DNA of 64,000 bases from contig JAGTJL010000010.1 of NCBI GenBank assembly GCA_020746875.1, positions 2,356,001 to 2,420,000 of the forward strand, given 5' to 3'. Every line of letters begins with the position of its first letter. Within the stretch, counting starts at the first letter, position 1. The notes under the pieces were generated by a model. That model saw only the letters and a list, made by a program, of their open reading frames with translations, did not search any database and had not been told where the DNA came from. Of the stretch, positions 1 through 64,000 are shown in pieces. The DNA is from Rhexocercosporidium sp. MPI-PUGE-AT-0058 (taxonomy: Eukaryota > Ascomycota > Leotiomycetes > Helotiales). A program made the position numbers and the translations under genes.

Positions 1-99
1 CATCTCAATTGTGACTCCCGGATTCCATCTTCCAGTGCCTTACCAACACCTCCTCCTTTTGTCCTCGGTCTTGAAACGAGCTCGGATTGCTTTTCTTAT

Positions 100-1207
100 C
101 TATGGGAATTTCTGTCTGGCTGCAGGCAAGGTACCTGTACATTCAGTCAAGTCGTTGATGTTATTAACTCCCAACATGCTGAGTCGTACATATGCAGCAG
201 AGTAATCCTGGAATCACATATCAGCAATGTCTCCAAAGTAAGGATCAGGTAGAATATACCTCGTTCCAGTGAGCTTGGTCACTAATGAAAGCTCTCCACT
301 CGGTGGCCATTCTCGCATCAAATGCTAGGACCTTGTCGGAGTCGAAGATGAAAAGCTTCTTGTTTGGTTTCGTAGCAATTGTCTCGTTGTAGAAATTCAC
401 ATCCCAGACCCCAGGGGTACTATCCTGAGCAGAACCAGGGTGCGCGGTATCCTGGTTGAATTGTTTAGAACAAGAATGTGCCCCGACAAGTGCGGTCAGG
501 GTGTGGGGATCGATAGTCTTGTCTTGGAAAAGAGCAATAAGATCACCGGAGAGAGCATGTACACTTGGGAGGAGTCCAGGAGGAGCAGGTTGAGTTGCAT
601 CTTTCCGTCCAACAAAAGTTCGCACCCGAGGTCCCAGCGGACAGGTGACGACAGCATGTGTAGCAGCATACTGCACCAAATCTGCAAGTCCAACCTTCCA
701 TTTCGTCGCCAACTTCTGCATCTTGACAATGATAGTTTGCAAGCCGTTGTTCTCCGCGCGATTCTGTTCTTCAAATGCCGCAATGAGAATAGATCCATCT
801 GCGCCGCCAAAGTCCAGACCAGCGGCCTTGTTGGACTTTGACCAAGTACCTGCATCGTGGAACCCGAGGCGGATTGCTGCTCGCGCGTCGTCGTTGCATG
901 TACCGTCCCTGGCAAGGAAGAGCTTCGTGAGATCTGTGGCAACGCTGTACCACACGCAGCATACACTTTGAGCAGCACAGGCGGAGGCTTGATCGACGAC
1001 AACTGCCGATTGCCCCGATTCTAGACCGAGAAGAATATTCTGGACTGCCTGCCCAGTGGTGGTGCGTACGCCGACAGTGAGGAGATCCCCAAGAAGCTCC
1101 TTTGGAGCATCGCCATCATTCAAGGGTATGGGCTGCGGAAAGGATAGCACGCCATTGAAAACCAAGGGGGAAGTTAGAGCAAGGACCCAAATTCGTGAGA
1201 ATAACAT
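100..1207 (-). CDS. Secreted class II-type fungal heme peroxidase
   Basis: Two exons, 1207-260 and 207-100, with a 52-bp intron (GTATAT donor, TTCCAG acceptor) joined in phase 0, give about 351 residues. I chose the ATG at 1207 because it begins a clear signal peptide (MLFSRIWVLALTSPLVF); the frame stays open upstream but looks non-coding. Distal heme pocket: Arg113 and His117 in RLGFHDAG. Calcium-site-like DFGGADGS lies near 132-139 and the proximal His at about 244 in LVGAHSC. The short last exon supplies the family's typical C-terminal DYSAAYVRLSMLGVNNIN block, which confirms the splice. Such enzymes oxidise phenolic or lignin-like substrates with H2O2 outside the cell. Substrate class (lignin, manganese or generic) cannot be settled by eye. 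It lies 12 kb from the peptide cluster, across a transposon block, so I see no reason to link them. Confidence 0.88.
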
Positions 1208-2149
1208 TTTGGATAGCGAGCCTTCAGTTGATTCAATTGTAAGCAGTGAGTAGGTAGAAGAGTGACTATGAGAGACGAACTGACATTTGAAATACGAGAC
1301 ATTTTTGACTGCCATCGTCGCCTTCTTATCATAGCTATGACCCAAAGAAATATCAGGTCTGCGTCCTGTAGCCTGTGACCTGCAGCGGTGAGGATCCCAG
1401 ATCATTACAGTTAGCGCGAGATGAATACGGACGGTACAAGAAGCCCCTGCCACCACAACGGCGTCTGAGACCCTGGAGGAGGGGAAGCTGACAAGAACTG
1501 TGGTTAATTAATCCTAGGTAGCGCTGCATTCTTATCCACTGTTCGACGGAAGGTATGCATTTGAAATGGCTGCCCAGACCGAAAATTCACAAAAGCAGCA
1601 TGGAAAGCCAGCGCGTTTGCAAGCCCTCGGATTTTCCCATTTGAAAGCCTCGAATTTCAATAAAGCCTCGAATTTCAATATTGCCTCGCTTGGCGTGAAT
1701 AAGGTTCCATCCCTACATCCCTCCCCGTCCGAATTTTGTTGAGGCTTTATCATGCCACCAATCAATGACATTTATCGATCCTCTGATTTGCTCTTCCAAC
1801 CGCACACGGACTTTGCTGTTCTGAGACATAAGACATGGAGAGGGGCTGAGTGACCAGACTTCAGCCTTGCAGACTGTCAACTCGCACCTTACTCCGCAAA
1901 CAATCCCTTTAGCTGCATTTCTCATGGCCCAAGCCACGCAAAATTAATGAAATGAGTTTTCGCGGCTTGTTCCTAAAGTTGTGCAGCCTAGACCCTTTCT
2001 TTTCCCTTCTCTTTTTTTTTGACGTTCTGCCCCAAAACGTTGGATGCTCTCCTGCTTCATTCAAAACACACTCCTTGACTCCCGAGTGTGGTATTGCGTC
2101 TTTGGGTACTTCTCGTTATTTATTGATTGATAGGAGGAGGATACCCAAA
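1208..2149. other. Divergent intergenic region
   Basis: No convincing gene is visible; the open frames here are short and lack family motifs. It is the shared upstream region of the peroxidase (minus) and the secreted protein (plus). It holds a near-tandem duplication of AGCCTCGAATTTCAAT at about 1645-1680. A polypyrimidine run near 2000-2020 precedes the plus-strand gene. Confidence 0.5.
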
Positions 2150-4246
2150 ATGGGGGCTTTTCAATTCTTCTTGAGCCTTTTGGTCGCCCAGGTTGTGAAT
2201 GCGGCGGTCACTCCTTTTGTCGTCTCGGGGTTTCTCGATGGGTCAGTGAATCGGCCCAAGATCTTGAGTGCCAACTAACCAGAATTTTTCGATCAGCGTA
2301 TCTGTCAATAATGAAAGCCAATTCAATTCTGGTGGCTTTGTCCAAGTCAACGGATTCAACATTTTAATTCCCGATAACATGCTCGTTGAGTTTCCAGCAG
2401 CGCAAGTCCCTTTCAAAGATTTCGTCGCAGGAAACAGAGCAGGAACCCCAGCCAATGAAGTTATCGTAAGTAAATCAATCAAAATAATTGCATCTCAGGA
2501 TCTAATATGACCAGATCAGCGGCAACGACGTCAATGGAATTATCGTCGCGGGGCAAATGCACATTGCCCAAACCCTTGGTCAAGTCTCGCAAGGCACAGT
2601 CGAAAGTGTTGCATTTGATGGCTCCATCAAAATTGTCAATGGACCAACGATTCGAATCAATGATCCTAATGCTGTCTTCAGCGCGGGTTACACTGCGATC
2701 CCATTGTTCACTGCAGATGATCAGAACCCCAGTGTCACGAGTTTCGGTGGATTCCCAATGTGTGTTCCTCGTTCGGTCGTTGATCCTCAATGCCCGCAAT
2801 CCAACAGACCAACCAATGTGGCCAATCCAAACAATTAGTGGGTTCCCCTTTCGACCGCCCTGTGACTTCTGTTAACTCTCCAGCTTCATACCTGATCCTT
2901 TTCATATGGCTCCTATCAAGCCCGGAGATTTCTTGGTTTACTCAGGTATCAAGGTTGGCACCGAGATCATCTGCTACTCCATCGTTGTGAATATCGGGAT
3001 CTTCACTCAACCCGGTGCCATACCTGCGTTCATTCGAGTCGAGGAAGCACTCATCGGTATTCTGGATCCTACCAACATAGGAACGGAAAATGCCAGGTCC
3101 AGATTCATTGGATATACAACTGATCCCTCACAAACGATCCAAATCTGGGCCATTGACGTTGACCCATGCACAGGAACAACATCAGATCGTCTCGTCGGAT
3201 TTGCATTTACTGAACCAGCCGTAGGCCTCCGAGCAAGATGGAAATTCGAATCCTCAGCTCAACCTTTAGGGGAATGGACTCGCAATTATCGCTTGAAAGT
3301 CAGCAGCGGTCAAGCAAACACGACAGACGGCATTCTCGCCGGGCAATTCGTGCAACCCGTTCTCACCTGGGTGTTCCCCGAAGTCACGACGCCTGGCCTA
3401 GCTTTTCCTCTTTTGGAATTCAGCAATATCCAGCCTCTTGCGAACGGATTTGGTCCTGATCCGAACGGATTCGTATTTCATCAACTAAATCCTTGGCCAG
3501 GAGCAACAACGCCATTACCAAAATCCTCCTGTCTAGATTTCATCCCGCCCCAAACACGGACTCCAACTCCCTCATCAAGCTCCTCAACCCTCGCCACAGT
3601 AACATCCTCATCTACTGTCTCCTCATCGGCAACAAACCCACCACCAGGATCCATTGCCGTGTCCGCCGGATCTCCCGTCCTTGTTCGTGCAGGATCCCTC
3701 GTTACCCTCACAGCCATTCAAACCACCCCCGGCTACCAGGCCTCAGACTTCACATACATCTGGACTCAAATCGCTGGGAAAACAGTCACGGCAGCAAATG
3801 TAGCAGGCCAAACAACGTCGCAACTCCAGGCCACTCTCCCCACCCTAGGTACCGCCGACCCAGCCACCGTCTCCCGTACCTTCCAAGTAGTCGTAAAACA
3901 CACTCCCACGGGCCAAACAGCCACTTCATCCGTTGTTGTAACAGAAGACAAAGTCTCCTCCGATCACCCTGTGCTTGATGTCTTCACATGGGTTTCGACA
4001 CCATCAGGAAGTTTAGGAGGTGTGTTGCAGCTGAATGCGCATACGGATTTGGTATTGCCGACGGGAGCAGCGTTGACGATGCTGGCGATTATAGACGGGG
4101 CCGCTCCGGTGAAAATGAGTAAATTAAACCCGGGGGTGTGGCAGCTGACGCAGACTAAGGTGTTTAAGCCAGCGAGTGTGACGGTTGTAAGTCAATTAGA
4201 TGGGGTACAGTTGCTTCCTGGGGCGACCAAATCTCTTGGCGCTTGA
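2150..4246 (+). CDS. Secreted protein with Ser/Thr-rich linker, unknown function
   Basis: Four exons, 2150-2241, 2297-2465, 2515-2837 and 2884-4246, join in frame to about 648 residues. The donors are GTCAGT, GTAAGT and GTGGGT. The product starts with a signal peptide (MGAFQFFLSLLVAQVVNAAV). The first ~400 residues form one globular region rich in Gly, Val and Ile with few cysteines. A Ser/Thr/Pro linker, probably O-glycosylated, lies near 410-450. A C-terminal beta-rich region (WTQIAGKTVT, TFQVVV) recalls PKD/Ig-like repeats. There is no GPI signal or transmembrane segment at the C-terminus. I do not recognise a catalytic motif. This looks like a conserved extracellular fungal protein with a spacer and a beta-sandwich tail. 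Its function is unknown to me. Confidence 0.8.
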
Positions 4247-5205
4247 AAAAAGAGAAGATTTTGTAAATAACACGTTTTGGGACTTCTCTAATACTTAATG
4301 ATTTTCGATTCCTTTCTATTTAATCGATGAATTTGAGCTGAGCCAGGGTATTCAAGACCATAGTCTTCAAATTTGCAATCGGCTTGCCATTCCTCCACGC
4401 TCTCACAGACATGCTCCCAATGTCACATAACTAGTATTGCATACCGACTAGTATTATATGCTCAAACCTGCCTACTTGTATACAGAGTTTCTACTTCCCC
4501 GGCCCTTCTGGCACTATGTTATTTTAAACTGGACCTACCTTTGAAATAACAAACATTTTTTTATAGGAATCATCTGAGAAGAAATTAAAAAGGTGATTGA
4601 GTGATAGGTACCATGACTGACAAGATATTGATGCAGATTTATAGGCATTAAGCAGATTGAGGACTCTTTTACACGAGGCTGCTTTTCGCTCTCGCCAAGC
4701 GGTTTCGGCGATCTTAGTTTGAGTCAAGTTGTAAGAAGTATGGAGAGATAATGTATCAGCCTTCTTTAGTAGGGGGACGCGAGTATATAAACAGTGTATC
4801 TAAATTCTCCCAATTTCACTCGTTACTTTGTGGGGTGTGAGCAAGTCAAAATCCGAGGTGATTAGGTGCTGTCAACAAACCTAAAACCCAAGCTTCGCTT
4901 AAATTGATATGAAGACCCCCCTAGGCATTGGCCAGGATCCACTTCTGATGTCCTGCTCCCATCACTCGGGCACTCAAAGTCCAACATACTCCACATCGCC
5001 ATGCCACAATTGGGTCCTGGATTGAATACTTTCAAAACTCGCTGCAGCATGGTTGTATCAATAAGAATATCAAGGCGCCTCGTCAATTGTGCTCGGCAAC
5101 ATCGCCTCAAAGCATCAGAACCTGCTGCTCTACGCTCCTCAAAATGCCACTTAATCCACATCGATACATCACCTTTCATCAACATTCAGTCCTCCAGAAG
5201 GCTCA
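4247..5205. other. Intergenic region before amidohydrolase pseudogene
   Basis: No supported gene. It contains the 3' region of the secreted-protein gene and an AT-rich stretch near 4540-4600. The 5' end of the amidohydrolase homologue should lie near 5140-5205, but its frame is closed by a TAA at 5152-5154, so the true start or a first intron cannot be placed. Confidence 0.45.
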
Positions 5206-6024
5206 TGGGACAGCCATATCCACATTATCGACCCCAAGAACTACCCATTCCCCAATATTGGTATCCCCACAATCCCCCACGAAAGGACTATGGCAGGAGC
5301 CTTCTCTAATGCCTCCCGTCTCAGCCTACCAAATATGGTATTCGTCCAAGTTAGCAAATACAGTAACGACAACACCTGGATATTAGACGCTCTGAGAGAA
5401 GTCGGACCATCTCGAGGCCGCGGTGTCGTGGCTTTCGATCCAGATACTATCGATTCCCAGACTTTTCGGAAATGGCGCGATCTTAGTGTCCGCGGGGTAC
5501 GATTGAATCTCCGATTAACCAGAGGCAAGGTGTCGAAAATTGAGATTCAGGCAGCGCTGCATAAGTATGCGGGAAAATCGAGGCTGTTGAAGATGTGGCC
5601 GATAGGGCCGTATACTGATATGGTGATACTAGAGTATATCCAGTCTTTGGTGTCAGAACCGGGAGTGAAGATCGTGATTGAGTATTTTGGTTCTCCGGTA
5701 TCGTTGCCACTAGACCCGGCGAAGCAGCAAGGCTAGGAGGCTCTACAGAAAATAATGGACGATCCTCTTGTTTACGCAAAAATATCGGCACCGTATATCT
5801 TATCTAAGGACCCTGAATTCAAGGATTTGGAGGGGCTATTAAAGTCACTCTTGGGCATGAGAGATAGAGAGGGGGTTATGTTCGCGTCAGATTGGCCCTA
5901 TACACAGTGCAAAAGTTTCGATACGAAGCCGTTCTTGGAGAAGTATGTTGAATAGTATGGTGAGGATAAGGAGATGAAATGGAAGCTTTTCAGGGACAAT
6001 GCGAAGAGGCTTTGGGATGTCTGA
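5206..6024 (+). pseudogene. Amidohydrolase-2 family hydrolase, broken by two stops
   Basis: One frame runs from WDSHIHIIDP (the HxH metal site of amidohydrolase-2, TIM-barrel metal hydrolases) at 5206 to a TGA at 6022-6024. It keeps family landmarks: a late FASDWPY block carrying the metal-binding Asp (about 5884-5904) and a terminal LFRDNAKRLW block. It is interrupted by TAG at 5734-5736 and TAG at 5953-5955. The second sits where KYVE-stop-YGED suggests a lost Trp (TGG to TAG), a G-to-A change of the RIP type. No splice pair removes either stop. The family typically hydrolyses lactones or decarboxylates aromatic acids; here the product should be inactive. The N-terminus is unresolved. Confidence 0.78.
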
Positions 6025-6719
6025 TGGCAAATGTCGGGGATGCCGATAAAGGAAAAAGTGCAGCGAAGCTTCCTCGGTCTAACCAGCAATGAAACACTAA
6101 ATCAAATACTGTTTCTATACTGTCAAACCTGTCGTCCTGAATTCGTGAAAATTCAAAGCTGTTTGTGAAGTTCCCGAGGTCCTTTATATAGTCGTGATTT
6201 TTGAGTGGAAGTTTGTATCCCATGGTTTGTATCATTGCAGCAAAGGTATTGATAACTTTCTGGAACCGATAGTTCAATCAAAAAACAGCCTCCGAATGAC
6301 GCATGGAATCCAATCTGCCTTTCCAATTATTGCCACGCTCTACCAATCCAATCTGAAAAGCCTTCGCAATCAGAAATCCCTACAGGCGATTTCATTCGCC
6401 TCGTTCTCAAATAACAGAACGCAATCCACTCTCTTTTTTAATATTATATCACGTTAAGACTCCGATATTTCTCTTAATATTATAAAGGCTAATAAATACA
6501 ATTGTATATATTATTATTATTATATATTATTAAAATACCGTAAAATATTATAATCTTAAGAATTACTTAAAAATCGGATGTATTATTATAATTAAAATAA
6601 TTTAAATTCTTAAGAATAATGATCAGATTATAGATATAACCGGAGATAAGTATAACGAAGCTGCAATTAACTTATAAATATTTATTTATGCTTATGCCGC
6701 TAAACGCGCCGTGAATAGC
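6025..6719. other. Transition from gene island to AT-rich block
   Basis: No gene seen. Composition is ordinary to about 6430, then becomes strongly AT/TA-rich up to the retroelement at 6725. Confidence 0.5.
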
Positions 6720-6724
6720 ACTTC

Positions 6725-6980
6725 TGTTACGGCTTGCAAAAGGTTAATACAATGCAGGAGATAGCTTTATATTTAGGCCTAAAGCTACGCTTAGAATTAA
6801 AAAGAAAAGATAAGGAGAAAAGGTAAGCTTTTTATAAGAAGGAGCTCTAATATAAACACATAAAAGGTCCCTTTAGCCTTTCCCGATTAGGCTTAGCGCT
6901 ATAGTTGCCATGCTAAGGCAATATTATGAGCGATGCCGAGCTCGCTTCGGTTAGAATACGAAGCTCAGGGAATCGTAATA
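6725..6980 (-). repeat. LTR of Gypsy-3 (left copy)
   Basis: Direct repeat of 11,833-12,088. Shared landmarks are AGCTTTATATTTAGG and GAGCGATGCCGAGCTCGCTT. Preceded by target duplication ACTTC. Confidence 0.88.
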
Positions 6981-7909
6981 TTACTTCTTCCTCCTGAAAA
7001 ACTACGTCCTCGCAGTTGCAATTATAATAATAGCGTCTTTTAGGTTATTATAATCGTCGATACCGGCGTTATATACTTTTAATTACTTAAGTAATACTAA
7101 TAAAAGACTTTTAGCGTTAAGATACTTTAAATAGAATCGTTTAATTATATAAGATGTTATTATAGCGTTAGAGCACGGGTACTACTTTAAGTCCTCGTCG
7201 GCGCTTAATTATTTAATACGGTATAAAAGCTTATTTTATATTACCTTTAAGTTTAATATAGCCTCAATTTCCTATTCGTCTTAATCTAATAAGAGCTGGA
7301 TTAGCGCCGGCGTTTGTCTTACTTATCTTAATAAGGGATTATTAACGTATTTTCGTAGCGAATAAATACGAAATACAGAGTGGATAATTCAATTTGCCGG
7401 TAGCTTTACTTTTTAACTTTCTTTTTCCTTTAAGAGTACTTTAATTAGATTATATTATTTATTAAGAGTTTCTTTAAAAGACAGTCGATATTTTAGTTCC
7501 GAGTATCGATTAATATTAAGTCGCTAATATCTTAATCGACAGCGCGTCGACTACGATTAGCCAAACGTTTTATTTTCTCTTATTAAGCTTTTAGCGACGA
7601 TTATATAACTTTTATAACTTTTTTTATACGTAAAGCGATTTATAAAGCCTCTTCGCGATTAAGCTTTTTTATAGCCGTAATAAGTAATTCTAGGTTTATT
7701 AAGTCTTAAGAAATCTTTAGCTTTACGCCGTTAAGTAATTAGAAAGGCGTGAAGTTATTAAGAGACTCGTGAAATAAGGTGAGCTGCGCGATATTTATAA
7801 TAAATAAGAAGTTATTTTAATTATTTTAATAATAATAACAGAAAAAGCAAAGCTATTACTTAATATATTAATTTATTATCTTAATTAAGCCGTCGACGTT
7901 AAAGTTATA

Positions 7910-8343
7910 ACGTGGTTTATCACCGAGTCGGACATATCACCGAGTCGGACAAAAACTTTACATACAAAAAACGTCCGTGCTACCTAAGACAACTTCTTTA
8001 TTTATTAATAAAATTATTTAAAATTTAAATCTTGATTTCTTTATAATATAAAGAAATATCTTATGACTTCAAGTTTTAAAAATTATTAATTAGTTATTGT
8101 ATAATTAAACTAACGCTAATTTTAATCCTTGTAATATATCTTTTCATTAATATCTTTTTATTTATTAATAGAATATTTGCGAAACTTAACATATAAAATA
8201 TTTATTTATTGAATTTATTATACAAAAATTATTTAAGCTTTTTATTAATAATTAAAGAAGTTGTCTTGGGTGGCACGGACGTTTTTTGTATGTAAAGTTT
8301 TTGTCCGACTCGGTGATATGTCCGACTCGGTGATAAACCACGT
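7910..8343. mobile_element. Palindromic MITE with ~100-bp TIRs, TA target site
   Basis: The first ~100 bp (ACGTGGTTTATCACCGAGTC...) reappear as their reverse complement at the right end with only a few differences, mostly C/T. Each inverted repeat contains a tandem 17-bp duplication (TATCACCGAGTCGGACA twice). The flanks are TA on both sides (7908-7909 and 8344-8345), as expected for Tc1/mariner/pogo-type insertion. The centre is AT-rich with no coding potential, so it is non-autonomous. A related but more diverged end occurs at 36,986. Confidence 0.88.
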
Positions 8344-9578
8344 TATGCCGTTATTAACTTTATTTTAATACCGAATATACGGCCATACTCTTTTCAAAAA
8401 GAAGAAACGAATTACAGATCTCGGTCTAAGACGATAAACTCTAATATGCCGAAATAACGAGTTTAATAAATAAGGAAAAAAGTAGCTATTTTTTTTTAGT
8501 TATAATTATATTATAGTAAGGTATCGAGACCGGTTTCTTAAATAAGCGGTTTATAATAATTATAATAAAGTTATAATTACTTTTATTTAATAATAACTTC
8601 GTAAAATTTATTATAAAATATTAATACGGCCGAGCAGGAATAAGTAAGGAATATAAGAAACCGAGTATCTTATCTCTTTTAGCTTTTTATTTAAAGTAGT
8701 TGCAATTCGCTATATAACGGCCTACGTTAATAAAAAGGCTATTCCAGTAATATTTGCGGCTTAATATAACCTTTATCTTTCCGATTCCGGCATAAGCGAT
8801 TAAAGATTACGAGTATATATAACGTAATAATAACGTGCGAAGCTTCGGCAATTTTATAAGCATTTGCAGACGGCTTTAAAAAAAAAAGCTTATTATTTAA
8901 TAATTCGTAATTTAAGTCGTTATTGCGGGCTCTTTATTAAAAAAGCTTTAATAAAATAGACTTTTTATTAATTATAAGCATCTGATCGATTACGTCGTAT
9001 TCCGCGATATCGTATGCAATTATAAAGTTAAGGTTTAGCTCTTCCGCGGCAAGTGCCTCCGGGTCGATTAATACTGATTTTATTCTAAAGCTTGCTCTGC
9101 CTTCTGTTTTACTTCTTAGTTTACTTTCTAGTTTATTTCTTAGTTTATTTCTTAATCTATTTCTATAAAAGCTAAAGAAATAACTAGTATAGCGGTAATA
9201 CGACTACTCCGTATATACCGTCTTAGGATTTCCAGTTAAGCGTTTTACGCTATTATCAAACGAAAAGTAGTTTCGTAAAGAAGAGGTATATTTAAATACT
9301 TTAGCTAAGCGGCCTCGGCTAAAAGACGTTCTTTTTTAAAAGTATTCTAATTTTTAATTTTATTACTCGTTTAAAAAGCTATAATTAATATATTTCTTAA
9401 TTAAGCAATCGCGACGGTCTAAAGGAATCGACGGCTATTAACTAGAAGTCAGCGGCAATTAGAGGGTCGATCTTGTCGTTCGTAATAAGTTGCTAATTAC
9501 GAAAAGCTTACTTACGAGCTTTTATTACTATAAAGTCTTAATCTCTTTAAGAGAGAGTATTAGTAAGAGTATTAATAA

Positions 9579-9888
9579 TGTGAGAATAGGCGAGCCAATC
9601 AGAATGAGGAAGCGCAGTAGGTGAGGACACGTGATTAAAGAGAGAGAATTACTTGCTTGCTTGCTTAAAGAGCTAGAAGAGCTCTTCGGTAGTTATATAT
9701 AAAATAATAGCTTTTCTAAAAGCCTCTACGACTACGTAACTGATTACGTAGCTTATACGAGCTACGTAATTGAATACGAGCGTAATTTCCCGGAATACGA
9801 AAGTAATTTCCGGGCCGCGTAAGCAGTAGAAACCCCTTCGGCTATTCTAGGGTAGAATCGGCACGAGTTACCGAAGTGAAATCCAACA
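9579..9888 (+). repeat. Solo LTR (TG...CA)
   Basis: A 310-bp unit from TGTGAGAATAGGCGAGCC to AAATCCAACA with the standard TG/CA ends. About 235 bp of it recurs in inverted orientation at 47,771-48,005. No matching internal coding sequence adjoins it, and I could not find a clean target duplication. It is nested inside Gypsy-3. Confidence 0.7.
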
Positions 9889-11832
9889 ATTATAATTAAT
9901 TAAGACAATTAGCGTAAGAAATATAACAAAAGTAACGTCGAACTGCTTAAAGAATCGATAAGCTAAAGAAGTCTTAATTGCACCGAAAATATTTGCTTTA
10001 TTATTAATATATATAAGAATTTTAATAAAAAATTTATTTCGTCTTAATTTAACGCTAACTAAAAACTATTATCTTTTAATAAAAGCACGGAAATCGAAAG
10101 CCAAGTCCTTTTATAAATTATAATTTATACTATAATGTAAGTTTTTATTATAACTTAATAGTTTTTTAAAAGCTTATCGCTCTTTAGCTTTTCGATTATA
10201 ACTAGCTCGGAAATTGACTTATTAAGGGCTTAGTCTCTTTGGCGCTTAAGGCAGTCGCTAGCTTAATAGCCAGTTTTATTATAATGAAAGCAAGTATTAA
10301 AAGAAACGTTTTTAAAAGCAAAAGGCGGTATAAGAGACTTAAGGCGACGGAGGAACGGAGCCGGGGATAGCGAGCGCGAGCGAACCTTTAGCGATAGTTT
10401 ATAAGTTAATATCGGAGGTTTTTATATTATAATAGCCGGCGTAAGGGAGGTTATACGCCAGTCTTCTTTTTTAAGAATATTACGCGCGTCGTAAATATTA
10501 AAAGTAACATTAGCTTAAGTCTTACGAGTCGTTATAGCTTTTTTTAATACGATATTACGGGATTCCCGGTTCGTAATAATTAGGAATTCGTTAAAAGCCG
10601 TATAATTTCCGTTTATCTTATACTTCTTTATATAAATTATACGCTTAAGAGCCGGAAAGACTTTTTCGCATACGTCCTTAAATTAACAAAAGCAAGCAAT
10701 CTTGCTAATAATAATATAAGAAATAAATTTAACTCGGAAGTCGTTATAAGTTATATTACTTATTAATAGCTAATTATATATTCTCTTAAACTTAAACTCA
10801 GTTATAATTAAAGAATCGCTGATTTAAAGCTATTAAAATATCGGCGGCAGTATCGAAAGCGCTAATAAATTCGGAGTCTATATATTAAAAGATAATAGTC
10901 TTTGTTTCGCCGGCGGTGCACCGAAAGTAAGCCTTAATTTATAATACTTTACTCTTGAAGTTACTCGAGTACTCTTTTATAAATAGCTTTATTTTTATCT
11001 TTTAAATATCGTACTTAATATCGCTCTTATAATCGCTAAAGAAGATACGGGAGTACTTAGCTTTAAAGGGCTTTATAGCTTGAACCGAATTATCTAGCTT
11101 TAATAAGTAATAATCGGTAATTAGCTGGAAGTCCGCCGTAAGAGCACGTACCGATCGATCGTTCTAAAGGAAAGGAATGCGAGTCTCTTAGCGGGGGTTA
11201 GCGTTAGCATATTAAGCAAGAGCTTACGTAATAGCAGCGGCAATCGCAGAGTTAACGGAGACTTTAATTAATTAGTTTACTTTTGCTTATTACTCAAGAA
11301 TAAAATCTTTTATAATAATAATTGGTTTTAAGAATTATAAGAGTTCCGGTATTACGTTAAAGAAGCTTTAGCATTAAGCTTCTTGATCGGAATCTAACTC
11401 TTCCGAGGTATAAGGTTCCTCTTAAAGAGTTTCGATTGAAGGTTTAAGAGTATTAGTAAAGCTTAGCCGTAAAAGGGCGCTTCTTTTTCTAGAGCTTCGG
11501 CGACGTAATAGAGAAGTTAATAGTATAAAGTAAAAGAGTATCGTATATTATTAATTTATTTAATACTAATCCGATATAAGTCGAAGTCGAAGCTCGAAGT
11601 CGAAGCTCGAAGTCGAATAGCGCGCGTTAAGTTGCATAAAGCAAGTCGGCGGCAGGAGGTTTTCCAGCTTTCTTTAAGGTAATCTATTACTAAGGCAGAA
11701 AAATACTTATCTGTCGAATAAGCTAAAGTATTAAAGTTCGTCGTCAACTTGCTATAAGGGCAAGGAGACGCGGCGCGTAAGACTTAATGAGATATAACGC
11801 TTTATAGCGAAGGGATTATTAATCTTTTCTTA

Positions 11833-12088
11833 TATTACGGCTTACTAAAAGTTAATATAATATAAAAAATAGCTTTATATTTAGGCTTAAAGCTACGCTT
11901 AAAATTAAGAACAAAAGATAAGAAGAAAAAGAAAGCTCTTTATAAGAGGGAGCTCTAGTATAAATACATAAAGGGTCCCCCTAGCCTTTCCCGATTAGGC
12001 TTAGCGCCATAATTGCCATACCAAGGCAATGCTACGAGCGATGCCGAGCTCGCTTCGGTTAGAATACGAGGCTCAGGGAATCGTAACA
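11833..12088 (-). repeat. LTR of Gypsy-3 (right copy)
   Basis: Direct repeat of 6725-6980, followed by target duplication ACTTC (12,089-12,093). Confidence 0.88.
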
Positions 12089-12128
12089 ACTTCTGATTTA
12101 ATATAATATAAAATTATCCTTAAAATTT

Positions 12129-13018
12129 TTGACATACAACTTTAGCACCGAAAGCGCCGAAAAGGCGCGTCTGACGCCTGCGTCCGACGTCTGCCGCAGG
12201 ATTTTTTTGCAGATAATTAAAGCTACTACGAAACTACAAGCCGAGAAATACCCGACTATATACTATTTAATCCCTGAAGTGTATAAAATATATACTCAAT
12301 TAGAAAATATTCAAGCTCAATTAAACGTAAGTTTAATTTTAATAATTTTAATAACTTAATTACTAATAACTAATTAGGATACAAATTTTACCGAAGCTAT
12401 TAATAAAGGAATAACTAAATTACGGAATTATTTTCCTAAACAAGGAATTTCGGCGAATAACAAAGCTTTATACTTCTCTTTGATTTTAGACCTTAGAATT
12501 AAAAGAGAAGGCTTAGAAGTAATAGGCCTTACAAGAGGTCAAACTACAGATATATACAATCGATTACACGAAGAATATCAAGTGTAAGTTATTAATTAAA
12601 TTTTTTATATTATTAATAATATTAATTTTATATAATTATAAGCAAGACTACTTAGCTACTCAATTACCAATTAATCAAGCCGAGAACTTAGCTTTAAATA
12701 TTATCGAAGACGACGACGACGATTAAATATATATATCGAAGAAGAAGAAGAATCAGAGGAATTAGACTCTTATTTTAAAGAAAAAAGAGCTAGCAGACAG
12801 GTAAGTAATATATACTTTTATATAATAATGATTTTACTAATATGTATTAGACAAAGTCTTTAACGTTTTGGCTTAATAATAAAGATAAATACCCGGTATT
12901 AACTTTATTAGCACGTACTTATTTACAAATACCGGCGACTTCAGCCCCTTCAGAGAGGTTTTTTAGTCAAGATCGAAATAGGCTTCATAAAGATACTTTT
13001 GAAATTGTACACACATAA
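12129..13018 (+). pseudogene. hAT-family transposase relic, C-terminal half
   Basis: Readable coding pieces are separated by intron-like gaps with GTAAGT-type donors (for example near 12,584 and 12,801). They include AEKYPTIYYLIPEVYKIYTQ, then LNPRIKREG-like DLRIKREGLE, and finally WLNNKDKYPVLTLLARTYLQ followed by IPATSAPSERFFSQ. The last pieces are the hAT C-terminal dimerisation domain. The N-terminal BED finger and a complete frame are missing. Unlike the neighbouring Gypsy relic it is only lightly mutated, so it is younger or escaped most RIP. It ends about 420 bp from the peptide-precursor gene. Confidence 0.8.
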
Positions 13019-13435
13019 TTTGCCATCTAAACGGGGACCTTTCCCCCCACACGTGTTTAGTATCATCTTTAGTATCTACATTCTATAATAAGTTATGTAA
13101 CAATACAGTAATGATTGGAATTTTACTATAATGCTCATATATCATTCAAATGTTCCGACAGATTTGCCTTGGATTTGTGGTCGGCTTAGCCAAGGGTGCA
13201 TTGAATACACTAGAACCCGCATAAGAGGCGCTCTCAAGTTACTGTAATTCTCCGACATTCACATGGAACCACTACATACTGTGGAAAATGGAAAAATGTT
13301 GAATTTAACCATATGTTTCTCTATGCTGATAATTGCACCCGTTCTGTTTTCTTTGCCCAATTTCTCAAGATCTTGCTTGTTATCCAATAACAAAGGACCA
13401 ACTTACCACCCATCCCATGGTAGATTGAGGGCATC
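13019..13435. other. Intergenic region downstream of precursor gene
   Basis: No gene seen. This stretch holds the 3' side of the minus-strand precursor gene. Composition changes here from transposon to gene island. Confidence 0.45.
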
Positions 13436-14008
13436 CTACTCTTGGGAGCTCCCCTCCTCGGCATTAGGGTACTTGATAAGGTAGCCTTGACGCTTCTCAA
13501 CGGAGCTCTCCTCCTCGGCATTAGGGTACTTGATAAGGTAGCCTTGACGCTTCTCGACGGAGCTCTCCTCCTCGGCGTTAGGGTACTTGATAAGGTAGCC
13601 TTGACGCTTCTCGACGGAGCTCTCCTCCTCGGCGTTAGGGTACTTGATAAGATAGCCTTGACGCTTCTCAACGGAGCTCTCCTCCTCGGCATTAGGGTAC
13701 TTGATAAGGTAGCCTTGACGCTTGTTAATCTGGAATATGTATTAGCAATCTTAATCAAAGACCACAACAATAGAATGCCCCGAAGATCATAGAGCTTGGT
13801 AACATAAAATGCAGACGTTGAAAACAAAACTGTCAACCAGAAGACAATTCGAGGAAATCACTAGGTTGTAGATTCTGGAAGAAAGCTTTCACCTTACCTC
13901 AGAGGTTTCTGGCTCGCGTTGTGCCAAGTCAGATGCCGGGATGGCAGCGCCAATGATGCCTTGAGCGGCAAGGGCGAGGGTGAGGATGTAAAATTTGGAT
14001 GAGACCAT
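13436..14008 (-). CDS. UstA-like RiPP precursor, five Kex2-bounded repeats
   Basis: Exon 1 (14,008-13,898) encodes 37 residues: a signal peptide (MVSSKFYILTLALAAQGIIG, cleavage near Ala21-22) and a short acidic pro-segment. A 168-bp intron (GTAAGG donor, ATTCCAG acceptor) joins in phase 0 to exon 2 (13,729-13,436): INKR, four copies of QGYLIKYPNAEEESSVEKR and a 17-residue fifth copy, then TAG; 134 residues in all. Each copy follows Lys-Arg, a Kex2 site, so one molecule releases several identical peptides. This is the plan of UstA-type precursors for UstYa-cyclised RiPPs. The candidate core is YLIKYP, which has Tyr-x-Ile and a second Tyr; the Asn-Ala-Glu-rich tail resembles a discarded follower. 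The gene is divergent from a UstYa homologue and sits at one end of a run of UstY genes. The intron and start are inferred from splice signals and frame. Confidence 0.93.
13439..13717 (-). repeat. Five tandem 57-bp coding repeats (last 51 bp)
   Basis: Repeat units at 13,717-13,661, 13,660-13,604, 13,603-13,547, 13,546-13,490 and 13,489-13,439. Differences between the first four units are synonymous (Tyr TAC/TAT, Asn AAT/AAC, Val GTT/GTC). Only the last unit changes protein sequence, at its tail (GSSQE). Confidence 0.95.
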
Positions 14009-14424
14009 TTTGAGGACCTCGGATGGACTGATTGGAGAACACAAAAAATGATTTCTGTTCTGGTAGTAGTGTTGTATGATTGTGAAGAGAAGATGATGCT
14101 GCTGGTGATTTTCTGGAGCTGCATCATGAGGCTATATATGCTGTGATGTTTACCAGCTTTTCCGAATTAACCGAGCCCGTCCCGGGAACCTTTCTACTTG
14201 CTGTCTCGAAAAGCGAATTAGATCCGAGTAGGCAGTACCGATTTCCAATAGACATTTCCGAGCTCTTAAAACTAACCGGAAGCATATTTCCTCGAAAACT
14301 AATACCTACTAGAAATTGATATCCGTAGCTCGGTCTTGAAAGTCGGTCTAGCAAAACCACCACCCCAAACTTCTGACTTCACTTCACCACCATCTCCCCT
14401 AACACGCCGAGAAATTTTACCAAG
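14009..14424. promoter_or_regulatory. Bidirectional promoter between precursor and UstYa gene
   Basis: This 416-bp region separates two divergent start codons. TATATAT at 14,133-14,139 lies 125 bp upstream of the precursor ATG and is a likely TATA element for it. CTCGGW/WCCGAG hexamers occur at 14,170-14,175, 14,223-14,228 and 14,329-14,334, with a further CCGAG at 14,268. The UstYa start follows a CT-rich leader and a favourable CAAGATGA context. Confidence 0.6.
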
Positions 14425-15307
14425 ATGAACCAAGTCACAGATACAAACTCTGAGAGGCTTCTTTCATGTCAGTCTTCTTCATCCTTGGAACCGCTTTCCA
14501 AGGGAGACTTTGACAAGCTGAAGGGTTTTGAAACCTGGAAGCGTGGTCTTGTAAAGCGTCGGAGTTCATGTCTTTGTCAACAACTTACCCCCTGGGTCAC
14601 CTACCTTTTCATCGCCCTCTTCGTATCATCTCAAGCAGCAATCGTCTTGATGTTGAGAAGCAATAGATTTTCACCACAACTTCTTGGTGAAGTCAATGGA
14701 CTCATTCCAAACGGTATATCTCATACTCACCACGTACATAGTGAATACTAACTAACCTCTCGCAGTCGCTACGAAGATAGTAAAGTTCGAACGGAACCCT
14801 ACACATAATGCATTAGAGGAGCATGATGCCAGCTGGTTGAATATTATGCCAAGTACGTGCATATCATAATCTTTCATAATGCTTTTTGAGTACTGACCCG
14901 ATGATGCAGTTGGTGGGGGATTCATTATTCCGAAGAAGAGAGGCGATATGGTTCTTCCACCTCCCATGAAGATTCATGGAGAAGAGGTTTACTCTATCTC
15001 GGTTTTTCACCAACTTCACTGTCTCCACTCGATACTCGAAGGTTTCAACAACCCCCGGTACAATCGTACAGCACATCATCACGGTGTCGAGACGCAGGCT
15101 GACGTGGTGAAGCATATGGAGCACTGTTTTGATTATCTAAGACAGTCTATCATGTGCTGTGGAGACACTGCGCTCGAAGGGCAATCGACTCTGTTCACGG
15201 AGGCAGGCACGAGTGGCGAGGATTCTCATCACATGTGCAAGAATTATGAGCAACTACTTACGCTGGCAGAGACACACCGAGCCTCAGACCAACGAGGTTA
15301 TGAATGA
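14425..15307 (+). CDS. UstYa-family (DUF3328) oxidase, copy 1
   Basis: Exons 14,425-14,713, 14,766-14,852 and 14,910-15,307 join in frame to 257 residues. The product is a type II membrane protein: a cytosolic N-terminus of about 55 residues, one transmembrane segment (56-77) and a lumenal domain. It has both family motifs, HQLHC and HMEHC, 30 residues apart. These continue as the canonical CFDYLRQSIMCCGDTALEG and end with a HMCKNYEQL block. UstYa proteins are thought to use these His/Cys residues to bind a metal and oxidatively cyclise RiPP core peptides. It is divergently transcribed from the precursor across 416 bp, so co-expression is likely and this is the best candidate for the cyclising enzyme. 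Confidence 0.93.
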
Positions 15308-15804
15308 AGGAGGAACAAATGTGCCATCGGTTTGTAGTATTATAAATAGAATTGTGGCAATTGCTATTACTCCAATTCATTAGCAACTGTCTGAAGCCCA
15401 CCCCCAGTGATATTTCGCCCACCATGTAAGGTTACCTCGACATGATTGGCAGGTGAGACATTTCACTTTCTCCATGCGTCTCACGAACTAACCCTAGTGG
15501 AAATAAAATCCCTCTTTTTGCTTTTCTTCTCCGCTTAGATTTTGCCCATAAAGAAAATTAATTAAAGAATAAAGGAATAATTAATTATTAAAGTTAGTAG
15601 GTACAAGTAGCGGCAAGTTAAGCGAAGTGGGCGGAATAGGGGGGTGGGCGGAATGGGGCGTTAAACGTTATAAGTAATATTCAGTAGTTATACCAGGACA
15701 TAATGTTTCATCATTTATTTCAACATGTAGCTCCTCCTCTATTCATGATGCCGATAAAATAACACAATTTACCCCAATCTCGTATAACACGGCGCAGAGG
15801 AAGT
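15308..15804. repeat. Intergenic region with short inverted-repeat element
   Basis: No gene. From about 15,393 to 15,660 lies an AT-rich core with G/C-rich ends, CTGAAGCCCACCCCC on the left and GGGTGGGCGGAATGGGGCG on the right, which are imperfect inverted repeats. The same end sequence marks the elements at 32,201-33,158 and near 41,960-42,030, so this is a small TIR-element family in the cluster. Confidence 0.55.
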
Positions 15805-16506
15805 TCATACCACTGTCTCTGTAGGAGCGTTTCTGATCTCGGGTGTGTTGAAATTGATCAAACGATCGAGACAATGGTCCAGATGCTCTTTATTCATTAA
15901 TTTAAAACCCAAGCCTACCCCATGCGCCTTTCCGTTCTTGATCATAGTCTTCAAGATATACTCGCAATGTCTGAAGTGATAATCATCGATAGTGAAAGTG
16001 CTTGTGCGGCTTTTACCCTGCCACACATCGTCTTGTAATATGGGGATGGTCCGGTTCACGTCCGTGTACCATCCAAAATCATTGAGCCCGATGAATTCCT
16101 CACGCAGGCTGTCGTCCGAGCATAGCCGATGTATCCAGCCGCCATGGACTGGATCGAAAACGCAGCCTTTTTGACGAGCCCCTTGAGGATCTTTGACACC
16201 GTTACAATAAGACGAGTTGTAGACGAGGCCGAATCCTTCTGGCAGCGGATGAGTTGTGTGTAGGAAGCTAGGCTTATGTAAACCTTGAGAAACCGGTATA
16301 GTGGAAATCCGTGCAAGCTGGTTAGCAGCTAGTCTGGCTTGGCACAGCGCACCTACCAGACTCAGACATACCACAAGCCCGAGGACGAACTGCAAGACAG
16401 AATAAAGTGTACGGCGAAACCGGCTTGGCGATGTATAACTAAGATCATGTCCATCTTCCGAAACTTCTTCGTAAGATTTTCCGCGGGTGTGTTGGTGTTG
16501 CAACAT
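15805..16506 (-). CDS. UstY-like membrane protein, CG/GC subtype, copy 1
   Basis: Single exon, 233 residues. It has one transmembrane segment (35-55), then YCNGVKDPQGARQKGCVFD, a diverged form of the CGxxxxEAxxxGC signature seen in four neighbours, then a WI...C pair. Paired motifs are HFRHC and HLDHC, 26 residues apart. This spacing matches the other subtype members. The lumenal HxxHC pair suggests the same metal chemistry as UstYa, but I know of no characterised member of this subtype. It is the most divergent of the five (Asn-Gly in place of Cys-Gly, Glu-Ala absent). CTCGGT at 16,843-16,848 and CCCGAG at 16,822 lie upstream. A GTATGA near the stop could be a donor, so the extreme C-terminus is uncertain. 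Confidence 0.8.
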   Translation of the reverse strand: MLQHQHTRGKSYEEVSEDGHDLSYTSPSRFRRTLYSVLQFVLGLVVCLSLVGALCQARLAANQLARISTIPVSQGLHKPSFLHTTHPLPEGFGLVYNSSYCNGVKDPQGARQKGCVFDPVHGGWIHRLCSDDSLREEFIGLNDFGWYTDVNRTIPILQDDVWQGKSRTSTFTIDDYHFRHCEYILKTMIKNGKAHGVGLGFKLMNKEHLDHCLDRLINFNTPEIRNAPTETVV

Positions 16507-18060
16507 GTTGGGTTGATCTCAAGACAAGGGAGACCAAAACTTGAGCTTGGTGCTGGTTGTGATCAAATCTGGGCTAAAGTAGAGACACAATATCCAGCTC
16601 GGCTCCAAATATTGTTGAGAAAAAAACATGAAGTCTAATGAAATGCTGCGAAACAAAGTTTTGGATAAATTCGATTTGCTGAAAAATTCTCGCACCCAAG
16701 CTAGCAAATAACGAAGCAATCGCGATAGGCACTCTATGTAGCCGTAAAGATGGACGAGATATTATCTTTACCGTGGAGTAAGGAGTAGCCAAATTGATTC
16801 ACTTTGATGTTCGGAATTGTACCCGAGCAAGTCTTACCAGTTCTCGGTACGAAAGTAGATATCGCTTCAAGTGCAGATAGTAACCGTGTTCGAATTTAAG
16901 TGCCAATGAAATACGTCTTGCCAACATGTTTTATCTTGGGCTTAAACGGATTGGGATTTTAGGCGGCAGAATAGGCCGAATTATGGAGTAAACCAACCCA
17001 CGGGGCCTGAGTGGTTGCAGAAAAGAGGGGGGGAAGGGGGTACTGAAAAGCTATTTACACTTCACTTCATCAAACTGTTGACAAGGAACCAATAGACTTT
17101 TGCAACCCATTTTCATACTTAGGATTTACGTAATGCAGCTTGAGTGTACCAATTTTAATATCCTGGCAGTACAGGTAACCTCGGGTAGGTAGCTTTACCT
17201 AGCCAAGGCATGTCAACATGAGCCCTATCAAGCGTACACCGCTCCCGCTTCCACTATTGTTGATTTTGAAGAGCAAGAGCCTCAATCAAAATCCATTCTT
17301 GATACTACCACTTTGGAGCATTGTTAAGATCCGGTCACCCAACTCTGTGCTTAGACGATATCCGATGCCTTTATAGTACATTCCAGTGGCACATCGAACA
17401 GCTTGTATGCAAGTCATCGGCTAGAGTTTCAAGTGTTTAACATTCTTGTGATTTGGTAAGGTCCTTTTCCTGATGTTCCAGCCGAAACTTAAAACACGTT
17501 AACTGCTAGTCAGCCATAGGACCGGTTTTACGCGATCCTGCTGAGAAAAAGGTGGGCAGATTATTATGGGTACTTGAACAGTCCTGTATCAAGTCTGAAG
17601 ACGTTTGCATAACAAAGATAAAGCCATGGCACTGCACTAGTACTCGATCCCTAGAAATACAACAACCAGTACCATTGCGCCACAATCTCCAGCCAATGGT
17701 TGCATAATGAAGGCAGCACATAAAGTAAACCCGACATATATTAAAATTTGAGAATTTATCGGCATGTCTTTGCATATTGAATAGCTTGTAACTCCTGTGT
17801 GGTATCAAGCCACGAAAAGAGAAATGGTGGGTCGGCGGTGCTTTTCACGACTAGGATCTGATAGGAGTTTTGGTTTCCGGAAAGATTTTGCCGACAATCC
17901 TTTCTGTCGATTGGACTGGGTCCATGCTCGCGATCCGAGTCAATCGGTCACAGAAGGATATTTCCCGGAAAACGATAGCCCATTGCTAGCTTTATAGTTT
18001 ATATAACCAGAAATATGATGTACACCCTCATTGAGGATTCTGTCAACAATTTCGTTAATC
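16507..18060. other. Long intergenic region in cluster
   Basis: No supported gene. Divergent promoters of the genes ending at 16,506 and starting at 18,061 lie at its edges. CTCGGT is at 16,843 and TCCGAG at 17,934. A tRNA-like internal promoter string occurs near 17,640-17,710 on the minus strand, but no tRNA fold forms. Confidence 0.45.
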
Positions 18061-18795
18061 ATGGCCGACTTACCAAACGCAACCGCCCTCACCGATCTAA
18101 CCAAATACAACGACAATCGTCTGTCATTCGATAGCATCTACGATTCTACGATTGAAGATATGACTGCGAAAACATCTCGACCCCAAGGACGTTCTTTTAT
18201 ATTCCGACTGGAGAAGATCAATCGGGCCACGTTCATTACATGCTTCTTGGTTACATTCTCCTTATTCGTTTTGGCGTGGGCATTCAAAAAACCACCCTTC
18301 AGTTCCGAAAAGCACGATGTGTGTTGGTGTGGCAACACCGTTGCAGAAGCAGTCTCACTTGGATGCCATTACGATGATGTTGCGGGTGATTGGTTGCCGG
18401 ATAAGTGCATCGACCATGAGCTGCTGGCTGAATTTGCAAAAGCCGGTCCGCTCCCTGGAGGCGGCTGGCAGTATTACAAAGATATCAAGGGAACACAGAA
18501 GATAGACACCTCCAACATGAGCGCCTACACGATATCTGCGGGATCGTACTTCGCCACCAGGAGGTGGCACGCGTCGCACTGTCTGTATACGTGGAGAAAG
18601 CAGTTCAGGTCATCGCGGTTGGGAAAATCAATCATCGAGCCATACGACGATACAGAAGACCATGTAATCCATTGCACAAGAATTCTTCTAGATCAACTTG
18701 CACGTCCAGATAGCGTTGAATGGCTCGTGCCTGGGAAACGCGATCCTCTTACAGACCACGGAAAACAAGGTCATGGCGGCGAGGGTGTCGCGTAG
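18061..18795 (+). CDS. UstY-like membrane protein, CG/GC subtype, copy 2
   Basis: Single exon, 244 residues from the ATG at 18,061 (AATCATGG context); an in-frame ATG at 18,031 would add ten residues. The transmembrane segment is at 56-75. The lumenal domain begins CGNTVAEAVSLGCHYDDVAG, then W-L-P-x-K-C and a GGWQYYKD block. HASHC and HVIHC are 26 residues apart; LYTWRKQF after the first motif is typical of the subtype. By analogy to UstYa the paired HxxHC would bind a metal for oxidation in the secretory pathway; this is inferred. The upstream region has TCCGAG at 17,934-17,939 next to ATCGGTCA. The next gene lies 1.1 kb on, in the same direction. Confidence 0.85.
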   Translation: MADLPNATALTDLTKYNDNRLSFDSIYDSTIEDMTAKTSRPQGRSFIFRLEKINRATFITCFLVTFSLFVLAWAFKKPPFSSEKHDVCWCGNTVAEAVSLGCHYDDVAGDWLPDKCIDHELLAEFAKAGPLPGGGWQYYKDIKGTQKIDTSNMSAYTISAGSYFATRRWHASHCLYTWRKQFRSSRLGKSIIEPYDDTEDHVIHCTRILLDQLARPDSVEWLVPGKRDPLTDHGKQGHGGEGVA

Positions 18796-19901
18796 AGAAT
18801 ATCTGAAGTGGAAGCTAGGCCATCAATACATTAGATATCAAGACTGAAAATTCTGCTCTGATTGCTATTCAGCTCTTGCTCCTGCCCCATGTGCCTGATT
18901 TCATTTGAACCATCTGAAAATTATAATTCACTTTGGCCTATGCCCCGTAAACCTCCAAATTGTGACAGAATTGGAGATTCTTTTTACTGTAGTCATCTTA
19001 CCGCAAACATTTTCAAGAAGCGAAAAATACATTGCTCAAGAGCAAGGAGCTGCGCTGGCTACACTATGATAACAACAGCGCATCAAGATATGTCAGACAA
19101 AAATTGCAGCGCATGACCTCGCGTGCATTGGCACTTCCAGGCCTTTTCAGACTTCAGAAACAATCATCCATAAAGCCCTACAACTAGCGATGCTACTGAT
19201 CTCGTTTACGCTTCGGTACGCCGTGCCTTATTATCCGTGCGTCTCTTCTCTATCCAGGACCTACCTATCCGAGACTGATGTATCCGAATGTTCACGCGAG
19301 CCGACGATGGTGAGGGATTAAAAGTTAACCGCTGGAAACGTCCCTCCTTCGCAAGTTTCAACACCTACCGCAATAGTAAGCATAGTATGACATGAAGTAT
19401 GACCGCATAGATCTGAGTTTCTTCTGATAATTTAGCAAGGAAAGATGAGCTCCGTAATATGTTCTCCCACCATAGCGGGGATTAAATGATGTCCGAGCAG
19501 GCGTTGCCGACAGTTATATGCAGTGTGGGGGCAATTAATTAGTTAGTGCACTAGCAAAACGTTCAAAGATACGTATCTACGGAGCAGACTTCAGAGCCTC
19601 AGTCTCCTCGAAGTTGTTGATCGGATTGATCATCTAACCGAGACAACCTACAGTATAAACGACGAAGGCCCAAAACACAGGGCTCCACTCGGTCTTTGTT
19701 CCACTGAGATTTTATAGCACTTGAATTACTGACTTCGAATAACCACCCTTGTGTTCAACCTCACCAGTACTTATCAATTTCCTTCCCAGGGATTTTTTTA
19801 CGGTCACGTCCATCGTCAAAGCAGTTCGTAAACTGACCTACTGAATACGAGAGATCGCTGACTTGTGATTCAAGTAAACAACCCTCACGGCGGCTGCAGA
19901 T
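18796..19901. other. Intergenic region in cluster
   Basis: No supported gene; short frames only. It contains ACCGAG at 19,637-19,642, CTCGGT at 19,688-19,693 and ATCCGAG near 19,267, upstream of the plus-strand gene at 19,902. Confidence 0.45.
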
Positions 19902-20615
19902 ATGGCCTCGTCTGTCTCTGAAAACGAAGACTGCCACTATTCCTATATCAAACTTTCCGAAGAGGAAACGTCAACCCGAAATGTCCGCTCAGGCTTCTCT
20001 ATCCAGAGTTTTGCCCACAAACTGGATCTGAAATGCTACATTGCTTCGGCTTGTCTCGTCGGTACTCTAACTGGCTTGTTCATCCTGCTAGTTCTGCGGG
20101 CTGTTTCGACCCCCAGCAAGTCACCACTAGACCCCTTCCGAGGGAATAGGCTTGTTGGGACTTGCGGTCTTTCTATTGAAGAAGCGAACGCTCACGGCTG
20201 TGTTTGGGACCTGATGAACTATGCATATGTACCATCATCTTGTTATGATTATGAGGAGTCTAGTCGTTGGACTGAGACTTACGGCCCATGGAACTGGTAT
20301 AAAGATAAGGAGGGGACGGCGACCGTACCACAGGAGAATCTTTCCTCGACTCATGTTATTTATGCGGATCGGGATTGGCATATTGCGCATTGCTTGTATG
20401 CCGTCAGATCAACGCATGCTGCCAGCGCAAAAGGGGCGTTTGTGACTACCCAGGCTATTCAGCTCAACCATACAGATCATTGTTTTCATATGCTCATGGG
20501 CCTTGCCAAGAATCCCCCAGGAGGAATGGCAAGAACAAAAGCCGAGCTGCAATTCATGTCCTGCGCAACATTGGATTATACCTCAGATTTATTAGGCGTA
20601 GAGATAAAAAGTTAA
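19902..20615 (+). CDS. UstY-like membrane protein, CG/GC subtype, copy 3
   Basis: Single exon, 237 residues. Cytosolic head rich in Glu and Ser, transmembrane segment at about 45-66, then CGLSIEEANAHGCVWD and VPSSC, a NWYKDKEG block, HIAHC and, 25 residues later, HTDHC. The Cys-Gly/Gly-Cys signature and motif spacing place it with the genes at 18,061, 20,877 and 22,587. Likely a lumenal metal-dependent oxidase or a partner of one; substrate unknown. It converges with the gene at 20,877, leaving 261 bp between stops. Transcription is probably driven from the CTCGGW-containing region at 19,630-19,700. Confidence 0.85.
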   Translation: MASSVSENEDCHYSYIKLSEEETSTRNVRSGFSIQSFAHKLDLKCYIASACLVGTLTGLFILLVLRAVSTPSKSPLDPFRGNRLVGTCGLSIEEANAHGCVWDLMNYAYVPSSCYDYEESSRWTETYGPWNWYKDKEGTATVPQENLSSTHVIYADRDWHIAHCLYAVRSTHAASAKGAFVTTQAIQLNHTDHCFHMLMGLAKNPPGGMARTKAELQFMSCATLDYTSDLLGVEIKS

Positions 20616-20876
20616 CATTTGTGAGAGACGATTCTTTGTTTTTGGTTTACAAACCTCATCGTTGCCATGAGTCAACGTTTTAATATTGGGACAATTGTGA
20701 AAGTGCAATTCAACAGAGTCTCAGCATCATGGCTAATTTGTTAAGTTTGCAGCCAGTGGCTTATTGCTATTTACAAAAGATATAGCCTAGCCTGCAACAA
20801 CTCATGATATCTCTTCTATGCTCTCACATAACCTTAGCTCCATCACCAATCTTCAAGTGCTTTGGGACTTTCACTG

Positions 20877-21611
20877 TTACGGGTCCGTCAGTGAGAACAC
20901 CATGTGTAGAAAACTCCAACACTTACTATTTTGAGGTAAGTCACATTTTGCGAATATGTGATAAAATGCGGATGGGGCTTTTTTCTCGACCTCGTCTATT
21001 GGTATCATACTCCTCGAACAATGATTTGTATGCTTGTAATTACCAATGTGACTGTCGATTGGACCATTCAGAAGTACTGCTTTGTGTAATTTCATCCAGG
21101 TGTACGCGCAGTGCAAGTTGTGGTATTCTTTCGTGACGAAATAAGGGTTTGGCCCTCCCGTTTCTCTGATAAACTCTTCAGAAAGCTCGTGCTGGCCATC
21201 CTGATCAGAGAACCACTGCCAGTCGGCCTCTCCAAGAAATTGTTTCTCCAGCTGCTCGTCATAGCATTCCAGCGGTACCCATGAGCCGGATATTAAGTCC
21301 ATAACACAGCCTTTGTCTCGTGCCTCCTCCATGGTCTTCCCACAATTCCCTGCTTTGAAATGTCTAGACCCAGAAGCCCTAAAATCTCCCACTTGTATTT
21401 GAATCCCGAGGACAAAGATCAAAATAGTCAGGAGCAAGACTAAAACCCAGATGTAGATACCAGGTCGATTTTGCCTCGCACAAGAGTGGTGGATATCAGC
21501 TTCGGCGCGGGTCAATTCCTCTTTATGGCGAGGTTCTGGGGATTCATCGTCGAAACTTCCTGCGGAACCAGAGAGTACACCGTACTTCGGTTTGCTCATG
21601 TTTGGGCCCAT
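20877..21611 (-). CDS. UstY-like membrane protein, CG/GC subtype, copy 4
   Basis: Single exon, 244 residues; the best-preserved member of the subtype. Transmembrane segment 51-71 (IYIWVLVLLLTILIFVLGI), then CGKTMEEARDKGCVMD, SWVPLEC, WQWFSDQDG, HNLHC followed by AYTWMKLHKAVL, and HTNHC 25 residues after the first motif. A Met at residue 5 is an alternative start. The tail after the second motif is longer than in its paralogues and could hide an unspliced intron. Two CTCGGT hexamers (21,826-21,831 and 21,850-21,855) lie 215-245 bp upstream. The inferred role is oxidation of a cluster peptide in the ER/Golgi lumen. Confidence 0.85.
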   Translation of the reverse strand: MGPNMSKPKYGVLSGSAGSFDDESPEPRHKEELTRAEADIHHSCARQNRPGIYIWVLVLLLTILIFVLGIQIQVGDFRASGSRHFKAGNCGKTMEEARDKGCVMDLISGSWVPLECYDEQLEKQFLGEADWQWFSDQDGQHELSEEFIRETGGPNPYFVTKEYHNLHCAYTWMKLHKAVLLNGPIDSHIGNYKHTNHCSRSMIPIDEVEKKAPSAFYHIFAKCDLPQNSKCWSFLHMVFSLTDP

Positions 21612-22586
21612 GAATAGCTGAAAGGTGGATAATCAGCGACGTAGTGTCCTCAATGAGTTATCCCTCACAAGGAAATACAGGTCTTGGATGTCAAATTCAA
21701 GGATTTGAGTGGGCCAAAAGATGTGCCGAGAATACCACAGCAAAGCTTTGCTATCTCATAGATGATAGGAACCGCACATGTTTCAGGAGGCTAGATGGTT
21801 CCGAACAAAGGTTCCGGTTGCCAGTCTCGGTTGTAGGGCTTAGCCAGATCTCGGTTACAGTATGGGCGTAGGTCTCAGCATCTTCCCGAACAAGATAGAA
21901 ATGCGAAATTATTTACCCTAGCCATGAATTGAGCTCGGAAATTTCGTTCCAGTAATGCATTAATATGGGGAGTTTTGAGCTGATAGTTGACTCGATCCTA
22001 ACAAAAACATCTTATTCTAGGTTCTTTACATTTGTTGTTGTGAACTAACATCCATTCTCTCTTGATAGTACTTTGAACCACCAACGCAAGTCTGAACAAA
22101 ATCCGAATTAATGTGAAGAATCAAAGAAGATCTAATCCTTTCCGCTCTTTCTAAAGGTCTCTGTACAAGGCCTGTATGTTCCCTTCACAAATTACTAAGG
22201 CGCTTTATTCTTCGCCGATAACTGTACTCGTGACTGTGACAACGGCAACAATGTGAATCATGTATACACTTAACTGCATCTGTTGCTCAACCCTGTGCCA
22301 CGACTAAATTCCAAAACTCGCAAATTTGAGAACGAATGCGCTCTTGGAATAGACAAAATGAATGCACTTATAGACACTCCATCAGGCCGAAAAAAACAAT
22401 GTGATTCCAATAGTCATTAGGTTGCTTATGTATCCGAGAGATAAAAACACAAGCGATACTTTGCCGTTCTTTAGACTCAGGTACTGGATGGTGAAAATAT
22501 CTTGCAATTTTTGAAATCAGTGGATTCTAATAGTCATCTTTTCTAAGGCTTTTAGTTCACCTAGCGAGTGACTGGGTAACTTGCAA
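21612..22586. other. Intergenic region in cluster
   Basis: No supported gene. The left third is the promoter of the minus-strand gene ending at 20,877. The right part is 3' sequence of the minus-strand gene at 22,587. Nothing else recognised. Confidence 0.45.
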
Positions 22587-23369
22587 TTAACACTGCCGAA
22601 AATATACACTTTGGACCCCAGCAATATCATCTGGGCTATGTTTCTCACCACTCATCATCATCTCCTCGCAATGCTTTGAGTGGCGAAGACCGCGGATCAC
22701 AGTATCAACGGGATTTCCACCCAAGTACGCCATATGCATTCGACGCCACACATATAAACAATGCCATTGGTGTAGGTGCATTGTAGACCACAGCTCTCCC
22801 TTCCATTCACCAGAGAGCAATAATGACAAATCTTTCTGCGGAATGGTAGCGGCTTGGTCGAGGTAATATGGCCATTTGGCATGCTCAAGAACCTTTTGCA
22901 GCCATTCCTCTGTAACAGAAAGGTCGACGCATTCTGGTGGAGTCCAAGCCGTAGTGAGTATGTCGAAGACACAGCCGGCAGCACGCGCTTCCGCAACGTT
23001 GCTGCCACAGCCTTTGTTAAGCAATGGCTCAGGATCATTATCGTTAGAGAACAAACCGATCTCGTAGTAATATTGCGCCTTGTGAGGTCCGGTGGCGGCT
23101 ATCCGTACCAAGCCAGTTGTAGAAACATGGATAGGCTTTATGAAGAGGATGATAGAGCTGAATACGACGGCGAGAAGGAAGCCCAGTAGAAAGTACGGCA
23201 GTCTAGCTGCCCCATGTGCTTCACTTTTCGGAATCTCATCGACAAGAGGCTCTGAAGCCGACTCGATATTTGCTAATTTGGTGTAGCTCTGACTTGCATC
23301 ACGCTGCCAAATCATTAGCATATATTGAAAAACACCAGGAGTCGAGTTTACGCACGATAGTATAAGCAA
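22587..23369 (-). CDS. UstY-like membrane protein, CG/GC subtype, copy 5
   Basis: Single exon of up to 260 residues. The start is uncertain: Met at 23,369, or more plausibly Met17 or Met19 (23,321 or 23,315), which would begin a head resembling the paralogues (DASQSYTKLANIE). Transmembrane segment 57-77, then CGSNVAEARAAGCVFD, WTPPEC, a WPYYLDQ block, HQWHC followed by LYVWRRMHMAYL, and HSKHC 25 residues later. It sits head-to-head with the transporter gene over about 360 bp, sharing a promoter with CTCGGT at 23,511-23,516. Family and lumenal HxxHC pair are clear; the reaction is unknown. Confidence 0.83.
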   Translation of the reverse strand: MLILSCVNSTPGVFQYMLMIWQRDASQSYTKLANIESASEPLVDEIPKSEAHGAARLPYFLLGFLLAVVFSSIILFIKPIHVSTTGLVRIAATGPHKAQYYYEIGLFSNDNDPEPLLNKGCGSNVAEARAAGCVFDILTTAWTPPECVDLSVTEEWLQKVLEHAKWPYYLDQAATIPQKDLSLLLSGEWKGELWSTMHLHQWHCLYVWRRMHMAYLGGNPVDTVIRGLRHSKHCEEMMMSGEKHSPDDIAGVQSVYFRQC

Positions 23370-23726
23370 ACATAGTCCTCCAAACGGTCTTGCCTTTTTG
23401 AAAAGCCATAGACATCGCGTTGCTATCGTGTTGTTGAGATGAAATTATCAAAGGTTTCGGTAGTACTGTGCTCGCTATTGATGTGACTTGGTTACCGAAT
23501 GCGTTAGCTTCTCGGTTAGTTCGTCGGAAAGGGATCCGAAGAGGAGCGACCTGTATTCTTTCCGTTCTGAAAGACTTCCAGTAGACTCTGACAACAGAAT
23601 CGGGCAGGACATTGTCACAATCTATTCTCACATTGGCTATCAATTATTTCTGGAGCTTCTACAATGTACCCTATCCTGAAAGCTGTGGCCCCGGTGCCCC
23701 TTAAGCGGTCCATTACCTTATGGAAA
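23370..23726. promoter_or_regulatory. Bidirectional promoter, UstY-like gene and transporter
   Basis: Intergenic between divergent genes. Holds CTCGGT at 23,511-23,516. No TATA box is obvious. A first exon of the transporter could lie here, since its N-terminus is short. Confidence 0.45.
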
Positions 23727-25304
23727 ATGCTTGCTTTGACAATGCCTTTCTTTGGGTAAATCTAGCCTTGCAGAACCCCTCTTCGATTTATAGCTAATTG
23801 AAATAGACTACAATGGTTTTGGACCATTTTTACCATATACACTGCTGTAAATATGGCTTCAATGTTTTCAAAGGGCCGGACTAACAAAATGTTTAGCCAT
23901 ACCTTACCAGCAGTCTCCATTTCTCGCCAATTCAGGTCACAACAGCATTGTCTTCGGGGCCAGTCACTGGACTTATCATGTTTCCAGTCTTTGGAATCTT
24001 GAGTGACCGGACCAGCCGTCGGCTCCCTCTCATCCTTGGAGGTGGTTTTAGCACTGCAGGTGGTTTAATTGCTTTGACAGGACTTCAAATCTTGATGGGA
24101 CTTTTGACCGTGGATCACGATACAATACGTTTCGGCCTAATCGTTCAGTGTTTCGCTATATTTTTATTATATTTCTCCTGTGTTGGGGCCCAGGCATTGC
24201 AGTTGGGGCTCCGCTGTCAGGCCATCGATTTGTGTCCACCACAGCAGCAGGCCGACATTAACCTTTGGGTGACTCGCTGGCAATCTGGCGCCTCATTATG
24301 TGCCCTACTTGTGGGATACTCTTCGCCAGGATTCTCAGTTGTTTCTGGTGGTTGCAGCGTTGCATTAATCTCTACTGTACTGTTCTTCTGGCTAACGCAG
24401 AGGGGTTCTGGTCGAGAAGGAGGGAAACCCGTCGGCACAAAGTCTTTAAGATTATTGTCTACTCCAAAAACCATTTTCGGGGCCTGGAGAAGCCTCCCGC
24501 AACTGACTAAGCAAGTATGTGTGACGCAGCTGTTTAGCCAGTTCTCCTGGTTTCCTGTCATGCATTACTTGAGTTTATACTTGGCTGAAAGTTGTTCGTA
24601 CTCTAAGTGCTTAACGTTATCAAAGCTCAACTAACACTTACACAGATACTTTCACGTTTTCCACGTCATCAAAGTCATCAATCGAGGGAGCCCAAGCTAG
24701 TATTCGCGTGATTTTGATTTCACAAAGCGCGGTGTTGACCGTGCAAACCATCGCTGGACATATATGGCAGTCTGGTGGAAGAAGGACGGGCCCTGATAAT
24801 TTGGGGCATGGACATCTGATATCAGATGATTCGATGATTGCTCTACGCAAATGCTGGGGAATCTCACTTATCTGTCTGGCCTTGTGTATACCAAGCACAG
24901 CTGTATTCCGCAATAACGTCCACATAGCCTCGTTGTGGACCTGTACCATCCAGATCTTGGGGTTCTTCTGCAACTGGATACCAAATTCTATCATAGCATA
25001 CGAAGCTGCTTCTATATCCGATAGCAACGATGAGTCCATGTCTGGAGGTGGAGAAGAAAGGCCGGAAGCGATTATGACTGCTACAACACTATCCATACAC
25101 AATACAGCGATCACTGTGGCGCAGATATTATCTACCATTGTTTCAGGGGTTATTTCTTGGAGTTTTCAGACCTTAGCTTGGAAACATTTCACTTGGTTGC
25201 TCTTTCAGCCCGGATGCATTACAGCGCTTACTGCAGCTTGGTTTGCTATCAATGGACATTCCACAGTGTCTCAAGGGAATGGTTATGGAGGAAGTAGGGC
25301 ATAA
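23727..25304 (+). CDS. GPH/SLC45-like membrane transporter
   Basis: Exons 23,727-23,755, 23,807-23,846, 23,936-24,590 and 24,646-25,304 are consistent in phase and give about 460 residues. Landmarks of the glycoside-pentoside-hexuronide/SLC45 branch of the major facilitator superfamily are present: GPVTGLIMFPVFGILSDRTS (TM2 to loop), a central AWRSLPQL then FSWFPVMHY, and a late C-terminal hydrophobic set. The N-terminal TM1 region is shorter than usual, so a further 5' exon is possible. The third donor (GTTGTT) is weak. Members move sugars or unknown metabolites, often with protons. Being inside the UstY array it could move a pathway product or precursor, but this branch is not the usual drug-efflux type. 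It shares a promoter with the gene at 22,587. Confidence 0.82.
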
Positions 25305-26313
25305 TCAAGTGCGATTTTTATCAAATTTTGGCAACACTTTTCGTAATTTTCTGTGGTGAGCAGACGACTATGCCTTATCAAGTTCTAGGTTCTTTGTCAA
25401 GGGCTCGAATCAGGTGACTTTCATACTTTTATGAAGCTATTCACAACTCTGTATCAGCCGCACGAGCTAACTCGTAAACGAACATAAACGACAGATTTCC
25501 TTAAGAATATCTTCTCTCCTTGTAATCAATCAATTTAACCAAGTCGCAATTGTCCACGTACTTGCACTCGTTCCGTGACATTCCTTGGAAGTATTCAAGT
25601 GACTTGGGTGAAATGCAGATTAGTGAGGGACAATGGATGCAGCTACATAAGCAGTTAACAAGTCGCTCAGGTATTCGTATTGTAGGCAGGCCGATGTGTT
25701 ATCTCGCTGCGCTGTGGGCCACTGGCGTCGTCCTGTTTTATCAGAATTGATCAGGATAACGCGTGCCGTCTTTCCCAGGTGCTATTCCACTGTGGCTTAT
25801 TTTCACTAGCCTTGGATGTATGGGCAACCGGGTAGGCCCCCCTGGGTAGCGGGTGGCTAACCGAATAATGGAAAATGGTAGAGGGAATTATTAGAGAACT
25901 CTGGGCAGATGGGCGGGGTAATCCTTGAAAGCTTTCGTGTTCGGAAACCTTGCTTGCCGAACGTACATTGCATGCCTCCCAGCCGACCAAGAAGGCTAGG
26001 AAACAAGTTACCACAGGTATAGTTGGCAGTAGTGCTGATGGCTACACCCACGGCTCCTAGTTATATCCCATACATGATGGTCATAATTGTTTGAACCCAG
26101 AGTTGAGTTCGTTGAATTCTTCCACATTAGTCCATAGAACTTGTGTCCCAGGGAGATCAAATTGTAATATCCTCAGTTGCTGAAACGGTTGAATCCATAG
26201 ATTGAGATTGAGACTCCTGCCATTGCTCCATTGACACAACAAGGAGTGTCTAAGTTATGTATGTACCTCTCTGCCTAATTCTTCACATGCATCGGCTGAA
26301 ATCACACTGCCAG
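25305..26313. other. Intergenic region in cluster
   Basis: No supported gene. A frame at 25,550-25,750 lacks family motifs and an ATG start. Probably 3' regions of the convergent genes on either side. Confidence 0.45.
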
Positions 26314-26988
26314 TTATAAGCTCCCTTTTTCGTGGTGTATCCGCAACAGTTGCGTCCAATCTTTGCATATGTGTTCGACGCCAGCACCGTCTGTTTCTGA
26401 ATAGCTTTCATCAAGTGGTTCCAGCGTCATGTCAGAATGACACATAATATCCTTCAAGGAGTTAGACTTAACGACAGTATTCCTACCCTTGTTACTAACC
26501 TGGCGAATAAGATCAAAGCAGTGTCCCAAGTGCAGTCTTTTATCGATTTGGTTTTTGTCATAGAAGTTGTTATGATAAGTTCTGTTGAGAAGCAATAACG
26601 TAAACTCCTCCCGGATGGCTACAAGGCAATGTATCTTGTGCAGCATATCGATTCCCATGAGGACTCGCCGTCCGTCCTCACCTGTCCATTCAGTTCGCCA
26701 CCAATCTTTATCAGTCTGACCAGACCATCTTTCCTGTGTGTCTTCGTCAAAATTTTGAAGATCTGGGTGATGACTGAATCGGTGCTTAATGTGCCGAAGC
26801 GAAATCGGAGTTGTGGAGATGTCGCGGGACCAGCGAAAATAAAAGATGAAAGTGAGTAGCAGCGTCAAGAATGGAAGAGTTTTCGTGAGATTATTCTTCA
26901 TTATACGGGTAGTTGAGTGGAAACAGTGCCAGAGAGCTCTTATCAACCACCCAGTGACTTGATCCTTATATGCCTCAGTGCTCGGCAA
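26314..26988 (-). CDS. UstYa-family (DUF3328) oxidase, copy 2
   Basis: The open frame has 224 codons. The likely start is Met30 (26,901), which precedes the transmembrane segment (38-51) by a normal distance. HKIHC and HLGHC are 31 residues apart, followed by CFDLIRQ and, after a gap, IMCHSDMTLEPL and a C-terminal HICKDWTQL block. The 16 codons between LIRQ and DIMCHSD (26,499-26,452) look like a retained 48-bp intron: GTTAGT donor, TCTAAC branch site and AAG acceptor. Removing it restores the canonical LIRQ-DIMCHSD spacing, giving about 208 residues from Met1. It diverges from the gene at 27,521 over 532 bp with several CTCGGW/WCCGAG sites. Likely cyclising or tailoring oxidase. Confidence 0.88.
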   Translation of the reverse strand: MPSTEAYKDQVTGWLIRALWHCFHSTTRIMKNNLTKTLPFLTLLLTFIFYFRWSRDISTTPISLRHIKHRFSHHPDLQNFDEDTQERWSGQTDKDWWRTEWTGEDGRRVLMGIDMLHKIHCLVAIREEFTLLLLNRTYHNNFYDKNQIDKRLHLGHCFDLIRQVSNKGRNTVVKSNSLKDIMCHSDMTLEPLDESYSETDGAGVEHICKDWTQLLRIHHEKGSL

Positions 26989-27520
26989 GGCTTCTAGAAA
27001 GCTTGGTAAGGGTTAAGTTCTAACGAGTGAATTCACCCAGACGGATACACGGCAAAGAGTGCTCGGTTACTAGCAATCTTTCGGATCAGGCACTCGGAAA
27101 GTAAGTCGAGGAATCGAAAACCACCTGCTCGACATACGTAAGACCATTCAACAGCAAGTAAGTCTAGCTAGTCATAGTTCCTCGGGATTTCCCAAGCCGT
27201 CTGATGGTCCCTATCCATTTTGACGGTCTACATTGCTACTTGTACCAAAAAAATCTTTGTAGACAGATTACAAGCTACAGTGAATAAACTAGGTATTCTT
27301 CTAGGCTGTTCGAAAATCGATCATACCATGGAATAGTTGATCCGAGGTAGTATAATTTGTCTTAATTTGCACGGGGTTTCGTTTCGGTTAAGATAATTCC
27401 GAGCTAAGCTTCACAGCCGACACGAAAAGCCACTTAAAACTTGACTTCCATAAAGTCCCACCACTGATAAAATCCCGTCAGCCTCCTTCTTAATATTCCC
27501 CCTAGCCTTTTGGGAAACAA
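26989..27520. promoter_or_regulatory. Bidirectional promoter between two UstYa genes
   Basis: Divergent intergenic region with hexamers CTCGGT 27,062-27,067, CTCGGA 27,093-27,098, TCCGAG 27,341-27,346 and 27,398-27,403. This is one of the densest sets of the CTCGGW/WCCGAG motif in the window. Confidence 0.5.
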
Positions 27521-28271
27521 ATGATGCCGGAAGTTCCACTTTTGACTTGGTCGGTCAACATAACCTCTATTTTCATGTCTGCTACTTTATTATGGCTCAT
27601 CATTCTCGGCCCGTTTCCGCCGTCTGTTGACTATACCTTTCTCCCTGACCAGCAGACTAAGGCGGTATTCCATCTTGACAACCAGTCTTACATAGCATTT
27701 GATAAAAGGGCAGATGATCTATGGAAATCAATTTTGCCATCTAATGATGGCAGAGTGCTGGCGACAAACATCAGCAGTGGATTTCATTACTGGGCGACAG
27801 TGGCTATGTTTCACCAATTATCTTGCCTCCGGAACATCAGATATGCGTTCCTAGCCATGTCCCACTCTGCAGATGCTGCCGTCGTCATTCAGCAAGAAAT
27901 GGGAAAAGGTTCGGCTTATGAGAAATTGGGGGTTTGTTTTGATTACATTAGACAGGTAAGAAGCAAGCTGCGTTGCTTGCTAACGGCAGGTTACATCGTG
28001 CCAAATTTAGCTAGCTAACTCTGTGAATGATGATTAGGGATTACTGTGTGCCGCTGATACCACATTGCATCCTGTTGCGCGCTTAGATGATGGCTTCCAG
28101 GTTTTAGATGGAAATGCGCTTTGGCATACCTGCAACGATCACGAAATGTTGTACAAATGGGCCGAGATGTCTGGCAAGCCACGTAAAGTAAGTCCACAAT
28201 GTCTCTTGTGCCATAATCTACAGAAGCTTATCCGTCAGGATCCTTTGATCCACGAGAGTCCATCTCAATAG
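27521..28271 (+). CDS. Degenerate UstYa-family protein lacking motif histidines
   Basis: Exons 27,521-27,955 and 28,038-28,271, phase-0 intron, about 222 residues. The fold context is clearly UstYa: transmembrane segment 11-30, a Trp-rich segment (DDLWKSILP), then MFHQLSCLRNIRYAFL and CFDYIRQGLLCAADTTLHP, with a terminal HTCNDHEMLYKW. The motifs are broken, however. The first HxxHC reads HQLSC (second His lost) and the second reads KLGVC (both His lost). The reading frame, intron and flanks are intact with no stops, so this looks like a maintained pseudoenzyme rather than a decaying gene. A GTAAGT near 28,187 could start a further intron, so the last 25 residues are uncertain. It might act as a partner subunit for an active UstYa. 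Confidence 0.82.
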
Positions 28272-28768
28272 ACGTACTATACTTAAATGCTTGCCTGGAG
28301 CTGGAGTGGATAACGTGTCAACAAGTCATGTTTGTTCATGATTGACGGCTACATACAAAGACATTGCCCACTGTTCTGGTGTAGGGACTCCACTTTGTCT
28401 ATAATGAGAGTTCTTTCACAATTATTACATGATCAAGTTAATGTTCTTCACAAGTGTGCAAATAAAAGACGTCCTCCTGCTATGTTGGATCCTACACGTT
28501 GATAGCAATTCTGCCGACTCAAGTTCAAACCTTCGAACCTGATATTCTTTTTTTCCTAACACCGCACTTATATTATCTCTAACCCTCACATTCTTTTATT
28601 GTGTTGATCACGTCGGAAGGCCCCTTTTTCACGGTTCTGAGCTTGCCCGGATAGGTTAAAACCACACTCCTTCGGTTTCCTACAAATGATGGGTAATGTC
28701 TTTCTCATCAAAAGTAAATATCAAATTGATGGCTATTTAGCTATCTGTCTCTGAATACATTGACCTTA
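28272..28768. other. Intergenic region between convergent UstYa genes
   Basis: No gene seen. It holds the 3' regions of the two convergent genes. Confidence 0.45.
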
Positions 28769-29843
28769 TCAAAATCCCGAATCGTCCACCATCTCCTCGC
28801 TGTAAACTGGTAAGGCTGAAATATTGAGATGCCCAGAGCTTACAGGTCCTAGTTGAGGGTGAATTAAAGATCCAGCCCCGACGAAAGGCTGCTGGGTATG
28901 TGCCCATTCACGAATCTTTGAGAAATCGCGACATTGATGTTTGGTTGTCCATACGGACCAGGGTTCCAGCCAACCATCCGCCCAACGCTGCGGTATCAAA
29001 CTCATGTCGGAATGGCACTGCAGAGAAAGCCGAATAGAATCGATACAATGAGCTGCGAAGAGTATCAATCAAGGTTCGTGTCGGAATCGCTGAGAAACGA
29101 AAAGATAGGGTGTTTGCTTACGGATGTGAATGTCTGCTGGGATCTCATCTGGAGCAGACTCGGGGTAGATCCCATGATAAAGAATGGTCTTTTTTCGCAA
29201 ATAGTTCAAGCAATGTAGTTGATGAAAGACGTCCATTCCAAGAAGATAGCCCGATCCGTCAGCAAATCCCACACGGTCAGGAGCCATCTGGCCTATCTGC
29301 TCGAGCTTTTCTTTTGGTAGCTTCAACCAGCCCTCTGCGTATATAAGAAAAGACCCACATTTACCGGAGGGAATAGATCTAAGAACTCTCTCGGGCGACT
29401 TACGATTTGACCCAATACTGAGATTTTGCCAGGCTGCATCCGAAATCGTACGATCGAAGCTCGTGTATGGTGACCTTGAACCAAGTCGTAATGACCATTG
29501 GACCTCTTTGATATCTAAAGGTGCACCGTTCGGTTCTGAAAAATTGTCAGTCTGAATTTCATTGTCTCTGAGCTGAGTTGTCACGAAGCAGAAGCTACCT
29601 GATTGGCAACTTACCGTAAAGAGTTGGCTTCTCAAAGCAAATTGGCCTTTCACCACGAACATTTAGGATAGCCCAGATGATATTTAATGAAAGAAGTATA
29701 CAAAGGATTCCATGTGGGACAAGATGGGGGACTTTATTTAATGAATGTAGGTAAGAAAGCCTCTTCCGTGGAGCGTCGTCGGCCGTATAGTTGTTGATGA
29801 ACGGTTCTGTCTCGCAACTCAATAACTTAGCTTCGTCATCCAT
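28769..29843 (-). CDS. UstYa-family (DUF3328) oxidase, copy 4
   Basis: Four exons, 29,843-29,615, 29,535-29,404, 29,334-29,122 and 29,052-28,769, give 285 residues with all phases consistent. Transmembrane segment 42-60. The lumenal part has SDAAWQNL, GWLKLP and GYLLGMDVFHQLHC, then LNYLRKK, then a second motif HIPHC that is assembled across the last intron. The canonical CIDSIRLSLQCHSDMSLIPQ and a CRDFSKIREW tail follow. The splice that restores HIPHC is strong internal support for the model. A complete, probably active member. It is divergent from the gene at 30,186 over 342 bp, sharing a promoter. Confidence 0.92.
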
Positions 29844-30185
29844 TGTTTCTGCACAGCCTACGAGTAGCTAAATTCATAGATACGGAAGCGAATATAGTAT
29901 GATTATACTATATATCGGAATCTGCTCTCTAACCGACAGCTTCGATCCGAGTTTCTCGCCTCAGCTCGGACCGACTCCCGGGCATCCACCACCCACCTAA
30001 TATCGGATAGAGTTCGGAGCTGGTTGTTGTCAGCTGAACCATTGCGAATCAGGTTACTCTTCGAGAAGCAGCTAAGGTGACTGGCAGCACGAGGTAATAC
30101 AGCTGCCTCTTTTCCTATTCTCATGGCACTTTATTTACAACCAAGCTTCCCTTTTTCTTCCTTTTGCGCTTCAACCTAACGCACA
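29844..30185. promoter_or_regulatory. Bidirectional promoter between two UstYa genes
   Basis: 342-bp divergent region with TCCGAG at 29,946-29,951 and CTCGGA at 29,965-29,970, plus TATCGGA at about 29,915 and TTCGGAG at about 30,013. A CT-rich leader precedes the plus-strand start. Confidence 0.55.
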
Positions 30186-31350
30186 ATGTCTCCTAGTTAT
30201 ACAAAATTGGAACAATCGAGGTCGGGAAGCGATATTGAGAGCACAGCTGGGCATGAAGAATCGAAGTCTGGCTTGATTCCGGCGATACAGTTAGAGCGCT
30301 TACTATGGCTTTGTATGGTCTTCGGGCTTTTGGTTTGGATCATGTTATTACACTTCAACCATGGTTTCGGCCAGACGAGGTTATTCTCTTACGAGACAGG
30401 ATTCGCTACTGATATAGGTGATACCCCTTGTCTGTGGTGTTCTTACTTTGCTTTTTCGTCCTCATCGTCTTGTAAATTGAGAACTGACAAAATCTGCGAC
30501 TAAAGTTGTGGCGACGCCACATGTCGCGCTAGAAGAAGTCGTGTTCACAGGTGGTGTAGAAGTAGCAGCGGATGGCACCATGTTCCTCAATCACTCGGGG
30601 GAAGCCAGAAGATACGTTGGAGAACCTTCACGTGAAATCGACGAGAATTGGGACAACCTCGAGAATGGTGAGACTCGGCATGATACAGTTCCCCTCTCGG
30701 TGCGTTTGTAGCTCTTTACTGACAGCAATACGTTCTAGCGATTGATCTTATCCTCGACCGAAGCGAGGCTCGCACGAAGAACGAAAAGGACATCGACACT
30801 ATGCGAGAGCCTGGAGAGGAGGGAATGTACAGAGTGAGGTGATATTTCCAAGTTCTCAGTTGCTTATACGGTGAAGAAATCAGTTCAGGAACTGACTGAC
30901 TTTTCTATATCTCACAGCCTTGATGTTTTTCACTCTCTTCATTGCGTCAACCAGTTAAGAAAGGTTGTCTACGTGGACCACTACTTCCCCAAAATCAAGG
31001 ACAGCGAGTTTTTCTTCATACATATGAGTAAGTGACGTAGAGTCTTTGAACAAGCTTCCGACGGTCTTGGTCAACGAGAAATCACTTCTCACCTACAGTG
31101 AATTGAGAATGGGGCTGGGCTGACATTTCGCTCCTCCTGTGCTGTAGGTCATTGTGTAGAGCATCTTCGACAAGCTATCCAGTGCCATTCCGACTTCACT
31201 CCACTTGTGTACACTTGGGACGAGAAAGAAGATAAAGGCGGCCCTGTATGGACCTCGAAGCACACATGTCGAAATTTTACGAAGATATGGGAATGGGATA
31301 AGACTAGGGCTGCTCCTGCTCTAAGTAACAAACCCGGCGCGTCTACGTAG
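30186..31350 (+). CDS. UstYa-family (DUF3328) oxidase, copy 5
   Basis: Five exons, 30,186-30,417, 30,506-30,667, 30,739-30,838, 30,918-31,027 and 31,148-31,350, give 268 residues in frame. Transmembrane segment at 38-56, then YETGFATDI, a VFTGG-led segment, DENWDNL, and YRVSLDVFHSLHC followed by VNQLRK. The second motif HMSHC is again assembled across an intron and leads into VEHLRQAIQCHSDFTPLVYTW and TCRNFTKIWEW. It is close in layout to the gene at 33,285 (same ETGFA segment after the membrane span, same FHSLHC, same exon plan), which suggests a local duplication. All four motif His residues are present. Confidence 0.92.
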
Positions 31351-32200
31351 GAATACAAGTAAGAGAAATAGAATCGTACCTTTTGAAATGTACTTTGATG
31401 TCTATGTCTAAACTATTTTGAATACCAAATTCGTGCAGCCTAAAATTCCTCATATAATTACGGGCCATAGATCTTTTATCACTAGGCCAATGCTAAGTAC
31501 TGTACAAAGCCAACATCAGACCCATTACATTGTTTTCACTATATGGCTGTTATATCATAATACGATGAGTTTGAACATTTTTCTGCTGGCAAAGTCGCTT
31601 GCGAACAGTTTGTTCTAATCCCCTCATTTCCTTCCGCAGCCTGATTGCAAAAAAAGTATAATATCGACTTATTCCTCACGTAGTCCGTGCTATGACCATC
31701 AAATATAATCACGATGTAAAAACATATCCGGAATAAAAATTCTACAAGTAACGGCGGAAACGAGGCTATGGTTCTATCTCGGACATAGCAACAGTGGACG
31801 GAGAGAAATCTATATCGCGTTTGGGACGGGCGCCGGAAACGTCAATCACAGAGCGAGCAGGATGCTCATGGGGAGACAACAGATTCAAACCGCCATATCA
31901 GGTCTAGGAGCTCCTAGCAGTCCTAGCCTCACATTTATGAATAGAATTTGCATCGTCCCCGTCCAAAGCCAGTCAACGACATCGAGTTCTTTTTCGTTGA
32001 CATCCTAAGTTAACGTCTACGTCTGCTGGTTTATCAGATTTCATTTTCGTTTCAGGAATAGATTTGGTCCGCGGTTAAGTCTCGGATCTGCGAAGTCAAG
32101 ATCGATGCCTGGTCCGGATCCATTAGCTCGGTAAACATCTCGCTAGCTCCAGAGAATATGAATCCGGGCTGACTCTCGGATCAGTCAAATCGGTTATCGT
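31351..32200. other. Intergenic region, probable distal promoter of next gene
   Basis: No gene seen. Motif cluster near its right end: CTCGGA 32,081-32,086, CTCGGT 32,127-32,132, CTCGGA 32,175-32,180. These now lie about 1.1 kb from the next start because of the element at 32,201-33,158. Confidence 0.5.
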
Positions 32201-33158
32201 CTAAGCCCCCCATTCCGCCCACCCTTTTACACTAAAAACAGCGATTTTGAGGTATTAATATCTTTATAACTAATTAATGAAAATTTATAATTTTTTATAT
32301 TCGTACTTATTAGCTCTTTTTGGCTGACCTTACAAATACAAGTTTAATTTAGATTGTAACCTTTTACGTAATATTAGATTTAACTTTTTATATACAAAAA
32401 ACACTAAAAATCACTTACTAATAACTTGCTTAATAATTAGTATAATTTTATAAGATCTGAAATATATAAAGACTATATTGTAAAGGTCTACTTTAGTAAT
32501 GAAATTCTGCCTTAGGCAGCATTAGGGAAAACCAGGCGTATAACCTTTAAAGGTCAGTATAAAAGGGCTTCTCAGCATGTAATTTTAGAAGAATCGAACA
32601 ACTTTTCCACCTTGAATCTTGACCTTATGTTATTAGGGCTTAGCCTCTAGAGCTTCACCCTCTGAATTCTTCTCTTATTTTTGCGAAGTCTTTACAATAT
32701 ATAAATCTTAAATTTATAATAATTTTAAAGTAATTGTATTAGCGGTTGAGTTTGAATTAAGTAATTAATTTCGCCTATACAAATTATTTGTATATTGCTT
32801 TATATTTTATTTAATTGTAAAATTATAATTAGTAGAATTGACTTGAACATAAGAGTCTTGGAATTACATATAAAGTGTACTTAACTATAAGTTTTAAGCC
32901 TTTATATTAATAATTGTGGAAGCTATTAGAAAAATAAGAAAAATCTTTTTTACACCAAATTTAAATAAAAGAAGTGTTAAATACTTAGTTCGTAATATTA
33001 CGTAATATAAAATAAACATCTTTACAAAATAATAAAAGACATTATACAAAATATCATAGTTCTTTAGTTTTAGCTTATTCTATTCCTAAATAATACAAAT
33101 ATTAATTGTTAAAAGTGGTAACTTTTAGTGTAAAAGGGTGGGCGGAATGGTTAGACAT
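32201..33158. mobile_element. Non-autonomous TIR element in a UstYa promoter
   Basis: The ends are inverted repeats: GTCTAAGCCCCCCATTCCGC on the left; on the right, CCATTCCGCCCACCCTTTTA reads in reverse complement, ending TTAGAC. The interior is AT-rich and non-coding. A block near 32,580-32,630 (AATTTTAGAAGAATCGAACA...CTTGAATCTTGACC) recurs inverted near 36,715-36,765. The inverted ends match the small element at 15,393-15,660. It separates the motif cluster at 32,081-32,180 from the start at 33,285. Confidence 0.7.
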
Positions 33159-33284
33159 TAAATCGCCTAGCTTCCAATCTGTGCTAAATCCTGAATTTGT
33201 TGACTCGGCAAAAATGAGTCAATTCTCAGAATCCTATCCGAACCCGGTCTAGGATCCGTGGACTCGATGAATAACTAGATTGAA

Positions 33285-34415
33285 ATGACTGCAGCTCTAA
33301 TCTCAATTATAATATTCGCCACTGGTGCTGTTTTATCGACTGTAGTTGGCATCACCATAATGTATCATCAGCAAGAAACAAACGAGATACATTCTTCGGA
33401 CGGTCTTTTACACAAATTGGACCACTTCCCTCTCAAAACCAATCATTGGAGCTTTACTCGTCATCCCTTACTCCTCATTTCTCTGTTCATAAACTTCTTA
33501 TTCTTTTGCACTGGTTTTCTGCACTGGGTATCTTATGGCAAGATAGTGCATCATTCTTATGAGACCGGGTTTGCTTTAGAATTAGGTGAGACAATCTCGA
33601 TCTTTACACCGTTTGAGAAGTTAGCTTACAGCATCACGATACAGATCCAGTGAAGCCAGAAATCGAGATAGTCCAACGAACCTATGGCGGCGAAATACAA
33701 GTCGATGAGGACGGAAATTACTTTACAGATGGTCGAGGAGATTTGTACGGAGGCGCGCCATCGCCTGCTGTAGATGATGCTTGGCATTCTCTTCTAGAAG
33801 GTAAGTAATTCTTCGGGATGGATAGAAATCGCTTGCTAATTATTATTCATTGGAAAGGTTTGAATATCGGATTTACCTCTTCAGAAGTAGACTTAGGCAA
33901 TTCGACGTTCAAGTGGCCTGGATCTGGAGATTATTTTTCTGGATTGGAAGTTTTCCATTCGCTGCATTGTCTGGTAGGTAATCTTTGTGCCTCGTTACCT
34001 CAACCTACTATTAATATCGGACTCAACTAGTTGCTAATGCAAATCAATTGACAGAATCGTGTCCGTGAAGCTTTGTATCCGGAATACTACGACAATCCCG
34101 AACACCCTAACAATCCTTCTCGTCGAGATCACCTAGGTATGTTATGGCTGTTCTTCGCAGTTTGATTCTATTATGCCTAACTGTCAAAAAGAGCATTGTA
34201 TCAACCATATACGGGAGGGAATTCAATGTCACTCAGACCTCACACCTATGGAGTGGTATTTAGCGGGGAATAAGATAATTCTCAAAGCCGACACAACTCA
34301 TACGTGTAGGAACTTTAATAGAATTCATGACTGGGCAGCCCAAAGAAAGACTGTAATCTACAATGAAGAAGATGAGAAGGCCATGAGGAGTGGGAGTTTG
34401 TTTATCGTGGATTGA
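33285..34415 (+). CDS. UstYa-family (DUF3328) oxidase, copy 6
   Basis: Five exons, 33,285-33,585, 33,645-33,800, 33,858-33,973, 34,055-34,136 and 34,192-34,415, give 292 residues. The frame's first ATG adds an extra hydrophobic N-terminus (3-26). The ATG at 33,360 would give a more typical UstYa head followed by the membrane span PLLLISLFINFLFFCTGFLHW region, so I regard that start as equally likely. HSLHC and HLEHC (26 residues apart) are both intact; the second is assembled across an intron. CINHIREGIQCHSDLTPMEW and TCRNFNRIHDW follow. Its exon plan matches the gene at 30,186. Last gene of the cluster; a transposon begins 260 bp downstream. Confidence 0.9.
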
Positions 34416-34676
34416 GATTAGCTGTAGTTTCGAGTCCAATGACATTTGCTGAGGAGTGTAATATGGGCGAACCATTGCAGCCGGCTAATCTTTGGGCTTG
34501 GTTGCGTCTAAAAATATGCTCTAACAATATGCTATTTCAATGTAATCTTTTGAGAAAGACTTTGAAAGTTGATATGAGCAAAAGTATGTTACTCCTTCTA
34601 TGCCTGAGGAAATTGCAAGGTTTAAGTAATCAAGTTTTACTCTTATGGAGATCACTAAAGGCTTGAATCTTGTATG

Positions 34677-36014
34677 TAAGAGTTGGGACAACAGCTCGTG
34701 GCATACCTAAGCGAAATGCACCGCATACACCCTTATGTTTAAATATTGAATAACTCAGTAGTATTACATTGAACTACCTTAAATTTGTATTATTACTCAA
34801 TGAATAATAGCTAATCCTTTTAATGAAATTACATCCTCTAACTTGCAAGTCAATCTTTCGACATAAGGCCGATAATCACGCGGATCTACCTGGTCCTAAA
34901 GCTTTTGAATCTCTCTCTTCAACTGATCAATAGAAGTCGATACAAATGGCAATTTCTTCAACTTTTCTTTCATCCACCGCCATACCCTCTCGATGACGTT
35001 CAAATCAGGTAAAGAAGGTGGCCAATTGAAGCCTCGAACCCCGTGTTCTAGCCTTGGTAATCGAGCATGTCCTAAGTGAACCTTCGAGCCGTCTTCCATA
35101 AAGATATACTCAGGACCGAGTGTATCAAAGAGTGGAAAAACGATTGGCCCAAGAACTTGGTGTAAATACGCCTTAGAATTAACTCTTTTCGAGCCTTCCC
35201 CCTTCTCAAGAAACACAAGAGGTGACTTCCAATCCCAGCCGATTGCTCCCCAAATCATAATCGATGTTCTCCCTGATCGATATATCGATCGAATACAATC
35301 AGGACAACGCTTTTCGTCGACTCTTCGTGTTACCCAAACTCGACCGGCTTTTCCAAGCTCGGATGAGCATTCATCTGACCATATAACATTCCTCCAGTCC
35401 CCTCCCCCTTCTCAAGAAGCTGCCCAATCACTTGTACCCCACCAACGATGCTCTTTAGGAAAGGCTAATCGCTTTTTTGCTTGCTTTCGAGAGATGAAAA
35501 GTTTCGGGCACGCAATACATTGTCTATAGCCCTTTCGACGTAGTTCTCGGCGAATCGTACGAGCAGAGGCTTGAATTCCGAGGGCTCGCTTAATCTGCTC
35601 GAAGGATGCTCTTCGTGTCGTGTAATTGCTTGCGATATATTTAATAATTTGACCAATATCTCGCGAGGAAAGTAATCTTCGTTGATATCGCTTGCATTTA
35701 CGAGTTGTCCGACTTGATTTGGCTTGACAAATACGTCGTGCCGCCGTCCGAGGTACTCCTAATTCGTGAAAGACTTGATTCTATGATTTCCCGTCTAGGC
35801 GAGCTTGACTAACTCTAGCTCGTTTAGGTGTAGGCCAATTTTGATTTGGCTCGTGGACTGGAGAAGAAGAGAGAATATCTGTCGCTATGCTTAATTTCAA
35901 AGAATTGATTAAAGGGTTGATTTACAATTCAAAGTTGAAGATAGGGGGTTAGAAATTAAGGTGGAGACGGAATCTCGCTTAAGTGTGCCACGAGCTGTGG
36001 CCTCAACTCTTGCT
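34677..36014 (-). mobile_element. Tc1/mariner-like DNA transposon, lightly mutated
   Basis: The ends are imperfect inverted repeats of about 35 bp sharing ACAGCTCGTGGCA and TAAGCGA; on the right they read in reverse complement. The minus strand encodes a DDE transposase: an HTH region (GIQASARTIRRELRRKGY), the first catalytic Asp in NVIWSDECSSELG, SIMIWGAIGWDWKSP, the second in YIFMEDGSKVHLGHARL, and the last in WPPSLPDLNVIERVW. One in-frame TGA (near 35,413) falls before the first Asp, inside an odd Ser-Glu-Gly-rich stretch, so the gene is probably dead. It shows few transitions compared with the blocks around it, implying a recent arrival. The exact termini and TA duplication are not clear. 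Confidence 0.82.
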
Positions 36015-37753
36015 ATTCTTTATTACGCTTTCAATGTTTTCTGGTGCAGTTTTTGTTAAAACTATTCCACGAAGAAAGAACTATTTTAGTCTACCATCGT
36101 GATAACAAGACTAATAAATTCTGTTTGAGAAGATGTGAATGAATACATTTTGGGAGGTGATGAGCGGAAATCCTGGTTTTCCTTCGATAATGCTGCATTA
36201 TTGGAGTTTTAGATAAACGGAGCTACTGCTATGTTTCATGAGGTGCTGTTAGGTTGCAAGAGAGATAATAAGAATTCGCCTGGTTATGTATCATTCATTT
36301 AATGAACTTGTCTCCAATCGAAATCTTGAAGCACTACAAATAAGTCCACAACCCCCCGTTCCGGCCACACTAAAAACCCGATTTTTATCTCTACTAAACC
36401 TTTATAGAATTATATTAAACTTTAAATATATCATTATTACTTCTTTTCTAGCGATAAATTAAAAGGATTTTTATTTTAAATAATTTAATATTTGTTAAAT
36501 ATGGTTTAAATTTTTTAATATATAATTCGATTTTTATAACTTTTGTAATAATTTATAAAAAGACTTAAAAATCCAAAAATCTTAAAATTTATATATTAAA
36601 ACTAAAAGAAACGAAATAAAAAGTATATTATATTAGTGTGAAGGCTACAACAAACAAAGAAGGAAGCACGGCGCAAGGCACCAGGCAAGGAGCCTAGTAA
36701 CTCTAAGGGGTCAAGATTCAAGGTGGAAAAGTGTTCAATTCTTCTAATTTTACATGAGGGAAAGGCCTCTTATACGAACCTTTAAAGGTTGTATGCCTAG
36801 TTCCTTAAATAACGCCTTAGGCATCATTTCCTGGCTAGAATCGCCACTTTACATTAGTAGTTACTATATAAATAAGTAGTTAATAAAACGATATACGAAG
36901 ACTTAGTATGAAGGAGTTTAATTACTTAAGCAAATAATAACTACTAATAGTAAATACTAAGGCTCTATTTATTTTAAATAATATATAACGTGGTTTATCA
37001 GCGAGTCGATTATATCAGCAAGTCGATCACTTTTTCTTAGCACGGAACTTTAAACTTAAATAAATCAACTACAATACATTAAATTAATTATTACTCTTAA
37101 AATCTAATAAATTAAATATATTTCTAACTTCTTAATAAGTTCGCACCATATGACTAGCTTTTTCACAAGTTCTATAATGCCGTTTAAATAGTTGCCCCTC
37201 CTTTTAATTACTCCCCGCTTTACGTATGTCGCTTCGTACTTATTTACATCTTTTTAAGTTAAAATATCCTGTGCATCCTTTACTATAAGTGCTCCTCCTT
37301 AACGGACACGAGTCTTTTTAGCCTTACGGCGTTTACTTAAGGCTTTATTAGCTGCTCGAAGAGAGCGTACCTTAGCGGACAAAAGGGTCATTTTATAAGC
37401 TATTTACTTTGTCTCCTTGCTAACGTAGTAATTATATTAAAAAGTAGAGTTAACGAGCTTTTTTAATAATAGGTAATACGTTTTCGCATAAGAGTTAATT
37501 ATAAAAGTGTTTTACTTGAGTTATAAAAAGTCCAAGAGACTTAAGGGAGGGAGTTAAAGTCCGTAACTTTATATTAAGCTTTAAAATTATAACTTATAAA
37601 TTAGAAGGTATTAAGCTAGCTCTACAAAATCTAGCTCAATAGTTTTTAACCGTTATTGTTTCCTTATATATTATTTAAAGGGCTAAAAAGAACTCGACCT
37701 TTGTAATATAGTTAATATAGGCTTTAATAAACGTCTTAATTTGTCGACTACAT
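36015..37753. repeat. AT-rich repeat mosaic
   Basis: No gene. From 36,350 there is an end of the C-rich TIR family (CCCCCCGTTCCGGCCACAC). From 36,650 to 36,840 lies a segment shared in inverted orientation with 32,500-32,650. At 36,986 (ACGTGGTTTATCAGCGAGTC) lies one end related to the MITE at 7910; I did not find its partner end. The rest is TA-rich. Confidence 0.55.
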
Positions 37754-38252
37754 TGTTACGAACGCCCCGCGTCGCGTGACACTTGGCCCCGGGACAGTGG
37801 AGTACTTAGGACTATAGGCTTAAGAAGCTAAGAGTTTTAAGAGAAGGATATTAAGAGAGTATTACTTTTGAAAGCACCGCTTTAAAAGACCTTAATACTT
37901 AGGATTTTATAAGTCATATATTATATAATTATTATTATTAATAAATAATTAAAGGATACATAAGCCTTTAAATTACGCAACCTTATTACGTAATAATAAA
38001 CCGCTGGATCGCTGGAGTCTAACGGTTTAAAACCGACGGTATTGCTAAGTCTTAGAGGTCCTAAAGGCACGAGAAGTTTTATATAAGACTAGCACGTCTA
38101 TTATTAAATAAGAGCTTTATGCTTAATTAAAAATAATATTTTAATTATATTAATTATTATTTATTCTTTTATACGTAATATACTTATTTCTTAATTATTA
38201 AGATTAATATAACCCTTTGTATTTATACCGAGTAAATACACGGACCGTAACA
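37754..38252 (+). repeat. Left LTR of Gypsy-1
   Basis: 499 bp with TG/CA ends. Its last 178 bp recur at 62,340-62,517. Confidence 0.75.
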
Positions 38253-41200
38253 CTTTAAGTACTTTTTCGTTAAAAGTACCGACTTACGTATATTATGTCG
38301 ACTCTTACGATTAAAGACTAACTACTTAGCCTACAAAGTAATACTATTAATACGTCATTATTATTAGCCCTTAAGGGGAAGGAACGCAACGTTATTAATA
38401 ATAAAAATAAAGAAATGCTTAATACTTAGGACAATCTTATACACGAACTTAAGGAGACTTTAAAGGTTAAGCTCTTCAATACTTTTTATAAAAATTAAAA
38501 GGACTTAAAGACTTTTATTTTTTAAGTAAACTTTATTAATACTTTAATAATAATAAATTATAGATTAATAAAAGCTATGCCTTCTGGACGGTATTATATT
38601 TTAAAGGCGAGGCTATGCGATGCATCGAGCCGTTCCTTAGGGACTACTTCGAACACGAAGCTAGCTATGGAGCTATACTTATTATATAAACTATATTTAA
38701 TTTAAAACCTAAAAAACATTTGAAAAGGAAATTCGACGAATATTTAACGATATTAATAAGGTTAAGATAGCGAAGACTTACTTATACGGCTTAAAATAAA
38801 TTAATAATATAATAACTTACCCTATAGAATTCCAAAAGTATATTAATAATACTAGCTGAAACTTTTAGTCGCTTATTAATTATTATCGACGAGGACTTAA
38901 GGATTATATCCGATTAAAACTCATTTAAATTGACTTATAAGTAAAAAACATTCTTATTCTTATTAAATAAATAATCCGGATTAACAAACGCTTATACGAA
39001 TTTAAACAAGAATAATAAACGTACGTAAGGAGGAGTTAAAGGCAGTTTAGCTAGCGATAAAACGAGAGACGCCGACGTTAAAAGAACTTTAACGATAATC
39101 GATAGGCGGACCTTAAAGAGTACGACGCTACTTATAAGAAAGGAAAGGGTAAAGCGCGTTAAAAAGGGCTATCGAAGGAAGTTATAAACGAGTAATATAA
39201 GAAAAAGCTATATTATAAGTGCGGACTTCCGGGATATATAATAAGTTTATACCGTAAAAAGAGGGCTAAAAAGAAATAAGTTAATTTTATAAAATAAAAG
39301 GCGTACGATTTTATCGATATATTACTTTCTCTTCTTTTAAAAGAAGTCTAAATTAACGCTATTTACCGTTATATAACGATAGACGAACTTAACGTTAATT
39401 ATATCGATAGTCAGCTCGAGGGTAACGGCGGTAAGGAAAATAGCGAGTAGAGCGAAACGGATAATAATTACATTCGCTAATATATAATAGGACCTGAGTC
39501 CGACGACTAGATCCCGTAAGGCGAGTAAAATATTTAATAATAAGTATTCGAAACTACGCGTAAGGCATAAAGAGTAAAAAATATAACTAGCGTTAAGAAA
39601 AGTAAAGACTCGTAGTATTAAGGTAACGCTATATTACTAAGACTCGCGCTCGCCGGGCCTTAAGAACGTAAGGTCTGGCGAGTCACTTAGCGGAAGGAAT
39701 ACGCTACTCGCGAGGCTTTTAATATAAGGCATTAAATAAACGTTAATATAAAAGTCACTTATATCGAACTAAGGATGATTTTACGCAAAAGGCCGTAATA
39801 AAGCGAAAAATATAAGGTAGTCTTTTAAAGTAACTTACGTATTACTTAAAAGTCGATAAACGTCGAAGATAGCGTCTTTCGGACATACGTTTAGTAAATT
39901 GCCTTTAATAAAATATTATTTCGGCAAATAATAATATAAATAAAGGTAAAAGACGTATAAGAAATTATCGCGATGATATTACGAAACCGAATATAAGTTA
40001 ATTCGCGGAATAACTTATAAATATATTATTAAAGATTATTTAAATTATTTATACCTCTAAGGACGTATTAATTATACCGTATTTTTTACGAAGATTTTGA
40101 GAATCGGTAATAAGAAAACTTATTAATAAAAAAAGTCTATATTAAAAGAATAAACTTAAGTACGCTCGTAATTATAAGGGAAGGTAGTTACTTAACCTTC
40201 GACGTCGATATTAAAAGAGTAAAACTACGGGCTATAATAAATTCCGGAACGTAAAGGAATTTTTTATTTTTTATTATTACGGTTTAATATCTCTTACTTA
40301 TTAAAGTTAAAACAAATAAATATTAATTAATACTCGCCGACAGAGGACTTATCGCAAACGGCCTAATCGACGTGTAAATAAAGCTATTATATATAAGGAT
40401 CGGGGGATACTTTAAATACCTCTAGTTCGACGTAACCCGGATTAAAAGATATAATATTATCTTAAGGTTATTATAAATATAACTTTCTAACCTTAAGATC
40501 GACTAGAAGACGTAAAAGCTAAAGTTTAGTAATTATAAAAGCTGTTTTTAAAATATAATCTTCTTAATACGTAAACACTTCTTTAAAAGGTAATTATATA
40601 ATCTAGAAGTTAAGTTACGGAGTTATAAATAGAAATCTTTTTTAGTTTTTAAAGTACGGAGATTAAGTAAATTATTAAAAACCTCCGAAAGTGGCGTTAC
40701 TTCCTTTTAAGAATGTAAAAGAAGTATAACTATCGATTCATTATTATTTCCTAATAATAATCGACTTATAAAAGGTTTTATTATAAATACCGGCTATAAT
40801 TTAATAGTCCTTTAACCGGCTTTAATATTAAAAGCCGTAAGACTTTCTTAGCGTGCTTTTTAATAATAAAAAAGGACATTACGTTTATTAATTAAAAGAG
40901 AATTAAGTAAAGAACTTAAGTTATATAACTTTTTCTAATACGCACGCTTAAGAGGAGAGAAAATTATTAAATCTAAAAGTTATAAGACGTGTAACGTATA
41001 TAAAGGTAAAAATAAAACGTAAATATTATGCAAGGCTCCTCCAAAGGAAATCCGTAGTCTTATAGCTCCCGTAACCGTTTAAAATAAAGAGTCTTATTAA
41101 AAGAGTATATAGTTTCGTTTAAGGAATAAACACGTTTTCTAATTATTTAAGAGCCGTTTTATTAATCGTTTACTTATTTTCTGTAATAATAAAGTGCTAA

Positions 41201-41959
41201 CTACTGAATTTGTTTAATTAAGACGGAAATTATTGTTATTAGGTCGTCTTTCTTTCATAAATTATAAATAGAGTTATAAAAACTCTAATTAGAAGTATAT
41301 ATTTAATAATTAACGTTTAAGCACGTAAACCTAGTTATCTCCCTTAAACCTTACGCTTTTTAGTATAGCTTATGACTAATCTATTAAAGCCGTAACCTTT
41401 TATAATATTAGTTTTGTTTATATTTCATCGTTGGCTAGCTGGAATTGCTTTAATAGCCGGGACGTTAAATTTTTAAAATTAAAGCTTAATAACTTTAGAA
41501 TAAGCGTTATTAATACGTATAAAATTAACGTAGATTTACTTTTTAGTCTTAAGAATAGGATTTCAGGCTAAAAATCACTCTACTTAGTATTATTCGAGTG
41601 GTTTATAATTTCCTTAAACAGCTAAAAGCCGTTAAGCGAAACTCTTGATTTATATATATATAACTTTACGGCTAATAGACTCTTAAGTAAGTACTTAATT
41701 AATTAATTTATTCTTTAATACCGTAGGTAGTCTTTACAAATAGCTGGCGGCTTTTTAATACGATAATGCGATTGTAATACGATTGTAAAAAGTAGACTTT
41801 AAAATCTCTTACTTTAGCGATGCCTTTCGCGTAGACTTATTATTTGCTATTTCCTTAAGGGCGCTTTAAATATTAGCTTCTATATATTAACGCTTTATAA
41901 TTAAAATAATTAAATTTTTAAATTTTAAAAGAATTAATAATTATTTAAGTAAGTAAGTA

Positions 41960-42030
41960 CGAGGGGCGGTGAGGTTAAGCGAGGCGTCCGGAAACTAGGG
42001 GCAGTCGGAATGGTGGGGCTAGATGTTAAC
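41960..42030. repeat. End of C-rich TIR element inside Gypsy-1
   Basis: GAGGGGCGGTGAGGTTAAGC and GTCGGAATGGTGGGGCTAGA match, with transitions, the right end of the element at 15,393-15,660. The rest of this copy merges into AT-rich sequence to the left. Confidence 0.5.
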
Positions 42031-42462
42031 GTTTTCTTTATAAAGAAGAAGAACAGCGAATAAAGAATATATATTAAGTACCGTCAATTAAATAATATTA
42101 TTAAAAAAGATTATTATATACTGCCCTTAACTAAGAAGCTGCGCGACAGGCTTAGCGGCGCTAAGATTTTCACTTAACTGGACTTACAAAGCGCGTATAA
42201 CCTCGTACAAATAACTAAGGAAAAAGAAAAGAAAATAATATTTTATATACGTTTCGGTTATTGCGAATATACGCTTATACTTTTTAAATTAATTAATACG
42301 CTTATTATATTTTAACGTTTAATTAATAATATTTTATAATAATATTTAAACGTAATATATATATATATTATTTAGACGATATTTTAGTTTATTTTAAAAT
42401 AAGGAAATAATACGTAAAAGACGTTATAATAATATTAAAAAAACTAAAGGCTTTCTTAATAC

Positions 42463-45427
42463 CAGAGCGCCCAGTAAGTCAGCTGGCTGATCAGTTAGCT
42501 AATCAGCTGGCGTTTTCTCGTAAGCTAATTAGCGTTAATATTCTCAGCTGATTAGCGACTTATAAGCTGGGGTTTTTTTTATAAGTGATTTTAGAGTTAG
42601 TTTAATAGGGGTAAAAGTAGTGTTTTAATATTTGATTAAGCGATTTTAATAATCCCGGAACGGAAACACTACCCTCGATAAGCTAAAATTAAGCGGTAAG
42701 ACCCAGTAGGATAATATCGAAGGCTTTACTTAGTATTTAGCTAATATATAGAATACTTATTTTTATTAAAATTAGCTTTAATACTATATCTCAACGTACT
42801 TTATTTATTACTATTAATAATACTATATCTTAAGCCTCTATAGCACTATCTGGTCCCTTTAATGCTAGTATTTTTAGTCGTATGATGAGTTCTTCCCGTA
42901 TAACACTCTTATTAATATTAAAGTCCTTTATATTACTCCGTGATATTTGCGAGCGACTTACGGCGATATATAACGAATATTATAATCCTTTTAAGCTTTA
43001 ATACGTTAATATTGCCTTAGATTACTCTTCTTACGTGTTTAGTCAGCTATTATTTGACGATCGAGAGGTTAATATACGGAAATTACCTTATAAGAAGAGC
43101 TTAAGTCCTGTAACTAAGAAACTAAAGAGGTCTTAAGTATAAGAGATAAGATATTATTTAATTAATTTAGTATATTTAAAAAAGCTTTAATATTAGGCCT
43201 ATAAACGCTATAAGTTATAAAGCTAAAGATTAAGGATTTATAATCTATACTCACGATATTAAGTTATTACGACTAGCGATTTTCTCGATATAAAAAGCAC
43301 GTCTTTAATTTTAATAGCTTTAAGAACGCCGAGAAACACTTATTATATATATATTATTTAAACGCTAGAGGAGATATATAGCGAAGGGAAGCTATAATTT
43401 AACTTATATAACCTTTTAGTTATATAAACGGAAATCCTTATTTAATAATCCCCTTTCGACAAAAAGAATTTAAGAACGCGTTCCTTAAATAAGTTATTTT
43501 GAACGACGTAAAAGCACGAAAAGCAGCGTTAAAACACTTTAAAAGAATGTTCCGGATTATTAACTAAGACGTAATAAACGTATTACCTACGTTAAACTTA
43601 ATTATAGCTACTTAAATCGATTAGATATTTAAGTACTTTAAACTAAAACTAATTGCAGAGGTTTTAAGCGCATAATTAAGAATATTAATTACTTTTAATA
43701 GCTAGGGATCGAAGAGGGAAAAGCTTAATATTATAACTATAATTCTTCACTTTATTAACGGTAAAGGAAATCTTATTACGCGTCTTATAGGACTTCTAAA
43801 ATTACTAAAACATGGCAAAACAGGCATTAGTATATATTATTTAAATCCCGTGTATTTATATTAACTTTTAATAAAGTAAAGCTTTATAATTCTTCCTTTC
43901 TTTCGTCGATTCGGCATTACCGCGCAGAATATCGGCTTGTTCGTCCTTAATAACGTAATAAATAATAATATAATATTCGTTAAGCTTTTAAAAATATATA
44001 AATTTAATCTAAAATAAAAGAGATTACGCTACGTCGGTTATATTCTTAATCTTATTATAAAAGAATACTTATTTAAATAAGATTCTACTAATTTTAACAG
44101 AAATTATAAGGCCGCAGGTGCGCCGACGCGTCGACAGCTGTAAAGGCAACGCGAAGAGCTTGAGAAACTACACAACTTAGTCGCACACGTTATAGCTTTT
44201 AAAAAGAGATTTAAGCTTTTTATTAAGTTATAAAAAAAATAAAATAAAGGTAGAGCTATTAATCGAAGCTTGAAGCTTATTTTGAACGAAGGTATTCGCT
44301 GAAACGCGTTATACGCTATAGTAACTAAAGCACTCTTCCTCTACGAATCTCTCGATTAATATGCTTATAAATTACGAGTCTCGAAAAATGCTAAAGATCT
44401 GGAGGTTTGTAATCAAGACTACTTGTTAGATAACGAATGGACGACTTTAGAGCTGATCTTTAAGAAATTGAAGCCTTTGTTTTATATTACTAAAGCGCTA
44501 GAAGGCAATATAAAACTAAATGAAGGAGTAGGCAAGCTATCTTATAGCGCGTTATAAGAGGTTTTACTAGCCTTTAAAGGTCTACTCGCTCACTTTAAAG
44601 CTCTTGAGCGTGACGTCGCGAATAGTTTCTTTAATACTCGCGTTCAGTAATTAATTATATTAATATAAAATAAAGCAAAGGAATACTACGTCAAGACCGA
44701 CTTATTTATTGCGTGGCAGGCGTCTCTCGTCCTCTACCTACGTTAAAAAAGGAAATACTTTAAAGACAAATGGACTGGCGTCGAGAGATTATATATAACG
44801 AATAATAAGAAAGTATTAAAAGCTTTATAAGAAAAAGATTACAAATTAGAGCTTATAATACGGCAAGAGATTATGTCTTTAGAGCTAGAAGAGCTATAAG
44901 TTAATTACCTTAAGAATCTTCTTAATAGTTTAGCGCTAACAATAATAATATATGCTCTTTTACGTGCTTTAAGCCGGAGAGATTAGCTTATATTATATTT
45001 TAAAGAGCTTTACGAAAATACTTTGCTATTATAATATTAAAAATTAAAATAAGCTTAGTGGCTATAATTAGCCGCGATAGCGTTTGATTTTCTATCGATT
45101 CTTATTATGAGTTCTGAATGTGAGCGAGTCTTTTCCTCTTATATTAAGTAAATAATAACAGAGACTTTTAATTTGTTAAAAGAGATATTATAACATAAGA
45201 AATGCTTAAAGAATTAAGAGAATAAAAGAGCTATTAATATATTGTCTTATAATAATATAATTTAGCTCAGAATATGATTTTTTATTACTTCAGTTTTAAC
45301 TCCTACAGCTAATTAATAGCTAATCAGTTCTTCAGTTAAGTCAGTTAGTTAATGATTTCTATATAAGTTAGTCAGTTGAAGAAACAGCTCAGCTGATGAC
45401 TGACTGATTGGCTTATTGGATGCTCTG
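42463..45427 (+). mobile_element. hAT DNA transposon inserted in Gypsy-1 reverse transcriptase
   Basis: This 2965-bp insertion is flanked by an exact 8-bp duplication CTTAATAC (42,455-42,462 and 45,428-45,435), the hallmark of hAT elements. The ends are inverted repeats beginning CAGAGC (left CAGAGCGCCCAGTAAGTCAG, right in reverse complement CAGAGCATCCAATAAGCCAA). The plus strand keeps a hAT dimerisation-domain relic at about 45,060-45,230: LDFLSILIMSSECERVFSSY and later KKCLKN. Many stops and TA dinucleotides show RIP after insertion. Confidence 0.92.
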
Positions 45428-47770
45428 CTTAATACTCTTAAAACCTAAAAAGTGCTATTTTCATAAAGAAGAAGTTACTTTTTTAACCTACGTTATTATT
45501 ATTATAATACTGGCTATAAACTTTTAAAAAGTTAAGACAGTCGTTAAGTAAATTAAATTAATAAATATTAAAAAAATATAATCTTTTTTAAGATTTATTA
45601 ACTTTTATTAACGATTCGTTTGAAACCACTTAAAGATTGCCACGCTATTTACGGAGTTAATATATAAGGATAAGAAATTTAATTAAAATAATAAAGCGGA
45701 AATAGCTTTCCGAGACTTTAAGAAAACTTTTATTAAGGAACTAAGCATATAACTTTTAAAAGTTCGTATAAGAGACCTTTTTTTTATATAAAATTAAAAG
45801 AATTGAATACTTTTGCTATTTTAAATCCTGACTTTTTAAAATTATTAAGCTTCTTACTTAATATTTTACGCCGTGCTTCGTTCCTTATTTATTATAGCTT
45901 TGATATTAATAACTTACGCAAAAAGAAAATCGTACGGATTCGTCTTTATACGACTTATATAAAAGCATCTCGATTCACAATTAAGACTATTTTTTAAAAC
46001 CAGAAAATTTATAATTTTCTGCTCCTTAAATTAAGCGCTTTCTTTTTCTTTTAAAAAGACTTAATAATTAATAATAACATAAGAATTAAATTCAAATTAA
46101 GATAGCTTATCTCAATAACTTATTAATAAAACTTAAACTGCTAAATTTAATTTCTTAAAGAGATGTCGGAAATTATAAATTATAAATAAAGAAATTAAAA
46201 GAAAGATTATTAGTTTTATATTTTAAATTAAAGCGTCTTTTAATAATTCGGAATACGAAAAGTAAATCTTAACTTAAACTGAAATCGTTAAATAATCCGA
46301 ATTCTTAATTTTAAAGCTTTTATTAATATTAATTTTAATTTATAATACTTTATTAAAATAAATTAAATATACGTTAATTGAAATTAACCGAGGAATTAAT
46401 GAATCTATTAGATTAAGATTAATAAGCCGAAATTATAAGTTAATAAAGAACAAAAACTTAAAAATATCGTTAATATTCGATAATAAAAATAAGTAATATA
46501 TATCTTCGCTATTTATAGAATTTCTTAAGTTCCTAAACTCCGATTGAATTAAATTAAAGCCAGAAACCTTTTAAATTCTAATACTTTTATTTTTATTAAA
46601 CTCGTTAAATACTTTTATTAGTAATTTTATAAAACCTTTAAACTTAAGTCTTAAAAACTCAGAAATTATATTAAAAACTAAAAGGAATTTAAAAGATATA
46701 ATTATTAGCGATATTAATTACTTCTTTCGAAGGATTATTTTTTTCCTTAGGTTAGTAAGTATGCTTTTCTTTTTAGGAGTAAATATTTTGGATTTTTTAA
46801 AGCGATACGTAAAAATTAATATAAATTACAGAGTATTAGAAAGTAATTAAGTTATTTATTTATTTTAATATTATAATAACTTTTAATAAGATATTATTAA
46901 GATTTTCTTAAAATAAAAGAATAAGAAAAGATAAAAAGTATTAAAGTCGGAATTTAAAAAGCATAATCGATAATAAATCCGAGAGTTTATGAACTTTTTT
47001 CGAGAATTTATTATAATTTAACGTATTATTATAAATCTTAATAGTTATTGCCAATTTTATTCTTATATTTTAAAAGCTCTTATATATTAAAAAATCCTTA
47101 ATAAAGTCGATTAAAGCAGATTCTTTTTCTTAAGATTATCGGCTTTTTCTTAAAATAAAATTATTAAATAACTTAAGATCGATAACTTTAAATTAAAATT
47201 TTATAAAAAAAAGTATCTTAAATTTATAAAATATATTCTTACGACGATTAAAAATAAGTAAACAATAAAAGCTTTTTAGCGAGAGAAACAATTAATAACG
47301 TCGTATATAAAAGAAATTTAAGATTTAATAAAAGAATATACTTAACTTTTAATAATTACCGAAGTAGTAAAAAAAGCACTTATTACGTTGCTTTTCTTAA
47401 AAAAAGCTAAGTAAATACCGATAAAATAAAGCTTTAATTATAAAGATAATTAACTTAAAAATAAACTTTATTTATTTTTAGTTAAATTAATTTTTAAATA
47501 TAAAGCTTTACGTTTTAAAGTTTAATTTTAAGAGTCGAATCTTATTTTAATATACTTAATATAAATATATTAATCCGGGATACTTTTAATAAGATAATAA
47601 AAGTAGAACGATGGATTTAGGCGGAAGCGTTAATATTAATGCGATAAGGTACGGGAATAGAATATATAACGTTTATAATAATTAATTCGAAAGCTTATTA
47701 TATAAGTTTAAAGATTAATATCTTTTCTTTTATTACTTTATTAATAATAATATTTATTATATTAATAAGT

Positions 47771-48005
47771 ATACGCGGCCCGGAAATTACCTTTGTATTT
47801 CGGGAAATTACGCTTGTATTCAATTACGTAACTCGTATAAGCTACGTAATTAATTAAGTAGTCGTAAAAGCTTTTAAAGAAGTTATTATTTTATATATAA
47901 TTATTAAAGAGCTCTTTAAGTAAGCAAGTAAGCAATTCTCTCTCTTTGATCACGTGTCCTCACCTACTGCGCTTCCTCATTCTGATTGGCTCGCCTATTC
48001 TCACA
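47771..48005 (-). repeat. Truncated LTR copy, inverted relative to 9579-9888
   Basis: The reverse complement starts TGTGAGAATAGGCGAGCC as in the copy at 9579 and runs to CCGGGCCGCG, where homology stops, so the last ~75 bp are missing. Confidence 0.7.
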
Positions 48006-48697
48006 GAAACTAATAATAAGTTTTATCTTTTAAATATAAGCAGATCTTTTTTAAAAGTTTTCTTTTTAATTTAAATCGGCCTGCTTTTTTATCTTTAAAA
48101 TCAGAAGCTTCTCTGTCTAATATTTCTTTATTATTAAAGCGTAAATTAAGAATAAAGAAATAATTATAATTTAATTTACTACTAAATAGTTATAAGTATT
48201 AACGATCGGCTTAATTAGCGTAAAATAATTTTACAAGCTATTCTAAGGAATATTTAAGAGGTATTCCGAGCTCGTCGGCTTTCTTAATCTTAAGAAAGTA
48301 TTTTTAAACTTATAAATTATTAAAATTCCCGATTATAAGTAAGAAAAGATTAATATTAAGCGTTCCGAGCACTTCCGGTATACGGTATAAGTTCCTTTTA
48401 CGGATTAGCTTTTAGTATTATATAATTTAAACTTTCGGGTTTCGGACGTTCTTTATATTTAAAAATTATAAAGAATCTTAGCGAGTTATCGTTTAAATCG
48501 TTATATTTGTTTAATATAGAATTATTTTAAGCGTGCGAACTAATACTTAAATATTAGCTCTTTTCTTAATAACGAGCTACGCAGTTATTATATTAAAGAA
48601 TTAATAGCTTATAATTTTCTTAATTTATTTATAAAACTTAAAATATATTATAATTCGTAATTATTATATTATTCTAAGGTTCAAATAATAGGGAATT

Positions 48698-48891
48698 TGT
48701 CGTATAGGCACGGGCAGCTGCTCTCTTGGCACTACACGTGACCTAATTAGGTTCTGCTACTATAGACCGCCTTCAGGAGAATAATTATCTTCTCCTAATT
48801 CTTGGAATTAGAAGAATAATAATTAATCACTTTAATTTAATTATAACTGCTTATAATACTTTAATTCACTTCTATACCACAGTTATGAGCC
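48698..48891 (+). repeat. 5' LTR of copia-like element
   Basis: 194 bp; direct repeat of 56,486-56,669. Differences are mostly C/T and G/A. Confidence 0.85.
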
Positions 48892-51800
48892 TTATTAATA
48901 AAACTATTAAGTTAGTATTTTTCCCTTTATACGCTATTGATTTAAATAAAGCTTATAAGGTAAGTTTATAAGTGAAGAGTATTTGTTATACGTTATAGAG
49001 TTTTCCACTTTATTACAGAATATAATTCATACCGCTGTTTTCCACCAACTCTTCGATTCTACTTTAGACGAGTATAAAAGCCGAGCAATTGGACTTAATA
49101 CTTCTTTAGTCCTTCCTCCTTTATCGAATACTCGGAGCTCACGAAAGCAACTCTTTTATTATAATAGATTTAATTTTAGCTTCTTTTTTAAATAATCGAA
49201 CCCCTTTTAATTATAATAAGTATACTTAGACTCTTTAGTATTAGGCGTTTAAATCCTTTTATATCTTTTATAAAATATAAAATTCAGTAGATCCTACGTT
49301 ACTAGTTACTCTTAACCTTCTCGACGCCGAACCGAAACCCTTATCGCTAAACGATTTAAGAATATAATAAAATAAAAAAGCTATTAAGTATAACTTTTAG
49401 GCTCAGGCGAAGTAGGACGAAGATACTCGCGACCTTGTAGAGAAAGGCCTTAAGCCGAGCGTATTACTACCGGCAAAAGCTATAATTAAGAATATAGCTT
49501 TAATATATATTATTTTTATAAGGGAATACGTAAGGAAGCTCGTATAATAGACGGAAAAGGCTCGAGCTTATAAGGCAGCTTATAAGTGAATTCAAGAAAT
49601 AGTTAATCCTTCTGTTTATTAAAGAGTAATTAAGGAATACGAGAACGAATAAGCTCGTATAAAAAAGGAATAGTTAACCGAGATAATAAACGGAGACTTT
49701 TAATTAAAGTTATAAACTCTTTAGTTACTCCTCCGGATTCTTAAAAGAGATTACGCCTCTTCGGAAATAAGTGCTCGTACGCTGGTATAATTTACTTATA
49801 AGAAGAAGCTCGTTATTATTAAAGTAAGGCGAGTTAATCTTAAGGAGTGGCTTTAAGAATAAAAAGCGGCTTATTAAGATATTCTCTTATACGACTTACC
49901 GGACGTTAAAAGACCGCTAGTAATACTTAATTTTATTAAGGCGGTATAAGAGAAGCTCGTATCAGAATAAGCGCGCGAACGGCACTCTGAATTACTAAGA
50001 AATAATACTCTTAAGGTAATAAACTAGTACTTTTTACTTAATTACGTTAATTAATTATTTACTCTTAATAAGGAATTACTTACAGCCTCTAGATAATAAA
50101 AGATAATAAGCTTATATGCCACTCTTAAAAGAAAATCAGATGCTCCCGCAACCTCGTCGATTTAACGAAACTAATCGCCAAACACGCGAGTAAATACTTA
50201 CTCGTGCAAGTATCGCTTTTACCGTTATAAAGCTATTAATTATCACAGACTTCGGTATTACTACGACGGCTCGACGGCAAGTAACTTCAAGAACTTATTA
50301 TTAATAAAGGAAATTAAGGAGACTCGACTCCGATTAGAGAGCGATTTCCCTAACCTCCGCCGAGAAATTGCTAAACTTAACGAGAATATGCTATTAATAG
50401 CGCAACTGGCTACTGGATTACCTTCCGGTAATTCCTTTTCTACTCAAGCACTAGCAGCTCCTGTAGCTCCAAAGCTAGCTACTCCAAGGCCAGCTACTCC
50501 AGCAAAAGCAAAATACCCTAAAAACGTTTAGGCTTGCTTTATAAGCCCTGAATTTCTCGACGAAGCTCTCGCTGCTGCGGGGGTATACGTTATTATAGAT
50601 ATAGATTGCTATTCGCTCGTAAAGAGCACCTTACTCGATAACGGAATTATTATTTATTTAATAAATTTAAAAGTTCTTCTCGTCCCCGGAAGCTTTATTA
50701 AATCTATTACAGATAATAGCGTTAAGGCCGGAACGTCAAGCTTAATAATTAAAAGCCGCGGTACTCGAGTCTTTAAAAGTATTCTTTACGGCCTTAACGG
50801 ACCGAATACAGGCGATTTAATCTTTTTAAACGTCGCTATTATTAAAAGCTTTAATATTAATATTATTTCAAAAGCTCGCCTTTTATAAGTAAAAGTTTAA
50901 TATAATAATTTAAATTATACTTTACGCACGAGAATAACTGAAAACAATCTGGTTTTAAAGTAATTATAGCGATAATTTAACTTAGCTTTTTTTAAATATA
51001 AGCTTTTTAATTACTCTTCGGTTTTTCCAATTACTCGCCGCATTTTAATTCGCTTAAATTATAGCTTTTTAATATTTTTAACGCTAAAAAAGAGCATCCG
51101 CTAAAACTTTCAGTCGAGCAGATAATATTTAAAACTACGAGTCGACGAAGCCCACTTATAGCATCTACGCGTAAGTTATTTTAAAAAGGAAGCCTTAGAA
51201 AACTTAATAAAAAATGCGCGCAACGTCGAGATTTAAGGTTTAACTCGGTTAAAATGCGAGTATTATATAATAGCTATAATATAATAAGTGATAAGTCGTC
51301 GTTAATTAAAGAGAGTAATTACCTGTCCTTTTTACCGCATTTCTTGGGATTTATTCGATTTTTTAATAGAGTTTAACGGGAATAATTAGTTTTTATTAAT
51401 TAAGGACGAATATAATAAGAAATTCTACGGGCGGCTTTTAAAAACTAAAAAGTTAATCGCCGTCTTAAATACTCTTAAATCGTTTAAGGCGTAGATAAGA
51501 CACTAATTCGGGCTCTCGGTTTACAAAATATATTAAGATAACGATACTTTAGTTATAAGGATTAATAGATTAATTAAGTATAAAAAATAATATAAAGAAA
51601 GTAGTATTAATATTGAATTTACTCTTTTATATATATATTAACTTAATAGAAGAGCTGAGCGCGTAAGCAAAGAAATAATCAATAAATCGATTAAAATACG
51701 TTTTTCTGCTAATTTACCCCGAGCGCTTTAAACGGAATTAATAATAGCAGTAATTATTTTTTATAATATAAGTCTATTTACTCGCAAAAGCTTCAAGAGT

Positions 51801-54800
51801 CTTAACGAAGTGTTCTAAGCTTAGTTTAAGTAATATTTTCGGTATTACGACCCCAAGCTCACGCTAAAGCTGATAATCGATTTACGGCTTGATTAAAGCA
51901 ACTTATATACGTACGGCTATAAAGCTTACTTTATAATTAAAGACCGAGAAGCTCTCCGCTAAAAGAGAGCTTTTAAAGTCAATCCGCGAGCGTACCTTAA
52001 TTACTTAATTAAATACGTCTTATTTAATATTTATAAAATTTAAGTGCCTTAATTATAATATATAATAATAACTCAGAATATTACTTTTAATAAAACCTTC
52101 TTTTATTTAAGCTTTTTAAATATAAAGAAAGCGGTCGGCCAGCCGCGCTTAATATTAAAAGATCTTACGAAAATATTAAAAAAAGAAAAAGGAGATTAAG
52201 ACGCTAGTTTTATTATAATTAACCGACTAAGCGCACTTAATATATTAAAATTAAAAATACCGTTTATTATTCCGAACAGAGAATAATTAAGCGAAGCAAT
52301 AAGCGCTATAAAAGTCAACGAGCTTATAAGCTCAAAGGTATCAAAACCTTTAGTTAAGCTTTTAAGCTCGGAAGTAAAGCTATCTACTCCCTCTTTAATT
52401 AAGTTAATAAAAGTAAATACGCTATTTCTAGCTGATTTAATAGCTCTTGACTTTATTCAGTCGCTCGTCAGTAAGAACTCGGGGGTGATTTAGCTAAAAA
52501 AGAATGCTAGACTTCTTATTTACGAGCACTTTAATCAGGTCTTAAAACGAGCCGATACTTTAAGACAATTAGCGTCTAAGAGCGCAATTAAGAGAAGTAT
52601 TTTACGTAATATATTAAACTTCCAGAGTAATATAAGCCTTAAGCGGAAGTCGATATTATAAGTTATAATTTACTTTAAAAGGTTATACGACCGAAAGCGC
52701 GATCTTAAGCGTTAAGAAGTATTTAAAGAAAGTATCGGCTTTAAGTAATTAGAAGCTTTACTTTAAGTAATTAAGTATAAAGAGTATCCGTAATTATCGG
52801 AATCAGAAGAAGACAAAGAGTCAGGTTTACGCTTATTATTTCCGGCTTTAATTAAATTAAATTCCGGCTTATTTAAACCTTTTAAAAGGAAAAGAATAAA
52901 AGACCGAGTAATTAATAAAAGTCGAAAGACTCGAGTTAATAATAAGGTAATAAAACCGAATCGAAGCGTTTATATAATAATTATTAAAGAGTTAATTATA
53001 GAATTATTATAACCGTCAAGTAATCGCGAGCACTTAGAGGATTTTCTAAGGACTTTCTGGCTTAGTTAAGAACTAGTGCGAAGAGACGGAAAAGACCTGA
53101 GCGTAGTTCACGCTATTATATTAGCGTTTATATTTAAAAATATCGAAATTCAATAATTAATTAAGCTCTTACGGATTTATTAATTATAAATACTTAAGGA
53201 CTTATTAAATTAGAGAGACTTTAGGAATTACCTGTTAAGAGAGCACTTCCGAGCCGACGCTATTAAGGAGATTACTAACCTTAAGTCGCGTAACTACTAG
53301 AGAGTCGTTAAATATACCTTTGCTACCGAGTAATTAATTCCTTTAAAATAAGTATTTCACGCTAAAGTCGATTCGTCAGGGTATTTAACCCGCTATCGCT
53401 CCCGAGTCGTTATAAGAGGAGACTTACAGCCTAAAACGTCAATTTTATTAATATATATAGCTACTTTAACTATTCGCTCCTTCAAAACCGCTATAACTAT
53501 TACAGCTTAATTTAATTTAAAAATAATTTAATTTAATATAATAAATGCTTTTATTAACGTTAAATAAAATAAAACAAGTGCTCGCGTACGCTGCTATTTA
53601 CCGGACGGTTTTAAATAAAACGGAATAATAATAAAAGTTGATCGCGTACTTTACGGACTTAGGGATTTACCGGCGCTATAGTACGGTAACTTCACTTATA
53701 CTTTAACAATTTTAAGGTTAATTGTTTGTAAAGAGAAGCCTTGTATATTTATAAACGAGTAACGTACGGTGTTTATAATATTTTATATCGACGATATTCA
53801 GGTGCTTTATTACAGTTCGGCTTTTAAAGACGCTAAATTAATTATCGACGGCTTAAATATAATATATAAGCTTACCGGAGGAGAGCAAACGGAATAGTTT
53901 TTAGGCGTTCGTATTATTAAAAATCGATTAGCGAAGATTATTTCTCTAGTATATAATATTTATATTCAAAAAATTACTCTTCGATTTAAATTAATAAATA
54001 AAAATTACTTAAGTATATTATTACTTTAAATCGAGTTATTAAAGAATTAAGAACAAGCTATTCCAGCTTAAATTAAGGAGTTTTAAAAGAAAGTTAGATT
54101 AATACTTTATATTATAATTATATTATACGCAGACGTCGCCTTTATTACTTTAAGGCTTTCTTACTTTTTAATTAATCTTTCCCGAGAGTATCTGGTTACA
54201 GTTAATTAAATAATTCGTTATCTTTTCGGCACTCGTTTCTTAATAATTACTTATAATTATAAGCTGCGCGACTCTTATTTTATAATAGTATTAAATGCTT
54301 CTTTTATAAATAATATCGAAATAAGGCGATCTTTTAATAAATATATCTTTATATTTTTTAGAAGTTTAATCTTTTAAAAAATAATTTTATAAAATATAAT
54401 TATTACGTTTATAATATAAGTAAAGCTTCTTAGAATTAAGCGTACTGATAAAGAACTTATAATACTTTAGCGATTCTTTTAAGAATTACGCTTTAATATA
54501 AGAGTAGCTTAAATAATTTTTTATAATAATTAATAAACGATTCGGTTAATTATTAAGGAAAATCAGCGTATTTTTATTAAATTACGTTACGTTAATATTC
54601 AGAATATATAATTACGTTAAGAGTTTCAGAAAGGCACTTTTTTAATAAAATATTTCTTTATAAGTTATATGCCGGCTGACGGACTTATTAAAAACCTTTC
54701 TCGGCAGAAATTTAAAGTATTTATTACTTTTATTAATTTAGTAAATATTTGTGCTTAATTAAAGCAACTCTTGTAAGAGACTCGCTTTAAAGCAGTCTTT

Positions 54801-56485
54801 TATATATATTCTTTACTTTTCATTTGTTCTCAAAGTGATTATATAATAAGCTTACTTTCTAATTAAAGAGCTTTATTTATATTATTATATATTTCTTTAT
54901 AAAATTCTCTTTTATAAATTTCTATTTATAATTTTATCTTATTAGAAATTAACTAAGCTTAAGAATATAAATTATTATATTTTAAAAAATTAATTACTTT
55001 TAACGATTCTTTAATTCAAAGGCAAACGTAAGTTTTAGTTTTTAAAATATAAAAGAATACTTAAAAAGTAAGAAGTTCTTAAGCCTTAGAAAATAAAAAA
55101 GTAGCTCATTTATTAAAAAGAAAAAAGCCTAAAACCTCCCGAATTAGCTCGCTTAAAGTATTAATTATTATATTAACCAGCTCTTTAACGCGAGTAGCTT
55201 GAGCTTCTTGCTTAAGAATAAGAATAATTCCACGAGTAGATATAGCTTAAAAGGCCAGAACGCTAAGACTTAAGCTATAAGCGCGAGTAGCTCCGGCAAT
55301 AACTTCGGCAGTAGCAACTTTAATAATAGTAATAGCAGTAAGATAATCAGCTGCTCTTTCACTACTCTTCTCAACGAAGAGAATACTTATAGCGGCAGTA
55401 ATCTTCTCTTTAATAGCACGAGTATAAATTATAAAAGCAGTTAAAGACTTTTTTTCTTTTTTTAAAAGATTAATTAAATTAATTTAATTTTCTAAAAATA
55501 AAACGAATAACTTACCGTTTTCCTTATTATTGTCATCTTTATTATTACTTTTAAATCTATTAGTAACTCTTAAAGCAACTCCACTACCAAAATCAATAAT
55601 AGCGTCAGTAATAATAGCTTTATTAATATTATTACCCTTAAAAGCGGCATAAACCGGGATTCTTAATTACTTTAGCTTTTAAAAAAATTAATAATAAATT
55701 AAAAAGCGAGAAAAAAGCAGCTAAATCGACTTACTTTTTTGCTAGTTTTATTTTTTAACGTATTATAATATACGAGGAAAGGAGCTTAAGTAATAGCGGA
55801 AGTAATTACGCACTTATGGCCAGACGAGTAAGTAAAGCAGTAAGCACCTTTTCTAACGGTATTATAATATTAATCGCTATTTTTTATTTAGAAGGCGTTA
55901 TTAATACAGCTTAAATAAATTATTATATAAGCACTTATTAGCTACTTTAAAGCCCGAGGAGTAGCAGCGGCACGGCGAAGAGCGGGGGCGAGGACGGGAG
56001 CAGCCGATAATCGTGCCTTAGCGACGACTTTCTTCTTATTATTAATAATAGCCTTAACTTATTATAAGTTAGCGGTTATTCTTTAATTAATTAATTCTTA
56101 ATCAAGTCGATCTTCGATTAATAAATTAAAACTAATAGATCGAAAATCGAGCTACTTACTTTGCTTTAGCGAGCAGATTGTCGTTCTATTATAACGATTC
56201 TGACAGAGCGCTTAAAGACACCCATAATATCGAAGGAAGTAATTAATTAATTAATTAATTAATGAATTAATTAAGTAGTAAATCGAGAGCAGTCGATCTA
56301 TATGTTATCGAGTATTTATAAGTTCAGGTTTAATAAGAAAATCGTTAGTTTATATAATCAGGTTATTTACTTAATTACCGTATACAAGTGAATTTATTTA
56401 CTTAATTCTTTTCTATTATTTACTCTCGCTTAATATAGCTAATCACAATAGCAGTAGCTTACTATTATTAATTGCTTAGGGGGTG

Positions 56486-56669
56486 TGTCGTATAAGCACG
56501 GGCAGCTGCTCTCTTGGCACTGCACGTGACCTAATTAGGTTCTGCTACTATAAACCGCCTTCAGGAAAACAACTATCTTCTCCTGATTCTTAGAATTAAA
56601 AGAATAATAATTAATCACTTTAATTCAATTACAACTGCTCACAGTACTTTAATCCACTTCTACACCACA
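56486..56669 (+). repeat. 3' LTR of copia-like element
   Basis: 184 bp, followed by target duplication GAATT (56,670-56,674). Confidence 0.85.
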
Positions 56670-56674
56670 GAATT

Positions 56675-59600
56675 ACTATTCGAAACGTTTAGGATATATT
56701 AATTATAATTTAAACTAATCTTTAGCCTTTTTACTTTCCTTTAAAGTAAATAAATAAAGATATTAACATGTGATTTATATTAAGCCTACAAACCTTTTAT
56801 AGAATCCCCGACTTTTCTTATATTAGATTTTACTTTTAATATTATTCCTTTTCTTAAAATCTTATTTATAAAATACGAAATAATATAATAATAATATAAT
56901 ATAACGAACGTAAATCGAAATATATACGGACTTAAATCGGACTTGACTTTTTAAAATAAGAATAATTTATTAATAAAGTAAATAATAATATTACGGAATT
57001 AAATCGGAATATAAACGAGTCCAGATCAGTAATAGTTCGCGTAATTAAGCGGTATTGCGAGTTCTGCCGTAAATTATTTATATTTTAACTTTTAAATAAA
57101 TCTAACTTTTAATTAATATTATTATTTTCTCCGATTTGGCTTATTATCCTTCTGTCTCGCTTTTATATATTATATTATATTATATTATATTATATTATAT
57201 TATATTATATTATATTATATTATATTATATTATATTATATTATATTATATTATATTATATTATATTATATTATATTATATTATATTATATTATATTATAT
57301 TATATTATATTATATTATATTATATTATATTATATTATATATCCGACCTGCCTTTAATATAGCTTTAATTTACTACCTCTGCGCCCGCTACCTCGCTAAT
57401 AACGTAATAAATCACGTTTATGCTTTTTTAAAAGTTAATAATATTAAGTATAATTACTGCCGTAATTAGAAGTCCCGGTATATCGCTGTAAATACTCCGA
57501 TATTCTTTTATTATTAATAAATATTAAAATATCTATATTAATTTTAATAACTTCTCGAGGAAGCATACGACCTTGCCTTAAAGCTGCTTATAGCTTAAGA
57601 TAACTTCGCCGCCGATATTACCTCGGCTAACGAAGTTCGGAACTTAGTTATTACCGTAGTAATCGCGGTGAATTAATCTGCTCGGGCCGCTCGGTTTACC
57701 GGCGGTAACGCCTCGTCTTTCTTCCGTCCCGCCTCCGCTATTCAGTGCCTTACAGCCGCCGCTTCTGCTGCTACTATTGCTATTACTACCGACAACCTCT
57801 TCCGTCAGCTTCTCGCTACGCAAAACTGAATTAACGACCTTTTTACAGAATTAATACGTCGTATCTTTATAAGTATTAATATCTTTTATATTTCTTTTGT
57901 ATTAATTTCAATAAGCCTTTAAAAGCGAAGTTAAGAAAGAGAAAAATAAAGATAAAAATAAGGATAAGGATATAAAAGAAGACTTTCGGGCCCGCTATTT
58001 CCGCTTCTTTAGCGGCAGCTTCGAGCTGTAAATAGCGCCTTCGGGCTTCTTATTATATTGCGGTTTATACCTTCGGGCTTCTTTTGTAAATTATGTAAGT
58101 AACGTTTACTAACTTAATTAAAACTTAATTAATATAAGCTTGAAATGTCGCTGGAGCATTCGAGAATCTAAAAAGAAGTACGTAATACTTAAATTACTTA
58201 TATTAAGTCCGAAATACTGTCTTTTATTCGTCGCTTTACTTAATTTAAAATGGATAATACGTATTCTTTAGATTTAGTTTTATAAATACTTTAGCGAGTC
58301 TTAATCGGTCGAGGGTTTTATTAATTAAAAGTAAAAGAATCCGATTCTTTACCGTAATAGTATTAAGCTTTTTATAATCGATATATAATTATAATCCTCC
58401 GCTCTTATTAAGTATAAACAGAATAAGCGCTCTTATAAAGTTAATAAATCTTCAGATTTAACTTTTTTTTAAACTCGCTTCGAGATATTCTTAAAATATT
58501 ATTAGTTTTAATTCGGAAAATAAATAAATAAGTTCTTATAATAATTCCTTATTAAGTTCGAGGTCGATTCGATGTTTTATTAAATAATATTTAAGTAACG
58601 TCTTAATATTTATTTCGCTAAAGATTTCTTAATAATTAATATATTTTAGAGGCAACTCGGCACTTTCGATACTCTTAACCTTAAATATAATATAATATAC
58701 TTAATTTTTCTGAATTTTCTTTATAAACTTCTTAATAAAGATAATATTAATTTAATTCCTTTTAAAAAGAAACCGCTAAATCTTCGATCGAAAGCTAATA
58801 ATAAAATTAACTTCTTTAAGTTAAAGAAATCTTAAAATAAAAGTAACTCCTGAAATCTCGAAGTCGAAAGCGATATACGACTGCCGATGCCCTTTTATAA
58901 TGCCTTCGCTATTAATAATATATAATTATAAGGAATAAGTTCTGTAAATAATAATTTTTCTTCCTTTAATTATAATTAAATTAATTTAATTAATTATAAG
59001 CTTTTATTCGCATTCGATTATAAGCGCCTGAAAATTATAATTATTTTCGGCATCGCTATCGAGAAGTGCTCGTTCGATCCGCACTTTTCTATTTTAAGTC
59101 TGAATTTTTATTTATATTATAATCTTTTGCCGTTCCTTTTCCTCGCCCGATGTTATTAATAATAATAAAATTAAGATTAAGTTAATTCGTTTCTTATTTA
59201 TTATAACTTTACATAATTTAAATTTTTTTTTAATAATTATAATACGTAATTTTTAAGTATTTTATTATTAAATAACTTAGCTTTTTATAATAATAATATT
59301 CTTTATTACTCGATCTTTTTGCCTCCGATTTAGCACCGATAAAAGTCCGATTTGTATTACTGAACTCGTCTCGCCTTCGGTCTAAGTTCGAAGAAAAAAT
59401 ATAAAATAATTTATTATTACGAAAGCAATTATTATCTTTTTTTAAAGCTTTATTAATATCTTTTTAAGGTTTATTTTAATTATTTACTTTATTAGTATTT
59501 TTAATACGACGAGCTAAAAATATTAGCTTTTCGTAAGTTTTAATAATTTTAATAATATTAAGTTTAATAATTTCTCTTTTTAACTTAAGCTTTAATTTAA

Positions 59601-60752
59601 TATAAAAAATCCGTTATCTTGCCGTATTATTTTCAATCTTTAGTTATTATTTTAAATTATTAAGAAAATATACGAAATTATTTACTGATTCGTTTTCGCG
59701 CTATTAAGCGTTTTTATATTAATTAAATACCGTAAGCTCTCGATTTTTAAAGTTTATAATTAAATTTAATATTTATTACTTAAAATTTTCTTAAATAAGT
59801 AAATTAATCCCGGCTCTCGATTCGAACTTAGTTTATTTTTATTTTACTTTTTCGTCGAAAATAAAAACGCATTTATTAATTTTATTTTTATTTTAATAAA
59901 ACCTCTACTTAATATTTTAAATAAAAGACTAAGCTTTTTCAGCGCTTTTATTCTTATATATTAAAAGCTTTTGCATCTTTAAGATTCGTTAATATAATAT
60001 TAGACGTATATTAAAGTTATCTCGAAGAGGTTTCGTAAATTCGTTACGATAACGGTCTCCGACTGTATTCGCGCGTCGACGCTGTTTTTATTTTATATGT
60101 TTTTACTTTCTTCTTTTTCTTATTTTTTTCGTATTATATTCGTTAGCTTTCTTTTTAAATCTTCTTACTCTCGTATTACTTCTTTTAATTCTTCGATTCG
60201 GTTTTGAACTGCTTTCTTTTTTTTCTTTCGCTTAATTTATACTTAAATTTCTAAGATTTATTATCGCTTAGCTTTAATAGCTTTTTTAATATTCGAGACT
60301 TTTCGTTATTATTTATAAGACTTTTTAAATCTCTATTAAAGCGCTAAAACTGCTCGCTACGCGTAAGCGAGTTATCTTCAGAATCATTTCAAAAGGTATT
60401 CGCTGGTTAATCGATAGAATAAGGTAAGGGTAATCGTAATATCTCTTTCGCCGCTAAAGCTATCTTCTTCTTATTTTTAATTATTATAATTATTTCGTAA
60501 AAGCTTCGAATAAATAACGAATTATATCCGTATAAGTAAAGAAATCCGAAAATTAAGTTTAAATAATAAGGAATTATTATTCGAAACGTTTAAAATATAT
60601 TAATTATAATTCAGATTAATTTTTAGCCTTCTAAATACTTTTTATTTCCTTCCGAAGTAAATATATAAAAATATTAACACGTGATTTATACTAAGCTTGC
60701 AAACTTTCCGTAAAATCCCCGATCTTTTTTATATTAGATTCTACTCCTGACA
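56675..60752 (-). mobile_element. Ty3/Gypsy relic (Gypsy-2), minus strand
   Basis: Direct repeats of about 170-190 bp lie at 56,675-56,841 and about 60,560-60,752. In minus orientation the better one begins TGTCAGGAGTAGAATC; the other reads TATTAAAAGTAAAATC, which is its RIP product. Between them, on the minus strand at about 58,110-58,450, reverse transcriptase is readable: LYIDYKKLNTITVKNR, TLDRLRLAKVFIKLNL and FRFSNAPATFQ. The element is short (about 4 kb), so internal parts are lost. The copia-like element sits in or at the edge of its distal LTR. Confidence 0.78.
57166..57340. repeat. Microsatellite (TATAT)35
   Basis: About 35 uninterrupted units of TATAT, inside the Gypsy-2 relic. It creates a spurious open frame of Tyr-Ile-Leu repeats. 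The near-perfect units imply recent expansion compared with the mutated surroundings, or an assembly artefact. Confidence 0.95.
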
Positions 60753-62339
60753 ATTACGCATTTTATAATATACGCTTTAGCTTCTGCCTCGGCTTCTTTT
60801 TAATAAGATTCTACGATTATTTTAATAAGTTCGTGCGGTCGAATAAGAAGAGGAATAATAAATACGTTAAAGCTTATAATTATTTAATCTGAAGAAGACG
60901 TAATTATTACGTAACGATCGAACGCTTATTTCTAAAGTTATTTATTATACTTATTCGTCTTTATTATATAATTTAATTCTGCGAGATTATTCTTTTATTA
61001 AGCGATTTGCTCGGCGGTCCGTGGATTTTTATTAATGATTTTAATTAATATTTCTATATTTAAAGCATTTAGATTAACGAAAAGCTAAAGTCCGAGTATT
61101 TAAGCGCTAAGAATTAAATAATTTATTTATAACGGGAAGTCTTTAGGCTTTAAATATACAATATTTACGTTAAGACTGCTAAAATTATTATATAATAAAT
61201 ATCTCGATAATCGCGCTAAGAAAGATATTAGAGTTTAAGCGTAAAGAAAAAGAACGAAAATCGTAAAATTAGAATTAAATAAGCTTAATTAAAGCTCGAA
61301 ATCTATATACGCTAAAAGTAATTTATAAAGACAAATATAACTCTTAATTATTAAATAAAAATAAAGCAAGCTTTTAATAATTTAAAAGCTTTACAATTAA
61401 CTTAAAAAGCAAGGATTTAAAAGATGTATTAAAGTAAGCGTTATCCTTTATAAAAAAGAACTATAAGCCGAGTATATATATACGTGAGTGTTTATAAAAG
61501 CATATACATGACCAGTAGACTGCGCTAAGGCGCAACAACTCCGTAGAATCTTAAAGCGTTATAAAAGTAAAATCTTTTTTATTTATTAATTATTTTAAGC
61601 TAATTAATTATCTATTCGCTAAAGAACTTATATAGGTCTTAGAAAAGAAATTCTTCTTTAATTCTTTCGTTGCAAAAGTCTTTATCGAAATTTTTTAAAT
61701 ACTTTATTGAGTCTTTAGGGAAGTCGTTTATCGGCTAAGTATTTAAGGTTTAAAGTATAGCTTTTACTTCGTTCTCTCTTCCGTTATTGACCGGAGTTAG
61801 TTCTCTTGCTTTAAATATAATTTCCGTAACGGTACCGTTCTAATATAATTCCGGTAAGTCTGCGAAAATGAAGTCTTATATTAAAAGAATCTATATTAAC
61901 TTAATAATTATCGAAGAGTAATTATCGTATTAAAATTAATATTTAATAATATCGTCGAAACGCTCGGCTTTTTATAACGTTTAAAAGCTGAAAAGATTCT
62001 CTCTTTTAATTAATTTAAATATAATAGCAGAGCTAAGGCGTTAAAAGCTTAACTTCCCGCGCTATTTGCGATTTTAATTCTTTAATGCTATAAATTTGCC
62101 GTTTAATAGTACTTTAAATAAATTATTAATTAGTATCGGTGTAACTGTACCGGGATATATAATAATAAAATCACTTAAATAAATATTAATATTATTAAAT
62201 AATTTCAAAAGTATTATAAAGTATATTCTTTTAAGATAAGAGTAAAGTTTTTTATATACCCGTCCGGAACCCCACCGAAATCCCACCGTTTCGGCTCCAA
62301 ACTAGTATTCCATATCGGTAAGAGTCCTTGCGGACTAAC
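60753..62339. other. AT-rich transposon remnants
   Basis: No gene and no clear domain. It probably belongs to Gypsy-1 (3' internal part and the diverged start of its right LTR near 62,130-62,340), but I cannot read a protein motif with confidence. Confidence 0.35.
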
Positions 62340-62517
62340 AGTTTTATATAAGACTAGCATGTCTATTATTAAATAAAAGCTCTATACTGAATTAAAAATA
62401 ATAGTTTAATTATATTAATTATTATTTATTCCTTTATACGTAATACACTTACTTTTTGATTATTAAGATTAATATAACCCTCCGTATTTACACCGAGTAA
62501 ATACACGGACCGTGGCA
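62340..62517 (+). repeat. Partial LTR, matches end of Gypsy-1 left LTR
   Basis: AGTTTTATATAAGACTAGCA to GGACCGTGGCA. About 178 bp are alignable with 38,073-38,252. Confidence 0.75.
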
Positions 62518-63316
62518 TATATGCTCGCTTTATATACTAAAACATTTAATATTAAGTGATTAGATTAAATAAAATAAATGAAGAAGTAGTCTAAGAGTTA
62601 TAATATTATATATTTTATAATACTCTTAAAATTCGGCCGATTTATAACTCTTATGCCTATCTAACACTAGCATTCGATATGAACCTTTTACACGAGTAAT
62701 AATGTATTTATCGAAATCTTTTAATTATTTTAAGCCTGTCTTATTATTTATTTACCCGTTACTTATCGGTTTAATAACTTAATCGAGTAGGAGGCCGCCG
62801 TCGGTATATTAATTAAAGAGGTAGTTCTTGCCTTAAACCATGAAGAATAAAAGGATACTTTAGCCCTCCTCATTAATATAAGTAATTACTATAGACTATT
62901 CTCGATTACTTAAATGAACTACTTTGCTTTTACGACACTGATTTATATAAATAATAATTATTTTAAGATAAATAACACTTATTATAAACTTAGTTTTATT
63001 AAAGTTATAAATATCGCAATTTAAAACTTTATACTTCTCTCTTATATTTAAAATAAGTCGAAACCACGCGCTAATTAGCTCTAAATCTTCGCTTAAAGCC
63101 CTTTAGAAATTATAAACGCGATTAAAACGCGTCTTTAGGCCTAGTTGTCGTTATATATATTAATAAGCCTAAAGCTTACCGACGCGTCTTCCCCCCCGCG
63201 ATATAAGGATAAAGTTGGCCATATCTTTTATATTAGCCAGCCGAGACGTAAATCCTCTAGAATCCATATCGAGTATATTTCGAAGAATTCCTTGTTCTTC
63301 TACTTTAACTAGCTTA
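62518..63316. other. AT-rich block up to telomere-type tract
   Basis: Nothing recognisable. Composition rises from about 63,050 on (for example CTTCCCCCCCGCG at 63,188). Confidence 0.4.
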
Positions 63317-63347
63317 TAACCCTAACCCTAACTAACCCTAACCCTAA
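63317..63347 (+). repeat. Interstitial telomeric repeat tract (TAACCC)
   Basis: Five units with one shortened (TAACCC TAACCC TAAC TAACCC TAACCC, then TAA). Orientation is CCCTAA left to right, as at a left chromosome end. It sits exactly at the change from the RIP block to normal composition. Confidence 0.92.
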
Positions 63348-64000
63348 GCCAATCTACGCCGCCTAGAAAGAGGAAGAGATTGAGACTAAGAATTAGCCAG
63401 CTATTATCTGCTTCCCCCGACATCACGGTAGTAATCGTCAGTTCCCTGCCTCTCCCCTAGAGAGTCAGTTTTTTTAGGATGTCCGATTTTTAGGATGTCC
63501 GAAAGCCTGACGGCCTGAAAGTAGAGTGAAGCGAAGGTTTAAGCTAATTGAAATTTGAGACCTTAAGAGCTGCCCCGCTTGGTAGTTGTGGCTCGAGAGC
63601 TCGACTGCGCCACAAAATCCCACAATAACTACCGAAAAAGGTCAAGCTTACAGCTTTCATTCTCTGTGCTCGCTAATTCCAGTAAATTTACGTCAAACAG
63701 GGTCAAGTTTAAGTTTTCTGTACACGTCTGCACGTAGACACCCCAGAACAATGCCAGTGTAGGGAGACAAGTACGAGTACGAGTGTAAATGATCAAGGAA
63801 TGATTTCCTGCCGGTTGATATGGGTTAGTAACTTTTTGTCATTACTCTTGGGTGATGTTAAAACTTAAAACTGATAACATGTTAGGGGCGTGGGGGGCGT
63901 GGGGGGCGTCGGATTAAAGAGTGGATTTCTATAGTGGAGCAACTTAACGTACCGCGGTTGAATTAGTAACTACAGAACAGATCTTTCAGGGCTAGACCCA
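63348..64000. other. Normal-composition sequence beyond telomeric tract
   Basis: No gene recognised. It holds a 17-bp tandem duplication (TTTTTAGGATGTCCGA twice, about 63,470-63,503), a nested hairpin at 63,581-63,633 (GGTAGTT...AACTACC with inner GTGGC/GCCAC) and a G-rich array at 63,885-63,912 (three GGGGCGT-type units). Confidence 0.5.

Follow-up and report, generated by a model that had tools for sequence, protein, structure and literature searches.

Introduction

Precursors of the known dikaritins pass into the ER, where Kex2 cleaves them, and their cyclisation depends on DUF3328 proteins (PMC7329392). According to the accessible part of that survey, five DUF3328 genes are present in the phomopsin cluster, two in the ustiloxin cluster, and one in the asperipin-2a cluster, with a mean of 1.7 for each precursor that has such neighbours, and a tyrosinase requirement is named only for the ustiloxins and phomopsins. 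In CctR of cyclochlorotine, a DUF3328 copper hydroxylase, the pattern HxxHC(x)nHxxHC forms a two-copper site in a membrane-bound dimer; the two HxxHC motifs occupy separate helices, which are paired with each other and follow the membrane helix (PMC12435403, accessible sections).

We analysed a stretch of 64,000 nucleotides from Rhexocercosporidium sp. MPI-PUGE-AT-0058, a member of the Helotiales (C2:2356001-2420000), hereafter called the window, and searched the genome of 62.7 Mb in 60 contigs. Like the phomopsin and ustiloxin clusters, the window holds a predicted precursor with a signal peptide, Kex2-type repeats, and a YXIX core, together with several DUF3328 genes (PMC7329392, accessible part). 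Unlike them, it has six UstYa genes, one of which is ligand-less, five genes of a second double-HxxHC family, and another core and tail; six is a higher number of UstYa genes than phomopsin has (five) and also lies above the survey average (1.7). Neither a tyrosinase (23 matches genome-wide, none of them on C2 or C7) nor a methyltransferase (six-frame Pfam scans of approximately 14-36 kb) was found. The asperipin-2a cluster likewise combines a repeat precursor with UstYa-type cyclisation, but has one DUF3328 gene in the accessible account as against eleven double-HxxHC-type genes in the window, with U3 counted. The lichen dikaritin-like clans R1 and R2 resemble the window in that their DUF3328 genes, recognised by a pair of HXXHC motifs, lie in clusters that differ from those already described; for these clans no conserved repeat precursor was found, whereas the window has a clear one, and no second double-HXXHC family was met in the accessible text (PMC12048977).

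Two definitions of dikaritins are cited in the accessible part of the same paper (PMC12048977). When DUF3328 is taken as the class-defining enzyme, the six UstYa loci within 21 kb of the precursor place the cluster among the dikaritins. Of the components named by the older five-gene definition, the tyrosinase and the methyltransferase are missing within the scopes given above, and the transporter/peptidase component is represented by an MFS gene (34.1 bits to MFS_1). As judged from the predicted genes, the precursor and the UstYa genes would make a new dikaritin member; what would set the cluster apart is the second family, together with the conserved UstYa protein that lacks ligands.

Results

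The precursor gene and its repeats

The two exons of the precursor gene (Table 1) join in phase to encode a predicted protein of 134 aa. Translation of the repeats requires the splice: the unspliced frame ends after 39 residues, and no in-frame ATG is present in the repeat exon. The N-terminus of the translation is a signal-like hydrophobic stretch, and each of the five units is preceded by KR. Units 1-4 are complete and identical at the protein level (QGYLIKYPNAEEESSVEKR), each ending in KR, and the fifth, QGYLIKYPNAEEGSSQE, is shortened and reaches the stop without KR. At the nucleotide level the four full units differ at three sites, every one of them a third codon position and synonymous. 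The array had a Tandem Repeats Finder score of 516, and its 33-base repeat pattern was matched five times in the window and in none of 100 dinucleotide-preserving shuffles. The predicted signal peptide and the repeats bounded by predicted Kex2 cleavage sites would qualify the precursor as a KEP; the genome contains one P_proprotein (Kex2-type) match. YLIK is present in all five units and conforms to the YXIX core of the ustiloxin/phomopsin type.

A preliminary description of this DNA had proposed that a signal exon and a repeat exon join in phase, and its coordinates proved exact, with a predicted GT-AG intron of 168 bp. It had also regarded the gene as a UstA-type repeat precursor, in agreement with the signal peptide, the Kex2-type repeats, and the adjoining U1 gene, which is divergent, with 416 bp between the two start codons. 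Its count of five Lys-Arg-bounded copies was correct for the four complete units ending in KR, but not for the fifth, which is shortened and lacks KR. No relative of the precursor was found in the organism's own genome or in the protein database. According to the preliminary description, the core is not known from a described product; we found no occurrence of YLIKYP in an open-access library of 5.39 million papers.

Table 1. Predicted features of the cluster (positions are those of the window).
Feature	Position	Strand	Remarks
Precursor exon 1	13898..14008	-	111 nt; signal peptide MVSSKFYILTLALAAQGIIGA... to ...PETSE; predicted in-phase canonical GT-AG splice
Precursor intron	13730..13897	-	predicted, 168 bp, GTAAGG...CAG; read-through stops after two codons
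Precursor exon 2	13436..13729	-	INKR, then four QGYLIKYPNAEEESSVEKR units and a shortened fifth, QGYLIKYPNAEEGSSQE; stop TAG 13438-13436
U1, UstYa-family	14425..15307	+	both HxxHC intact; 91.6 bits to PF11807; divergent from precursor
Gene A, second double-HxxHC family	15805..16506	-	C7 counterpart 42-44% identical
Gene B, second double-HxxHC family	18061..18795	+	single exon
Gene C, second double-HxxHC family	19902..20615	+	single exon
Gene D, second double-HxxHC family	20877..21599	-	single exon; AlphaFold2 model
Gene E, second double-HxxHC family	22587..23315	-	single exon; start codon uncertain
MFS transporter gene	23897..25304 (approximate limits)	+	at least two exons
U2, UstYa-family	26314..26901	-	53.8 bits; counterpart on C7
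U3, UstYa-family	27521..28271	+	spliced model 63 bits; three of four motif histidines absent
U4, UstYa-family	28769..29843	-	105.6 bits; C7 counterpart 47-67% by exon
U5, UstYa-family	30186..31350	+	96 bits
U6, UstYa-family	33285..34415	+	54.1 and 40.7 bits, two frames; C7 counterpart 53-80% by exon

The gene set around the precursor

All six UstYa loci within 21 kb of the precursor (U1-U6) were above the Pfam cut-off (PF11807). The same 21 kb also contain one MFS gene and, between U1 and the MFS gene, the five single-exon genes A-E, which belong to a family without a Pfam model. U1 corresponds to the database protein BKA65DRAFT_479602 of Rhexocercosporidium sp. MPI-PUGE-AT-0058, to which it is identical over 257 aa. 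The four motif histidines are all present in U1, U2, U4, U5, and A-E, and also in U6 with a predicted AAG acceptor: its second motif reads HLEHC if the last intron is 34137-34191. The MFS_1 match comes from the first open frame of the MFS gene (cut-off 33.4 bits), and the second frame alone gave no Pfam match. As with the methyltransferase, no peptidase was detected in the six-frame scans of approximately 14-36 kb, which exons too short to score could escape.

At the left end of the window, an open frame of 420 codons with a peroxidase domain (91.2 bits) lies at 245-1507 (-), and one of 456 codons without a Pfam match at E 0.01 at 2876-4246 (+). The AT-rich stretch at 12200-13020 (+), to the left of the precursor, contains a frame ending in PATSAPSERFF, which may resemble the tail of a hAT transposase. 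Towards the right end, 35 copies of TATAT form an array at 57166-57340, and a short TAACCC-type repeat lies inside the contig at 63317-63347.

A UstYa protein that has lost its ligands

At its two motif sites U3 reads HQLSC and KLGVC, as compared with HxxHC twice in the active members. Its counterpart on C7 (47% identity over 208 columns) has HQLRC and NVAYC at these sites; in both proteins three of the four motif histidines are gone and both cysteines are kept. Since the loss is common to a counterpart that is only 47% identical, it looks old and kept. A relative of U3 on C34 retains HALHC and HLGHC. CctR, which functions as a dimer, becomes inactive when alanine replaces the His and Cys of its motifs (PMC12435403, accessible sections). 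The simplest reading would be that U3 is a dead dimer partner, and the U3 pair offers a direct way to ask whether UstYa enzymes form mixed dimers with such a partner.

A second family of double-HxxHC proteins

The proteins of the second family consist of a predicted membrane helix, a CG..EA..GC.D..W.P..C.D block, and then HxxHC...HxxHC. Both full motifs and a hydrophobic N-terminal stretch are present in all five window genes, and an alignment of A-E with four relatives from the same genome (n=9) showed eleven invariant residues (A, GC, D, C.D, H..HC, HC). In a relative elsewhere in the genome (L020) the second motif reads NTEHC.

With D as the query, 13 genes in seven loci were found in the genome, and the queries A, B, and E gave 7, 10, and 12 places, respectively, all inside the set found with D. 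UstYa genes are found within 10 kb of three of the seven loci, which together account for nine of the 13 genes (binomial P 1.9e-5, with 23 UstYa loci and their 10-kb margins, i.e. 0.83% of the genome, as background), and the other four (C12:2005759, C1:1680050, C6:1343736, and C2:642743) have no UstYa match nearby. At C2:642743 a weak match to the MFS protein of the window lies approximately 0.5 kb away from the family gene. The third locus near UstYa genes, besides those in the window and on C7, is C8:22853-26128, approximately 23 kb from the contig start, where two family genes stand beside UstYa matches; a repeat precursor was not found in C8:8001-35999.

In the protein database, 22 family matches were obtained at E 0.001, none of the 22 with a Pfam domain, and no name given by the sources states a function. 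Relatives of D of metagenome source were P0014 (51% identical over 61% of D) and P0011 (43% over 75%), and A-type relatives were named for Stipitochalara, Xylaria, Cladobotryum, Trichoderma arundinaceum, and Anthostomella. The T. arundinaceum proteins TARUN_10153 (A-type) and TARUN_10150 (U1-type) are both on 8618-base contigs, presumably the same one, and a second A-type/U1-type pair is on contigs of 26422 bases. Among A-type proteins outside the organism's own genome whose sequences were inspected, ten are on contigs of more than 8 kb, and two of these ten were paired in this way, in a search limited to U1-type UstYa proteins.

Relation of the second family to UstYa

In frame scans at E 0.01, A-E gave no Pfam match; gene E scored by itself reached E 0.0066 and 16.8 bits with UstYa, the best score within A-E. 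None of 20 family members reached the UstYa (PF11807) cut-off of 25 bits, the best having 23.2. Weak UstYa matches were nevertheless seen in eight of the 20, and some of them extend upstream of the motifs, e.g. over profile positions 80-175. The trimmed family profile was aligned with UstYa profiles by hhalign with a probability of 89.9 and an E-value of 1.7e-6 over approximately 55 columns. In the controls, full column shuffles reached at best 0.17 (20 runs) and the reversed profile 0.19; when the conserved His/Cys columns were kept and the rest shuffled, the best value was 1.6e-4 (20 runs), and when the conserved His and Cys were masked, the match was gone (E 0.82). Taken against these shuffle and masking controls, the E-value makes a common origin of the A-E family and UstYa likely, though short of proof. 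Since the Pfam scores stay below the cut-off and the match vanishes upon masking of His and Cys, a copper role of A-E rests on the motif.

The AlphaFold2 model of D had a mean pLDDT of 77.4, with every ten-residue block of 91-190 above 90. It contains a long helix at 46-78, and the motifs are on helices 157-176 and 188-197. No solved structure matched the model, and the UstYa model made for comparison was poor. In having a predicted membrane helix and, as modelled for D, motifs on two helices, A-E resemble CctR (PMC12435403, accessible sections), from which they differ by scoring below the UstYa cut-off and by the extra conserved Cys/Asp block before the motifs.

A paralogous cluster on C7

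Counterparts of U6, of a B/E-type gene, and of MFS, U2, U3, U1, A, and U4, together with a repeat precursor, were found at C7:1250613-1262943. The predicted C7 precursor has a signal exon, a 52-bp intron, AQNKQR, and five units of the QYLAAFAEDEAASKDKR type, the last one shortened. The order and direction of MFS(+), U2(-), and U3(+) are the same in both clusters, and the divergent precursor-U1 pair is kept with 421 bp between the ATGs (1258906 and 1258484), as compared with 416 bp in the window. Separate counterparts of C, D, and U5, or of both B and E, were not seen on C7.

When the cores are aligned, Q-G-Y-L-I-K-Y-P of the window stands against Q-Y-L-A-A-F-A of C7, each followed by an acidic tail. 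Common to both is Q-(G)-Y-L-x-x-[Y/F]: Leu directly follows Tyr, and the fourth residue after Tyr is aromatic. Ile is not common: the C7 core YLAAF has Ala where the window core has Ile, and YLAA departs from YXIX. Since most of the enzymes have counterparts in the other cluster whereas the cores differ, the two paralogous clusters are a natural test of which part the enzymes recognise, the core or the acidic tail.

Another repeat precursor, on the minus strand, was seen in a dense UstYa cluster (nine exon matches) at C34:2592159-2602710, with units like YVHGSYGYDKR and an acidic spacer of two kinds. No match to the second family was found in that cluster.

Discussion

Proposed pathway and its alternatives

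As predicted from its genes, the locus is quite probably a dikaritin-type cluster, in which the six UstYa proteins, A-E, and the MFS protein act with the precursor and are likely to oxidise the QGYLIKYP core to an exported cyclic peptide. The signal peptide would take the precursor into the secretory pathway, where Kex2 would cut after each KR, and the acidic tail NAEEESSVE may be the part recognised by the enzymes. The UstYa proteins with intact motifs (U1, U2, U4, U5, and U6) would rely on two copper ions for an attack on C-H bonds in the core, and the step common to both clusters would be expected at Tyr-Leu, which both cores contain. A-E could be copper oxidases of a second, membrane-bound group and introduce further cross-links, double bonds, or hydroxyls. 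U3 could form a mixed dimer with an active UstYa protein, in which it would be the dead partner or a scaffold. Peptidases would trim the product and the MFS protein would export it. The calculated [M+H]+ of YLIKYP is 796.4603 (794.4447 at -2H and 792.4290 at -4H), and that of QGYLIKYP is 981.5404 (979.5247 and 977.5091). The genes C, D, U5, and one of B/E, which seem to be absent on C7, may be responsible for steps special to YLIKYP.

The bond formed is a separate matter. The preliminary description had expected the Tyr phenol of YLIK to be linked through its oxygen to the Ile beta-carbon, in an ustiloxin/phomopsin-like product in which the Lys-Tyr-Pro half might give a second ring. YLIK fits the YXIX of the ustiloxins and phomopsin, in whose cyclisation Tyr is joined to Ile, and several UstYa genes are at hand, but a tyrosinase is needed in those pathways (PMC7329392, accessible part). 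Because none was found on C2 or C7 and the paralogous C7 core, without Ile, breaks the YXIX rule, we consider this bond possible but doubtful and the expectation not supported. It is very improbable that the repeats are plain linear signalling peptides resembling mating factors and that the adjoining oxidase genes belong to the synthesis of something else. Linear pheromones are likewise encoded as KR-bounded repeats, and the majority of repeat precursors have no DUF3328 neighbour; yet pheromone-type precursors are, with three exceptions, without accompanying DUF3328 genes (PMC7329392, accessible part), whereas the precursor studied here adjoins U1 and the pair is retained on C7.

The surroundings could suggest a silent or decaying cluster, left behind in an AT-rich region with transposons close to the end of a chromosome: the GC content is 20-34% to the right of 36 kb (window 36000-64000), pieces of a Tc1-type transposase lie in two frames just to the right of U6 (34899-35780, minus strand), the contig ends 19 kb past the window, and U3 has lost motif histidines. 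This seems rather improbable in view of the open gene models, the exclusively synonymous differences between the full repeats, and the histidine loss in U3 being shared with a counterpart of 47% identity and so apparently old and kept. As regards A-E, their likeness to UstYa lies mainly in the motif, and they could be proteins other than oxidases, in which the copper or zinc bound by the HxxHC pairs has a different use, for example the supply of copper to UstYa or the binding of substrate; the authors of the CctR study propose that Cu(I) or electrons come from an accessory protein (PMC12435403, accessible sections). Five different copies in one cluster, however, suit five reactions better than one delivery task, and the weak UstYa matches of some members reach upstream of the motifs, so we regard this role as unlikely.

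Significance

Our tentative proposal, to which we give somewhat less than an even chance, is that A-E make up another class of dicopper oxidases in the membrane, distinct from UstYa, that modify ribosomal peptides and would act together with UstYa proteins and the ligand-less U3 to place several rings or double bonds in one short core. In the literature consulted, mostly open-access and partly available as excerpts, no description of the second family or of a conserved ligand-less UstYa protein was found. If A-E are peptide oxidases, they would represent a class of tailoring enzymes that was passed over by surveys hooked on UstYa/DUF3328, such as those in PMC7329392 and PMC12048977 as far as their accessible texts go. 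Clusters that hold only the A-E class would then be missed by every search hooked on UstYa.
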